Shown in pieces: positions 1 through 64,000 of a DNA stretch of 64,000 nucleotides; positions within the stretch are counted from its first letter, which is position 1, and every line of letters begins with the position of its first letter. Under the pieces are notes generated by a model. That model worked only from the letters and a program-made list of their open reading frames with translations, was not told the origin of the DNA and searched no databases. The stretch comes from Rhododendron vialii (taxonomy: Eukaryota > Streptophyta > Magnoliopsida > Ericales > Ericaceae): assembly GCF_030253575.1 (NCBI RefSeq), contig NC_080558.1, forward strand, positions 6,396,001 to 6,460,000, given 5' to 3'. Both the position numbers and the translations under genes were made by a program.

Positions 1-800
1 CTTATGAGGATAAGAATGTTGCCACAGATAAGGAGATGAAGATGCTTACAGCAAAAAAATAAGAGGCTTAATGACTTCCACACAATTTGGAGTGGATTTG
101 ATAGTCGCTTGGAGGTCTCTAGACAACACATACAGAATTGAAGATGTTCTTTTTGGTCTTTTTCGGGGCTTTTTCACTTCAAGGATGGCCTCAAGCCTCG
201 GGATCCTCCGGACCATGAACCTCATTGTTTGTTGGTTAGCCTCCACGTAAATGACTTACGGCGATTCCAAGGAGACAAGTGTGAGCTGAACATGCCAAAG
301 TATTTCTTGATGAATGCTAAAGTTTTGCAGACGATGAATTCAAGCTGTGATAAGACATAATCGATAAACAGCTATTCCGAGGAGACAAGTGTGAGCTGAA
401 CACGGTGAAGTATTTCTTGATGAGTGCTAAAGTTTTGCAGACGCGGTGAACATGAGCTGTCATAAGAGGCAAATGTAAGAAGAAGAGGAAGAAGAGGTGA
501 AGGTTAATGGGGAGTTTCTGGAAGTACCTAGGTCCTCAACTTAAGCTGTAAAGTTGTGGTTTCTTCCAGTTAAATTGGCCTTAGGAACATCTTTATATGT
601 TGAACTTTCAATTATATGGGAGTACGTGAGTGTCATACTTGCGACCTGGTGTCCATACAAGTGAAGCTTCTGTAGTAACGTGCCAAATGTTACTTCCTCC
701 CTTCGATTAATTTGAAGAAAACAATACGCTGAAATGGCCATAACTCTCGACTGCTCTTGAATTTAAGGAAAATCCAGACTATATTGGTAATGCATATATG
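1..800. other. Intergenic, no gene recognised
   Basis: I recognise no protein in either strand here. Short open frames have no family resemblance. The stretch 160-200 and 590-770 resembles 8390-8590, so it is probably the outer, more diverged part of the duplicated segment described at 820-1460. A two-unit tandem repeat at 261-470 is listed separately. Confidence 0.5.
261..470. repeat. 110-bp tandem duplication
   Basis: Two diverged units with a 110-bp offset share the string GGAGACAAGTGTGAGCTGAA and then AAGTATTTCTTGATGA and GCTAAAGTTTTGCAGACG. The first begins near 261 and the second near 371. No function is apparent. Confidence 0.75.
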
Positions 801-819
801 ATATACACGGAGATACATG

Positions 820-978
820 GGAGAGAATGAGAGGGACAATCCAGACTTCTGTATTCATAAAATCAACTATGAATATATATACACACACACACACACACAC
901 GTGTCTATACAAACACGTTTGTACACAGTAAGAATACTGCATTCACCGATATATTCGTGTGTTGTGCCTTCCAAATAA

Positions 979-1019
<41 letters not shown>

Positions 1020-1460
1020 AATGGGATGTTCTCTTTTATTTCCACAGATTGGTAGCGTTGGTCTCAGGCCACTTCCATGATCCTTGGAGATGATAGCTGC
1101 CACTGAGGTCTCCCTGCCAAGATACAAAGCATAAAGACAAAGTATAAGAATCAGTAATGAACATCAATCACTCTATGAATTAATCAGAATGGATAAACTA
1201 CACAAGACCAATGCCTGTATTTCATTGAAACAAGAAACAAGGGTTGTAGAGAACTGGAAAACTCAATGCTTTGACACAGAGCAATTGGAGATTACAAAAG
1301 TAATAAGCAGCGAGGAAAAAAATCAGTACAGGTAGCCCAGTGTTGTAGGAAAGCGTGATATTCCAATTGCTTCATACCACAAAATGTTAATTGTCAATCG
1401 ACAAAACAAGAACTTAGGGTAGATATCCAGCGAAATCTATATTAGAACAAAATAAACTAA
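820..1460. repeat. Duplicated segment X, copy 1 (partner 8950-9670)
   Basis: The sequence from the ACAATCCAGACTTCTGTATT string through the AACTTAGGGTAGAT string reappears in the same order and orientation at 8950-9670. It includes an AT/AC microsatellite, a CT run (about 980-1016) and the text around 1040-1130. On the minus strand, 1117 down to about 1045 reads like a last exon: an AG acceptor (TTGGCAG), about 25 open codons, a stop, then an overlapping AATAAA. The protein is not recognised. In copy 2 this frame is broken. A decayed 3' gene end is possible but unproven. Confidence 0.7.
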
Positions 1461-3119
1461 CTCAACTAAGTCTTGCGTCTCCATCGACTGGATTTGACAA
1501 CATGAATCTTTATGCCATTCTGTTCCGTGAAGGGCAACATAATCCACACACGATTTGCTGAGTCATTTAACTCCACAACCGTATCCCACATAAATAAAAG
1601 GATCTGGCATGTTTTTTTACGTCTTGATTGTCAACTACCTAATACTCAACCCTCCTTTTTTCTCAGGCCGTGAGACCACTTGCACAAAATATAAGACTCT
1701 TTAAGTGTGAAGAGCTAATTATACAACGAAATTGAGCAGGAAAATTACCGCTCTACAAACAATCATTCTAATTGATTTCGGCAAAACAAGTGCACAACAA
1801 GTTATCCATCCCCAAAGCAAAAGGAGGGAGAGAGAGAGAGAGAGAGAGAGTGTTCGGTATTTGTTCTCAGCTATGTGAGCCGCTTTTGCCCAACAATGAT
1901 GCCCTCTCTAGCCTTTCCAGAACAACCATCCAAAAACTTCCTCATACAGTCATACAACTGTACTAGATTACGTTTCTAAATAAAATGAATACTTTCGATG
2001 TCTTGCAACTTAGGTTCCATGGTTATAAAACAGGTGGAGGTTAGATGACATGAGCATTTGAGCCTACAGCATGATGTAACCTATTTTTAGTCGGGCATGC
2101 TAATGTAACATTATTCATGTCCCATTCGCCAGAAAAGCATTGCTTCATTTGACAGTAACCAAATGCCCAGGGGACTCGCTAAAGCTTGCCATAGTAAATA
2201 GCTAACTGTCCAATCGATTCAGACACGAAGAAATACGGAAGTTGCATGGTCCAACCTTCGCACACTTGAAAGGGAGAGTTACGAAACTGGCACCATTCAT
2301 CACTTCCATGTCTTTCAGAGAGAATAGAGTTTCCTATGCACAGATACGATTGACTGAACTAAGGCAAAGAGCGTGCGGAAAGCAAACTCCTAAAGCCTTA
2401 AATAGGTCGGCCTGAATCAACCAATTTCAGAAGAAGATGGATAGTTATGTCACTGTGGTGGTAATGTTAGGACGACACCCAAGCTAATTTTATCTGTTAA
2501 ACAAAAAAAACAAAGTAAGAACAGAGAAAGAAAAGGTTCTCTATTTGCAGATTGCTCTAAAAGATGACAACGATCAATGAGTTGAGACGGATGGAGTGAT
2601 GGAAAACAACACTATACATGTACAAAGTCGTGTCCAAAATTTTGCAGTGGCAGTCCAGATCATTAAGCTGCAGTCAAATTGACGGGAATTAATGCACAAC
2701 CGAAGGGACATCTTTTGTTTATCAGCCATTCAATGGACAAGAAATTTTTTGCTTCAAAAATTATTTCAACTAAAAAAACAAGTACCAATGTATAGCACCA
2801 TTATTTGTAGAGCTTGTAAGATTATTTCCAACTGATGATGCCTGAAAGAAAATAATAACAAATTGGCCATGGCTCCTATTAGTCTTGTAACAATATCAAG
2901 ATTAATGAAATCTTTTTTTCCGTTATAAAAAAAAAACAAAAACATATTGGCCATAGCAGAATAATAAGAGGGTAAAAAAACAATTTACCTGCTTAGTTGC
3001 CCACATGAAGCTTGAGTGCAAAGGATCTAGAGATCTTGCATAAATAGCTCAAACACCTGTCATAATTTACATTCTATTTTGTGCTAAACATGCAGAGCAA
3101 GCAAATTAGTACAAATTTT
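1461..3119. other. Intergenic, no gene recognised
   Basis: The stretch is AT-rich, with a short GA run near 1830-1852 and A-runs near 2925-2940. No open frame shows a recognisable domain on either strand, and no RNA gene was seen. Confidence 0.5.
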
Positions 3120-5296
3120 CAACATCCCGAAAGAGGGAAGACACAATACTATAACTATAACGGACAACAAAGAATCTTCAAGCAGGGTTCATGAAACTAG
3201 AGAAGAGGTCATAGCAGGGTAAACAAAGGATAGAAATATCAGTGACGTAAGCTTCCACCCAGAAAATCACATTGCAAATGGTATCATTTGGATAGCAAAC
3301 GGCCAGTCTCTTCAATTACCGTGCAGGATATATCCTCACATTAGCATGTATATCTATTATCTATATTTCTCTACTGGGTGTATTCAAATAGATTTGGACA
3401 TCATGTGCATGATTAACTACAAAGACTTTTTGCCCAATTAGTTATATATAAACAATGCTGCTTTCAATTTCGTGATCTCCAAATAGAAACTTCGGATATA
3501 CTCCTACTATTTACCAAGGAAAAAAGACATTCAAGAAGAAAAAAAAAGATGTCTAACTCTATTAAAGAAGAAACATACGCAGAGTTTAACAATTACAGTG
3601 TAACATCAAGAAACATTACCAGTACAATACATTTATCTGTTCATTAAAGAGGTCAATGCTAACATGAAACTTACTTCCCGGGCAGCCGATACAGAACATC
3701 AGAAATCCATTACATACCACTTAATTACATATCCATATTTTGAGTATAAAACTCAAGACATGGTATTTTATCAATTGGCACTCGTTTTTGAATAATTGTT
3801 GCAGAAAAAGGGAAACGAGGGAGAAAGAGAGAGGAAGGAAGTTCAGGGTCCACTACAAATTTCAAGTCCTAAAAATACAAATCATGCCACAAACATACCA
3901 AGTTACGACAGGATGAGAACAAAAACCAAACAGTGGAGCATTATCTTAACGAGAGTGTACAAATGGACCAATTTCTGCATGATTAACTACAAAGACTTTT
4001 TGCCCAATTAGTTATATATAAACAACGCTGCTTTAAATTTCGTGATCTCCAAATAAAAACTTTAGATATACTATTTACCAAGGAAAAAAGACATTCAAGA
4101 AGAAAAAAAAAAAGATGTCTAACTCTATTAAAGAAGAAACATACACAGAGTTTAACAATTACAGTGTAACATCAAGAAACATTACCATTACAAGACATCT
4201 ATCTGTTCATTAAAGAGGTCAATGCTAACATGATACTTACTTCCCGGGCAGCCGATACAGAACATCAGAAATCCGTTACATACCACTTAATTACGTATCC
4301 ATACTTTGAGTATAAAACTCAAGACATAGTATTTTATCCCTTGGCACTTGTTTCTGAATAATTGTTGCAGAAATAGGGAAACGAGGGAGAAAGAGAGAGG
4401 AAGGAAGTTCAGGGTCCGCTACAAATTTCAAGTCCTCAAAAAACAAATCATGCCACAAACATACCCAGTTACGACAGGAAGTGAACAAAAACCAAACAGT
4501 GGAGCATTATCTTAACTAGAGTGTACAAATGGACGAATTTCTGCAGTGTTAACGCATAACTTTCCATGGGATACCAAAACAAAGGTTTTTCCTCGAGTTT
4601 CATACCCTACAGCATGACATGAGGACAATTCTTAGGAGCTCCCTCCCAACCCCCACCCACCCCCCCGGTAGATTACCGAAAGAATGACACACAAGTGCCA
4701 CATGAGGGTTTTAGTTATCTCAAGTAACAACAGGCTTACAAGTATAAGTGGCCACCCGGCACCTGGTAATGGAAAATGACAGACCAATGTGACATTGGAT
4801 AAAGTAGAACGTTCAAAGTGTATTATCCCTTTTCAGAATATAAGCCTCACATAACAATATTTTTAAAATTCAACAAAGACACAAAAAAAAACTAAAATGC
4901 TGAAGTATTCAACTATTCATACATATTTGTACTCATAAATATATATTTCACGCCGTTTGTGTTTTCATCAGAATAGCTTTTCATGGAATTAGTCATATGT
5001 TTGAGAATGTATTTTTTTTACACGGTTGTATCATTATTTAACAACTTAAGATAAGATTTACTAACAGAAAAGACCGTCTAGTGGAAAACAGTTTATCATC
5101 TAGATGAATAACAAACACCAAAAGAATTTGACCTAACAAGATAATAGTTTAACCTCAAGCAAAATTAAGGACAAAGGGCAAATCTCAATGGGAAGAAGTC
5201 AATTGTAAAGCTGAAACTTGCTCCTAAAGTTGACATCGGACGTCATAAATCCTTCCATGTCACTTGCACTAGCATCCATAATCTGACTACTACAAA
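3120..5296. repeat. 3' flank of PPR gene, paralogous to 57855-59515
   Basis: Downstream of the minus-strand PPR gene, this non-coding flank matches 57855-59515 over most of its length. Examples are ACAACAAAGAATCTTC at about 3168 and 57899, and CATAAATCCTTCCATGTCAC at about 5245 and 59454. The shared block continues into the PPR coding sequence, so PPR copy and flank were duplicated together. This copy carries an internal 570-bp tandem duplication absent from the other copy. It lacks the 286-bp element at 58828-59113. Confidence 0.8.
3407..4546. repeat. 570-bp tandem duplication
   Basis: Two near-identical units lie head to tail, about 3407-3976 and 3977-4546. The string GATTAACTACAAAGACTTTT begins at 3411 and again at 3981. 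Both units end in CAGTGGAGCATTATCTTAAC followed by GTACAAATGGAC. Very few differences separate them, so the duplication is recent. The paralogous segment near 58.2-58.5 kb carries only one copy. Confidence 0.85.
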
Positions 5297-7177
5297 TCAT
5301 TCCCTTAATAAAGTTTGGGAGACAGCCTTACTATCCTCCCTTGGCACAAGACTCAGAATCATTTTCAAAAAATTGCTATCCTCACCATCAACTGTAAGTA
5401 AATCCACCACTATGGACACAGTAGTTGCATCTGGTTTGAAATTCCTGTTGATTATTTCTTGCAGAAGGATCTTAACCTTATGTATGTCTCCCCTCTTCAG
5501 GAATGCCCGAACAACAATATTGTAAGTAACATCATTTGGTGGGCACCCATCTCCCTCCATTTGCAAGAGTAACTCCTCAGCGTCATCTAGCAGGTCTTCC
5601 TTACAAAGTCCACTAATCATTACATTGTACATCTTAACATCTGGTTTCAAACCTTTAGCTAAGAAGGTACTAAAAAGTTTTCGAGCATCTTCAATCTTCC
5701 CTGCTTTGCACATGCCATTGATGATGATACTATAAATACCAATATTAGGAACTATTCCTTGATCTTGCATTGAACGAAACACCTTGACTGCCTTGCCAAT
5801 TTTTTTGTTTTTAAAGAATCCATCTAACAAAATTGAGTAAGTTGCGATGTCAGGATTTTGACCGCTACACATCATCTCATGAAATATATGATTTGCTGCA
5901 TTACACCTCCCTACATGTAACAGCCCCTTTAACAAAGTGTTGTAAGTATCGGTGGTAGGTTTTAACCCTCTAGAAGGCATTTCTCTAAAGAGATCCATGG
6001 CCTCGTCTATATTCATCTTTTTGCAAAAACCATTGATTAAAATATTATAGCTCCGGATACAAGGCTCAAGGCCCTTATCAACTAGGGAGTAGAACACTTC
6101 TTCTGCTTTCTTCATGTGACCTTGCAAACAGTATCCATCCATCATTGTCCTATAACTAATAACATTGGGTTCCTCACCTCTTCGGATCATGATCTGGAGT
6201 ATGCCCTCGGCTTCTTCCGTCCTTCCCTCCATGCAAAGTGCATTTATCAACATATTGAAGGTTACAACATCAGGGGAAATATTTTGCTCCATCATGTCAC
6301 TCAATATTCTTGCGGCATCCTTCGCTCGACCTGATTTGCATAACCCATCAACCAAAGAGGAGTAGGTGACCACATTAGGCATAATATCCCACCCTATCAT
6401 CTCTGATAAGAGGCTCAAAGCATCATCTAGGTTTCCGTCCTTACAAAGGTTGTCGATGATTGTGTTATACATCACAACACTAGGCCTATAGTTGCATTGC
6501 TGCATATTCCTTAACAACCGTATAGCCATTGTAGTGTGTCCTACTTTACAAAGTCCCTTCATGATTGTCGCATAGGTGATTTCATTAGGTTCGATGTCTC
6601 CATATTTTATCAACCTTATGAACAAATTCACAGCCTCAGAAGTCTTACCTTCTAAAACATACCCATTTATCAAAGTGGTGAAAGTAGCCACGTCTGGAGT
6701 GTAACCACTCTTATAGAAGATACCCAAGATAGCAAACCCAAAATCCCCTCGATTCAACCGGCAAAAACAATTGATCAAAACATTCAGCGTATATTCATTA
6801 ATTGGAATACCCAACTCGCGGATTTCTTTATATAGAGAAATGACGGAGGAATATTCCTTCATCTTGGCAAGAGCAGTTAACAGCTGAGTGAAATGGACGA
6901 CAGAAGGAAGTGGTCGAAATTCGGCCATTTGATGGAATAAACTAAGAGCATGGTCGAGCTTTTGAAAACCCGTTTTAGATTTCTCCAGCAACAACTTGTG
7001 TAGTTGCTGCCGGTTCATAATTGCAATCACATCAGTGGGATTAGGGTTTGTTGAAAAATGGGTAGTATGAAACAAGAGTGTATGATGAAGGACAAATGGG
7101 TTACCTTTCCGATAGTTGTTACGTGCTGTCGTTGTTGGGCCGAAAATCGAAGCAACGGGAGCGATTATTCTTGGCAT
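5297..7177 (-). CDS. Restorer-of-fertility-like P-class pentatricopeptide repeat protein
   Basis: This single-exon gene encodes about 626 residues from the ATG at 7177 (MPRIIAPVASIF...). The open frame continues upstream to 7318 but without an earlier ATG. The N-terminal ~60 residues are rich in Arg, Ser and Thr with few acidic residues, as expected of a mitochondrial targeting sequence. The rest is about fourteen tandem 35-residue P-type PPR motifs, recognisable by repeated T(Y/F)..L(I/L)(N/D)G.C..G and (D/P)(V/I).TY cores. No DYW or E domain follows. P-class PPR proteins bind single-stranded RNA in organelles, and this subfamily (RFL/Rf-like) typically acts on mitochondrial transcripts and evolves by local duplication. 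Here two decayed relatives lie at 49.1-52.1 kb and 59.5-61.0 kb. No frameshift or internal stop was seen. The RNA target is unknown. Confidence 0.9.
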   Translation of the reverse strand: MPRIIAPVASIFGPTTTARNNYRKGNPFVLHHTLLFHTTHFSTNPNPTDVIAIMNRQQLHKLLLEKSKTGFQKLDHALSLFHQMAEFRPLPSVVHFTQLLTALAKMKEYSSVISLYKEIRELGIPINEYTLNVLINCFCRLNRGDFGFAILGIFYKSGYTPDVATFTTLINGYVLEGKTSEAVNLFIRLIKYGDIEPNEITYATIMKGLCKVGHTTMAIRLLRNMQQCNYRPSVVMYNTIIDNLCKDGNLDDALSLLSEMIGWDIMPNVVTYSSLVDGLCKSGRAKDAARILSDMMEQNISPDVVTFNMLINALCMEGRTEEAEGILQIMIRRGEEPNVISYRTMMDGYCLQGHMKKAEEVFYSLVDKGLEPCIRSYNILINGFCKKMNIDEAMDLFREMPSRGLKPTTDTYNTLLKGLLHVGRCNAANHIFHEMMCSGQNPDIATYSILLDGFFKNKKIGKAVKVFRSMQDQGIVPNIGIYSIIINGMCKAGKIEDARKLFSTFLAKGLKPDVKMYNVMISGLCKEDLLDDAEELLLQMEGDGCPPNDVTYNIVVRAFLKRGDIHKVKILLQEIINRNFKPDATTVSIVVDLLTVDGEDSNFLKMILSLVPREDSKAVSQTLLRE

Positions 7178-8389
7178 CTTGACGATAAAAACAATTCCTT
7201 TTGGAGGAAGTGAGTGAATGAATTGGTGAAAAACAGAGGGGAATATTGAGAGGAAAACTACTGTTGGTTTGGAAAATGACGACCTGGTAAGTGGCGGTGG
7301 AGATGTGTTTACCGCCACCCAAAAGATTAGCTTAATTTAATCAATCACTTTGTACTTTTTAAAATCTCTCTCTCTCTCTCTCTCTCTATTCAGCTGTGTT
7401 GAGATTCTTAAGAACAAGTCCACGTATTGGGTAATAAATTTATCAAATGTTATTTTCGAAAAATGTTTCAGCACTCCATTTTTCTTCACTAACACTCTCT
7501 CTTTTTTCACGTAAATTACCAATTTTCCCTTTATATGAGTGACTAAAGAGTTAAGGGTAGTTTAGTAATTTCATATAACTAAAACGACATAGGAAGAGTG
7601 TCAACGGAGAAAATAGGATTGTGAAAATCAATTTTTTTTATTTTTTTGTTTAGCTGCATGGTGGTTTTTTTTTTTTTTTTTTGGTCATATATCAAAAGCA
7701 TTTAGGCCCCGTTCTAGGTTTTTATTAAACCTTCTTTTTTAAAAATAAGGTAATTCCAATGTCAAAAATTATGTGTTTACTCAAATAATTTTTCTATCAA
7801 TATAGATATTATTTTATAGATCTCATTAAAATTTTTTAAATGGTGCAAAAAATATTTTCTATTTTCATTATATTTGAGTTTTAAATTACATTCTTTTTGA
7901 AAATGAAGGTTTAGAAAGAAACTGGAATACCCCCTAATACTATCCAAACCCTTTCCCAATACCTAACAACGGTATCAACTTCTTCTTAAAACTTTTCTTC
8001 TTAAGCATCCGTAATGGATTTGTTAACTAGTGTGTGCTAAGACTTAGCAAATAAAAATAGTATATTTTTTGTGCCACAATGCTTATGTGCTAGAGTGTGT
8101 TAGCATATGTGCCAAGTTTGGCAAAAGTCCTAGCAAACAATAAGTGGATCTCACCTCTATAATTCAAACTTCAACCATAAAATATAAATATCCACTACTT
8201 CTAATACACACTTGTGGGACCCATTTTTATCCTAACAAACATTTTAACACATAAATTTACCAAACTCATTGTGGATGTTCTAACATACTTCTATGTTATT
8301 AATGTTTAACGCACACTTATGGGACCCATTTTTATTCTAATACACCTTTTAACAAACATTTTAACACACAAATATACATTGCGGATGGG
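7178..8389. other. 5' flank of PPR gene and repeats
   Basis: A CT run lies at about 7365-7388 and a T run near 7660-7680. A phrase around CTTATGGGACCCATTTTTAT (with ATTTTAACACA) occurs twice, near 8205-8260 and 8310-8370, as in a decayed MITE-like element. No coding sequence was recognised. Confidence 0.5.
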
Positions 8390-9017
8390 CTTTTTCACTT
8401 TTTTTAAGGATGGCCTCAAGCCTTGGGATCCTCCTAAGCATATATACGGTATACCTCCTTGTTTCACTAGTACGATCTAATGTTCTATACAAGCGCAGCT
8501 TCTCCAGTAATGTGCTAAATGTTTCTTCTTCCCTTGGATTAATTTGAGGAAATAATATGCTACTCTCGATTGCTCTTGAATGTTTATTCTTTTTGCTGAA
8601 TGAGTCTCGAAATCTTACGCAGATCTCGACTAATCATGGGTACAATCCTATCTCCAACTTATGGAGAACCCAATTAAAGTTAGAGAAATACTCCATAAGG
8701 ACGGGCCCCAAAGGAGTTGATAACACTTGAGAGGCCTTGACCACCCCAAAGGAGTTAATAACGCCCATGAGATTTCGAACTAGAGATTTTAGGATGGAAC
8801 AAACACTATGTCCCGGATCTTGACTACTAGGCTAACCACCTTCTTGTTGGAACTTTTGCATTTGCTAAGTATCCAAAAAAACATATACCCTAGGCTTTAA
8901 GGAGCAAAAACTTGACGAACTTGATGGAGCAAAAACATATACCCCAGGCTAGATAGAAGAGGAGAATGAGATGGAGAACGGACAATCCAGACTTCTGTAT
9001 TCATAAAATGAACTATG

Positions 9018-9087
<70 letters not shown>

Positions 9088-9670
9088 ACGCACACACACA
9101 CACACGTGTTTACACTTTACACATGCGTTTGTCCCACAGTAAGGATGCATTCGCTGATATATTGGTGTGTTGTGCCTTCGAAATAAATCTCTCTCTCTCA
9201 GAGAAAGGAATGATCTCTTTTATTTCCACAGATTTGTAGCGTTAGTCTCAGGCCACTTCCATGATCCTCAGGGAGATGATATATAGCTGCCGCTGCCGCA
9301 GAGGGCTCCCTGCCAAGATACAAAGCATAAAGAACAAGAATCAGGAATGAACATCAATCACGCTATGAATGAATCAGAATGGATAAACTACACAAGACCA
9401 ATGCCTAAATTTCATTGAACCAACAAACAAGGGTTGTAGAGAAATGGAAAACTCAATGCTTTGACACAAAGAACAATTGGAGATTACAAAAGTAATAAGC
9501 AGCAAGGAAAAAAAGTCAGTACTGGTAGCCCAGTGTTGTAGGAGAGCGTGATATTCCAATTGCTTCATACCACAAAATGTTAATTGTCAATCGACAAAAC
9601 AAGAACTTAGGGTAGATCTCCAGCGAAATCTATATTAGAACAAAATAAACTTAGGGTAGATATAAGGACT
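8390..9670. repeat. Duplicated segment X, copy 2
   Basis: This is the direct-orientation partner of about 150-1460. GGATGGCCTCAAGCC near 8407 matches about 184, and ACAATCCAGACTTCTGTATT near 8982 matches about 837. Homology is strongest from 8950 to 9670. Microsatellite lengths differ strongly between copies, and the possible terminal exon seen in copy 1 is disrupted here. Confidence 0.7.
9020..9105. repeat. Compound (AT)n(AC)n microsatellite
   Basis: An AT run at about 9020-9053 is followed by AC dinucleotides to about 9105, interrupted by a few CG steps. Open frames through it are repeat artefacts. Confidence 0.95.
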
Positions 9671-9763
9671 ACCATGTAAAAGTGCACGGTAGGAAATCAA
9701 TCTCTTTTACATTTGTCCCTGTAAATGGTTTCAAACCTAATCCGACTACCTCAACAATGTTGC

Positions 9764-11543
9764 CTACATAGTAGAAAAATCACGAATATAGTCATTCCAT
9801 ATATGTGCTGCAATAGTATCTCGCAACTGCAAGGTATATTCTAGTTGTTCTTCGTCAAGTGGAATGTCCAAAACTTGGGTGTCTGCATTTAACACTGGCT
9901 GCTGCTCAATTTCTAAAGGTGGCATTGGATCTTCCAATTGCAGAGCAGCTTCCTGTTCATACATTCTGAAGATCCAATCGTCCCGTTTCTCGCCACGGAT
10001 GTAATTGTGGATGGCACACGCTGCTACGACTAACTTCACCTGTGTTGGAAAAGGGTAAGGAGGTGCAGTCATTAAAATTGGGAAACGTGCCTTCAAGGCC
10101 CCAAATGTGCGATCAGCAACACTACGTAGCAATGAGTGCCGATGGTTAAACAGATCTTTGGCATCCTGTGGATGTACACCACCACTAAGGCCGTATGGAA
10201 CTCCATGATACGGAGCAATGAAGCCTGGGATGTTAGCATACTTTGTGTCCACCAAGTAGAATTTACCTGTGCACCAGAAAGTTTTTTAATCCACATAAGA
10301 TAACAGGGGTTTATAACAACAATTGATATGAGATCCCAATTTGTTGCAAGTACTCATTTTTTCAAGCATAAATCAAGATTATTAATACCTAGTTCATGAC
10401 ATAATCATCAATACCCCCCGTGGTAAAGGAAGAGAGAGTGTACCAAAGCCAGAATAGGGGAAAAGCAAAAGAACCTCCCAAAGCAATAGGAGAGAAGCAC
10501 AAGAGAGAAAAGGAAAAAGAAAACGATGGAACCATTTTTTTTTTAATTTTATCTTAAAAGGACAGAACCATTTTTATTTTTTTTTATCCTAAAAGGACAG
10601 AACCATTTATATCAATAAAAATTTAGATGGAAGTCGACACAGAACATCCTCCTTAACAATACAATTTATACATTCCACGACAAATACCTTAAAAGCAACT
10701 AAGATACATTGGCATGATCCCAAGTAGTCCACTGGCCCACTATCCAATCTTTACATGTGAATATCGTAATTTCATCGAACCTTATAGAATTACCTTCAGG
10801 GACCTGAAGTTTGTTACGCCTTATGAGAGCTGAATTAAGAACTTGTAAATCTGCTGCAGCACCTTCCCATCCAGCTAGGACATAATGGAACTTCATATCA
10901 AATGAGCAGGCTGCCAGTACAATTTGAGAAAGGGAACCGTTTTTGTTACGGAAAGGTCCTTGCTCATCTACACCCACCATCACCGGGATATGTATACAGT
11001 CAACTGCCCCCACACAATCCTAATACAAAATCATTGATACTGATTTGACTTTCATTTCTAGTTTGAACCACTGAGTTAGTTCATGGATTACAAGTTGATT
11101 ACCTTGAAGTAAGGATAAAATCTGGGATCTTCTTGGACTTCTTGTGGAATATCTGTCTCCGCACCCTGAAAGAAATCTAATGAGATAGCCATAATTGAAT
11201 TAAGGACATTGTTGAAATGGCGACTGATGGTTTCCCCCGAGTATCTGAATAGCTCTTGAACTGCTCTAGTTCGTAGATTATGGCCAATTATGAACATGAA
11301 TATGGCTAATTGTTCCTCAATCTTGATTCGATTTGTGTGACGTAACAAGCCTCGTGCTTGTAAAATGTCGCATAACTTGTAAAATACATGCTTATCCATG
11401 CGGAAATTCTCCAAACAATGTTCGTTCTGACCATTGAGAACTTCGTCCACAAATTTTGTGCCATTAGATGCCAGAGTACGACCCATTTGTTTGGGTAGAT
11501 AATTCTCAAAGATACTATCTTTTTCATCATCAGAGCTCTCCAT
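9764..11543 (-). CDS. PIF/Harbinger-type nuclease, ALP1/HARBI1-like
   Basis: Three exons join cleanly: 11543-11103, 11019-10794 and 10266-9764. Donors are GTAATC and GTAATT, and acceptors end TTAG and CACAG. The product is about 389 residues. It is a DDE_Tnp_4 family protein: an N-terminal helix-turn-helix-like part (RMDKHVFYKLCDIL...), then GAVDCIHI (first Asp), GWEGAAADLQVL (second Asp) and ADRTFGALKARFP at the position of the third acidic residue. Family members usually have ERxFG there, so this copy has Asp for Glu. Proteins of this family are either Harbinger transposases, which need a partner Myb-like protein, or domesticated proteins such as ALP1, which binds Polycomb. No Myb-like partner frame or terminal inverted repeats were seen nearby, so a domesticated or stranded copy is likely. 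A possible 5'-UTR acceptor (TTACAG) lies just upstream at about 11558. Confidence 0.85.
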
Positions 11544-13368
11544 GCAAAGCAAGGACCTGTAATCACATAAATCAAAAGGATGAATTTACATACATCAACA
11601 TTATTGTTTTCCAATTGTTCACTAAACTAACAGCAAAGTAGTGTATCATTAGACACAGAATAAAAAGAGATGCAAACACTGAGTGCTTGGATAGAAGGCT
11701 GCAATCCAAATAAACTACAAAAGATCGATCTGAAGCCACATGACACAAATGTCAAGGTAAATACACTTTGAAACCGGCCTAAGCAACAAGACCTTGAGCA
11801 CAAATACTCTATAAGTAATGTGTTCAACTTTTGTGCTTATCTCTAATACAATCATTCACTTTTACCTAGATCTTTGAGCCATTTAAAACAATCCCACCTG
11901 CTTGACAAAATGTCCCCATTAAATAACAACCATTCGATGTGATCAATTTCGTGTAAACTACCTACCCAAGGGTGTAAGAACAAACTAGTAGACTGAATAG
12001 ACCCCTCAAAACTAATCAGATGAACCAGCAGGTTTAGGTTAGTTTTCCAAAAGAATTTTGCACAAGCTTTTGTAAGATTCAAGTGTTTTAATGAAATGAA
12101 ATTACCAAAGCCAGCCGGTGCAATCCATTTACATTACGTACTGCATAACATGACCATCTGTCCTGTTAATTAGTACTCATTTTTACCTGTTCCTCAGACT
12201 TGTACTGCATTGATGTACTATAATACACTTGGAGCCTTCATCTAAGCAAAGCACAATTATAGCATAGAAAATCAATCGGCAAGAGCATTTCCCTGTCCAC
12301 CACACCCCTTATCACGGAATCGCACCTCTTTTCCACACGCAATACAAAGAACAGAGACATGAAAAGAGAGATTTGTGGGGAAAAAAAGTTGTTTATTGCA
12401 ACCACTGAAAAGTTGTCAGCATGATTTAGGCATAAACAAAACCCACAGAAAAGGATTGTTAAAGACATCGATAATCAAAAGAAAGATATTCTGATCGAGG
12501 GATCTCCTATGCTTTGTACACCTATATATCACATTTTCTGTAGAAGCCAAGCAATGATTTTTTATGATTATATGCATCCTTTACATATCAAGTCTCCTTT
12601 AGCCCTCCTCATCGGGACCGAATTAAATGGACTGAACTGAATGACCCAAATCACAAAACACATGGTTCCGTTGAGATCTTATGGTCATCTTCTGTTCATA
12701 TATATACAAGGCCAGATGATTTTGTTTTGTGAATTTTTTTCCCTCCACATCAACTCACCTGAACCGTTAACAACCATGTCAAGTCCAAGTCCAAAAAGAA
12801 ACAAAGCCAACAAAAACTGAAAAGCGTTCATATATATACAAGGCCAGATGATTTTGTTTTGTGAATTTTTTTCCCTCCACATCAACTCACCTAAACCGTT
12901 AACAGCCATGTCACGTCCAAATCCAAAAAGAAACAAAGCCAACAAAAACTGAAAAGCTGGTCTTGTGATTAGGCTAAACATACTGAGATAGTAATTAAAA
13001 AAAAAAGAAAAAGAGAAGGAACATTGTGATTGATGCCTTTAGGCCTAAACTCAACAAGGTTGATATGCCAGCATAGTATGTAGAGCTTTTGTGCAAACTT
13101 GTAAACATCATCTATGAAGCACAGGAACAGGATACAGGTTCAGTACGGGTACGGGAAACGTCAACAACCAAAAAAAGTAGGGTATGTGTACAGTGGGGGT
13201 AAGGCAATTTTTTTTTACACTTTTAAAAAAAAATTAGCATGCTTCATTTGATTTAACAAGCATAACATATATTAGCACTATGAGCAAGGTAACAAAAGCT
13301 CATTTCATAGGAAAAACAAAGTAGTGATTTTTCATACCAATGAAACAAGTCAATAAACAGAGGAACAA

Positions 13369-13411
<43 letters not shown>

Positions 13412-13440
13412 CTGAAACAGAAGCTGAAAATGGTGAAAAC
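11544..13440. other. Intergenic, no gene recognised
   Basis: No recognisable protein was seen here. It contains the 132-bp tandem duplication listed next and a GA run at about 13368-13408. It might hold 3' exons of the uncertain minus-strand gene at 13.46-15.3 kb, but none was recognised. Confidence 0.4.
12694..12957. repeat. 132-bp tandem duplication
   Basis: Two units, about 12694-12825 and 12826-12957, both begin GTTCATATATATACAAGGCC and differ at only a few bases. The duplication is recent. Confidence 0.85.
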
Positions 13441-13454
13441 AGATTGCACTTACA

Positions 13455-15270
<1,816 letters not shown>

Positions 15271-15339
15271 ATGGAGACCGGGAAGACGATGGAGGAGTGT
15301 CCCAGAAAGAGAGATGCGTTTTCAAGAAAATGCTAGGTA

Positions 15340-15920
15340 TTTGAAAACGACGTCGCCCGGGTTCGTTTAGACTTCGCAGGTGCAATTGAAACTTCGTAAT
15401 TGGTAAATTGCAAACTCAATCTTGTTTATTTATGTAATCGGAACTGTTCAAACTGTAGATCTTGTCAATAAGATATGTCATGATAAAGACTATGTTAATC
15501 TAATATTGATTAGTTGATAATCGCAGATGATTTGAGGGAATTTAATTTTGTAAAATAGAATTGGCCTCACCTGATTAAACTCAATATCAATATGGTGTCT
15601 CTCCAACGAGTAATTTGTAAATTGTGAATTCATTTTGGTTTTTTTTCAAGATCGAAACTGTACAAGTTGTAGAGCATGTCAAGAAGACAAACCATATTGA
15701 ACATCATATTAATTGAATGCTGATTAGTTCATAATCGGAGATGATATGTGTGAAATTATTTTTACGAAAATACATTTGGACACAGAGATCAAACCCAAGA
15801 TTGTTATCCACGCGCCGATGTCTCGCATCCTGGGAACACGACTTAACTACCAGTTCTCTTTTTTTTTAAAATTGGCCACTGCCATAAACTGATTGATTGA
15901 TCGTAGGGGAGAAAGAACAG
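15340..15920 (+). promoter_or_regulatory. ALG2 5' region, copy 1 (partner 48293-48870)
   Basis: Sequence upstream of the ALG2 locus matches 48293-48870 in the same orientation. Shared strings are CGTCGCCCGGGTTC, TAATCGGAGATGAT and GGCCACNGCCATAAACTGAT (last string 15875 and 48838). At 48.9 kb this block leads straight into ALG2 exon 1. Here homology stops near 15920, just before exon 1 should begin, and foreign sequence follows. Confidence 0.75.
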
Positions 15921-16348
15921 AAGTGCTACAGGCACAGCACTTTAGTGTCACACCCAGCCACGTCAGCTGATGTGGCAGGCCATTTATAAAAAATAAAAAA
16001 AAAAAGAGATGGAGATTTAGAGAGATGGGGCAGAATCTTTGGTACTGTGGGGATACACTGTGAGGGTAAAGAAATAATACTAATGAGCGGGTAACCCATG
16101 AGATTTGGGGCTCATGGACACCGGGTGAGCGGGGAAGTGTGTATAACTTCAGGGCTCCGGTATTGGTGTTGTAAAGCTCTGTATTGTTCATATAGTGGAG
16201 TATCTATCTCCCGTGTAGGCCGGTTTTGGATCGAATCACGTAAATATCTCGTGTCACTATTGTTTTTCTTTGTGATAATACTTATTAAGTATTGGATCTC
16301 AATATGAGTGTGTTGTGGGTATCACCAAACTTCCGCGAAATCCCAACA
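15921..16348 (+). mobile_element. Truncated Ty1/copia-like LTR remnant
   Basis: The 3' part resembles the R/U5 end of a plant copia LTR: a TATAGTGGAGTATCTATCTC-type segment followed by ATCGAATCACGTAAATATCT. The tract ends at TCCCAACA (16348), a typical copia LTR terminus. A matching TGTTGG start is not present, so it is truncated or nested. The 5' part (15932-15990) begins GTGCTACAGGCACAGCAC and may be another small element. Together they sit where ALG2 exon 1 should be. Confidence 0.45.
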
Positions 16349-17150
16349 TATCATTCTATTTTTGTTTCGGTCATATTGTATCAAGACTCAAGAGGATGAA
16401 TCTATAATTCTTAGAACAATATTCCGTGAAGATGGTTTTTCTCTTCTTTGAAGGAATGAATAAAATTCAAGTGTTCTGAGAATTAGTTATTTCATTCACT
16501 TTTGAAGAGATTCATTGTCGAAATGGTGTTAAGATGACAAATTATCTGTTTAAAAGTGTAATTTTAGTTTAGAGATCAACCCTTTTGGATGCTGCATCTG
16601 TGAAGAATTTGTTTGCTTGGATTTGAATCGGGGTTGATGCGGAACATTTCCAGAGGTTTGGTTAATTACATACATATGGGTTGTTTTTTCGATGAGATTT
16701 TTTTTTTCCATTCATTTTCTTGAGGTTTCTTGATTGTACTTTTCTGTCATTCTATTGTTGTTTCTGTTTGAATGTATCCAGACTCAAGATGATGAATCTA
16801 TAATTCTTACGACTTTCCGAGAAGATGGTTTTTTAAGAGGAATACATGAAATTCAAGTGCTCTGGAATTAATCATTACATTTGCTTATGAAGAGTTTCAT
16901 TGACAAATTGGTCTTAAGAAGACTAAATTTTTTGTTTAAAAAAGTCTGTTTTTAGTTTAGAAATCAACCCACCTTTTGGAAGCTGCATTTGTGAAGAAAT
17001 TGTTGAGTTGGATTTGAATAAGTGTTGATGGGGAAGATCTTTGGAAGTTCGGAGTGTAATTTTATACATCGGTTGATCTTTGGATGAGACGTTTTTCGGG
17101 TGATTATTGCTTATTCAATTTCATGAGGTTTCTTGATAATGGTTAACACT
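16349..17150. repeat. About 400-bp diverged tandem repeat
   Basis: Two units, about 16349-16747 and 16748-17150, share TCATTCTATT, GACTCAAGAnGATGAATCTA, GAAGATGGTTTTT and TGAGGTTTCTTGAT in order. They lie between the LTR remnant and ALG2 intron 1. No coding sequence was recognised. From 17151 to about 17410 nothing identifiable was seen; 17417-17460 matches ALG2 intron 1 as found at 49050-49090. Confidence 0.7.
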
Positions 17151-18809
17151 GAGTTTTTAAACCTTAATTAGTTAATGTGCGGCTATGAGCTTAGGACTTC
17201 GGGTATAATTGACATTTTACTTTTCAATCTTTTGACTTGTATGATTTTGGCCAAAAATTGACGATGGAGGTGAAAGGTGATGGCTTCAGTCTAGGTGCAA
17301 ATGGAGTTATTTGGGCTGATGATAAGAGTGTACCCTCATAATTAAGAACAAATTTTTCTGCAAAACAAATTACAAATAGAGATGGGGATTTATTGAGTCT
17401 TACGACTCTTACCTTTCAAGCAGGAAAAGAAAAGAAAAGAAAATGGATTCATGCAGAAAATATTAGTACCTTGCAAGCGATACAAGATTAAACGAAAAAG
17501 GCTACTGCACTCTAAGATACGTAGGACTATATGCAAATTTGCTAAAACCCCTAACTAAACCATGGCTGGTGTTTTGTATAGGGGGAGCTGAAAGATTAAT
17601 TGTTGATGCTGCCACGGAACTTGCATCCCATGGTCACAAGGTTCATATTTTTACAGCTCACCACGACAGAACTCGATGTTTTGAGGAGACTCTTGCAGGT
17701 GAGGAATTCGTATTGTTTTTATTTAATATGTTGTTCAAAAGGGTTGCTCTATCAATTAGTATTTTTTGGTTGAACTTGCGTGCATTTTTCAGATTAAAAA
17801 ACTTGTCGTATCTTTTCAAGATGTTTTTCTTGATGTATAATGTTTATCACACTTACATGTTTGGAAGTGCCTTAGATTTTATGTGCACTAGAACAATAGT
17901 AATTCCAGGTAACATAGGCTGTAACACAATCTGAAGAAATTTTGTATAACCATGTTGTTTCACTGCAGAAATGGTTAGTTAAAAGCATTTTCACATGAAG
18001 ACATGGCAAAATAAAAATGAGTTTTGGTACAGTATTGATGATTGGTAATTTTTCAAGATGATGGGCTGGTTGAATACTAATTTCTATGTTTGCCATCCTT
18101 ATGAAACAAAAGGAGAAGTGGCGACTTAGAAATTAAACCAGCTCTTCACTCTTCTCAATTCCGTTTCATTAGTAAGCCATGTGTAAATCACCTCCATTTG
18201 TGTAAGCCTTGAAAAAGAACTTTGTACCTTCTATGAATATCTGCATGTGATAGCTAATGGATGTTTTCCCCCCCCTTCAAACAATTTTGTTTTGGTACTC
18301 TGCATCTATTCTTCCTTGTCATCTATCAATGATACGTGACATTAACGTAAACACAATGTGCAGGAACCTTTCGAGTAACTGCATATGGTGCTTTCCTACC
18401 CCGTCATATTTTCTACCATCTACATGCTGTATGTGCCTATCTCAGGTGCATTTTTGTCGTTGTCTGTGTGTTGTTCATGTGGCCATCATTCGATGTTGTG
18501 CTTGTCGATCAAGTCTCTGAAGTCATTCCTTTGATGAAACTAAAGAAATCAACTAAGGTGATTCTATTCTTTATTTAAGAAAAAAATTCACCATTAGCGG
18601 TTTATGGATAGCTCACGTTGTCTGCTTCCTGTCCAGGTTGTATTCTATTGCCACTTTCTGGATTTGTTGCTGGCTCAACACACAACCATTCTTCGGCAGA
18701 TATATCGGAAACCCATGGACTTTATAGAAGAAGTAACGATTGGTACCTCTTTGGATCCTGGCTTTGTGATTGTCCTGTAAATTGTCTTCCATATCTTTTC
18801 TTTTCCAAC

Positions 18810-19240
18810 ACCACAGAAAATTCTACTCTAAAAATGAGCCAAATACAAGAAAGGAGGACACATGTCCCACTTAAATAAAGTGCAAAGGAGAAGGTTAATC
18901 AAAGACAAACTACAAATCACACATGGCTCTCAAATTTCTGAGGGAAAAAGAAAGAAACGGTGGACTCCCTAAACGGAAGAGAACATGAGGCCCAAAGATG
19001 ACAAACGGCACACTTTACGCTAATTATGAGCGATGTTGTCGAACTTTTGTCCTCTAGCAGCCGCTTCCAAACCAAATACGCCAACAAAGTGAAAATAAGA
19101 TACAGAACTATAATCATTTCTCTTTTTTGCTGCCCAAAAATATTGATAGTATCAATCAAAAGCAATTTTGCGAAAGAAGGTGATGCCACCCAACAGATAT
19201 CCTATTATCTGAATAGGTGATGGCATGATGCCAAATGACG
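18810..19240. other. Insertion-like tract inside ALG2 intron 4
   Basis: The intron between 18743 and 19347 is unusually rich in gene-like minus-strand frames (18917-19189). They are vaguely similar in composition to the 3' end of plant LINE ORF2, but I could not identify conserved residues. It may be a retroelement scrap; identity is not established. Confidence 0.2.
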
Positions 19241-20487
19241 ATGTAAGAACAAGTGATCCAATGATCCTCCATACCACTTCTATGCCTTCGTTGAATTGAT
19301 GTAATGCGCTTTTCACAAGCTTAAAGAATTGACCTATGGATTTGCAGGTATGGCGGATTTGATTATGGTTAACAGCAGATTTACTGCATCTACTTTTGCG
19401 GGTACATTTAAGCATCTTCATGCAAAAGGAATCAAACCATCCGTGCTTTACCCTGTGGTGAATGTAGAGCAGTTTGATAAACCCCATGCTTTTAAGTAAC
19501 AAACATCCTTTTTCTTGGTATCTTTCTAGTTTTGGGCATGGTTTAGAATTTTTGTGTTTAAACATATGCTTAGCAGTTTTTGTTCCTTTCCCTTACCCGC
19601 ACTAATGTTGAGAGTTTATGTGGTTAATCTGTTGCAGGTGTAATTTTCTCTCTGTCAACCGCTTTGAAAGGAAAAAGAATGTTGAATTACCAATATGTGC
19701 TTTTTCCTTGCTGCAAACCCTTGGAGGTGATGTCCAAGGTCTTAATGTAGCTGATGCTATGTTGACAGTCGTAGGCAAGTCTATCTACTTCCAGCTTGAA
19801 TATAGATGTATAGTTGTTGATTCATCTTGGTTTTAGATATATCCTTTCTAGTTCTTAATTGTATATCATTACCCCGTCTGTCTCTTGTACAAAATGCATC
19901 TTCCTTCATCAGTTGTGTGCCATATTTCTTGCATTGGCGTACAGTGTTAGCGTTGGAATCATGTATTACACAAGTACAAGGGACTCTAGAGTACAGATGA
20001 AAATTCATTTTTCATCTTTTTTTGTTTTTTGTTTTTTTTTCCTGAGATAAAAGATATTTCATGTAACAGAAGCATCAATGTGGGAAGTTTGGAACTTATG
20101 ATAAAACAAGGAAGAAGCAAAAGCGTCGACGGTGGTGTTTTTTACAAGTGCAATTATGTGGTAAACTTGGAGTACTAGACAGCTTGATGGTACTACGGCC
20201 AACTAGACACGTAGAGTCCATGTGCACACTTGACGGATTTAGAAGAGTCCATGCAACATAAATAGCAGTTTGATGAGCAATCATGAGTATGTGCACTATT
20301 ATCTAGGTTCAATTTGTATCTTGCATTGTCAGTGCGAATGGTGATTATTCTTCTTCCTTTGACATTATTGTTTGATGCAGCATAAAAGGGCTGCTTGTGC
20401 CTCCTTTTTAAACTTTTCTAATTTGGGAGGAATTGCCAGCTGCAATGTATAATTTTGACTCTTTCTGCAAATTTTTTGAAGTTGGTG

Positions 20488-20647
20488 GATTTGGCAATCT
20501 GGAAAAGCATTTGCCCCCTCCTCCTATTTGCACTAGGAACCGATGCTAGATTGTGCTTAATCACACCAGATTTGGCATTCTGAGAAAGCATTTGCCCCCA
20601 CCTATATACACAAGGAACCAATGCTAGATTGTGCTTAATCACACCCT
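20488..20647. repeat. About 80-bp tandem duplication in ALG2 intron 6
   Basis: Two units share AAAGCATTTGCCCCC and AATGCTAGATTGTGCTTAAT or its one-base variant. They lie at about 20488-20570 and 20571-20647. Confidence 0.8.
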
Positions 20648-21358
20648 TCATAAATAATTCAGCTTATGTTTCAGAGCAATGGGAGAACACTTTTTGCTGC
20701 ACATGCAAGATATGCTTTTACCCATTCGGATGTAGAATTTGGTACATGTTTTCAGTAATTTGACCACCTTATGTATTTTCTTCAGGTGGCTTTGATAAAC
20801 GTCTAAGAGAGAATGTCGAATATTTGGAGGAATTGAAAAGCTTAGCAGACAGGAAAGGGGTGTCTCACAAGGTTAAGTTCATGACCTCTTGCTCAACAGC
20901 TGAAAGAAATATGTTGCTTTCGCAATGCCTCTGTGTTCTTTATACACCAAGGTGTGAAAATCCAATATCATCCTCAAATCCATTCTTATGACTGACAAGA
21001 ATCTCCTACTTATCAAAATTGTAATCCTTAAACAAAGTCGCCGAATAATGCTTAACGATTGGAGGATGAACATTTCGGAATTGTTCCATTGGAGGCAATG
21101 GCAGCCTATAAACCTGTAATTGCATGCAACAGTGGGGGTCCTGTGGAGACGATTAAGAATGGTGTGACGGGGTTCCTTCATGATCCTAGCCCTCAAGAGT
21201 TATCTTCAGCGATGGAAAAGTTCACAAGGGACCCCCAAATGGCTGAGAGAATGGGTTCTGAAGCTCGACAACATGTCGTTGAGTCATTTTCTACCAAGAT
21301 TTTTGGCCAGCGTCTGAATCAAATTCTTCTTGATATAGCCCGGGGAAAAGAGGATTGA

Positions 21359-22180
21359 GACATCAAAAACTACATGGAAAATTTGTATGTTGCAGATAGG
21401 GTGTCATGGTTATGGCAAAAATGCAATTCTTACGCAGTGTTTGTATGTTGTGTTCCCTTGGACTATTTTAGAATAGCAGTCTTTGGGAAATTACACATCC
21501 TACGTGAGATTTTACCCTTATACCCATAATATATGTTTTAAGTTATCTAGCAGTAGTGGAGCTTTGCTATTAGTTGCGAGGTTCTGAAACTCAATGGCAA
21601 TACAACAAAGGGTACATTGTCAGTATTGCATTTTTCCATTGCGATGAAGATAGCGTTCAAAGATTGGATTAACTTGTCGGTTGTCCTTTTTGAGTAAAAA
21701 GCATGAAACTGGCTCATTGCCGTACCATGTTTAGTTTATGCATGTTTTAGCCATCTTTTTTTATGTATTGGCTTCTTTTTTTTTTGTATCAATAAAACTA
21801 TCGTACCAGTCTGGGAAAAACAAAATCAAAAGAGGGCAACTTTATTTGCTGTTTCTTTCATTTCCAACTGATGATAGAACATTTAGCAATTGCATGTCAT
21901 ACCATTTATAATGCTACATTAAGAAGGCAATGGAACAATTCCAACTATATAAAGTTCAGCCTTGTAATTCCAACAATATATTGTAGAAGAGCTGTGTGCA
22001 TCACCAGCCAACCCAATACAAAGATCCCAGAAATTTTGGGGGAAAGAATCTATATAATGAGAAAGAGGATCATTTGTAACAATGGTGATGCCAGTAGGTT
22101 GCAAATAAATAAACGAGTAAAATGCCAGATATTTCTTCTACTGGTACAATAGAAAATATACCTAGTTCATCGTGTATAAT
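21359..22180. other. ALG2 3' flank, no further gene
   Basis: This is the AT-rich region between the ALG2 stop (21356-21358) and the stop of the convergent APC6 fragment. AATAAAAC near 21790 could be a poly(A) signal. Nothing else was recognised. Confidence 0.5.
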
Positions 22181-23189
22181 TTATATATTGGCTACATAAA
22201 ATACAACATTGGCAGTAATTTTCATGTTCTCAATATATAAATAAATCGTTTTGACAGGAATCCGTTTGGGCTCTACACCATGGCGGCATTCGTCTACCAG
22301 AGCTAATGTCAACATTTCTGTGCAGAATTGATCATCTGGTTTCAGCCATAAAGCCTGATAAATAGAAAGGATAACAAGACATTTAGAATGCGTCAACAGA
22401 TAATAGGGTGCTTTTATGTTGGGACGTCTTTTGAGATTGGAAACTATGGGAAAAAATATTCTTGCAAAATGCTAATGTGTTTGCTAATGCTGACTGCTGA
22501 GAAAACTTATTGCACTTTACAAACTTGAACTTCCCAAAAAGCCCTTCAATTCAAGTTGGACTTGTCGCTTCAATTGAAGGGTCAAGAGAGGAGGGGAAGA
22601 TGGGAAAACCATATAATTTTTTTCTCAAAAAGGACACACAAAATGGGATGGAGAGAATGCTTTAATATGTGATGTCTTTCATTCCAGCACTCAAGTTAGG
22701 AGTAACATACCTTGTGATAGTATATAATTGTTGCAGTAAAATTATCCTGTAGAAGCACAGAAATCATCGACAAGACAAATTCATCACAAAAGGCAAGTGG
22801 AGACAAAGCTGGGACTTTAATATAGAGGTGGCGAGCCATAATAGTTTGGTCACTTTCTCACATGAAACCCTTAAAAGCTCGTTTAGCCAACCATACAAGT
22901 TACTTAGAGCTGAATTATCCTATGTATTAAGAGACAGCAAACCACGTTAGTCCAGGACCAAAAGTTGTAGGAATAACCTATCTTTTTCATTTGGTAATTG
23001 AAACATCATATTTATTTCAGGCCATATGATTTTTATCACTTCACTCTGGTGCAGATCATCCTGGAAACAAACTAACCAAACAAGTCACATGTATTACCCT
23101 CATAGAACACTGCAATATAAAATGCAGATTCACAACATGCCAAAAACTAACATTTTGTTCTAGTTAACAACGAAACAAGTGATTCTCAG

Positions 23190-23608
23190 TTCCCATCTTA
23201 GTAGCAGGATCCTTCTAAAATGGGTGCGCTCCCAAGACGAGAGCTCGAATCGGTGCTCCCAAGATGGGAGCTCGCTCCCAACTAACATGGAAGCTTATTG
23301 GGCGGTTAAGGCAACTATTCTCTTACTCTTATGGGAGTTATGCCATTGTGGGAATAAAAATATGAAAATCTTATCATTCAAGAAGTTTTGCAAATTGAAA
23401 ATATCTAACTTCCTATGAGTACGCTATAAGATCGTGAAAATTCTCATAAGTAATCACTTTTCCTTCAATGGTTAAGTATTTAAAGATACTTTATATATGT
23501 AGTTATATGAAATCAATATACACTTCTTAGGCGCTTCCAACCTTAGGAGCTTCTAGGTGCCTCCGCTCCCCCGCACCCGCTCCCGCTTCGTGCTACTAAG
23601 GTTCCCAT
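23190..23608. mobile_element. MITE-like element in APC6 intron
   Basis: The ends are imperfect inverted repeats: TTCCCATCTTAGTAGCA at the left, and the complement of TGCTACTAAGGTTCCCATAG at the right. The interior is rich in GGGAGCTCGCTCCCA-type words. No coding capacity was seen. Exact target duplication was not determined. Confidence 0.5.
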
Positions 23609-24090
23609 AGAAAGAAAAGGGTACTTTCCTGTCGAAAAACACTAGTTTCCTTGATGCAAGTGATCAAGTCAATTGCAGAAGATCACAAGGATATAATTCT
23701 GTGGAACTTCCTCTTCAGTGTCATATTAACACCAGATGCGGAAAATAATTAAAATCTGTGCAAATAATATGTACCTGCAAATGGTAAGGGTAGGCAAGAC
23801 CTGCATAGGTGCTCAAACTTCTGGTTGATAGTGCAAGCACTTTCTCATAGTATGTAATCGCCTCATGGTACCTCCTGAAATACAATAGTACTATGTAAGC
23901 GAACTTGGAAGAAGACATCAAAAGCATGAATGTTGCAAAGAGGCCATCTACTTTGTCAAAATAAAGAAGAATGAAGAACCGGATGAGTATGATCAATTTG
24001 CTCTAGCTTAAGTTCAAACTCAAGCTATTCAATATCCCTAATCTCCAAATATGTCCAAAAAAATCACACTTTACAAAGAGAAGTCAAGGC

Positions 24091-24382
24091 ATAGTTGTCA
24101 AGGGCGAAAGGCGCCCTAAGGGGCAAGGCTAGGTGCACGCCTTTTTGAAGAGAGGCGCACCTATGCGGAAAAAAAAAAATTCTGAAAATAACTGTGTTAT
24201 GTGCGCTTTTTTGAAAAAAGCTTACTTTTTTTGCTCTTCTGAAAAAAGCATGCTTTTTTTACCGGTTTGAAAGCGGCATGCTTTTTACTCGCCTTTTTCA
24301 AGTCGTCTCGCCTGGTAGTCAGCAAGGCACTAGGGGTGCGCCTTGCCTTGGGCCTAGGCAAAGGCGAGCCTTTGACAACTAT
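24091..24382. mobile_element. 292-bp inverted-repeat element, hAT-like
   Basis: The left end ATAGTTGTCAAGGGC and right end GCCTTTGACAACTAT are inverted repeats. Flanks are GTCAAGGC (24083-24090) and GTCAAGGA (24383-24390), an 8-bp direct repeat with one mismatch. The interior has several AGGCGC/GCGCCT words and no open frame. It sits in an intron of the APC6 fragment. Confidence 0.7.
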
Positions 24383-24834
24383 GTCAAGGAATGATCTGAA
24401 CATGGTGTTCTCAGCATCCTCAACATTTTCAGACTCCCACGAACTCCAAATTTTCAAAACAATTTCGCAAGTACTTTTTTCATTTTTTCTCAGCAAACTA
24501 GAAAGTTCTTTGCTGATGCAATTTTGTCTCTCGATCTCACCAATGTAACCATCATCACAATAGAGTTTGCAGGCATTCAGATAACTCCCTCCACTCTCAC
24601 TACCTTTTCTGATGTGAAACCAAAACGACAATGTGCACAACAATCACACATATTCGAACATAAATTGGTCTAAAAAAGGCATGGCTAGATAAATGCTAAA
24701 TAGGAACGGAGTTGCCAAAACCTAACCAGAATGTAATCTATAGCCAGCTAAACTTTTGATTATAAGATGCTAATACGTACAAAAACAAGTCGGGTGAATT
24801 GTGTCATCTGAAAGAGCTCCCTCATGGACCAACA

Positions 24835-25290
24835 TCTAGAGTTGAGCAACGGACACGAAATACGATAACACGACACGAACCGGACACGAAGTTAGCGGGT
24901 TAGAGTTGAACATTTTTGACACGAAACACGAAAATGACACGACTCGAGAACACGAATTCTAAATGGGTCGCGTTCGGGTTGAACACGCGAGACACGAAAT
25001 TGACACGACCAACACGGTCACTAATCTGTGTCACCCATTAACACGAACATATATATATATATAATATATGGTATATCTGTAATTCTATATAGAGTTGGGC
25101 AATGGACACGATAACACGACACGAACCGGATACGAAGTTAACAGGTTAGGATTGAGCATTTCTGACACGAAACACGAAAATGACATGACTCAAGAAACAC
25201 GAATTCTAAATGGGTCGGGTTCGGGTTGGGTGGTTTGTGACATGAACCCGATTAACACGACCCGACACGACCTGTTACCCAGGTCTACCA
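24835..25290. repeat. Pair of ACACGACACGAACC-rich repeats
   Basis: Two direct copies (about 24835-25060 and 25087-25290) share GATAACACGACACGAACCGG, GACACGAAACACGAAAATGA and CACGAATTCTAAATGGGTCG. This composition is seen in non-autonomous plant DNA elements. No open frame of interest was found. Confidence 0.7.
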
Positions 25291-25556
25291 ACATCACATA
25301 ATAAAAGTCAAGCAGAAAATGCAGGCTGGTATTGCTACCAATCCAATACCGAATTAGTTTCAAAGAGTAAGCATAAATTTAAGGGAACCACAATGGAATA
25401 TAGATTCCGATAGGTATTGGAAGCCAATTAAACGTACTTTAATTTTCTCAATGAATGGGCCAGATTAATTACCACGGTTGGTTTCCCACATTTCACTTGA
25501 AGGTGACGGAATGTGAGCCAAAGTCTTCTCGAACCACCGCACGGCTTTTTTTATAC

Positions 25557-26330
25557 CTGCAATAGCATTAAATGGCAATTATGATAATGAAGGCAGCTGC
25601 TTATACAACAACAACAACATAACATAACCCATCTAGTCCTCAATCATTGGGGGTATGGGCGGGGATGATTGGAGACAGACCTAACCTTTGGCAATATATA
25701 CACAAAGTGGCTGCTTTCAGAATACCACTAAAACAGTGGTCCCCCTAAACCTCCAAGAACCGAGGAGCTACAAGGACGTTTTGTTGTAAAACCATGCCCC
25801 CAAATCAAAGCCAAATGCCATCAGAGAAGACAAGCCTAGAGACCCAAATCAATTTATGTGCACATTACCATACTTCCTTCATTGATAGTCTAGAGTATCG
25901 GTATGCACAAGAGCTGCCCAAGATAAGCGTCACATTCCATGAGAAAAACTAACAAAAGAAAAATGTCCATATTATACTAGCAATAGCAATATCTCCAGCA
26001 AAATAAAAGTTCAACTGAGAACTTAGATGCACATTGTATTTTGGTAAGTAAAACACACTGATTGAAGCAGCACCAGCAGGTGTGAAAGGACGGAAACGGC
26101 AGAGAAGAACATTATCTGTTTGGAACCCATGAAAAGGAAAGGAAAAGAAAAAATACAAATAAAAGAGAAGGAAAATAGGAGGAAATATTTACTATTCATT
26201 GACATTCTTATTTTTTTTTCACTCTTTCTCTTCCAACCAACATTCCAACCAAACAATGGACGGGAATTTTTTTTAATTTTCCTTCTTTTTCCTTTCCATG
26301 GTTCCAAACAGAGCCTAGAGATGAGAGTTT
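25557..26330. other. Upstream of APC6 fragment, no gene recognised
   Basis: No further APC6 exon was recognised upstream of 25556. An AAC trinucleotide run lies near 25605-25617. An imperfect inverted repeat around GGAAAGGAAAAGAA and CTTCTTTTTCCTTTCC lies at 26130-26300. Confidence 0.45.
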
Positions 26331-26369
26331 GATGATTTTATCTAATTCTTCCAAAACATTAGGGGTTAA

Positions 26370-27000
26370 TCACACTATAATTGCTCTCGCAAAGAATTAC
26401 TTTTGGCCGCAAAGAATTAATCTTCGCCGAAAAGAATTACTCTTGGCTGCAAAAAATTACTCTCGCCAAAATTAGTCTTGGCGCAATTCTAATTCTTTGC
26501 GGCCAAGAGTAATTTTTGTGGCTAAGAGTAATTCTTTGCGATCAGGAGTTATTATTCGTGGCCAAGAGCCCAAGAGTAATTTTTTGTGGCCAAGAGTAAT
26601 TTTTTGCAGCCAAGATCAATTCTTCGTGACCAAGAGTAATTCTTCGTGACCAAGAGTAATTCTTTATGGCCAGCTTTGTTCCTCTAAGAGCTTTAGAGGC
26701 TTTTTGGACTTTTTGAGTTTTGTTTTTATTCAAAAAAATTTCACATTTATTAGTTTCACACTAAACTTTTGTGAATTATTGATTGGTCCCGGCAAGTGAA
26801 ATCCAAAAAGTTAAAAAAATTACTTTTACCCTAATATTTTTAGAAACAATGCGAAAAAATACTCCACAAAAGATTGACGCAAAATTAACCAATGTGAAAA
26901 AAATTTGAATAAAAACAAAACTCAAAAAGTCCAAAAAGTCCCTAAAGCTTTTAGAGGAACAAGGCTGACTTTTCAGTGTAATTGTTGGGATAAATTGTTC
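26370..27000. repeat. Foldback repeat block built from 20-bp words
   Basis: The words GCAAAGAATTACTCTTGGCC (26390-26475) recur about four times. Their reverse complements, GGCCAAGAGTAATTCTTTGC, then recur about eight times (26480-26680), making two arms facing each other. A second nested inverted repeat of about 70 bp uses GACTTTTTGAGTTTTGTTTT at about 26706 and its complement at about 26912. The block could form extended hairpins. Confidence 0.75.
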
Positions 27001-27090
27001 GTTCGACAAGAGAAATTGAAAAAATAAAAATAAAATATGGATCAAAGTTGAAAAAATATATGTAAGATGGTACTGTAGATAAAAGAAATT

Positions 27091-27913
27091 CAATTGATAG
27101 GTATTTTTTTCTTGTTTTTCATCGTAATTTTTTACTTTTAGTCTCGTCGAGTTCCAACTTGAGGATAAGCAGTTTAACTAAGCATTGAAGGCAGAAGAAT
27201 GCTCGAAGTCAGCTCTTTCTCTACCCTCTCCTGCCTAACTAAGCATAATTGTTTCTTCCTTAATTCATTTCATATGGCTTTCATTGTTCTTCCAATGTTG
27301 TCTGATAATTGCATGAGCTGCGGTTTGTTCTTGTAAAAGTCTGAGATACAAATTTCTGTTTTCTGTATCAGGGAAGTTATCAAAAGTTTGAAGTTACTCT
27401 TTTTTTGCATTTTACGATAGCGAGAATGCAAAATCTCTGCCTTGAGAACATGTAATGAACTAGATTGCTACTAGCCCGTCAAAGATGCAGATGATATATC
27501 TCATCTTAGATCTTTTTTTTCATGATTGAATCATGTGTTGAGAGATCGACCATGCCCTAAACACAAAATGAGTGAAAACAATCAAGAAGAGAAACAAAGA
27601 ATGCAAGATACAGAGTCTTTTATGTGGTTCTCCAACCGAGTAATTGAGGACGTCCAACGAACAACCAAGTTTTCACTATGTATCGAAGGAGACTTGGCCT
27701 TTTTTTTTTTGGGTTCAAAGGCTATTGTAATGAAAACCCTGCTAAAGAAGTCATTCAACACCCACCCTTTATAATTTCCTTCCAACCTTTCACCTACCTT
27801 GGACCAAATTCACTACTTACTCCTTATAGGATGGCTGCAATCCCTCTTCTTCCCCTTGAAGAAGCTTTGGAATTGTCTGCACTTGCTCCCCGAAAACGTA
27901 CTTTCGCAGTAGT
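27091..27913. other. No gene recognised
   Basis: The stretch is AT-rich. Short frames on both strands lack any recognisable family. It precedes the interrupted PHD-finger gene and may include its 5' region. Confidence 0.4.
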
Positions 27914-28115
27914 TGCTTGCCCTTGCTGGAAATCTTTTCTTTTTCGACTTTTGGATATCATATCTTTCATATGTTTCTCCAAAGACTTTCTCATGGAGGT
28001 CTCTCTGTACTTGAGTATTATAAGCAAAAAAGCATCAAATGGAGCTTCTCGAAAATAAGCTTTTCCATCTCTTTAAGTTGTTTCTTGCGTATAAACAGAA
28101 AGCAAAAGAAGTTGG
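27914..28115. repeat. Repeat shared with 45996-46225
   Basis: About 200 bp, including CTTGCCCTTGCTGGAAATCTT, TTTGGATATCAT and GGAGCTTCTCGAAAATAAGC, matches 45996-46225 in direct orientation with modest divergence. The copies flank the array and the PHD-finger gene remains on both sides. Whether they are an older duplication or parts of a dispersed element is unclear. Confidence 0.75.
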
Positions 28116-28139
28116 TGGGATTCAGGGAAAATGGCGATC

Positions 28140-28227
28140 GACTGAAATCCAAAAAGGTCGCTCGGGGTTCCAAGTTCCAGTAAGTTACGTTGTTGGGGCC
28201 AGAAATTCATTGTAAAACAGTCAAAAG
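28140..28227 (+). pseudogene. Left part of interrupted IDM1/ROS4-like PHD-finger gene
   Basis: Immediately left of the array the plus strand has an open frame (about 28155-28227). It continues, in the same phase and across one copy of the 8-bp repeat GTCAAAAG, into the frame right of the array at 44435. That right-hand frame encodes a recognisable PHD-finger protein. This left piece is short and not diagnostic by itself; a TGA lies at about 28142-28144. The assignment rests on the shared frame and the target duplication. Confidence 0.45.
28220..28227. repeat. 8-bp direct repeat GTCAAAAG, left border of array
   Basis: This exact octamer directly abuts the TAAGGGTCATCAT terminus of the first E element. 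The same octamer abuts the last E element at 44427-44434. Confidence 0.85.
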
Positions 28228-28620
28228 TAAGGGTCATCATCGGGCCGGGCCGGGCTGGCCTAGCTCGCCAAGTCACTACCCAAGCCTGTGGGACTTTTAC
28301 TTTTTTACGGGCCGGGCTACCTGTCATAAATTGAAGCGCAAGCCCGACCCATGGGCCCGCTCAATTAACTGGCTAGCGGGCCAAAAGCTGGGCGGGCTGG
28401 CTTAAATTTCCTTGGGCAAGGGAAAAAAGAAAGGATTTTGTGGGATTTTGTGGCTAATGGGTGGGCCTGTGGCAGGCTATTGGGTGGGTGCCACGGGCGG
28501 GCCGAGTAAAAATTCATAGGCCCGAGCCCGCCCATTACAAACTACGGGCCGGGTAAAAGCCCGATGGGCCGGGCGGGCTTTGGGCGGGCCGCGGGCCTTC
28601 GGGCTAAATGATGACCCTTA
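28228..28620. mobile_element. E element 1 (GC-rich, hAT-like), array left end
   Basis: The 5' terminus is TAAGGGTCATCAT and the 3' terminus ATGATGACCCTTA, a perfect 13-bp terminal inverted repeat. The interior is full of GGGCC and GCCCG words. The left flank is GTCAAAAG and the right flank TTTACACT. It shares the variants CACTACCCAAGCC, GAGTAAAAATTC and GGGTAAAAGCCCGAT with E6 only. Confidence 0.85.
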
Positions 28621-29758
28621 TTTACACTTCATCGAATCCTAGGGAAACTTGTTTCATCATTCACCGAAAGTGGGGCTTAATTAGTTTCGAAGCCAAATTT
28701 TGGAGGTTACAACCACCAACACAATGTAAAAACTCTTTGAAACGGTTTCTCCTACACTTCGATGAAATGTAGATGCTCTTTGAACTCTTTCAAACAGTTA
28801 AGCAATGAAGATATACATATGAACAAGGGGTTTGTTTACCAAATGAAACATAGAACGTGTTTTATCCTTGGTAGCCATGAAGATTTGATAGTGGTCTTCT
28901 TTCTACCCAATTTTCGTAAATGAAACATGAATTTTTTTTAATGATTGTACTCCATCATCTGTTATTATACTTCAAAAACTCTATCTATTGATATATAATG
29001 GGTCTTTTTCCGTTTTAAAATGAGGGACATACGAGCGTTTTACCGAAATAAATTACTTTTTTGATCCACTGAGGGTAAAATGGTCACATCTCTTGTTGTA
29101 CAATTGATTTTTTATCGAAAATAATTGGGTTAGAAAGTAAATTGAACAAGATTTTCAACGATTCAAACCATGCACAAATCGGATTTCGGGAGTTCCTGTA
29201 TCAAGCTTGCAAAGTTCGACTTGTTTTGGATTGTGGGGGATGCGCCTGGGGCGCAATGAAGTGCGCCCGGGACGCTTTGAATTGCGCCTCAGGAGCAATA
29301 AAGCTTCAAAAGAGGTCAAATTTTGAAGGGTTGCCCTGGACGCTCCAAAACTCCGATTTGCACATAGTTTGAACCATTTAAAAGCTTGTTCAATTTTCTT
29401 TCTAACCAGGATAGTTTGGATTAAAAAATCATTTGTATATCAAGAAATGTGACTATTTTACCCTCAATGGTTCAAAAAAATAATCCATTTCGAAAAACGC
29501 TCATATGTCCCTCATTTTAAATCGAATCGAGCCCACTGTATATAAATAATTTGAGTTTTTAAAGGAATAAGAGGTGGTGCAATCCAACCATAAAAATATT
29601 TAATTTTTGTTAATGAAAATTGGGTAGAAATGAACAACTACGAAAATCGTCAAGGCGACTAGGGCTAAAACATGTTCTAATTATCATTCGGTGATCAAAT
29701 CCTTAGTTCATTCGTATTACTTCGTTGGTTAAGTGAATTTCAAAGATTTTTTAAATAA
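28621..29758. repeat. Foldback unit A1
   Basis: It starts TTTACACTTCATCGAATCC. The left half (from about 28790) and the reverse complement of the right half align for about 400 bp; for example, AAAATGAGGGACATACGAGCG near 29018 pairs with CGCTCATATGTCCCTCATTTT near 29500. The central segment near 29240-29300 is GCGCC-rich (TGCGCCTGGGGCGC, GTGCGCCCGGGACGC). Confidence 0.8.
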
Positions 29759-30904
29759 TTTACACTTCATCGAACCGTAGGAAAAACTGTTGCATCATTC
29801 CCCGAAAGCGGGGCTTAATAATTTCGAAGCCAAATTTTAGAAGTTATGACTACCAACACAGCGTTAAAACTCTTTGAAACGATTTCTCCTACGCTTCCTA
29901 CATTGTAGACGCTCTATGAACTCTTTGAAACACTTAAGCAATGAAGAAATACATACGGACTAGGTATTTGATCATCGAATGAAACCAAGAACATGTTTTA
30001 GTCTTGGTGGCCTTGACGATTTTTGTAGTGGTCTTCTTTCTACCCAATTTTCATAAGCGAAACTTGAATTTTTTTATGGTTGGATTCCATCATCTCTTTG
30101 TACCTCAAAAACTATATTTGTTGATACATAATGGGTCTTGATCCGATTCAAAGTGAGGGATGTACGGGCCTCTTACTGAAATGAGTTATTTTTTTGTACC
30201 ACTGAGGGTAAAATGGTCACATCTCTTGATATACAAACGATTTTTTTACCCAAACTGCTTGGGTTAGAAAGAAAATTGAACAAGCTTTTCAACAGTTCAA
30301 ACCATGAGCAAATTGGACTTCGGGAGTGTCCAGGGCAACCCTTCAAAGTTTGGCGTCTTTTGAAGCTGTATTGCTCCGGAGGCACAATTCTATGCGCCCA
30401 GGCGCACTTCAAATGCGCCCCAGGCGCATCCTCCATTCCAAAACAAGTCAAACTTTGCGAGCTTAACACAGACACTCCTGAAATCCGATGCATGCGTGGT
30501 TTGAACCGTTGACAAGGTTGTTCAATTTGCTTTCTAACCCAAGTAGTGTGGATAAAAAAAAATCATTCGTATATCAAGTGATGTGACCATTTTACCCTCA
30601 GTGGGTCAAAAACAATTAATTTTAGTAAAACACTCATATGTCCCCCATTTCAAATCGGATCAAGACCCATTATATATCAATAATTATAGTTTTTAAATTA
30701 TTAAGAGATGGTGCAATCCAACCATAAAAAAAAAAAAAAAGAAGTTTCGTCTATAAAAATTGGGTTGAAAGGACTGCTACATAAATCGTCAAGGCGACTA
30801 TGACCAAAACACGTTCAAAATTTCATTCGGTGATCAAATCCTTAGTTGTAGGTATATCTTCATTGGTTAAGTGAATATCAAAGAGTTTATAAAGCATTTA
30901 CACT
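29759..30904. repeat. Foldback unit B1, centre inverted relative to A
   Basis: The first ~190 bp match A in direct orientation. The central segment matches A only as reverse complement: GTCCAGGGCAACCCTTCAAA, near 30330 here, reads as TTTGAAGGGTTGCCCTGGAC in A1 near 29322. The flanking arms are self-complementary as in A. It ends at TTTACACT beside E2. Confidence 0.8.
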
Positions 30905-31316
30905 TAAGGGTCATTATCGGGCCGGGCCGGCCTAGCCCGCCAAGTCACTACCAAAGCCCGCCCACGGGCCGGCTGACCGGGCTTTTACTTTTTTGCGGGC
31001 CGGGCTACCTGTCATAAATTGAAGCGCAAGCCCGGCCCACGGGCTAGCTCGATTAACTGGCAAGCAGGCCAAAAGCCGGGAGGGCTTAAATTTCCTTGGG
31101 CAAGGGAAAAAAGAAAGGATTTTGTGGGATTTTGGGCTAATGGGTGGGCCTGTGGCAGGCTATTGGGCGGGTGCCACGGGCGGGCTCATAGGCCGGGCCG
31201 AGTTAAAATTCATAGGCCCAAGCCCGCCCATAACAAACTACGGGCCAGGTAAAAGCCAAATGGGCCGGGCGGGCTTCGGGCGGGCCGCGGGCCTTCGGGC
31301 TAAATGATGACCCTTA
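30905..31316. mobile_element. E element 2
   Basis: The termini are TAAGGGTCATTAT and ATGATGACCCTTA. The left flank is TTTACACT (30897-30904). The right flank begins TTTAC and is then interrupted by the small MITE at 31322. Confidence 0.85.
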
Positions 31317-31321
31317 TTTAC

Positions 31322-31450
31322 GAGAGAGATTATTCCATGCCCCCGGGGCTTTCTGCACCACACATTTCAGTGGCCCCCACTAAAATGTGTGGTGCAGAAA
31401 GCCCTGGGGCACCACGTGGCTATGCCCTTGGGGCATCGTATAATTTTTCC
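31322..31450. mobile_element. 129-bp MITE with strong hairpin
   Basis: It is flanked by exact TTATTTAC octamers (31314-31321 and 31451-31458). Ends are imperfect inverted repeats converging on ATGCCCC. Inside, a 22-bp arm GGGCTTTCTGCACCACACAT.. (31346-31367) pairs perfectly with 31383-31404. It is followed inward by AGTGG/CCACT, and extends outward to CCCC/GGGG with one mismatch. Only this repeat unit carries it, so it inserted after amplification. Confidence 0.85.
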
Positions 31451-32591
31451 TTATTTACAATTCATCGAATCCTATGGAAAACTGTTTCATCATTCGCCAA
31501 AAGCGGGGCTTAAATAGTTTCGAAGCCAAATTTTGGAGATTACAACCACCAACACAATGTAAAAACTCTTTGAAACGATTTCTCCTATACTTCGATGAAA
31601 TGTAGATGTTCTTTGAACTCTTTCAAACAGTTAAGCAATGAAGATATACGTACGAACAAGGGGTTTGATTACCAAATGAAACATAGAACGAGTTTTATCC
31701 GTGGTAGCCAAGAAAATTTGATAATGGTCTTCTTTCTACCCAATTTTCGTAAACGAAACATGAATTTTTTTTATGAATGTACTCCATCATCTGTTATTAT
31801 ACTTCAAAAACTCTATATATTGATATATAATGGGTCTCTTTCTGTTTTAAAAAGAGGGACATACGAGCGTTTTACCGAAATAAATTATTTTTTTGACCCA
31901 CTGAGGGTAAAATGGTCACATCTCTTGTTGTACAAATGATTTTTTATCCAAAATAATTGGGTTAGAACGTAAATTGAACAAGCTTTTCAACGATCCAAAC
32001 CATGCACAAATTGGATTTCGGAAGTTCCTGTATCAAGCTTGCAAAGTTCGACTTGTCTTTGAGTGTGGGGGATGCGCCCGGGGCGCAATGAAGTGCGCCC
32101 GGGGCGCTTTGAATTGCGCCTCAAAAGCAATAAAGCTTCAAAAGAGGTCGAATTTTGAAGGGTTGCCCTGGACGCTCCCGAACTCCGATTTCCCCATAGT
32201 TTGAACCATTTAAAAGCTTGTTCAATTTTCTTTCTAACCCGGATAGTTTGGATTAAAAAAATCATTTGAATATCAAGAAATATGACTATTTTACCCTCAA
32301 TGGTTCAAAAAAATAATCCATTTGGAAAAACGCTCATATGTCCCTCATTTTAAATCGAATCAAGCCCATTATATATAAATAATTTGAGTTTTTAAAGGAA
32401 TAAGAGATGGTGCAATCCAACCATAAAAATATTTACTTTTCGTTTATGAAAATTGGGTAGAAATGAAGAACTACAAAAATCGTCAAGGTAACTAAGGCTA
32501 AAACATGTTCTAATTATCATTCGGTGATCAAATCCTCAGTTCGTAGGTATTACTTCGTTGGTTAAGTGAATTTCAAGGAGTTTATAAATAA
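31451..32591. repeat. Foldback unit A2
   Basis: It has the same organisation as A1, with centre TGCGCCCGGGGCGC repeated near 32072 and 32094. It begins after the MITE's second target octamer. Confidence 0.8.
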
Positions 32592-33731
32592 TTTACACTT
32601 CATCGAACCATAGGAAAAACTGTTCCATCATTCCCTGAAAGCGGGGCTTAATAATTTCGAAGCCAAATTTTAGAAGTTACGACTACCAACACAACGTTAA
32701 AACTCTTTGAAACGATTTCTCCTACGCTTCGATGGAATGTAGACACTCTATGAACTCTTTGAAACACTTAAGGAAAGAAGAAATACGTACGAACTAGGGA
32801 TCTGATCATCGAATGAAACCAATAACGTGTTTTAGTCTAGGTGGCCTTGACGATTTTTGCAGTGGTCTTCTTTCCACCCAATTTTCATAAGCAAAACTTG
32901 AATTTTTTTTATGGTTGGATTCCATCATCTCTTTGTACCTCAAAAACTATATTTCTTGATATATAATGGGTTTTGATCCGATTCAAAGTGAGGGATGTAC
33001 GGGCCTCTTACCGAAATGAGTTATTTTATTGAACCACTGAGGGTAAAATGGCTACATCTCTTGATATACAAACGATTTTTTTATCCGAACTGCTTGGGTT
33101 AGAAAGAAATTGAACAAGCTTTTCAACGGTTCAAATCACGCGCAAATTGGAGTTCGGGAGTGTCCAGGACAACCCTTCAAAGTTTGGCGTCTTTTGAAGT
33201 TTTATTGCTCCTGAGGCGCAATTCTATGCGCCCAGGCACACTTCAAATGCGCGCCAGGCGCATCCTACATTCCAAAACAAGTCAAACTTTGCGAGATTGA
33301 TACAGACACTCCTGAAATCCGATGCATGCGTGGTTTGAACCGTTGAAAAGGTTGTTCAATTTGCTTTCTAACCCAAGTAGTGTGGATAAAAAAAAATCAT
33401 TCGTATATCAAGTGATGTGACCATTTTACCCTCAATGGGTCAAAAACAATTAATTTTAGTAAAACACTCATATGTCCCCCATTTTAAATCGGATCAAGAC
33501 CCATTATATATCAATAATTAGAGTTTTTAAATTATTAAGAGATGGTGCAATCCAACCATAAAAAAAAAAAGTTTCGTCTATAAAAATTGGGTTGAAAGGA
33601 CTGCTACATAAATCGTCAAGGCGACTAAGACCAAAACATGTTCAAAATTTCATTCGGTGATCAAATCCTTAGTTGTAGGTATATCTTCATTGGTTAAGTG
33701 AATATCAACGAGTTTATAAAGCATTTACACT
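32592..33731. repeat. Foldback unit B2
   Basis: It has the same organisation as B1 and ends at TTTACACT (33724-33731) next to the truncated third E element. Confidence 0.8.
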
Positions 33732-33787
33732 TAAGGGTCATCATTGAGCCGGGCTGGCCTAGCCCACCAAGTCACTACCAAAGCCCG
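33732..33787. mobile_element. E element 3, truncated to 56 bp
   Basis: Only the 5' end (TAAGGGTCATCATTGAGCC...) remains. It is cut by the LTR start TGTAGACACC at 33788. Confidence 0.85.
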
Positions 33788-35759
33788 TGTAGACACCCCA
33801 ATCTGACTTCCCAATCGTTTTATTTCATTTTCCGGTTTCTTGTTTCCCCGATGATGAATCAGGTCGAGAACAATCTTGAGAAAATGAAATGGTTTGAGCT
33901 TGGTGTGTGTGGAACTCATCCTTAGCCTTGAAACCCTTGAATCCAAACCTTGACCTCAGGTTTGACCATCGCGCGACCCAATGGGTCTCTCGCGCGATGA
34001 TTTACTTGCCAGGTGGTGGTCAAAGTCAAAGTTTTGACCATTGACCATCGCGGGGCTAGTTGAACACTAGCGCGATGGAGTAAAACCCTCACGCGATGGT
34101 TAACACCTGTCACTTCCATCTTTTTCCAGCTGGATTTTGTGATGATCAGGGGTCTACAGACTTGTGTAACCCCGTTTCGTCGACTGAACAGCGTTCTGCA
34201 GGGCTGCCCTTACACCACCTCTCCCCCACTCTCCCATCAACTTTTGCACCCCACTTCCCCACCAAGTAATTGCAGCCAACCTTGTTGGCTGGTTGTATTA
34301 CCTTGTTTAACCAACCAACAAAGCCCCCATTCTTCCTATAAGTATCCCCCATGGTTCATCTTCCAAAGGGTTACCAAAAATTTCCAAAAGAGAAAAAAAA
34401 AGGGTATAAGTCTAAGCACTTCTTCCACTCAAATCACTCCTCTATACTCATTTTCCAAGCCATACCACCTTATTCAAGCCATTCCCAAGACACTCAAGCA
34501 AAGGTATAATCCTTACTGTTTACTGTTTTGATCCCTGAGGGGGGTTGACAGGGCCAAGGCTGGTAATCAATACCAGTTCTGGTCCTAAAGTCAGCAAGTT
34601 TACAAGTTACTGCAGGCAAGCACTCCCTCGCGCGAGACACCCACTCCATCGCGCGACTGTTCTAGTCACCGTGATATGGTTCTCGTGGGGATGGGATCCT
34701 TGTCCTTATTCATTTACACAATTTCCTGTCTTCTCGTAAAGAATATTTAGTATATCTCACTGTTATGCATGTTAAAATCTGTAGGTTAGCTTAGCTTGCT
34801 TATTTGTTTGCTTTGGAATGCCCCTGGATAGCTTCTGAATATGTCTCAGAGCCCCGACATGTAAAGTAATTCCTGGAAGTCCAGTCAGAACACTCGCGCG
34901 ATGATCTGACTCCATCGCGCGATGGTCAGTCTGTTTCCAGTGATTGCCCTTGCATAGGCAGTCAGGCTCTTGGCCTCTGTTTTGATACCCTCACTTTTAA
35001 GGGTTGCATCTTATTTCTGTTAATCTTGATTGTAATAATTATTTGCCTTCTGTACATATAAATTGCTAGGTTTGACCCTGGGTGTGCACTGGTCCTTTTA
35101 GAGCTCAGAAGGGGATAAAATTTAACCCATTGGTAGGATGCTAACACTCGCGCGATGGACTGGGAGTGTCGCGCGATGGTCAAAATTGCATGTAAGAACC
35201 TTCATGCATGCAAGTTGGCCGTTGTTCATGACAAACTCAAGCCAAGGCACTGTTTTGGCATCCAATATCAGCGTTAGATTTTATCTCATTTATTTCTCGC
35301 ATTTCATCCATCCATGCTATCTATTCACATCTTGCGACGTGTTACAGTCTTAAATCCCCTTAAACTGTTCCCCCGCCGTAATTGGCTAAAAATTGATTAA
35401 TCAAACAGAATCGCAAACAAACATCTTTCGCAAATGCCCAAGTAGAGACCGATCTCCGGATTGGGCGAGAGGGGTGCCATAAAACCCTTCCCCTCTCGTA
35501 ACCTGACTCTCAAACCCAGATATGGTTATGACGGATTGGTTCCTTAAACTTTTTCAAATCAAAACAGCGCGACAAGTGCTTCGAAATTACGGTTCCTTGG
35601 GTGTTGGACCTTCAAACCCGAGTGGCGACTCTGTATCTTCGCGAGCGCTTGTCGTCCAGCTTCAAAAAAGCGCTCCCGCGAACCAGCAGCATTTTCTCTT
35701 CTTGGGAGTGGAACGGAATCCCTTCCCGAGGAAAGAAAAACGGGTACCGCATGCCCACA
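33788..35759 (+). repeat. 5' LTR of the Tat-like element
   Basis: It begins TGTAGACACC and ends CCCACA one base before the primer-binding site, giving about 1.97 kb. It contains eleven CGCGCGATGG-type sites between 33966 and 35179, several as closely spaced pairs; 34912-34925 is the perfect palindrome CCATCGCGCGATGG. Open frames inside are not protein genes. Confidence 0.8.
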
Positions 35760-35760
35760 G

Positions 35761-35778
35761 TGGCGACTCTGCTGGGGA
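35761..35778 (+). promoter_or_regulatory. Primer-binding site, tRNA-Arg type
   Basis: TGGCGACTCTGCTGGGGA is complementary to the 3' end of plant tRNA-Arg(ACG), whose acceptor end reads CCCCAGCGGAGTCGCCA, with a single C-to-T change. tRNA-Arg priming is characteristic of Tat/Ogre-lineage Ty3 elements. Confidence 0.8.
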
Positions 35779-37060
35779 TCGAATCAATATTGGTCTATAC
35801 TTAGATTTTAATATGCTTGAGAACAATCCCACAAAAGTCTGTCAAAATAGTAAGCTTCGCGCTGCTAAAGAAAGGATTGGTGATTTAACAGGACTTCGTG
35901 TCCGGCAATCCTGCCTGGGACTTTTTTCGGTTGTTCTCTCATGTAGTTTTTTCTAAGTATTGATCAATAAAGAGAGCCAAATTTGAAAAAGCATTTGCGA
36001 ATTTGCGATTCTGTTCCATTAATCAAACTTTTTAGCATTCTCATTTGCATTGATGTTGGATAAGTCTCGTTGGATCGTTTTGGCAATCCGGCACGGTTTA
36101 CCAAAGCTCGGGGACCCCGAATGACCAACAACCTTCGACGATGATGAGTCATTCTACCGTTCGACTATTGCTCTGCGATTACGCGGGCAGCGGGAGGTAT
36201 ATCTTGGCTCTAGTCCGAGGAACCCGTTATAAGCCAAAACCAGCCTTTGCATATACAAAGTACTAGAACTCTCCAAACTAGGACAGGTACCTACAGGGTA
36301 GGATTTCTTGCATCGAACCCCTATATACTGTCTACATGTTACTGCTTTCCCTATCACATGCACAGTACATACATGCCGTTTTGCGTAGAAGCATGTTTAG
36401 GGCGGCTCCTAGGTTGTCTCAATTTCGAGTCTGTCTTATGCTTATTAAGACATTGCCATGGCCTGATGAAGAGTCGTGCATCTCGATGGTGCACGTTATC
36501 AATTTTCAAAGTCCTTAGATCAGCGAGACTTCGAGAAATCAAACCTTTTTAAAGTCTTTGGCTCATACCCAATCGAAGTTTCAAACAGAAAATAAGGAAC
36601 AACGGAGAGAATGCCGTGATGCTTATACCGCCTTGGTCATCGTGCGCAGCATGTACACCGTTTAGGCTATGGCACTGTGCCGCCTACGCCGCCTCAGTTT
36701 CGGTATCACGCCATCTACACCGAGTTGTTCCAAGTTCAAAGTTGAAACTTCGGGAACGGAATAGTCAAAAGCCTTAGACTGTTTTGACATCTCTTTGGGT
36801 TAGTTGATTCAAGAAAGGATACACCCTCGAAAAGATTTCTGAGGATCGTTGGCAGCGTCCGAACATCATAAGACAGACTTGTCTTCTAGTCTTAGAGTCT
36901 AAGGGCGACACTGACGACGATGACTGTGCTTTCGCTTTAGTCTTTTATTTAGATTAAAGTTGCTGCAGGGCCCTTATTAAGCCTTTTCTTACTTTCTGCA
37001 AGCAAAGTTCTGAATCATTGCACCGCCAAGGAAAGTATCGAGGCAGAAAGCCGAACCCAC

Positions 37061-38143
37061 TTGGGAACGTTTGCTCGGAATCCGGTTCAAAGGCTAGTCA
37101 GGTTGCAAGCCCAACTAGTCACCACGGAAGACTCTCCGCATTTTCTGCTTGCCACCCTACAGTCAGCCTCGTCTCCTATCTTTGAGGAAAGAGAGTCTCC
37201 AGAATCACCTACTCCATCCTCTGCATCAAGCACCTCAGGACCACTAGTCATGACAGATCAACCGCAACCCCTCACTTTGGAAACCTTCCTCATGAACATC
37301 CAGACTAGTATCACGGCTATACAACAGAGGGCTGCTCAAACAGACGCCCATATGACCCGCTTGAATGACTTCTTTAACACTCGTCTTCCTCCAGCTGTTC
37401 AAGACGAAGATGAGGCCGAAGAGGATGTGCATGAACAACCCACCATGGTCGAGGATCCGGACCATCCAGGGCGTTTGGTAGCTTTGCTCAACCCTAGGAG
37501 AGGTTGAATTCCTGCTCAGAATCCAAGCACCACTGCCGTTAGGACTGTTCAGCACCCTGACATGACTGCTCTTGTCGCCAAGATGGCTAAGCTGGAAGAA
37601 TCCATTTCAAAAGCCGAGAAGATCAGTGCTGGGGGAATCGACTTGGATCGCCTCTGCCTCTATCCTAATGCTAAGCTCCCCGACAAATTCAAAATGCCTG
37701 ACATGGCCAAATTTGACGGCAGTGGCGATCCTAAGACTCATCTCTATGGTTACCACGCTGCCATGAAGCTCCTATCAGTACCGAGGCCATGTCTTAGCTG
37801 TTTCCTCAAACCCTCTCGGGCCCTGCTTTCCACTGGTTTCTGTCACTCGACATCGCCAAGCGAAGGACTTGGGAGGACATCGGGGCTGCGTTTATTTCGC
37901 AGTACAGCTATAATTCTCAGCTCAAGATGACTACTCGTGAGTTGGAGTCCACCAAAATGGAAGCAAAGGAATCCTTCGCGGATTTCGTCAAAAGGTGGAG
38001 GGCCAAGGCTGCTCAAATAACCGAACGCCCGAGCAAGAGGGATCAGCTTCGTATCATCTCCCGCAACCTCCAGCCCGATTATGCTAGGCACTTGGTCCTT
38101 GTTCAAGCATCCTCCAATTTCGACACCTTGTTCAAGCATCCTC
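37061..38143 (+). pseudogene. Decayed gag fragment of the retrotransposon
   Basis: Frames on the plus strand encode a plant Ty3 gag: a region following MTDQPQPLTLETFL (about 37250), then KMPDMAKFDGSGDPKTHL (about 37694), then the retrotransposon gag helix region around ESFADFVKRWRAKAAQ (about 37970). There is an in-frame TGA at 37505-37507 and a frame change between about 37785 and 37900. The sequence ends without zinc knuckle or protease. It is not functional. Confidence 0.8.
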
Positions 38144-38630
38144 AAATGCGGCCCAGGCGCATCCTACATTCCAAAACAAGTCAAACTTTGCGAGCTTGAT
38201 ACAGACACTCCTGAAATCCGATGCATGCGTGGTTTGAACTGTTGAAAAGGTTGTTCAATTTGCTTTCTAACCCAAGTAGTGTGGATAAAAAAAAAATCAT
38301 TCGTATATCAAGTGATGTGACCATTTTACCCTCAGTGGGTCAAAAACAATTAATTTTAGTAAAACACTCATATGTCCCCCATTTTAAATCGGATCAAGAC
38401 CCATTATATATCAATAATTAGAGTTTTTAAATTATTAAGAGATGGTGCAATCCAACCATAAAAAAAAAAGCTTCGTCTATAAAAATTGGGTTGAAAGCAC
38501 CACTACATAAATTGTCAAGGCGACTAAGACCAAAACACGTTCAAAATTTCATTCGGTGATAAAATCCTTAGTTGAAGGTATATCTTCATTGGTTAAGTGA
38601 ATATGAAAGAGTTTATAAAGAATTCACACT
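38144..38630. repeat. 3' half of foldback unit B3
   Basis: It resumes in the GCGCC-rich centre (CCCAGGCGCATCCTACATTC) and runs to the junction with E4. The corresponding point in the next period is about 40825. Confidence 0.8.
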
Positions 38631-39035
38631 TAAGGGTCATCATCAGGCCGGGCCGGGCCGGGCTAGCCCGCCAAGTCACTACCAAAGCCCGCCCACGGGC
38701 CGGCCGACCGGGCTTTTACATTTTTGCCAGCCGAGCTACTTGTCATAAATTGAAGCGCAAGCCCAGCCCACGGCCTAACTCAATTAACGGGCTAGCGGGC
38801 CAAAAGCCGGGAGGGCTTAAATTTCCTTGGTCAAGGGAAAAAAGAAAGGATTTTGTGGGATTTTGGGCTAATGGGTGGGCCCTGGCAGGCTATTGGGCAG
38901 GTGCCACGGGCGGGCTCACAGGCCGGGCTGAGTTAAAGTTCATAGGCCCAAGCCCGCCCATTACAAACTACGGGCCAGGTAAATGCCAGATGGGCCGGGC
39001 GGGCCGCGGGCCTTCGGGTTAAATGATGACCCTTA
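38631..39035. mobile_element. E element 4
   Basis: The termini are TAAGGGTCATCAT and ATGATGACCCTTA. The left flank TTCACACT is a one-base variant of TTTACACT; the right flank is TTTACACT. Confidence 0.85.
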
Positions 39036-40172
39036 TTTACACTTCATCAAATCCTATGGAAAACTATTTCATCATTCGCCGAAAGCGGGGCTTAAATAGT
39101 TTCGAAGCCAAATTTTGGAGGTTACAACCACCAACACAATGTAAAAACTCTTTGAAACGGTTTCTCCTACACTTCGATGAAATGTAGATACTCTTTGAAC
39201 TCTTTCAAACAGTTAAGCAATGAAGATATACGAACGAACAAGGGGTTTGATTACCAAATGAAACATAGAACGTGTTTTATCCTTGGTAGCCATGAAGATT
39301 TGATAATGGTCTTCTTTCTACCCAATTTTCATTAACGAAACATGAATTGTTTTTATGATTGTACCCCATCATCTGTTATTATACTTCAAAAGCTCAATCA
39401 ATTGATATATAATGGGTCTTTTTCCGTTTTAAAATGAGGGACATACGAGCGTTTTACCGAAATAAATTACTTTTTTGATCCACTGAGGGTAAAATGGTCA
39501 CATCTCTTGTTATACAAATGATTTTTTGTCCAAAATAATTGGTTTAGAAAGTAAATTGAACAAGCTTTTCAACGATCCAAACCATGCACAAATCGGATTT
39601 CGGTAGTTCCTGTGTCAAGCTTGCAAAGTTCGAATTGTTTTTGAGTGTGGGGGATGCGCCTGGGGCGCAATGAAGTGCGCCCGGGGCGCTTTGAATTGCG
39701 CCTCAGGAGCAATAAAGCTTCAAAAGAGGTCAAATTTTGAAGGGTTGCCCTGGACGCTCCCGAACTCCGATTTCCACAAAGTTTGAACCATTTAAAAGCT
39801 TGTTCAATTTTCTTTCTAACCCGGATTGTTTAGATTAAAAAATTATTTGAATATCAAGAAATATGACTATTTTACCCTCAATGGTTCAAAAAAATAATCC
39901 ATTTCGAAAAACGCTCATATGTCCCTCATTTTAAATCGAATCAAGCACATTATACATAAATAATTTGAGTTTTTAAAGGAATAAGAGATGGTGCAATCCA
40001 ACCATAAAAATATTTAATTTTCGTTTATGAAAATTGGGTAGAAATGAACAACTACAAAAATCGTCAAGGCGACTAAGGCTAAAACATGTTCTAATTATCA
40101 TTCGGTGATCAAATCCTCAGTTCGTAGGTATTTCTTCGTTGGTTAAGTGAATTTCAAAGAGTTTATAAATAA
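39036..40172. repeat. Foldback unit A4
   Basis: Organisation is as for A1, with centre near 39655-39710 (TGCGCCTGGGGCGC, GTGCGCCCGGGGCGC). Confidence 0.8.
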
Positions 40173-41309
40173 TTTACACTTCATCGAACCGTAGGAAAAA
40201 CTGTTCCATCATTCCCCGAAGGCGGGGCTTAATAATTTCGAAGCCAAATTTTAGAAGTTACGACTACCAACACAACGTTAAAACTCTTTGAAAGGATTTC
40301 TCCTACGCTTCGATGAAATGTAGACACTCTATGAACTCTTTGAAACACTTAAGCAATGAAGAAATATGTACGAACTACGGATCTGATCATCGAATGAAAC
40401 CAAGAACGTGTTTTAGTCTTGGTGGCCTTCACGATTTTTGTAGTGGTCTTCTTTCTACCCAATTTTCATAAGCAAAACTTGAATTTTTTTATGGTTGGAT
40501 TCCATCATCTCTTTGTACCTCCAAAACCATATTTGTTGATGAATAATGGGTTTTGATCCGATTCAAAGTGAGGGATGTACGGGCCTCTTACCGAAATGAG
40601 TTGTTTTATTGAACCACTGAGGGTAAAATGGTCACATCTCTTGATATACTAACGATTTTTTACCCGAACTGCTTGGGTTAGAAAGAAAATTGAACAAGCT
40701 TTTCAACGGTTCAAATCACGCGCAAATTGAAGTTCGGGAGTGTCTAGGGCAACCCTTCAAAGCTTGAAGACTTTTGAAGCTTTATTGCTCCTGAGCCATA
40801 ATTCTATGCGCCCAGGCGCACTTCAAATGCGCCGCAGGCACATCCTACATTCTAAAACAAGTCAAACTTTGCGAGCTTGATACAGACACTCCTGAAATCC
40901 GATGCATGCGTGGTTTGAACCGTTGAAAAGGTTTTTCAATTTGCTTTCTAACCCAAGTAGTGTGGATAAAAAAAATCATTCGTATATCAAGTGATTTGAC
41001 CATTTTACCCTCAGTGGGTCAAAAACAATTAATTTTAGTAAAACACTCAGATGTCCCCCATTTTTAATCGGATCAAGACCCATTATATATCAATAATTAG
41101 AGTTTTTAAAATATTAAGAGTTGGTGCAATCCAACCATTAAAAAAAAAGTTTCGTCTATAAAAATTGGGTTGAAAGGACCACTACATAAATCGTCAAGGC
41201 AACTAAGAACAAAACACGTTCAAAATTGCATTCGGTGATAAAATCCTAAGTTGTAGGTATACCTTCATTGGTTAAGTGAATATCAAAGAGTTTATAAAGC
41301 ATTCACACT
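40173..41309. repeat. Foldback unit B4
   Basis: Organisation is as for B1, with the inverted centre near 40780-40850. The left arm shows a few private changes. Confidence 0.8.
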
Positions 41310-41725
41310 TAAGGGTCATCATCGGGCCGGGCCGGGCCAACCTAGCCCGCCAAGTCACTACCAAAGACCGCCCGCGGGCCAGCCGACTGGGCTTTTACTT
41401 TTTTGCGGGCCGGGCAACCTGTCATAAATTGAAGCGCAAGCCCGGCCCACGGGCTAGCTCAATTAACGGTCTAGCGGGCCAAAAGCCGGGAGGGCTTAAA
41501 TTTCCTTGGGCAAGGGAAAAAAGAAAGGATTTTGTGGAATTTTGGGCTAATGGGTGGGCCCTGGCAGGCTATTGGGTGGGTGCCACGGGCGGGCTCACAG
41601 GCCGGGCTGAGTTAAAATTCATAGGCCCGAGCCCGCCCATTACAAACTACGGGCCAGGTAAATGCCAGATGGGCCGGGCGGGCTTTGGGTGGGTAGCGGG
41701 CCTTCGGGTTAAATGATGACCCTTA
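41310..41725. mobile_element. E element 5
   Basis: The termini are TAAGGGTCATCAT and ATGATGACCCTTA. Flanks are TTCACACT and TTTACACT. It is most similar to E4 (both have AGGTAAATGCCAGATGG). Confidence 0.85.
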
Positions 41726-42861
41726 TTTACACTTCATCGAATCCTATGGAAAACTGTTTCATCATTCGCCGAAAGCGGGGCTTAAATAGTTTCGAAGCCA
41801 AATTTTGGAGGTTACAACCACCAACACAATGTAAAAACTCTTTGAAACGGTTTCTCCTACACTTCGATGAAATGTAGATGCTCTTTGAACTCTTTCAAAC
41901 AGTTAAGCAATGAAGATTTACGTACGAACAAGGGGTTTGATTACCAAATGAAACATAGAACGTGTTTTATCCTTGGTAGCCATGAAGATTTGATAATGGT
42001 CTTCTTTCTACCCAATTTTCGTAAACGAAACATGAATTTTTTTTATGATTGTACTCCGTCATCTGTTATTATACTTCAAAAGCTCTATCTATTGATATAT
42101 AATGGGTCTTTTTCCGTTTTAAAATGAGGGACATACGAGCATTTTACCGAAATAAATTACTTTTTTGATCCACTGAGGGTAAAATGGTCACATCTCTTGT
42201 TATACAAATGATTTTTTATCCAAAATAATTGGTTAAGAAAGTAAATTGAACAAGCTTTTCAAAGATCCAAACCATGCACAAATCGGATTTCGGGAGTTCC
42301 TGTATCAAGCTTGCAAAGTTCGAATTGTTTTTGAGTGTGGGGGATGCGCCTGCGGCGCAATAAAGTGCGCCCGGGGCGCTTTGAATTGCGCCTCAGGAGC
42401 AATAAAGCTTCAAAAGAGGTCAAATTTTGAAGGGTTGCCCTGGACGCTCCCGAACTCCCATTTCCACATAGTTTGAACCATTTAAAAGCTTGTTCAATTT
42501 TCTTTCTAACCCGGATAGTTTGGATTAAAAAATCATTTGAATATCAAGAAATATTACTATTTTACCATCAATGGTTCAAAAAATAATGCATTTCGAAAAA
42601 CGCTCATATGTCCCTCATTTTAAATCGAATCAAGCCCATTATATATAAATAATTTGAGTTTTTAAAGGAATAAGAGATGGTGCAATCCAACCATAAAAAT
42701 ATTTAATTTTCGTTTATGAAAATTGGGTAGAAATGAACAACTACAAAAATCGTCAAGGCGACTAAGGCTAAAACATGTTCTAATTATCATTCGGTGATCA
42801 AATCCTCAGTTCGTAGGTATTTCTTCGTTGGTTAAGTGAATTTCAAAGAGTTTATAAATAA
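41726..42861. repeat. Foldback unit A5
   Basis: Organisation is as for A1, and it is nearly identical to A4. Arms are about 41885-42290 and 42470-42855. Confidence 0.8.
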
Positions 42862-44000
42862 TTTACACTTCATCGAACCGTAGGAAAAACTGTTCCATCA
42901 TTCCCCGAAGGCGGGGCTTAATAATTTCGAAGCCAAATTTTAGAAGTTACGACTACCAACACAACGTTAAAACTCTTTGAAACGATTTCTCCTACGCTTC
43001 GATGAAATGTAGACACTCTATGAACTCTTTGAAACACTTAAGCAATGAAGAAATACGTACGAACTACGGATCTGATCATCGAATGAAACCAAGAACGTGT
43101 TTTAGTCTTGGTGGCCTTCACGATTTTTGTAGTGGTCTTCTTTCCACCCAATTTTCATAAGCGAAACTTGAATTTTTTATGGTTGGATTCCATCATCTCT
43201 TTGTACCTCAAAAACTATATTTGTTGATATATAATGGGTTTTGATCCGATTCAAAGTGAGGGATGTACGGGCCTCTTACCGAAATGAGTTATATTTTTTT
43301 TGAACCCCTGAGGGTAAAATGGTCACATCTCTTGATATACAAACGATTTTTTATCCGAACTGCTTGGGTTAGAAAGAAAATTGAACAAGCTTTTCAACGG
43401 TTCAAACCACACGCAAATTGGAGTTCGGGAGTGTCCAGGGCAACCCTTCAAAGTTTGGCGTCTTTTGAAGTTTTATTGCTCCTGAGGAGCAATTCTATGC
43501 GCCCAGGCGCACTTCTAATGCGCCCCAGGCGTATCCTACATTCCAAAACAAGTCAAACTTTGCGAGCTTGATACAGACACTCCTGAAATCCGATGCATGC
43601 GTGGTTTGAACCGTTGAAAAGGTTGTTCAATTTGCTTTCTAACCCAAGTAGTGTGGATTAAAAAAATCTTTCGAATATATCAAGTGATGTGACCATTTTA
43701 CCCATAGTGGGTCAAAAACAATTAATTTTAATAAAACACTCATATGTCCCCCATTTTAAATCGGATCAAGACCCATTATATATCAATAATTAGAGTTTTT
43801 AAATTATTAAGAGATGGGGCAATCCAACCATAAAAAAAAGTTTCGTCGGTAAAAATTGGGTAGACAGGACCACTACAAAAATCGTCAAGGCGACTAAGAC
43901 CAAAACACGTTCAAAATTTCGTTCGGTGATCAAATCCTTAGTTGTAAGTATATCTTCATTGGTTAAGTGAATATCAAAGAGTTTATAAAGCATTTACACT
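42862..44000. repeat. Foldback unit B5
   Basis: Organisation is as for B1, ending at TTTACACT (43993-44000). Confidence 0.8.
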
Positions 44001-44426
44001 TAAGGGTCATCATCGGGCCGGGCCAGCCTAGTCCGCCAAGTCACTACCCAAGCCCGCCCACGGGCCGGGCCGACCGGGCTTTTACTTTTTTGCGAGCTGG
44101 GCTACCTGTCATAAATTGAAGCGCAAGCCCGGCCCACAGGCTAGCTCAATTAACGGGCTAGCGGGCCAAAAGTCGGGCGAGCTTAAATTTCCTTGAAGCA
44201 AGGGAAAAAAGAAAGGATTTTGTGGGATTTTGGGCTAATGGGTTGGCCCGTGGCTGGCTATTGGGCAGGTGCCACAGGCGGGCTCACAGGCCGGGCCTAC
44301 GGGCAGGCCGAGTAAAAATTCATAGGCCCGAGCCCGCCCATTACAAACTATGGGCTGGGTAAAAGCCCGATTGGCCGGGCGGGCTTTGGGCGGGCCGCGG
44401 GCCTTCGGGCTAATTGATGACCCTTA
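44001..44426. mobile_element. E element 6, array right end
   Basis: The 5' terminus is TAAGGGTCATCAT and the 3' terminus TTGATGACCCTTA, with one mismatch in the inverted repeat. The left flank is TTTACACT and the right flank GTCAAAAG. It shares diagnostic variants with E1. Confidence 0.85.
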
Positions 44427-44434
44427 GTCAAAAG
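44427..44434. repeat. 8-bp direct repeat GTCAAAAG, right border of array
   Basis: It exactly matches 28220-28227 and directly abuts the 3' terminus of E6. Confidence 0.85.
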
Positions 44435-45840
44435 GGAGCAAGCAAAGGGGAGTTTACAAAAGCAGTACAGAAAAGCAGATATTGAGAGATCGAATAATGG
44501 CTACGCTTACGAGGGCAAGGCTGGACAATTGATTATAGGCCCAGGTCCGGCAGAGAGATAGCTAGAGAGTACTTTGACGCTGTATATGTTAGTCCCACAG
44601 GACGTGGTTTGCGGTCACAGTTACCTTGGCTTGCGATGTTCTTAGACAACAAGTTGAAAGTGGCAAGGCTGATAGTAGGGGCGCTTGCTGCATTTACTCC
44701 GATACCAGAAGAGGAATTAAGCAAATTATTCAGGATAACAAAGAAAATGGGACTACAAAAAGGGATTGAAGGGAGAAACAGAGGGTGGTAATAAGAAACA
44801 CAAAGGAGTTACTCAAAAGAAGAAGTTTAAAAAGAACAATGCCGGCAGAGGAACAAAACAGAAATCGTCAGACTCTGAACAAGACGTTCCAGCTAATACA
44901 TCTCGGAGGGTAATGCAAAGATCATGTCGGCGGGAGAGAGAACATGGAAAGAGATATGCTCTGGTGGGTCATCACTCGAAAAAGGGATTGGATCCAGACA
45001 GTGAAGGCTTTGTAATATATGAACCATAGAAGGACTCAAGTATTGCTTGAGAGCAGGATAACCAGAGATGGCATTCGATGCGACTGCTGCAAAGAAACCC
45101 TTGCTCTCGCAGAATTTGAGTCTCTCATGCTGGAAGTAGAGTCACACAACCATTTGAGAATATTTATCTCAAGTCCGGTAAGTTCCCTTTTCCAGTGTCT
45201 AGTAGACTCGTGGAGCAAACATGATGGGCCTGAATGCGCTTGAGCCCATCCTGTCGAAGTTGATGGCGGTGATCTAAATGATGATGCCGATAAAAAAGAA
45301 GATCCAAATAATGATACATGCAACAAATTCGTGTTGGTGTGTTCTATGCGGTAGCAATCTTAGGCTTATTCATTTGTAGGCAGTCCAACACGAATAATCC
45401 AAAGCTTCCAGGCGGCAGACTAAAAAAATATGTACAAAATGTGTTGGACCATGTTATGGAGATAGGTTTCCAGATAAAGTTTCTGGGCATCCAAATCAAA
45501 TTTTGTCTAAAAAGCAGTTGGGTTTCACTTATGTAATGTTTTTGCAGTGCTTGTTCGGCAAAGTAATGTCTCTGCTGCTGTGCGGATAGAGAAATTTCAT
45601 TTCGATTAGCATATATCAAAATCTTTAAGTGCAAGGGTTCTCTATCGGCCAACACAATAATCATTATTTCCTTTGCATTGCAGAAGTTCCCTTCCGGTGA
45701 CAAGTTTTGTGGCATGGTTGGTGGGAATACATGTCAGAGTGGCGATGCAACTGGCTCTGCAGTGCTAAGTTGCCGGTTGTGCGAGGAAAAATGTAGGCAC
45801 TACACTTATCACAGTGCTATGATTTTTTCGGGATTTTTTC
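44427..45840 (+). pseudogene. IDM1/ROS4-like PHD-finger protein, right part, pseudogene
   Basis: Plus-strand frames reproduce landmarks of plant IDM1/ROS4-like PHD-finger (GNAT) chromatin proteins. They are GWTIDYRPRSGRE...FDAVYVSPTGRG (about 44520-44600), a Lys-rich linker, SRITRDGIRCDCCKETL followed in another frame by HAGSRVTQPFENIYLKSG and SLFQCLVDSW (about 45045-45210, the Jas/TPL-binding-like domain), and a degenerate Cys-rich segment with SCRLCEEKC (about 45765). Family members read histone marks and regulate DNA demethylation. Frameshifts occur near 44515, 45120 and 45175, and a stop at 45027-45029. The acetyltransferase domain was not found. The gene was interrupted by the array; whether it was already broken beforehand cannot be told. 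Confidence 0.7.
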
Positions 45841-47921
45841 AACTCTGTATTTCACTATTTGATTCCGGGAGATGGCTAGTTTATCTTAAATACAGATTAT
45901 GTTGCCTTTTGCAGACCACCTACTCTGTGGAAAATTCGGATCGTCCGTCTTTTGGTTTTACTCTGACACAAATCCTCCTGTCTTATTTTATCTGTATCGC
46001 TTGCCCTTGCTGGAAATCTTCTTCTTCTTCTTTTTTTTTTTTTTGACCTTTGGATATCATTTCTTTCATCTGTTTCTCCAAAGGTCTTCTCATAGAGGTC
46101 TCCTTGTACTTGATTATTCAAAATTATAGGCAAAAAAACAAGATTCTAAATGGAGCATCTCGAAAATAAGCTTTTTCAGCTCTTTAAGTTGTTTCCAGCG
46201 TATAAACAGAAAACAAAAGTTGTTCTAGACCAAACGATAAAGAGGGAGTCATGAGTTGCGGCTTAATTCTTCCATACATTTTATTCTTGGCATTGTGATT
46301 CAAATGGGTTCTCCCTTCCATTTCAAATACATTATGTCCTGTCTGATGAATTCTTTTTTAGTTCTAGACCGAATATTCTGTATGAGGATGTAAAATCATG
46401 CTCATGTGAAGATGTGCAAGTGCTGTGGTAATTACTGGTCGAGTCAGATGCAGCTTTGTTTTCAAAACAATGAACTCTCTTCATCTAGCTCTATGGAAAT
46501 TACCCTAAGAGAGGAGGGATTCATGAAAAAAGACGGCAAGTGTACATATTTACTTACATTGCACTCATGGGGAAGCCATTTTTCATGGTCTTGTCCTGTC
46601 TTTCCTCTGGTAATCCTGGTATTTTTCAGCTCAATACATATATGTTCCTGGTATGCATTACGTTCCTGGTATGCATTACATTCCCAAAGAATCTCTCTTT
46701 CAACCAGACTCGCATTTGAGAACAGCCAGCTAAGCATCCACGTTCACGCATGCTTACACAATCAAGCACTACACTATACATACACATTTAGGAGTCCAGA
46801 TTTGAAGTTTTATTTTGGCCCACAAGAACATAACTATAGCACACATCATATCTATAAGGGCAATGGAAAAAGGATCCATTTCCCTATTCAACCGAAAGGA
46901 TATCAATCATCGCATGAACTAACTAAGGCATTTCCCCACCCGTGCCCAAAATATACCTTTGGTGGGCTTCCCCAGAGTGACACCGAAGGTCTTGGAATCA
47001 CTTCCACCTCAAACCTAAGTTACAAATGAACCTAACCCAAGCTCCAAAAGAACAAAAGACCACAGCGGAGAGGACATCTAGGTTTGTTAGAATGATTTAG
47101 ATTATGTAGTTCAAGGCTTGTTCTGATAAATGTGGATTTCCAACTGGAGGGATTTGACATTATGAATAGCTCAAATTGACAATTAGAGATTGAGTTTTGG
47201 AGCTTTATCGCTCTGAAATCTGGATTTGAAATGACCACCAAATAGGAGTGACTTAAAACCGTTCATGTTAAGGATTGCAGTGATGTTGAACAAAACAAAA
47301 ACAGGGATCGCAGTTAGATAAGATTTCGATAAAATACCGCCACTTCTACCTCTAGTCCATCTTCCACTGTTTCTCACAAGCCACCTATAGGTCCACAATT
47401 CCACATCCATCCATGGTCCATCAAAACGAAGCCTATATGTTTATTTTGGTTAGTCTCACTTAATAATTTCACCAGATAATTAGGGTCATTCTAACCATAA
47501 GTAGCATCGCAAGGCGGACACCAAGCATAATTCCACAACTTCATGGAAAAATTCTTCACATTCAACCGCTTCCCTCATTCTCATTAGATTTAGATTACCT
47601 AAACATCATCGAAACATCTAAATCCACACCAACTAAACTAACTTCCCCCGACCCTCATCAACATTTTGAAAATTTGAGCAAATATATATACATATGCGCA
47701 TTGAAAAGGCCAGACTTCTTTTTTTTTTGATAAGTATGAATCACAGAAAAAAGTCCGGACTTTAATTGCATTAGATCACGAATTGTCTACAAAAAAAAAA
47801 AAAAAAACTACTAGGTAGTTCAATCTTCCAATACAAATTTCTGCAGCAAAGAAGCCACTGAATCATGTATTAATTACTCACTGAGCTTTGATGGAACCCT
47901 AAAACACGAGGCGATTGATTA
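45841..47921. other. No gene recognised; 45996-46225 repeats 27914-28115
   Basis: Apart from the repeat shared with the left flank of the array, I see no supported gene. A 207-codon plus-strand frame at 46406-47029 has no recognisable domain and includes a small tandem repeat of CGTTCCTGGTATGCATTA-type words. It looks incidental. Confidence 0.45.
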
Positions 47922-48226
47922 TCATTCGACTCCTTTCTGTACCGCATTGGACAGCTTCTCCAGTAATTGAACGGACTTCCGTTGAATATCTCTCCACTTG
48001 TTGATCGCCGCCGTGCATATGACTGAAACAAAATCGCCCAAAAGGGTTTCTAATTACAACAATGCTGAATACTATCAACATAATCCAACCACACACACAA
48101 AAATCAATACGAATTGATCGATAGTAGTGGCTAAAGAAGAAGAAGATTATTACATCCGGCGCCGACGAAGTAGAGCAGGCGAACGACCTTTGGGCCAGCG
48201 GGGCCCACCACCTCTTCTCCGGTCAT
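47922..48226 (-). CDS. Small single-pass membrane protein, 57 residues
   Basis: Two exons, 48226-48154 and 48022-47922, join through a GTAATA donor and TTTCAG acceptor to give a 57-residue product. It starts MTGEEVVGPAGPKVVRLLYF; a hydrophobic stretch (about residues 15-29) is followed by INKWRDIQRKSVQLLEKL, an amphipathic charged helix, and the stop TGA at 47922. The shape is a tail- or signal-anchor-like small membrane protein. I do not recognise a named family, although the regular splice sites and sensible composition argue for a real gene. It is transcribed divergently from the ALG2 promoter copy; the interval between start codons is about 0.7 kb. No copy was found beside the other ALG2 promoter at 15.3 kb. 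Confidence 0.65.
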
Positions 48227-48919
48227 CTCTCTCTCCTCGCTATTTTTTGGGTAATGAAGTCAACACGAACTCGCGTTTATCAGTCACGAGGTCTATAAAA
48301 ACGGCGTCGCCCGGGTTCATTAAGACTTCGCCGGTTGAACATGAGAAGTATGTTGAAACTTAGTAATTGGTAAATTGTGAACTCATTCTGGTTTTTTTAC
48401 ATAATCGAAACTGTTCGAGTTGTAGATCTTATCAATAAGATACATCTTGTTAAAGATTACGTTAATCAAATATTGATTTGTTAATAATCGGAGTTGATTT
48501 GTATGAATTTATTTTTAATAAAATAGATTTGACCTCACTTGATCAAACCCAATATCACTATGGTTCTCTGGCAATGTGTAATTCGTAAATTGTGAACTCA
48601 TTCTGGTTTATTTTTATGATCTAAACTGTTGAAGTTGTTGATCGTGTCAAGAAAATGTACCATGTTGATTATCGTATTAATCGAATTCTGATTAGTTTGT
48701 AATCGGAGATGATTTGTGTGAAATTATTTTCACGAAAATAGATTTGGTCACAGAGGATCAAACCCAATATTGTTACCCACGCGCCGCCGTCTCGCATCCT
48801 TGGAACACGACTTAACTACGAGGTTTATTTTTAAATTGGCCACAGCCATAAACTGATTGATTGATCGGAAAGGGAGAAAGAATACTCCTCTGGAGAGAGA
48901 GAGAGGAGACGACAAAGGG
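48227..48919. promoter_or_regulatory. Divergent promoter, small membrane protein gene and ALG2 exon 1
   Basis: This is the intergenic region between divergent start codons at 48226 and 48920. The part 48293-48870 is paralogous to 15345-15920. It holds direct subrepeats around GTAAATTGTGAACTCATTCTGGTTT (20-base core at 48371 and 48584) that also occur in the other copy. Confidence 0.6.
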
Positions 48920-48980
48920 ATGGAGAAGAAGGGAAGCTCCAGTCTCAACATCGCCCTCATTCATCCTGATCTCGGAATCG
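48920..48980 (+). pseudogene. ALG2: Orphan ALG2 exon 1
   Basis: The ATG at 48920 opens MEKKGSSSLNIALIHPDLGI, which matches the N-terminal nucleotide-sugar-transferase start of plant ALG2. The exon ends ATCG|GTAACT in phase 1, exactly the phase required by exon 2 at 17582. Intron-1 sequence continues to about 49090 (matching 17417-17460) and is then replaced by PPR coding sequence. No other ALG2 exon follows in this direction. It is therefore a truncated gene copy, with an intact promoter and first exon. Confidence 0.8.
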
Positions 48981-49091
48981 GTAACTACTATTTTATACTT
49001 ACCTCTCTTGTTCGTGTACTTGTCTGTCATGTTGGAAATCAGCCCATCTGTGAAAAAAAAGAAAAGAAAATGGATTCATGCAGAAAAACGC

Positions 49092-49205
49092 GTATACAGT
49101 AATCTCTTTATTTAGAGAAACACGCATGCTGGGAATTCCAATTGACGAGTATACAGTAATCTCTTTATTTAGAGAAACACGCGTGCTGGGAATTCCAATT
49201 GACGA
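49092..49205 (+). repeat. 57-bp tandem duplication in PPR pseudogene
   Basis: Two copies beginning GTATACAGTAATCTCTTTAT (49092-49148 and 49149-49205) differ at one base. The unit is 19 codons long, so it does not itself shift the frame. Confidence 0.9.
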
Positions 49206-50127
49206 GTATACACTGGGTATTTTGATCAATTGTTTTTGCCGCATGAATTGAGTTGATTTGGGATTTGCTATCTTAGGTTTCTTCATCAAATGAGGTTACA
49301 AAGCGAATGTGGTTGCCTTCACCACTCTACTAAATGGGTATATTTTACAAGATAACACTGCTGATGCTGTGAAATTGTTCCTGAGGTTGGTGAAAGACAG
49401 AGACATTATACCAAATGAGGTTACGTATGGGACAATCATAAACGGCCTTTGTAAACTTGGAAACACTACAATGGCTGTACAGTTGGTCCGGAGTATGCAA
49501 AAATGGAACTTTAAGCCTAATGTTGTGATGTATAGCACTATCATCGACAACCTTTGTAAGGACGGACACATAGATGATGCTTTCAGTCTCTTGTCAGAGA
49601 TGAGAGAGTGGGATGTAATGCCAAACGTGGTTTCTTATACCTCTTTGGTTGATGGCTTGTGCAAATTGGGTCGATGGTTGGACGCCCACAAGAATGTTGC
49701 GAGATATGACGGAGCAAAATATTATTCCAAATGTTTTAACCTTTAATACATTGGTGGATGCACTTTGCAAGGAAGGAAAGACTAAAGAGGCAGAGCATAT
49801 ACTCGCGATCATGATTCGAAGAGGTGAGGAACCCGATGTAGTGACTTACAGTGCACTTATGGACAGATATTATTTGCAAGGACACATGGACAATGCAAAA
49901 GAAGTGTTCAACTCCCTAGTGGATAAGGGCCTTGAGCCCGACATATGCAGCTATAGTATTTTTGGTGAATGGATACTGCAAGAGGAGTAATATAGACAAA
50001 GCCATGCATCTCTTCCGCGGGCTTGTAAAGGGTTAAAACCTGATACCGTCACTTACACCACTTTGTTGAATGGGCTGTTTACATTAGGAAGGTGCGATAC
50101 CGCAAATAGTTGTTTCAGGAGATGATA

Positions 50128-51531
50128 TGATAGGCGCGTGATATCATAGATATGAGCGCCTAAGTAGGGTGAATTATCGCGTTAGAGGCGCGTTTTATCT
50201 CATGTTCCACTTGATGCCGTATTTTGTCTTGTTGTTGGGTTTTTGTTAAGTTTTGCAGGAATAAGGTGGATTTTCGCCAAGATTGGATTGCGAGACCTTG
50301 AAGCTGGTAGTTGGAGAGTTTGATAAAAAAAAAAGCACAAAGTTAAGAATAATAAATGGTGTTTGAAGCAGACCGTTGGAAGATCATCCGGTGTCAAGAG
50401 TTTACTAATTAGTCCACATGTTGCAATTCCATTGACTGGGCCAATGTTAATTAGTTGGTTTGACTACATGGTGGGCCAAGAAAGGAAAAATAGAAGTCGG
50501 CTGGAAGTAAAGAAAAAAGAAAATAGGGTTTTCTTTATGTGGGCAATCAGCAACATATTAAAAGGATATATTTCCCACGGCCCACGAGGGTTAGGAATTT
50601 TTTAATGGCTACAGAAGGCTATAAAAAGGAGGGGAGCTGCGCACATCGGGGAGTCCTTCTGAATTTTATTTTCGGCAGCTTTTGGGACGGGAGTTCTGGC
50701 AGTGGAAAAAACAGAAGAAAAAAGGGACGCAGGTCATGAACAACTGGGGCTGCCGATGCTTCTGTCGTGAGAGTTTTCTTTTGAGTTTTTTTTTCCTTTC
50801 AAGTTTTTATGTTTTGTTCAATTACTCGTAATTCAGTAACTTCGTTTTAATTTCTGCTCTTTATAAAAGTTATTTGCTGGTTCTGATTAGTTGTTATTTT
50901 TCTGTTTATTTTTCATCTCGTACAATAGAAGCATGTTTCAATTTAGGGTTTCTTTTGTTTATTGTTTAATGATGAGTGAGTAGTCATATAGGTAGGGTCG
51001 CGGGGTGATTAGCACGCCGTGATCAGTTCGGATACTGCTCCTGTTTTCAAACAATGTAAAAATGATTTAAGATTGGAAAATACTTCCCGCGGACGAATCC
51101 GGGCATCATCGGAGCCCATGTGAACGGGGGAATGGGGGTCCAAAACTCATTCTTCGTTGCGCATGGGTATACGGCGACCCTAAGGTTTCGCATCTTGCGG
51201 GGTATCTTTTCAATCCAAAATTGAATGTTTTTAAGAACACCAAATGGAGCAGATTGATTTGAACTGGTTACGAGTGCTACGAACCCTACGACCATACCTT
51301 CTTTTAATTATCTGAAAAGTTCAATCAATTTCTAGGTTTTAATTAATCTCAATCAAACAACAAGGGGTGGCTACCTAAGAGCCCGTTAAATTAGTTAAAC
51401 CCGAATTTTTAGTTAGCACACATCACCATCTCTGTGGATTCGACTCCGGACTTACCGGATATTATGCTGCGTCGATCTCCGCCCTACGCTTGGGGCAACC
51501 CATTATTTTAGGTCTAGGAATCGGTCAAGCA
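50128..51531. mobile_element. Solo LTR, 1404 bp, inside PPR pseudogene
   Basis: The termini are TGATAGG and AAGCA, with the expected TG...CA ends. An exact 5-bp target duplication TGATA lies at 50123-50127 and 51532-51536. A TATA-like GCTATAAAAAGG lies near 50628. The 3' end contains GTGGATTCGACTCCGGACTT, a segment type common near the ends of plant LTRs. There is no internal coding region or second LTR, so it is the product of LTR-LTR recombination. The superfamily is not certain. Confidence 0.85.
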
Positions 51532-52088
51532 TGATACATAAAGGTCACAATCCTAACATTTTAACTTACTCGGTTTTGTTAGACGGCTTCTTAAAGAACC
51601 ACGAAATCGTTAAGGCAGTAGAGGTGTTTCGTTCAATGCAAGATCAGGGCATAACTCCTAATATTGTTGTTTATAATATCCTCATAAATGGCATGTGCAA
51701 AGCTGGGAAAATTGACGATGCTCGGAAACTTTTTAGTTCGATTACAGCTAGAGATTTGCAACCCACTGTTAAGACTTACAACACAATGATTAGTGGACTT
51801 TGTAAGGAGACCCTGCTGGATGAAGTTGAGGAGTTATTCTTGCAAATGGAGGGAGTTGGGTGCCCACCAGATGATGTGACTTACAATATTGTGGTGCGGG
51901 CATTCCTGAGGAGGGAAGGCAATGACAAGGTTATGATACTTCTACAACAAATGATCAATAGGAATTTCTCACTAGATGCATTTACCACATCCATGTTAGT
52001 GGATTTACTTTCGGTTGATGGTGGGGATGGCAAGCTTTTAAAAATGATCCAGAATCTTTTGCCTCGGGATACAAAAAAAATGGCCTGA

Positions 52089-55000
52089 ATATTGACGGAA
52101 TTACTTGAAGTTGTAAAAATATGGATGCTTTGTTCAAGGTTCTATTTTCTGTGCATCAGCAGTCGGTGAAGGGAGTAAGCGAGAAGTGGGAAGGATATGT
52201 TGTTTAGATTTGTTCCAAAGGACTGCAGCCCACCATAAGGATGCATTCTGCGTGATACAAGTTGATTCAAGTGTGATCTAGAATCTAGATATTATAGGTG
52301 TTCCTTCCATTCAGAGCTATAAACCGGGACAGTCACTTGGGAATAGAGGACGGGCATCATTTTGATATGAGGTAGCTCTGACTCAATTTTTTAGCCTCTC
52401 TATCTGTGCTTGATTGAGAAGAATGGTGGTCTGCTGCCAATGCCAAAACTTAGAAAATAGATCTCTTTTTGGGCGGCAATGAGTACTTTTGTTCTAAAAT
52501 ATAGTATGTATCATGTTGTTTCTAATCTATACTTTTGATAAAAGACAGAACTCTTTGTCTACTTTTTGTTCCAAAAATACTCTTAATGTTAAAAGACATG
52601 GAAAAAGAACACGACAGCATCGGAGACCCGTCCACTTTTCATTTCCCAAAACGTCACACATCTTCAGATCTCAACCAGCAAACCATTTAAACAAAGAAAA
52701 CCAGCCCATTCCCAAGCCTATTTGATGCGTTCATTCTTGTGGGAAACAGGCCGCACCCGTTACTTTGTTGGCAACGTCAAACATGAATTGGAGTACGAGT
52801 GCATTGAAGAAACAATTTGCGAATCGATGAGGGAAGGCAACAATTCATGCCCTTCCAAGTCCTGTTTTCAATTCAGGCATCGTCTTTTCCCAACCCACAA
52901 TGTTTTACGTTTGCAAGTGGTTTTATGTTATCCTGCAAACCTAGGATTCCTACATAATTCACTCCAACCTCTACTAACAGGCGCATTTTCTATTTCTTTG
53001 TCTTTCCTTTAATATTGATATTGATTGTAGTGTGCATAAGATGTTTGTAGAATTGTCTCTTTGATACCGAATCCTATAGTCTCAGTAGGTTTTCCCATAC
53101 TCTTTATTTCAGAATGTGCCCTCCGCCTTTGAAACAATTTCAATGCTATCGCTTGGAAACGTCTCAATTTGAAGCTAGAACCACTAGGGAGTGATGAAAA
53201 TCTCTTTTTCTTGACAAGTGATTATTTATGTGATAGTTCTAGAGATAAGTCAAATTTATACTCCATTCCATGTTATCTCTGTAGGCCAAAGTTTCATGCA
53301 TATACCACTCTATTATTCGAAAGGAATTGCAACCAATTTCATTTTCACTTGCCAAGAAAATGTAAAACAAGCATTAGATGGTGTGATATGTCACAGAAGT
53401 TTTTGAGGATAGGAATAATAGACTAATGGATTGTTGGTTTGAACAACCAATAGGTAAATGTCAGGTCTATATGCTTCTATGGGTTTGCAGGAAGATATGA
53501 CCATGGTTTACAGGAGGTATTTGCTATACGTGAAGAATTCCATATGCAGTTGTATTCTCTATTGCATTCTTTTTGTTATATCTTGTATTTTCGAACAGCT
53601 ACGGACCAAGTAAATTTTACTAGTTTTTAGTGTTAGCATCCACAGTTTAAATTGGTACCTTTCTAGTGTTTGGTTCAAACTGTATGGTGTTTGTGATCAG
53701 TTGGATGCTTAGCTGCGGTTATGACTTATAAGTTCTGTTGTCAATTAAAAAGGAGGTGGAGGGCATCCATAGGGTCACGCAGTTATCTCAGATGGTGCTG
53801 AATCAGATACAATTTCTATGATGCTTTAAGTCATTTAAAGCAAATCGATGGTAGTTCTTAGGCTTTCTAAGTTTTATCTCCTCCATTAGCTTTTTTTGCT
53901 CTTTTGAGAAATTGCAGGGATTGAAATTCTAATTCTACTTGTAGCCGTAATATAGCATACTGTCTCCTCCATTTTCTCATAGATTTGATATGAGCTTTAT
54001 TCAACTTAACTACCATTTGAGGTGGATTCAGCACATATACCTGCCACCCACTGAAAGAACTAAGTACCAATTGTTGTTTGGGTTCCTTGAAGCAAGTTTT
54101 GTTTTCTTGAAGTTGAACCATGTTAGGAGTTACAACTGCCGATGTTCATGCTCTCCCTCGATCATCTTCACGTGCAGTATTTTTCTTTCACTTGTTTTAG
54201 TTTTTCCTTTAGCAGCCTTGTATTCATGCAGAGATTAATCAATCATATCACTAGCAGCACCTTAGTCTTCTTTGATCATGGAAGTATGGAGATTCAGCAA
54301 CATTTTTAGAGCTGGTGCATGCAGGTGACATATATATGAAGAATATGTTCTACAACATAATTACAGAAGCCAGGGCAGAGGATCACACGGTTTTTTGGTG
54401 TGCTAAATTGCCAAAATTGACTTTAGTAATTGTAATTCGAAAGGATCTAGGTTTGTTGGATATCGTGGAACACGATGCCCTAGTCAGAGCTCAATGGAGA
54501 AAACGGATTCATTTAGCCAATCCCTGTTAATTGGAACTTAAAGCTCAGTTTGGTTTGTAAACAGCCAAAATCTAACCTCAGCTAATTCAAAATTAACCCA
54601 TAAATATTCTGGTATAAAATTCTCCATGTTCCTAATACGGAGTACTTCTAATTTTTGGTTGTCCTTCCTTGGGCTTCTCCTTGTCTTTTTGTTTTTTGCA
54701 TGTACAATTATACATTTGCCCACCTGACATATGTGTCCGTTCTTGGTAGGGCTCCAGCTGCAATTCGTTGTATGACACATTCATTTTTTCCTTTGTATGA
54801 CTGCAAGTTTATTTGTTTGTTTGTTTAGGAAAGTTACGCAGTCAAAGCTGTCTGCAGAACTGAAACTCGCGAAGCTGAAGTTAGGACATTAGCAACTTGC
54901 CAAAATATCTTATCGGTTATTTTTCGACCTTCTTGTGACAAAATACACTGTTAGAACTGGCCTTAAATCCACCAAATGGAAGTGGATGTAGACATCAATC

Positions 55001-57854
55001 AGTAATTTAGACCATGATGATCAACCATTTTTACATTCTGCTAATACAAGCGATTGTCTACAGGGTGCTGCTTACACTAGAAGGGTCCAATGTCAGTTAG
55101 TTTTGTATCAAATGTTCTCAAATGTCCAATGTATCCTACTTAATTCCTGGGTCACTGCAGCGCTGTTCCGCAATGTTCGAGAACTTGGTCTCTGTATACC
55201 CTAGGGATCTTCTGTTTTGCTCCCAACCGACCTTTTTTCTTGTGACAAGCTGGAAGTATTAAAACTGGATTCTGATTTTGTTCTCAACTTCCCATGCTTA
55301 GTCGATTTCAAAAGTCTTAAAAACTCTATCTTCATCTCAGTTCAGTATAACTTGTAGATGAGGAGTCTATTTAGAGGCTCCTTTCAAGCTGTCCTGTCCT
55401 TGAGGTGTTGGCTTTATTTTAATGAGGATAGAATGTTAGCGTTGTCAACATTTCAGCTCCTGCACTGAAGAGGCTTATTGCAAAATATCCTGCATTGTGT
55501 TGGGAGACTAGTATTCTTGAAATTGGAATTATTAACACTGAAGATGCTTAGGGTTGCTCGAGTCTAAGCTCATGTTTGTTATTTAAAAGCTTGTTTATGA
55601 TTGGTTAGTCATCATATATAATATAAAACAAAGTTTGAACATTTTTTTGAAGCTCATTAAGATTTCAAGGCTTGTTCAGCTTATTATGTATAAAATATTC
55701 AAGCTAATTGAAATCGGCTTGCGTTTGGCTTGATTAAAGCTCATTTGAGATTGGCTCGTCTCATAAATAAGCTAAGCATGAACATATTTTTGATACTCAT
55801 TAAGCTCTCAAACCAAGCTTGATCAGTTACCTGCTTGGCTCGTTTGGCTCGTTTATCAACCCCTATAGATCCTTGCCCGTATGAGATCCAACTATATACC
55901 CTGACTTTTCATACATTGGTTGGTTGAAACTCGAAAAGTAAAACCAATTAATTTCAACCTCAGGCTTTCACAGGAACTGATCTATTGTTTGACACAGCTA
56001 CAATTCTCGATCGTAAAACTCACTTATCATACAGATTCATCATTCATGACCACAAGAATAGAAATTCAAATCAGTGTCGCAAGGACAGAACAACTAACTT
56101 CAAATGCCAACCGGTCGAAGGGACACTCGAAACAGAACACCTATCACCATACCAAACCCAAACTCTTGAGCAATCTAAAGTCCAAACAACTGCGGATCCT
56201 TCTAACACATTACCCGCATCAACTCAAGAAATCTCGGTCTCAATAGTTGCGACTTCCCCTGTGCCCCAATGAGATCAGGCCATCAACTCCTACTTGCACT
56301 TATTCAAGAACATTTATCACACAGCTGATATCACATTCTCTCACTTTAGTTCTAACGCATAATCTTTATCTTTGCAGTCGAACAACATTTTTACTGTTAA
56401 GCACTTAAGCTTCGCAAGATCTTCTGATTAGCTTCTGATTCTTTCAGCATTAAAGAGGAAATTACATTGAAAGAAAGAGAAGCATAAGACAAGGAGTAGA
56501 AGAAGTCCACAGCAGAAAATAATAAAGGAATAAACAAAACAAATGAAGCCTCAAAACTATGTATCCCTCGGATCTCTAGACACAAAAAAAAAAAAAAAAA
56601 ACACATTGGTATCTCCTTAAAGGGATGAGAGGCCGAAGTCCCGATGACAAATCACACACATATTCCATAGACTCTACAACTTTAAACTTATCTTCAAATA
56701 CAAAGCCATTGCATGCCAACCGAACTATCCAACATGCTGACATGAAGAGTAAAAGCAACCTAAAAAAGCTGCTGAAAACATCAAGAAAAAGATGAAATTG
56801 GTCAAAGCCCAATGAGTATTTGCAAATTCATATTAAGGAAACCAACCAAATGGAAAAAAGGCAGAAAATGGGAAAAATGAGAATGAGGGGTAGAGAGAAA
56901 TAACTGAGACATGCATGTAAAGGCTAGAACAAATCTAGATGAGGAAACGAGTTGTTTGAATCATGGATTTCAGTAATCACTACAATTTGGAGTCCTCAAA
57001 ATATCAAAGGTACCATAAGAAATGAAACCTTCTATTAGAATGAGTAGAAAAACCAGATAGCAGAGCATTCTCTTTCATATGATTGTCGATAAGTGGACAT
57101 AATTTGGCAAAGTAGATGCCTATTTTCCCATGAGATACCAAATAACAAATTTAGAGTTCTTCCCTCAAGTTCATATACTGAGTAGTTTTCCTTTCTCTCA
57201 TAAGAAAGCCTAACAACTACCGTAGTTCGCTTTGAATGACGTATGCATCATAGAAACTCATAATCAAACCCATGCATGCAACCATTCGTCTTTTTTGAGA
57301 CAACAAAACTTGAACCCACAGCTTTTGGTTCCCACCAACGGTAAACGTCATTTGATTTGACTCTCACAATATTAAGGTAGTACCATTTTTAGCTTTAGTA
57401 TGGCATGCAACACTGGTGGTTTAGATCTCCCAAATTCTGTAAACAAGGTCCATTACTGTTCAAGAAAAATCTCAGTCAGCCACAACACAAATACCTTCCA
57501 TCTACCCCTATATATGGCACTTGGGCAATTGGGGCTATCAGAATTTCCCAAGTTCTGTAGACTGTAAACAAAGTTGCTCTCAAGAAAAAGAACATCGTGG
57601 TTCTCAGCTTTGAACACATGAAAACGATGGTCATGGTTGGGAATAGCTAACTAGATTATGCACCCTAAATGGAAGATGTCCCTCTATAAGAAACTTATCC
57701 CGGGAAATGAGGTTAGGACCCTTGCCACAGGGAATGCTCTCTTTTAATATAGGACACAAGCCACTTCCACCTAGTAACACTCGAAGATGATTCCAGTAAC
57801 AAACACACAAAGTGCAACTCATAGAAACCAGAAAACTGGTGAGGGCCCAATCAA
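52089..57854. other. Long intergenic region, no gene recognised
   Basis: I saw no recognisable protein, tRNA or rRNA in this 5.8 kb. Frames of 70-108 codons (for example 54315-54530 and 55920-56246) show no family features. Near 55.6-55.86 kb, repeated GGCTCGTTTGGCTCG and AAGCTCATTAAG phrases suggest a small degenerate element. Confidence 0.45.
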
Positions 57855-59515
57855 GGTCCGAAAAAGAGGAAAGAAATTATACTACAACTATAATGGACAA
57901 CAAAGAATCTTCCAGCAGGCTTCAGAAACTAGAGAGGAGGTACTAGCAGAGGAAACAAAAGGTAGAAACATCAGTGAAGTAAGCTTCCACCCAGAAAATC
58001 ACATTGTAAATGGTATCATTTGGCATACGGCCAGTCTCTTCAATTATCGTACAGGATATATCCCCACCAATTATCTATATGTCTAGTAATAGCAGCATGC
58101 AAGTGTTCAAACTCTAGTGGGTGTATTCGCATAACATCATGAAACATCACCATTACAAGACACCTGTTCATTAAAGAGGTCAATGCTTATGTGAAACTTA
58201 CTTCCCGGGCAGCCCAATACAGAACATCATACATACCAGTTATCCATAGTTTGAGGATATCAAAGAGTTCCTTAAAACTAAAGACATGGTATTTTGTTCC
58301 TTGGCACATGTTTCTGAATCATTGTTGCAGAAAAAGGAAACAAGAAGGAGAAAGAGACATGATGTTCAGGGTTCACGACGTCCACAAATTACAAATCATG
58401 CCACAAAGAAACATACCAAGTTACGTTAAGGATGAGAACAAAAACCAAACAGTGGAGCATTCTCTTAACTAGATTGTACCAATGGACCAGTTTAATGTCG
58501 ATGCCTATCTTTCCCTGGGTTACCAAAAGAAAGTTTTCTTTCCTCGAGTTTCGTACCCTACGGCATGACATGAGGACATTCTTACGATGTTTTTTTTTTC
58601 CCTCGGTAGAGTATAGAAGAATGACACATGAGAATTTCAGTTATCTCAAGTAGCAGCAGGCTTACAAGTGTAAGTGGCCTACCAGTAATGGAAAATGACA
58701 GGCCAATGTGGGATTGGGTTAAGTAGGAGGTGCAAAGTGTATTAAAAACCTTTTCAGAATGTAAGCCTCACATAACAATATTTTAACATTCATAAAGACA
58801 CACACAAAAAAGAAACTAAAATATCAAGGGAAGTGCTACAATACACACCCCTTATTTGGGTGTGTATCATATACACCCTTATTAAAACACACTAAAATAT
58901 TATGATTCTCAAAATGTTATGAATCTATTGTTAAAAAGTTACGAATCATATTGATAAAAAGTTACGAATTTTTAGTATAAAAGTTACGATACAAAATAAA
59001 ATGTTATGAATGACTGGTCCTACAAGGAATTTTTTATGAGGTGGCACAATATGAACCACACAATAGGTGCATATGGTACACACCTAAAAGGGGTGTGTAT
59101 TGAAGACTTTCCCAAATATTAAAGTATTCAATAATTCATACACATTTGTGCTCGTCAATATAAATTTCACACCATTTGTGTTTTCATATGAATAGCTTTT
59201 CATGTAATTAGTCATATGTTTGAGACTGTATCTTTTAAGTGGGAGGATCATTATTTAACTACTAAAGATTTTCCAATAGAAAAAACTTGTAGAAATAGTT
59301 TATCATCTATATGAATAACCAACACCATAAGAATTTGACCTTACAAAATTATAGCTTACCCTTAAGCAAAAGTACCTGTAAAAGGCAAATGTCAATGGAA
59401 GAGGTCAATGGTAAAGGTGAAACTTGCTCCTAAAGTTGAAAACATAGAACCTCATAAATCCTTCCATGTCACTAGCACAAGCATCCATAGTATGGCAACT
59501 TCATATCATTCCCTT
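57855..59515. repeat. Segment paralogous to 3120-5296
   Basis: This is the 3' flank of the third PPR copy, matching the flank of the intact PPR gene. It has only one unit of the 570-bp tandem, and an extra MITE-like element at 58828-59113. Confidence 0.8.
58828..59113. mobile_element. 286-bp TIR element, Mutator-like TSD
   Basis: The ends GGGAAGTGCTACAATACACA and TGTGTATTGAAGACTTTCCC are imperfect inverted repeats, followed inward by ACACCCC/GGGGTGT. Flanks AAATATCAA (58819-58827) and AAATATTAA (59114-59122) form a 9-bp duplication with one mismatch. The paralogous site near 4893-4910 lacks the element, which gives an empty-site comparison. Confidence 0.8.
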
Positions 59516-60995
59516 AAAGTTTGGGACACAGCCTTACTATCCTCCCTTGGCACAAGACTCTGGATCATTTGTAAAAAATTGCTATCCTCACCATCAACTG
59601 TAATTAACTCCACTACCATGGACAAGGTAGATACATCCAGTTTGAAATTCATGTTGATTGTTTCTTATAGATATATCTTAACCTTATGTCTGTCTCCCCT
59701 CTTTAGGAATGCTCGAACAACAACGTTAAAAGTCAAATCATTTGGTGGACACCCGTCTTTATCCATTTGCAGAAGTAACTCCTCAGCTTCATCAAGCAAG
59801 GCCACCTCACATAGTCCACAAATCATTGTGTTGTACAACTGAACATTGGGCTTCAAACCATTAGCTAAAATGCTATTAAAAAGTTTCCGAGCATCTTCAA
59901 TCTTCCCCGCTTTGCACATGCCATTGATGAGGATAGAATAAATGAAATTATTCGGAACTATACCTTGATCTTGCATTGAACGAAACACCTTGATTGCCTC
60001 GCCAATTTTCCGGTTCCTAAAGAAGCCATCTAACAAGATTGAGTAAGTAATAATGTTAGCATTTTGACTGCTACACATCATCTCATGAAATATATAATCT
60101 GCTGCATTGCACGTCCCTATGTTTAACAACCCCTTTAACAAAATGTTGTAAGTATAGGTAGTAGGTTTTAACCCTTTACGCGACATTTCTCTAAAGAGAT
60201 CCATGGCCTTGTCTATGTTCATCTTATTGCAGAAACCATTCATTAAAATATTATAGCTACGGCTACTAGGCTCAAGGCCCTTATCAACTTGGGAGTTGAA
60301 CACTTGTTTTGCTTTCTTCATTTGGCCTTGCAAACAATATCCGTCCATCAAAGCATTATAAGTGATAACGTCGGGTTTCTCACCTCTTCGGACCATGATC
60401 TTGAGTATGCCCTCCGCTTCTCCAGTCCTTCCCTCCTTGCAAAGTGCATCTATCAACATATTAAAGGTTACAACATTAGGAAAAATGTTTTGCTCCATCA
60501 TGTCACTCAATTTCGTGTGGCATCCTCCCCTCGACCTGATTTGCATAAGCCATCAACCAAAGAGCTGTAGGTGACTACATCAGGCATAATATCCCACTCT
60601 CTCATCTCTGATAAGAGGCGCAAAGCATCGTCTATGTTCCCGTCCTTACAAAGGTTGTCGATGATTGTGCTATACATCACTACATCAGGCCTATAGTTCC
60701 ATTTCTGCATATTCCTGAGCAACCGTATGGCCATTGTAGTGTCTCCTACTTTACAAAGTCCTTTTATGATTGTTGCATACATGATTTCATCAGGTTCGAT
60801 GTCTCCATATTTTATCAACCTTCTGAACAAATTCACAGCCTCATAAGTGTTACCTTCTAAAACATACCCGTTTATTAGAGCGCTGAAGGTAGACACCTTC
60901 GGAGTACAACCACATTTAAAGAAGATACCCAAGATAGCAAACCCAAAATCCACTTGATTCAAGCGGCAAAAACAATTCATCAAAATATTCAGAGA
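59516..60995 (-). pseudogene. PPR pseudogene (RFL-like), 5' truncated
   Basis: It is closely related to the intact PPR gene on the same strand. Homology starts at the motif ILMNCFCRLN (about 60985) and ends at the paralogous stop (TGA at 59516-59518), so the first ~140 residues, including the targeting sequence, are missing. A one-base deletion near 60515 shifts the frame between GRGEDATR and LSDMMEQN. A TAA at about 59665 replaces the codon after KVKIYL. Downstream of that stop the frame is still open to the natural end, so decay is recent. Confidence 0.9.
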
Positions 60996-61599
60996 AATTG
61001 TAAAACGGCGTCGCCGTCATCCTACGCTAACCTCGCTTATCCAAAACGGGAGGTTTAACTCCGAAAACATAGTCTTCATTCTCGTAAAGTCGACGCATCT
61101 TCCATACAGGGAATTCAATTCATTCTGGGAAAAAAATAAGCCAAAAGCCAATTTTCAATAAAGACAAAAATAAGTCAGTAAGTTAATTTTTTTCATTTTT
61201 ATTCAAAATAAATTGGGTTTCGATTGTAAATTTTTTCTTTTTAGATTTCTCTCGACATGACGAAATAATAATCCACAAAAAATCGATGAAAAACAAACAT
61301 ATGTGGAAAAAATTTGAATACGGATAAATAAAAAAAAAGAAGAAGAAGCATTTGACTTATTTAAGCTAAAATATAAAAGAACGTAATCCTAAGGGGGCCG
61401 ACCAGACTTCTACCGATGGATCTTACACGGATGATCGCGTTCAATAAATTTTTTTTAAACGAGGGGGGTTGTGAAAAATTAGTTCAATTCAATATGTGTA
61501 GGTGTTCGATCGAATTTTTCAATTTTTTTTTTTCAAGATTTAAAAAAATTGATACTAACTGCATTCAATATAAGTGCCTCCACAATGGCACCGGTCACA
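60996..61599. other. No gene recognised
   Basis: Sequence after the truncated PPR edge contains AAACGGCGTCGCCGTC (about 61003-61018). AT-rich text near 61190-61340 resembles 26860-26950 in words such as TTTGAATA with TAAAAA runs. No coding sequence was recognised. Confidence 0.4.
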
Positions 61600-62040
61600 C
61601 CATATGAACTCGATGGACACTTCGTTATATGCAGGTGAGATCAAACTCAACACAAATGGCTGCTGGTATGACTTTAATGGAAGACCAAGATTGAAGTCCT
61701 CTTCCTTGACTGGGAAGGAGATTGGGTTCTGGCCTACTCTACTATGGTCAGCTAAGGAGCAGCTCGAGTTTGGAGTCGAAAGTTCTTCCACATGTAAATC
61801 GGACTTCGTTAAAACTGTGAAACTTATCGACGAGGGTCCTCTTCCTAGCCATACTTATCATGCAAGCTTTGATTCAAGACTCGAAAAATCCTCCTAAACC
61901 GTACTGGAGCCACTCTCTCTCACATTTATCGTGAAGCAAACCAGAGCGCTGATCATTTAGCAAGTATTTGAGCTGAACAAGCAGAAAGACCTTGTGGTGA
62001 CAGAGGATATGCCGCCACTGGCGAGGCGTTTCTGTTATTG
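61600..62040 (+). pseudogene. RNase H-like domain fragment (plant RVT_3 type)
   Basis: Plus-strand frames carry GEIKLNTNGCWYDFNGRP (the first-Asp motif LNTDG has Asn in place of Asp), VKLIDEGPLPSH, and, in a second frame, THIYREANQSADHLA-like text read here as SHIYREANQSADHLAS. These are hallmarks of the RNase H domain at the end of plant LINE-type ORFs and related cellular genes. The glycine-rich middle is degraded, there is a frame change near 61890, and a TGA near 61970. It is non-functional, with no reverse transcriptase nearby. Confidence 0.7.
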
Positions 62041-62196
62041 AAGCCCGGTGTTAGAATTAACTAGTTTTAGTTTGTTGTTTTCCAGCTTTCTCTTGTAGCT
62101 GGCTCGACTCTATTATTGTTTTTCCCCTACAAGACTTTGTGGCTTTGAAGGGTTTATGAATTTCCAAACTACCAAAAAATAGAGGTTCTACACGCA

Positions 62197-62435
62197 CGAG
62201 ATCCCCTGTCCGACCTCCTTCCGGACAGGGGCCGGTCCGACCCTCTCTTGGCCATTGATCTCGCAAATCAACAGCTGATGTGGGCCGAGCACTTCTTGCT
62301 CCAAAACGACGTCGTTTTGAGCAAGAAGTGTTCAGCCCATCTCAGCCGTTGATTTGTGAGATCACCGGCCGAGAAGGATGGGACAGGTGCCTGTCCTGAA
62401 GGGGGTCGGACAAGGGATCCGAACTCGGTTGTACA
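62197..62435. mobile_element. Foldback element with 18-bp perfect central palindrome
   Basis: The two arms of about 110 bp are imperfect reverse complements (GATCCCCTGTCCGACCTCCT at the left, complement of the right-hand GGGGGTCGGACAAGGGATC). They meet at CAAAACGACGTCGTTTTG (62302-62319). Flanking the centre, GAGCACTTCTTGCTC pairs with GAGCAAGAAGTGTTC. No open frame was seen. Confidence 0.8.
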
Positions 62436-62469
62436 GGGTTTTTCGATGCACCAAGGAGCCAATTAGCCA

Positions 62470-63535
62470 AAACCTGACTTCAGCTAATTCAAGTTGATCC
62501 ATAAACAATCTGGTATAAAATTGTCCATGATCCTAAACCATGAAGTATTTCTTTTTGGTTTTTTGTTACTTATAAATTTGGCGAGGCTTTTGTGAATTCC
62601 TAAAGGAACAAAAACGTCTACTATTCGTTCCTTTCGTGCGTATAAAGAGACTTGAGTTTCTGAGTTTGGTTGGATAATCAACTATCCCTGGCGATGAGTT
62701 GCCCATGTGACAATATTTGATGACAAGGGTGTGCCAGTGCTAGTCTAATTTGGCAACTAAAATGGGCTAGAAAAATATATATGAAGAACTACAAATCCTT
62801 AAACAACTTAGTTACGCAAATTATTTGAATGTTCTATATGAAAGCTAGCTTCAAACTCAAAAATTGCAAGCCAGAAAAGGCTGATCAGAAATTCAGAATC
62901 CACATCTATAAATACACCATTAGTTACAATAACATATGAATGATGACAAAGGGAAAGAAAAGACAATGCAAGAAGATCAAGCATACGATAATTGTGAAAA
63001 TGTCGTCCTCGTGTCAAGGTAAATATTACGGAGTACTACATTTTAGTGCTAAGTTGGCTAATGCTTTGTTTGTGTTCGGGAAAATATTTTTCCGGGAAAC
63101 ATTATGTATTTTCTTGTACTTGATGTGTCGAAAACCAAAACTCAAAGGTAAAATGCGTTTTAGAGATTTAACACTACTACCACACCATCATCAATACAAC
63201 TCAACCACAAACCACTGCTGCCGCTGCCACTCGGCCACCAGCACACCTGGTAGAATAATTCTTTTCAAGGTTGCTAGCAAAAACAAAATTCCTTTTTCTG
63301 TGTAAAGCATTTTTTCACAACCTTTTTCACTGGAGATATTTTTGTTGGTCCGAAACAAATGGAGCGCAAGTCTGTTGTTGCATTACTTATTTGTTAGTAG
63401 CTAATACAATATGTCTAACATGTTCCTAAAAAAAAAAAAAAAATAGTCACTTGTGTTCTTGGTTTTCTTATCTCTCTCTCCTTAAAACCAAGTCCAATAC
63501 TGGTATCAAAATAACTTTACCAAAGTTATTTTTGG
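62470..63535. other. No gene recognised
   Basis: The stretch is AT-rich; short frames are unremarkable. A 19-base TCAGCTAATTCAA-type phrase near 62483 also occurs near 54578, hinting at a dispersed repeat. Confidence 0.4.
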
Positions 63536-63650
63536 AAAATGATATTGGCACTCTAAAAATTGATGCAGGCACTCCAAAAAAAAAAGTGGCTATGGAATTA
63601 CACTAGTTTTGGAGTGCCTATATCAATTTTTGAAGTGTCAATATTATTTA
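63536..63650. mobile_element. 115-bp MITE-like inverted repeat
   Basis: The left end ATGATATTGGCACTCTAAAA and right end (complement) ATAATATTGACACTTCAAAA are inverted. Both continue into AATTGAT and GGCACTCC. No target duplication was established. The remaining 63651-64000 holds nothing recognised. Confidence 0.65.
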
Positions 63651-64000
63651 CCTTATTTTTTAGCTAGCTACATTTTTTTTGTCTTATAGTATTAAAAGCA
63701 TTTATACTATCCAAGCCTTTTTCCCAATAAGAGTATCAACTTCTTCCCCATGAGATTTGAACACACAAACTGACTGCAGCTAAATAACCGTCAGGCCAAG
63801 TGCCGGAGTTGGCTAGCTATAATTTCAAGTACTAAAAAATTGATAGGAGTAATATTGTTGCACTAGGTAGGTGTTGTTGGGTTCGGAGTATTCTCATGGA
63901 TTTGATTATATAATGTCACTTTTTGTGACTCTAAAAATAAACTTGCGAGTTCGATGTTAAATGTTATAAAACACTTAATTAAAGCCCCTCACTAACACCA

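Follow-up and report, generated by a model that had tools for sequence, protein, structure and literature searches.

Within the 64,000-nucleotide window of Rhododendron vialii DNA analysed here, positions 28228-44426 form an inserted block bounded on the left by the 5' terminus of E1 and on the right by the 3' terminus of a different E element, E6. The block spans 16,199 bp, the length given in the original prediction, and holds a satellite-like array of A and B monomers with E copies in its units (Table 1). It probably inserted as a single transposition product, with a hAT transposase linking the target octamer GTCAAAAG to the outer ends of a pair of E copies.

The outer ends of the block carry the signature of one element. 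The octamer GTCAAAAG, predicted to be duplicated at both outer E ends, is present exactly there, directly before E1 and directly after E6. It is not itself rare (5 matches in the window versus 4.43 expected), and its weight lies in exact placement at both outer ends rather than in rarity. When flanks were compared between different E copies elsewhere in the genome, left against right (1260 cross pairs from 36 copies), identity reached at most 6 of 8 positions, in 11 pairs, whereas the two flanks of the same copy were identical at all eight in 29 of the 36. E1 and E6 both lie on the + strand and are thus in direct orientation. Their outer ends meet GTCAAAAG, but their inner ends, E1-right and E6-left, meet a different site, TTTACACT.

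Empty relatives of both target sites, together with the use of the ends of two different E copies, are observed directly. All four loci found to span the GTCAAAAG site, which are paralogues in the same genome and not orthologues, lack the block and have one octamer each, and in every case the matches to the left and right flanks have exactly 8 bp in common. The whole segment is therefore an insertion. The original prediction hinged in part on whether the orthologous gene without any E lacks the octamer at this point; these four paralogues have it, three as GTCAAAAG and one as GTAAAAAG, a single change. The other empty site, TTTACACT, is found on contig C1 in an A-B array that lacks E; three B-to-A junctions there have neither E nor an extra octamer. 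This array was considered as the donor and rejected, since it is only 87-91% alike and its B/A boundaries carry no additional octamer. Relatives of A and B occur in series on contigs C1, C9 and C2 and on further contigs, among the 36 of 1532 candidates that were scored; the array in the window has about five A-B units.

The inner junctions of the array mostly carry the other site. They had been predicted to read TTTACACT or a one-base variant throughout, which holds for 8 of 10 (six TTTACACT, with TTCACACT at E4-left and E5-left) and fails at E2-right and E3-right. The E2-right junction is interrupted by a small element and reads TTTAC, the insert, then TTTACAAT. The E3-right junction is lost where a retrotransposon cuts E3 at 33787; missing beside this insertion are the remainder of E3, one whole A and part of one B. 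The stretch from 33788 to about 35760 is presumably the 5' LTR of the retrotransposon, given its TG start and the primer-binding-like sequence that follows, and the second LTR is absent. In other genome copies of this retrotransposon, matching extends to window position 38132-38136.

Table 1. Features of the inserted block and its immediate surroundings, in window positions.
Feature	Positions	Strand	Remarks
Target duplication GTCAAAAG, left copy	28220..28227	+	Directly before E1; octamer occurs once at each of four paralogous empty sites
E1, leftmost predicted non-autonomous hAT element; 5' end is left end of block	28228..28620	+	Array-private bases at E1 positions 72-263
A1 repeat monomer	28621..29758	+	
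B1 repeat monomer	29759..30904	+	
E2	30905..31316	+	
Small TIR element at E2/A2 junction	31322..31449	.	Target duplication apparently TTATTTAC or CTTATTTAC; boundaries placed to within a few bases
A2 repeat monomer	31454..32591	+	
B2 repeat monomer	32592..33731	+	
E3, first 56 bases only	33732..33787	+	
Truncated retrotransposon	33788..38140 (end approximate)	+	Retrotrans_gag match 37798-38127, 1.2e-08; joined to B3 by illegitimate junction
B3, last 485 bases	38146..38630	+	
E4	38631..39035	+	
A4 repeat monomer	39036..40172	+	
B4 repeat monomer	40173..41309	+	
E5	41310..41725	+	
A5 repeat monomer	41726..42861	+	
B5 repeat monomer	42862..44000	+	
E6, rightmost E; 3' end is right end of block	44001..44426	+	
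Target duplication GTCAAAAG, right copy	44427..44434	+	Directly after E6; octamer occurs once at each of four paralogous empty sites
Host-gene coding stretches, nearest to right	44498..45240	+	MBD/DUF7028 matches below Pfam cut-off, then Tify-domain-binding-domain match above cut-off

Judged by its sequence, E is a non-autonomous hAT element. The assignment, made in the original prediction from 8-base duplications and termini, is supported by the duplications of the wider family and by a transposase-encoding relative with similar ends. Besides the 29 perfect 8-bp duplications among the 36 other copies, four match at 7 of 8 positions and three at 1, 3 or 5; seven further copies, with flanks counted by eye, have five perfect duplications, one at 7/8 and one at 5/8. 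No other E was found in the roughly 10 kb to the left and right of the three copies with unmatched flanks (L023, L033 and L040). The terminal inverted repeats are short, TAAGGGTCATCAT at the 5' end and ATGATGACCCTTA at the 3' end, with few variants; 116 perfect copies of the 19-base 5' end of E were counted. The relative, a 3.9-kb element at C9:12232007-12235892, resembles E at its two termini (77% over 192 and 71% over 160 positions), differs from E at two of its last 13 bases, has matches to Dimer_Tnp_hAT (5.5e-28) and a hAT-like RNase-H domain (2.7e-09), and is flanked on both sides by CTCTCGCT. Two close direct pairs of E, on C8 (L063, L064) and C9 (L026, L065), were considered as macrotransposons and set aside; their flanks are shared pair by pair, and the pairs resemble segmental duplications.

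The proposed origin has six steps, and we infer the transposase reaction, the state of the donor and the sequence in which steps 3 to 6 took place. An E-free array of A-B dimers (step 1) would have received a single E at a B/A boundary, duplicating TTTACACT (step 2), and the E-A-B unit would then have been duplicated to give at least two E copies (step 3). A hAT transposase supplied in trans would have treated two E copies of the same orientation as a transposon pair, taking the 5' end from one and the 3' end from the other, and the segment with two outer E ends would have moved to GTCAAAAG in the gene, duplicating 8 bp (step 4). Its cargo would be a stretch of A-B satellite-like dimer array already bearing E at B/A boundaries. 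The move may have followed either a cut-and-paste macrotransposon route or a reversed-ends transposition with re-replication, which would leave the same outer structure. Inner units would have expanded or homogenised afterwards, possibly in place (step 5), and the small TIR element and the retrotransposon, the latter with a deletion, would have inserted last (step 6). A junction-pattern search of this assembly found no donor locus or excision footprint, which counts against macrotransposition; both junction patterns are confined to this array, barring two 3-mismatch matches at control level.

The reversed-ends route, whose probability is included in that of the preferred origin, is by itself unlikely. 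Two neighbouring E copies would take part: the 3' end of the first and the 5' end of the second, which point towards each other with A-B between them, would insert at GTCAAAAG during replication, and the re-replicated arms would break and rejoin at the retrotransposon/B3 junction, about 38140. PMC4270019 documents reversed-ends composite insertions for maize Ac/Ds that have 8-bp duplications and outer ends like those of a macrotransposon, and the array does have one illegitimate junction, but a retrotransposon insertion with simple deletion accounts for that junction equally well.

The E copies of the array belong to one lineage. The five full-length copies have 8 columns in common whose base is found in 0-2 of the 36 other copies, while random sets of five other copies shared at most 1 such column (mean 0.001, 2000 draws). 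In trees, the E1-E6 clade has a support of 1.0 for the full length and 0.995 for the left part. At full length E2, E4 and E5 cluster (0.958), and at the substitutions that group these three, E1 and E6 keep the base of the family. The cluster is not recovered from the left part alone, and conflicting sites group E4+E6, E1+E2, E1+E5 and E5+E6. Inner E copies may be hybrids of the left part of E6 and the right part of E1, formed by in-place unequal exchange, which fits the half-by-half identities. E1 and E2 also have two derived bases in common, so conversion between neighbours may have occurred too. The right part of E does not unite the array copies: one family copy falls among them, and in the last third the smallest group that includes them all has 20 sequences. 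Another E may therefore have contributed short patches at the termini, and this, like the conflicting sites, counts against the preferred origin.

This lineage bears on a quite improbable alternative, in which the resident E at GTCAAAAG was of the same lineage. An array E would have jumped there alone, and an E-A-B circle or array-templated ectopic gap repair would have used E homology to bring in units, and the array would then have expanded. Such a history yields an identical outer structure, and solo transposition of E copies does occur. It also predicts the observed skew of private substitutions, which lie solely in the left part of E1 and lean right in E6 (permutation 0.011 and 0.012; jointly 0.00045, or 0.02 with one common breakpoint, the breakpoints having been chosen after looking). 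Reading E1-left and E6-right as foreign pieces of a resident E was rejected; the private bases of E1 are mostly rare or absent in the 36 other copies and are therefore taken as mutations of E1 itself, and in E1 and E6 alike the private bases of the array occur in both halves. A same-lineage resident requires an extra solo transposition, and a core-sequence search of the genome found no array-lineage E outside the array: of 61 matches at 3 or fewer mismatches, only the five window copies have 0-1.

An assembly artefact or a chance octamer is very improbable. The octamer is common in the window and tandem arrays are prone to misassembly, but there is no N anywhere in the window, the units diverge (about 3-6% for A and B, 6-10% for E) and carry insertions that differ from unit to unit, and chance is ruled out by the exact position of the octamer together with the four empty sites and their 8-bp flank overlap. 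The original prediction set transposition between distant E ends against recombination of an E-A-B circle into an E already resident at GTCAAAAG; the first is the better supported, although we infer it with no donor found. The second, with an unrelated resident, fits the outer structure only and is rejected as extremely improbable, since E1 and E6 each carry all 8 array-private columns and any single crossover would put each of these columns in the resident part of E1 or E6.

The mechanism favoured here, transposition between the outer ends of two E copies, is already known from maize, and what is new is the satellite-like cargo. The founding paper on macrotransposons is that of Huang and Dooner in 2008. 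In maize Ac/Ds macrotransposons, as here, the outer 5' and 3' ends of two hAT elements act as one transposon, with an 8-bp target duplication and long unrelated cargo. That cargo is described as reaching as much as 100 kb (PMC3260210), and a 28-kb macrotransposon is reported to have excised and left a modified 8-bp footprint (PMC9910405). The present block differs in that its ends are non-autonomous elements of about 400 bp, its cargo is a tandem, satellite-like array whose units include E, and it is a natural fossil known from the sequence of one assembly. It also resembles the maize P1 and bz1-m4-D6856 composite insertions, described in PMC4270019 as bounded by transposable elements, with 8-bp duplications and sometimes with tandem repeats separated by such elements; for bz1-m4-D6856 a composite insertion with rolling-circle tandem repeats is proposed there. 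Unlike those cases, an adjacent reciprocal duplication or deletion is not among the features seen here. Tetris (PMC4079207) likewise ties a DNA transposon to a tandem array, but its transposon, by the title of that paper, supplied satellite building blocks, whereas here a transposon pair carries the array and A-B monomers exist elsewhere without E. A literature search covering papers available without subscription turned up no report in which a hAT pair had moved a satellite array.

The route by which satellite-like arrays enter gene regions is an open question, to which the block suggests a concrete answer. Circles are one proposed route of their dispersal. Transposons have also been proposed as helpers in this process, in a passage of a review (PMC12628747). 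The block suggests that an element inside a tandem array can make segments of that array into transposons. A broader, tentative idea is that hAT composite transposition might be a recurrent route that seeds satellite-like arrays into genes. Array amplification would copy a landed short element into the units, any two copies could then carry off any number of units, and the block might expand further at the new site with its outermost copies kept as fossils. A single genome here provides uninterrupted relatives of the two target sites, the element family with a relative that encodes transposase, and the phylogeny within the array; with all of this evidence readable together, the macrotransposition route becomes testable outside maize.

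To the right of the block, recognisable coding sequence of the host gene first appears at 44498.

The tandem array of E, A, and B repeats lies in the Rhododendron vialii stretch C2:6396001-6460000, which contains no N bases. Its order is GTCAAAAG, E1, A1, B1, E2, a small TIR element, A2, B2, E3 (first 56 bp), a truncated retrotransposon, B3 (last 485 bp), E4, A4, B4, E5, A5, B5, E6, GTCAAAAG. The prediction that one 8-bp duplication bounds the array at the outer ends of two E copies is real, with GTCAAAAG before E1 and after E6. The best supported explanation is that the block arrived in one transposition event that used an end from each of two E copies. This mechanism is already known, and the case stands out for its satellite-like cargo and for how complete a record it leaves.

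Coordinates of the array and related features (window positions unless a contig or locus is named)
Feature	Position	Remark
Splice-donor-like CAGTAAGT	28178-28185	
Left octamer	28220-28227	GTCAAAAG
Array	28228-44426	16,199 bp
Small TIR element	31322-31449	Between E2 and A2; flanked by an apparent duplication of 8 or 9 bp; possibly Mutator-like
A5, B5	within 41726-44000	Imperfect palindromes of ~1 kb (A5 75% over 981 aligned positions, B5 76% over 1010)
Right octamer	44427-44434	GTCAAAAG
Stretch present left and right of array (79% identical)	27915-28108, 45999-46219	Shared with paralogous loci of this gene family
Mutually similar reading frames	5297-7318, 49309-52088, 59665-60983	Both strands
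A-B array	C1:1287578-1294550	87-91% identical
hAT relative of E	C9:12232007-12235892	CTCTCGCT at either side
hAT relative with duplicated right end	C9:12232007-12236090 (= L070:3007-7090)	CTCTCGCT after each copy of the right end
Serial A5/B5 relatives	C9:39144056-39195811	Spacing about 950 bp
Serial A5/B5 relatives	C2, 1907-1916 kb	

If the missing piece comprises one E tail, an A, and a B head, the original array had six E and five A-B units. The five full-length array E copies are 90-94% identical. The A monomers are mutually 94-97% identical, as are the B monomers, and A5 shares 78-80% identity with the B copies. Relatives of A5 and B5 are also arranged serially on contig C1 and elsewhere. 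A domain scan matched the truncated retrotransposon piece to Retrotrans_gag (1.2e-08); a separate scan of another piece yielded no relevant match.

The proposed fit of E to hAT transposition holds across the family. A search of the genome (532.6 Mb, 13 contigs) with E6, in which the best 40 of 327 candidates were scored, listed 44 matches. Four lie in the array and 36 elsewhere, and the other 4 are small second pieces within fetched stretches; E1 is absent from the list, which is therefore incomplete. The 8-bp flanks of all 36 listed non-array copies are identical in 29, agree at 7 of 8 positions in 4, and at 1, 3, or 5 of 8 in the remaining 3 (the right end of copy L041 was shifted one base on inspection). 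Seven additional copies, counted by eye, have five perfect flanks, one of 7 of 8, and one of 5 of 8. An element on C9 starts with homology to the E 5′ end (E 1-183), finishes with homology to the 3′ end (E 299-426), and holds a reading frame matching Dimer_Tnp_hAT and hAT-like RNase-H. We infer that E derives by deletion from a transposase-encoding element of this kind. Among individual copies, L068 has flanks of 5 of 8, and L023, L033, and L040 have intact ends with non-matching flanks and no second E within about 10 kb either side. Two direct-orientation pairs about 12-13 kb apart, L063/L064 and L026/L065, share a flanking octamer within each pair, apart from a single change in one flank, and are probably segmental duplications.

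Array-free sites with one octamer, which the original prediction suggested seeking in related species or the other haplotype, exist at paralogous loci of the same genome. Searches with each flank found four paralogous loci that cover the insertion point on either side, two on C6 and one each on C8 and C13; three other fetched paralogues (L053-L055) fall short of it. In all four, the left- and right-flank matches have exactly 8 bp in common, an octamer that is GTCAAAAG at three of the loci and GTAAAAAG at the fourth. The A-B array on C1 gave no E match on the plus strand, the strand searched, and its B-to-A boundaries read AAAGCA TTTACACT (two of three) or AAAGCA TTTACGCT (one of three). Together, the empty gene site and these E-less boundaries suggest, most simply, a single insertion of E into an A-B array, which duplicated TTTACACT, and an insertion of the E-ended block into the gene, which duplicated GTCAAAAG. 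Junction patterns revealed neither donor locus nor excision footprint in this genome: the E-A pattern had five matches, three exact, all in the array, and two elsewhere with 3 mismatches, these against five control matches, and the B-E pattern had five, all in the array, with no control matches.

This lack of a donor cuts against the transposition reading, and so does a pattern in the outer E copies. All ten private substitutions of E1 are confined to alignment columns 38-179 of 426; those of E6 lean right. Owner permutation gave 0.011 and 0.012 for E1 and E6, 0.00045 for both together, and 0.02 for a single shared breakpoint; the breakpoints were picked after the data were seen. Compared by halves, the inner copies resemble E6-left more than E1-left, and E1-right more than E6-right. 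In a single-crossover circle model, a resident E supplies the part of E1 to the left of the crossover and the part of E6 to its right; a resident of the array's own lineage would also fit both the skew and the half-by-half identities. So would production of the inner copies by unequal exchange between the two outer ones.

E2, E4, and E5 share derived states at substitution sites in different parts of the element (columns 61, 234, 426, 501, and 513); at these sites E1 and E6 retain the state of the family. Tree support for this group is 0.958 at full length, and the left part alone does not recover it; conflicting sites join E4+E6 (two), E1+E2 (two), E1+E5 (one), and E5+E6 (one). Polarised by the C1 copies, A2+A4+A5 without A1 share 5 derived sites versus 2 per conflicting grouping, and the B monomers show no clear order. 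These patterns fit a smaller block at insertion that may have grown later between its outer E copies. The same shared states of E2/E4/E5 and A2/A4/A5 also fit outer ends that escaped homogenisation within a donor array.

The five full-length array E copies form a FastTree clade with support of 1.0 at full length and 0.995 for the left part. Family copy L026 falls among them in the right part, and the last third does not separate them from the family, so gap repair with two crossovers, or short patches of other origin at the termini, may have played a part. Maize Ac/Ds macrotransposons are described as carrying up to 100 kb of DNA lying between two elements (PMC3260210), and a 28-kb one was seen excising, leaving a modified 8-bp footprint (PMC9910405). 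Reversed-ends transposition with re-replication is described as giving composite insertions that carry 8-bp duplications and are bordered as macrotransposons are, an origin proposed for bz1-m4-D6856 with rolling-circle tandem repeats separated by Ds (PMC4270019). The structure here is compatible with both mechanisms and does not distinguish between them. An illegitimate junction near 38140 could be the joint of a composite insertion, but retrotransposon insertion and deletion account for it equally well. Help from transposons in satellite dispersal has been proposed in a review (PMC12628747).

The predicted alternative of a circle recombining into an E already at GTCAAAAG stays compatible for a same-lineage resident and fails for an unrelated one. 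When the five full-length array copies are aligned with the 36 others, eight columns hold a base common to all five and found in none (six columns), one (one column), or two (one column) of the 36; random five-copy sets of other E share 0.001 such columns on average and at most 1 (2000 draws). Every one of the eight would fall in the resident part of E1 or E6 at any crossover, and both carry all eight, so any resident E must be of the array's own lineage. A 28-base array-lineage core likewise has 0-1 mismatches only in the five copies of the window; of its 61 matches, the remaining 56 have 2-3.

The right octamer ends 63 bp upstream of a reading frame whose MBD/DUF7028 matches fall short of the Pfam cut-offs; a Tify-domain-binding-domain match that passes its cut-off (2.4e-06) comes next, and the host gene is presumably IDM1-like. 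Judged by eye, CAGTAAGT a little upstream of the left octamer resembles a splice donor, which suggests that the array may be intronic. The strongly similar reading frames around it are presumably pentatricopeptide-repeat-like.
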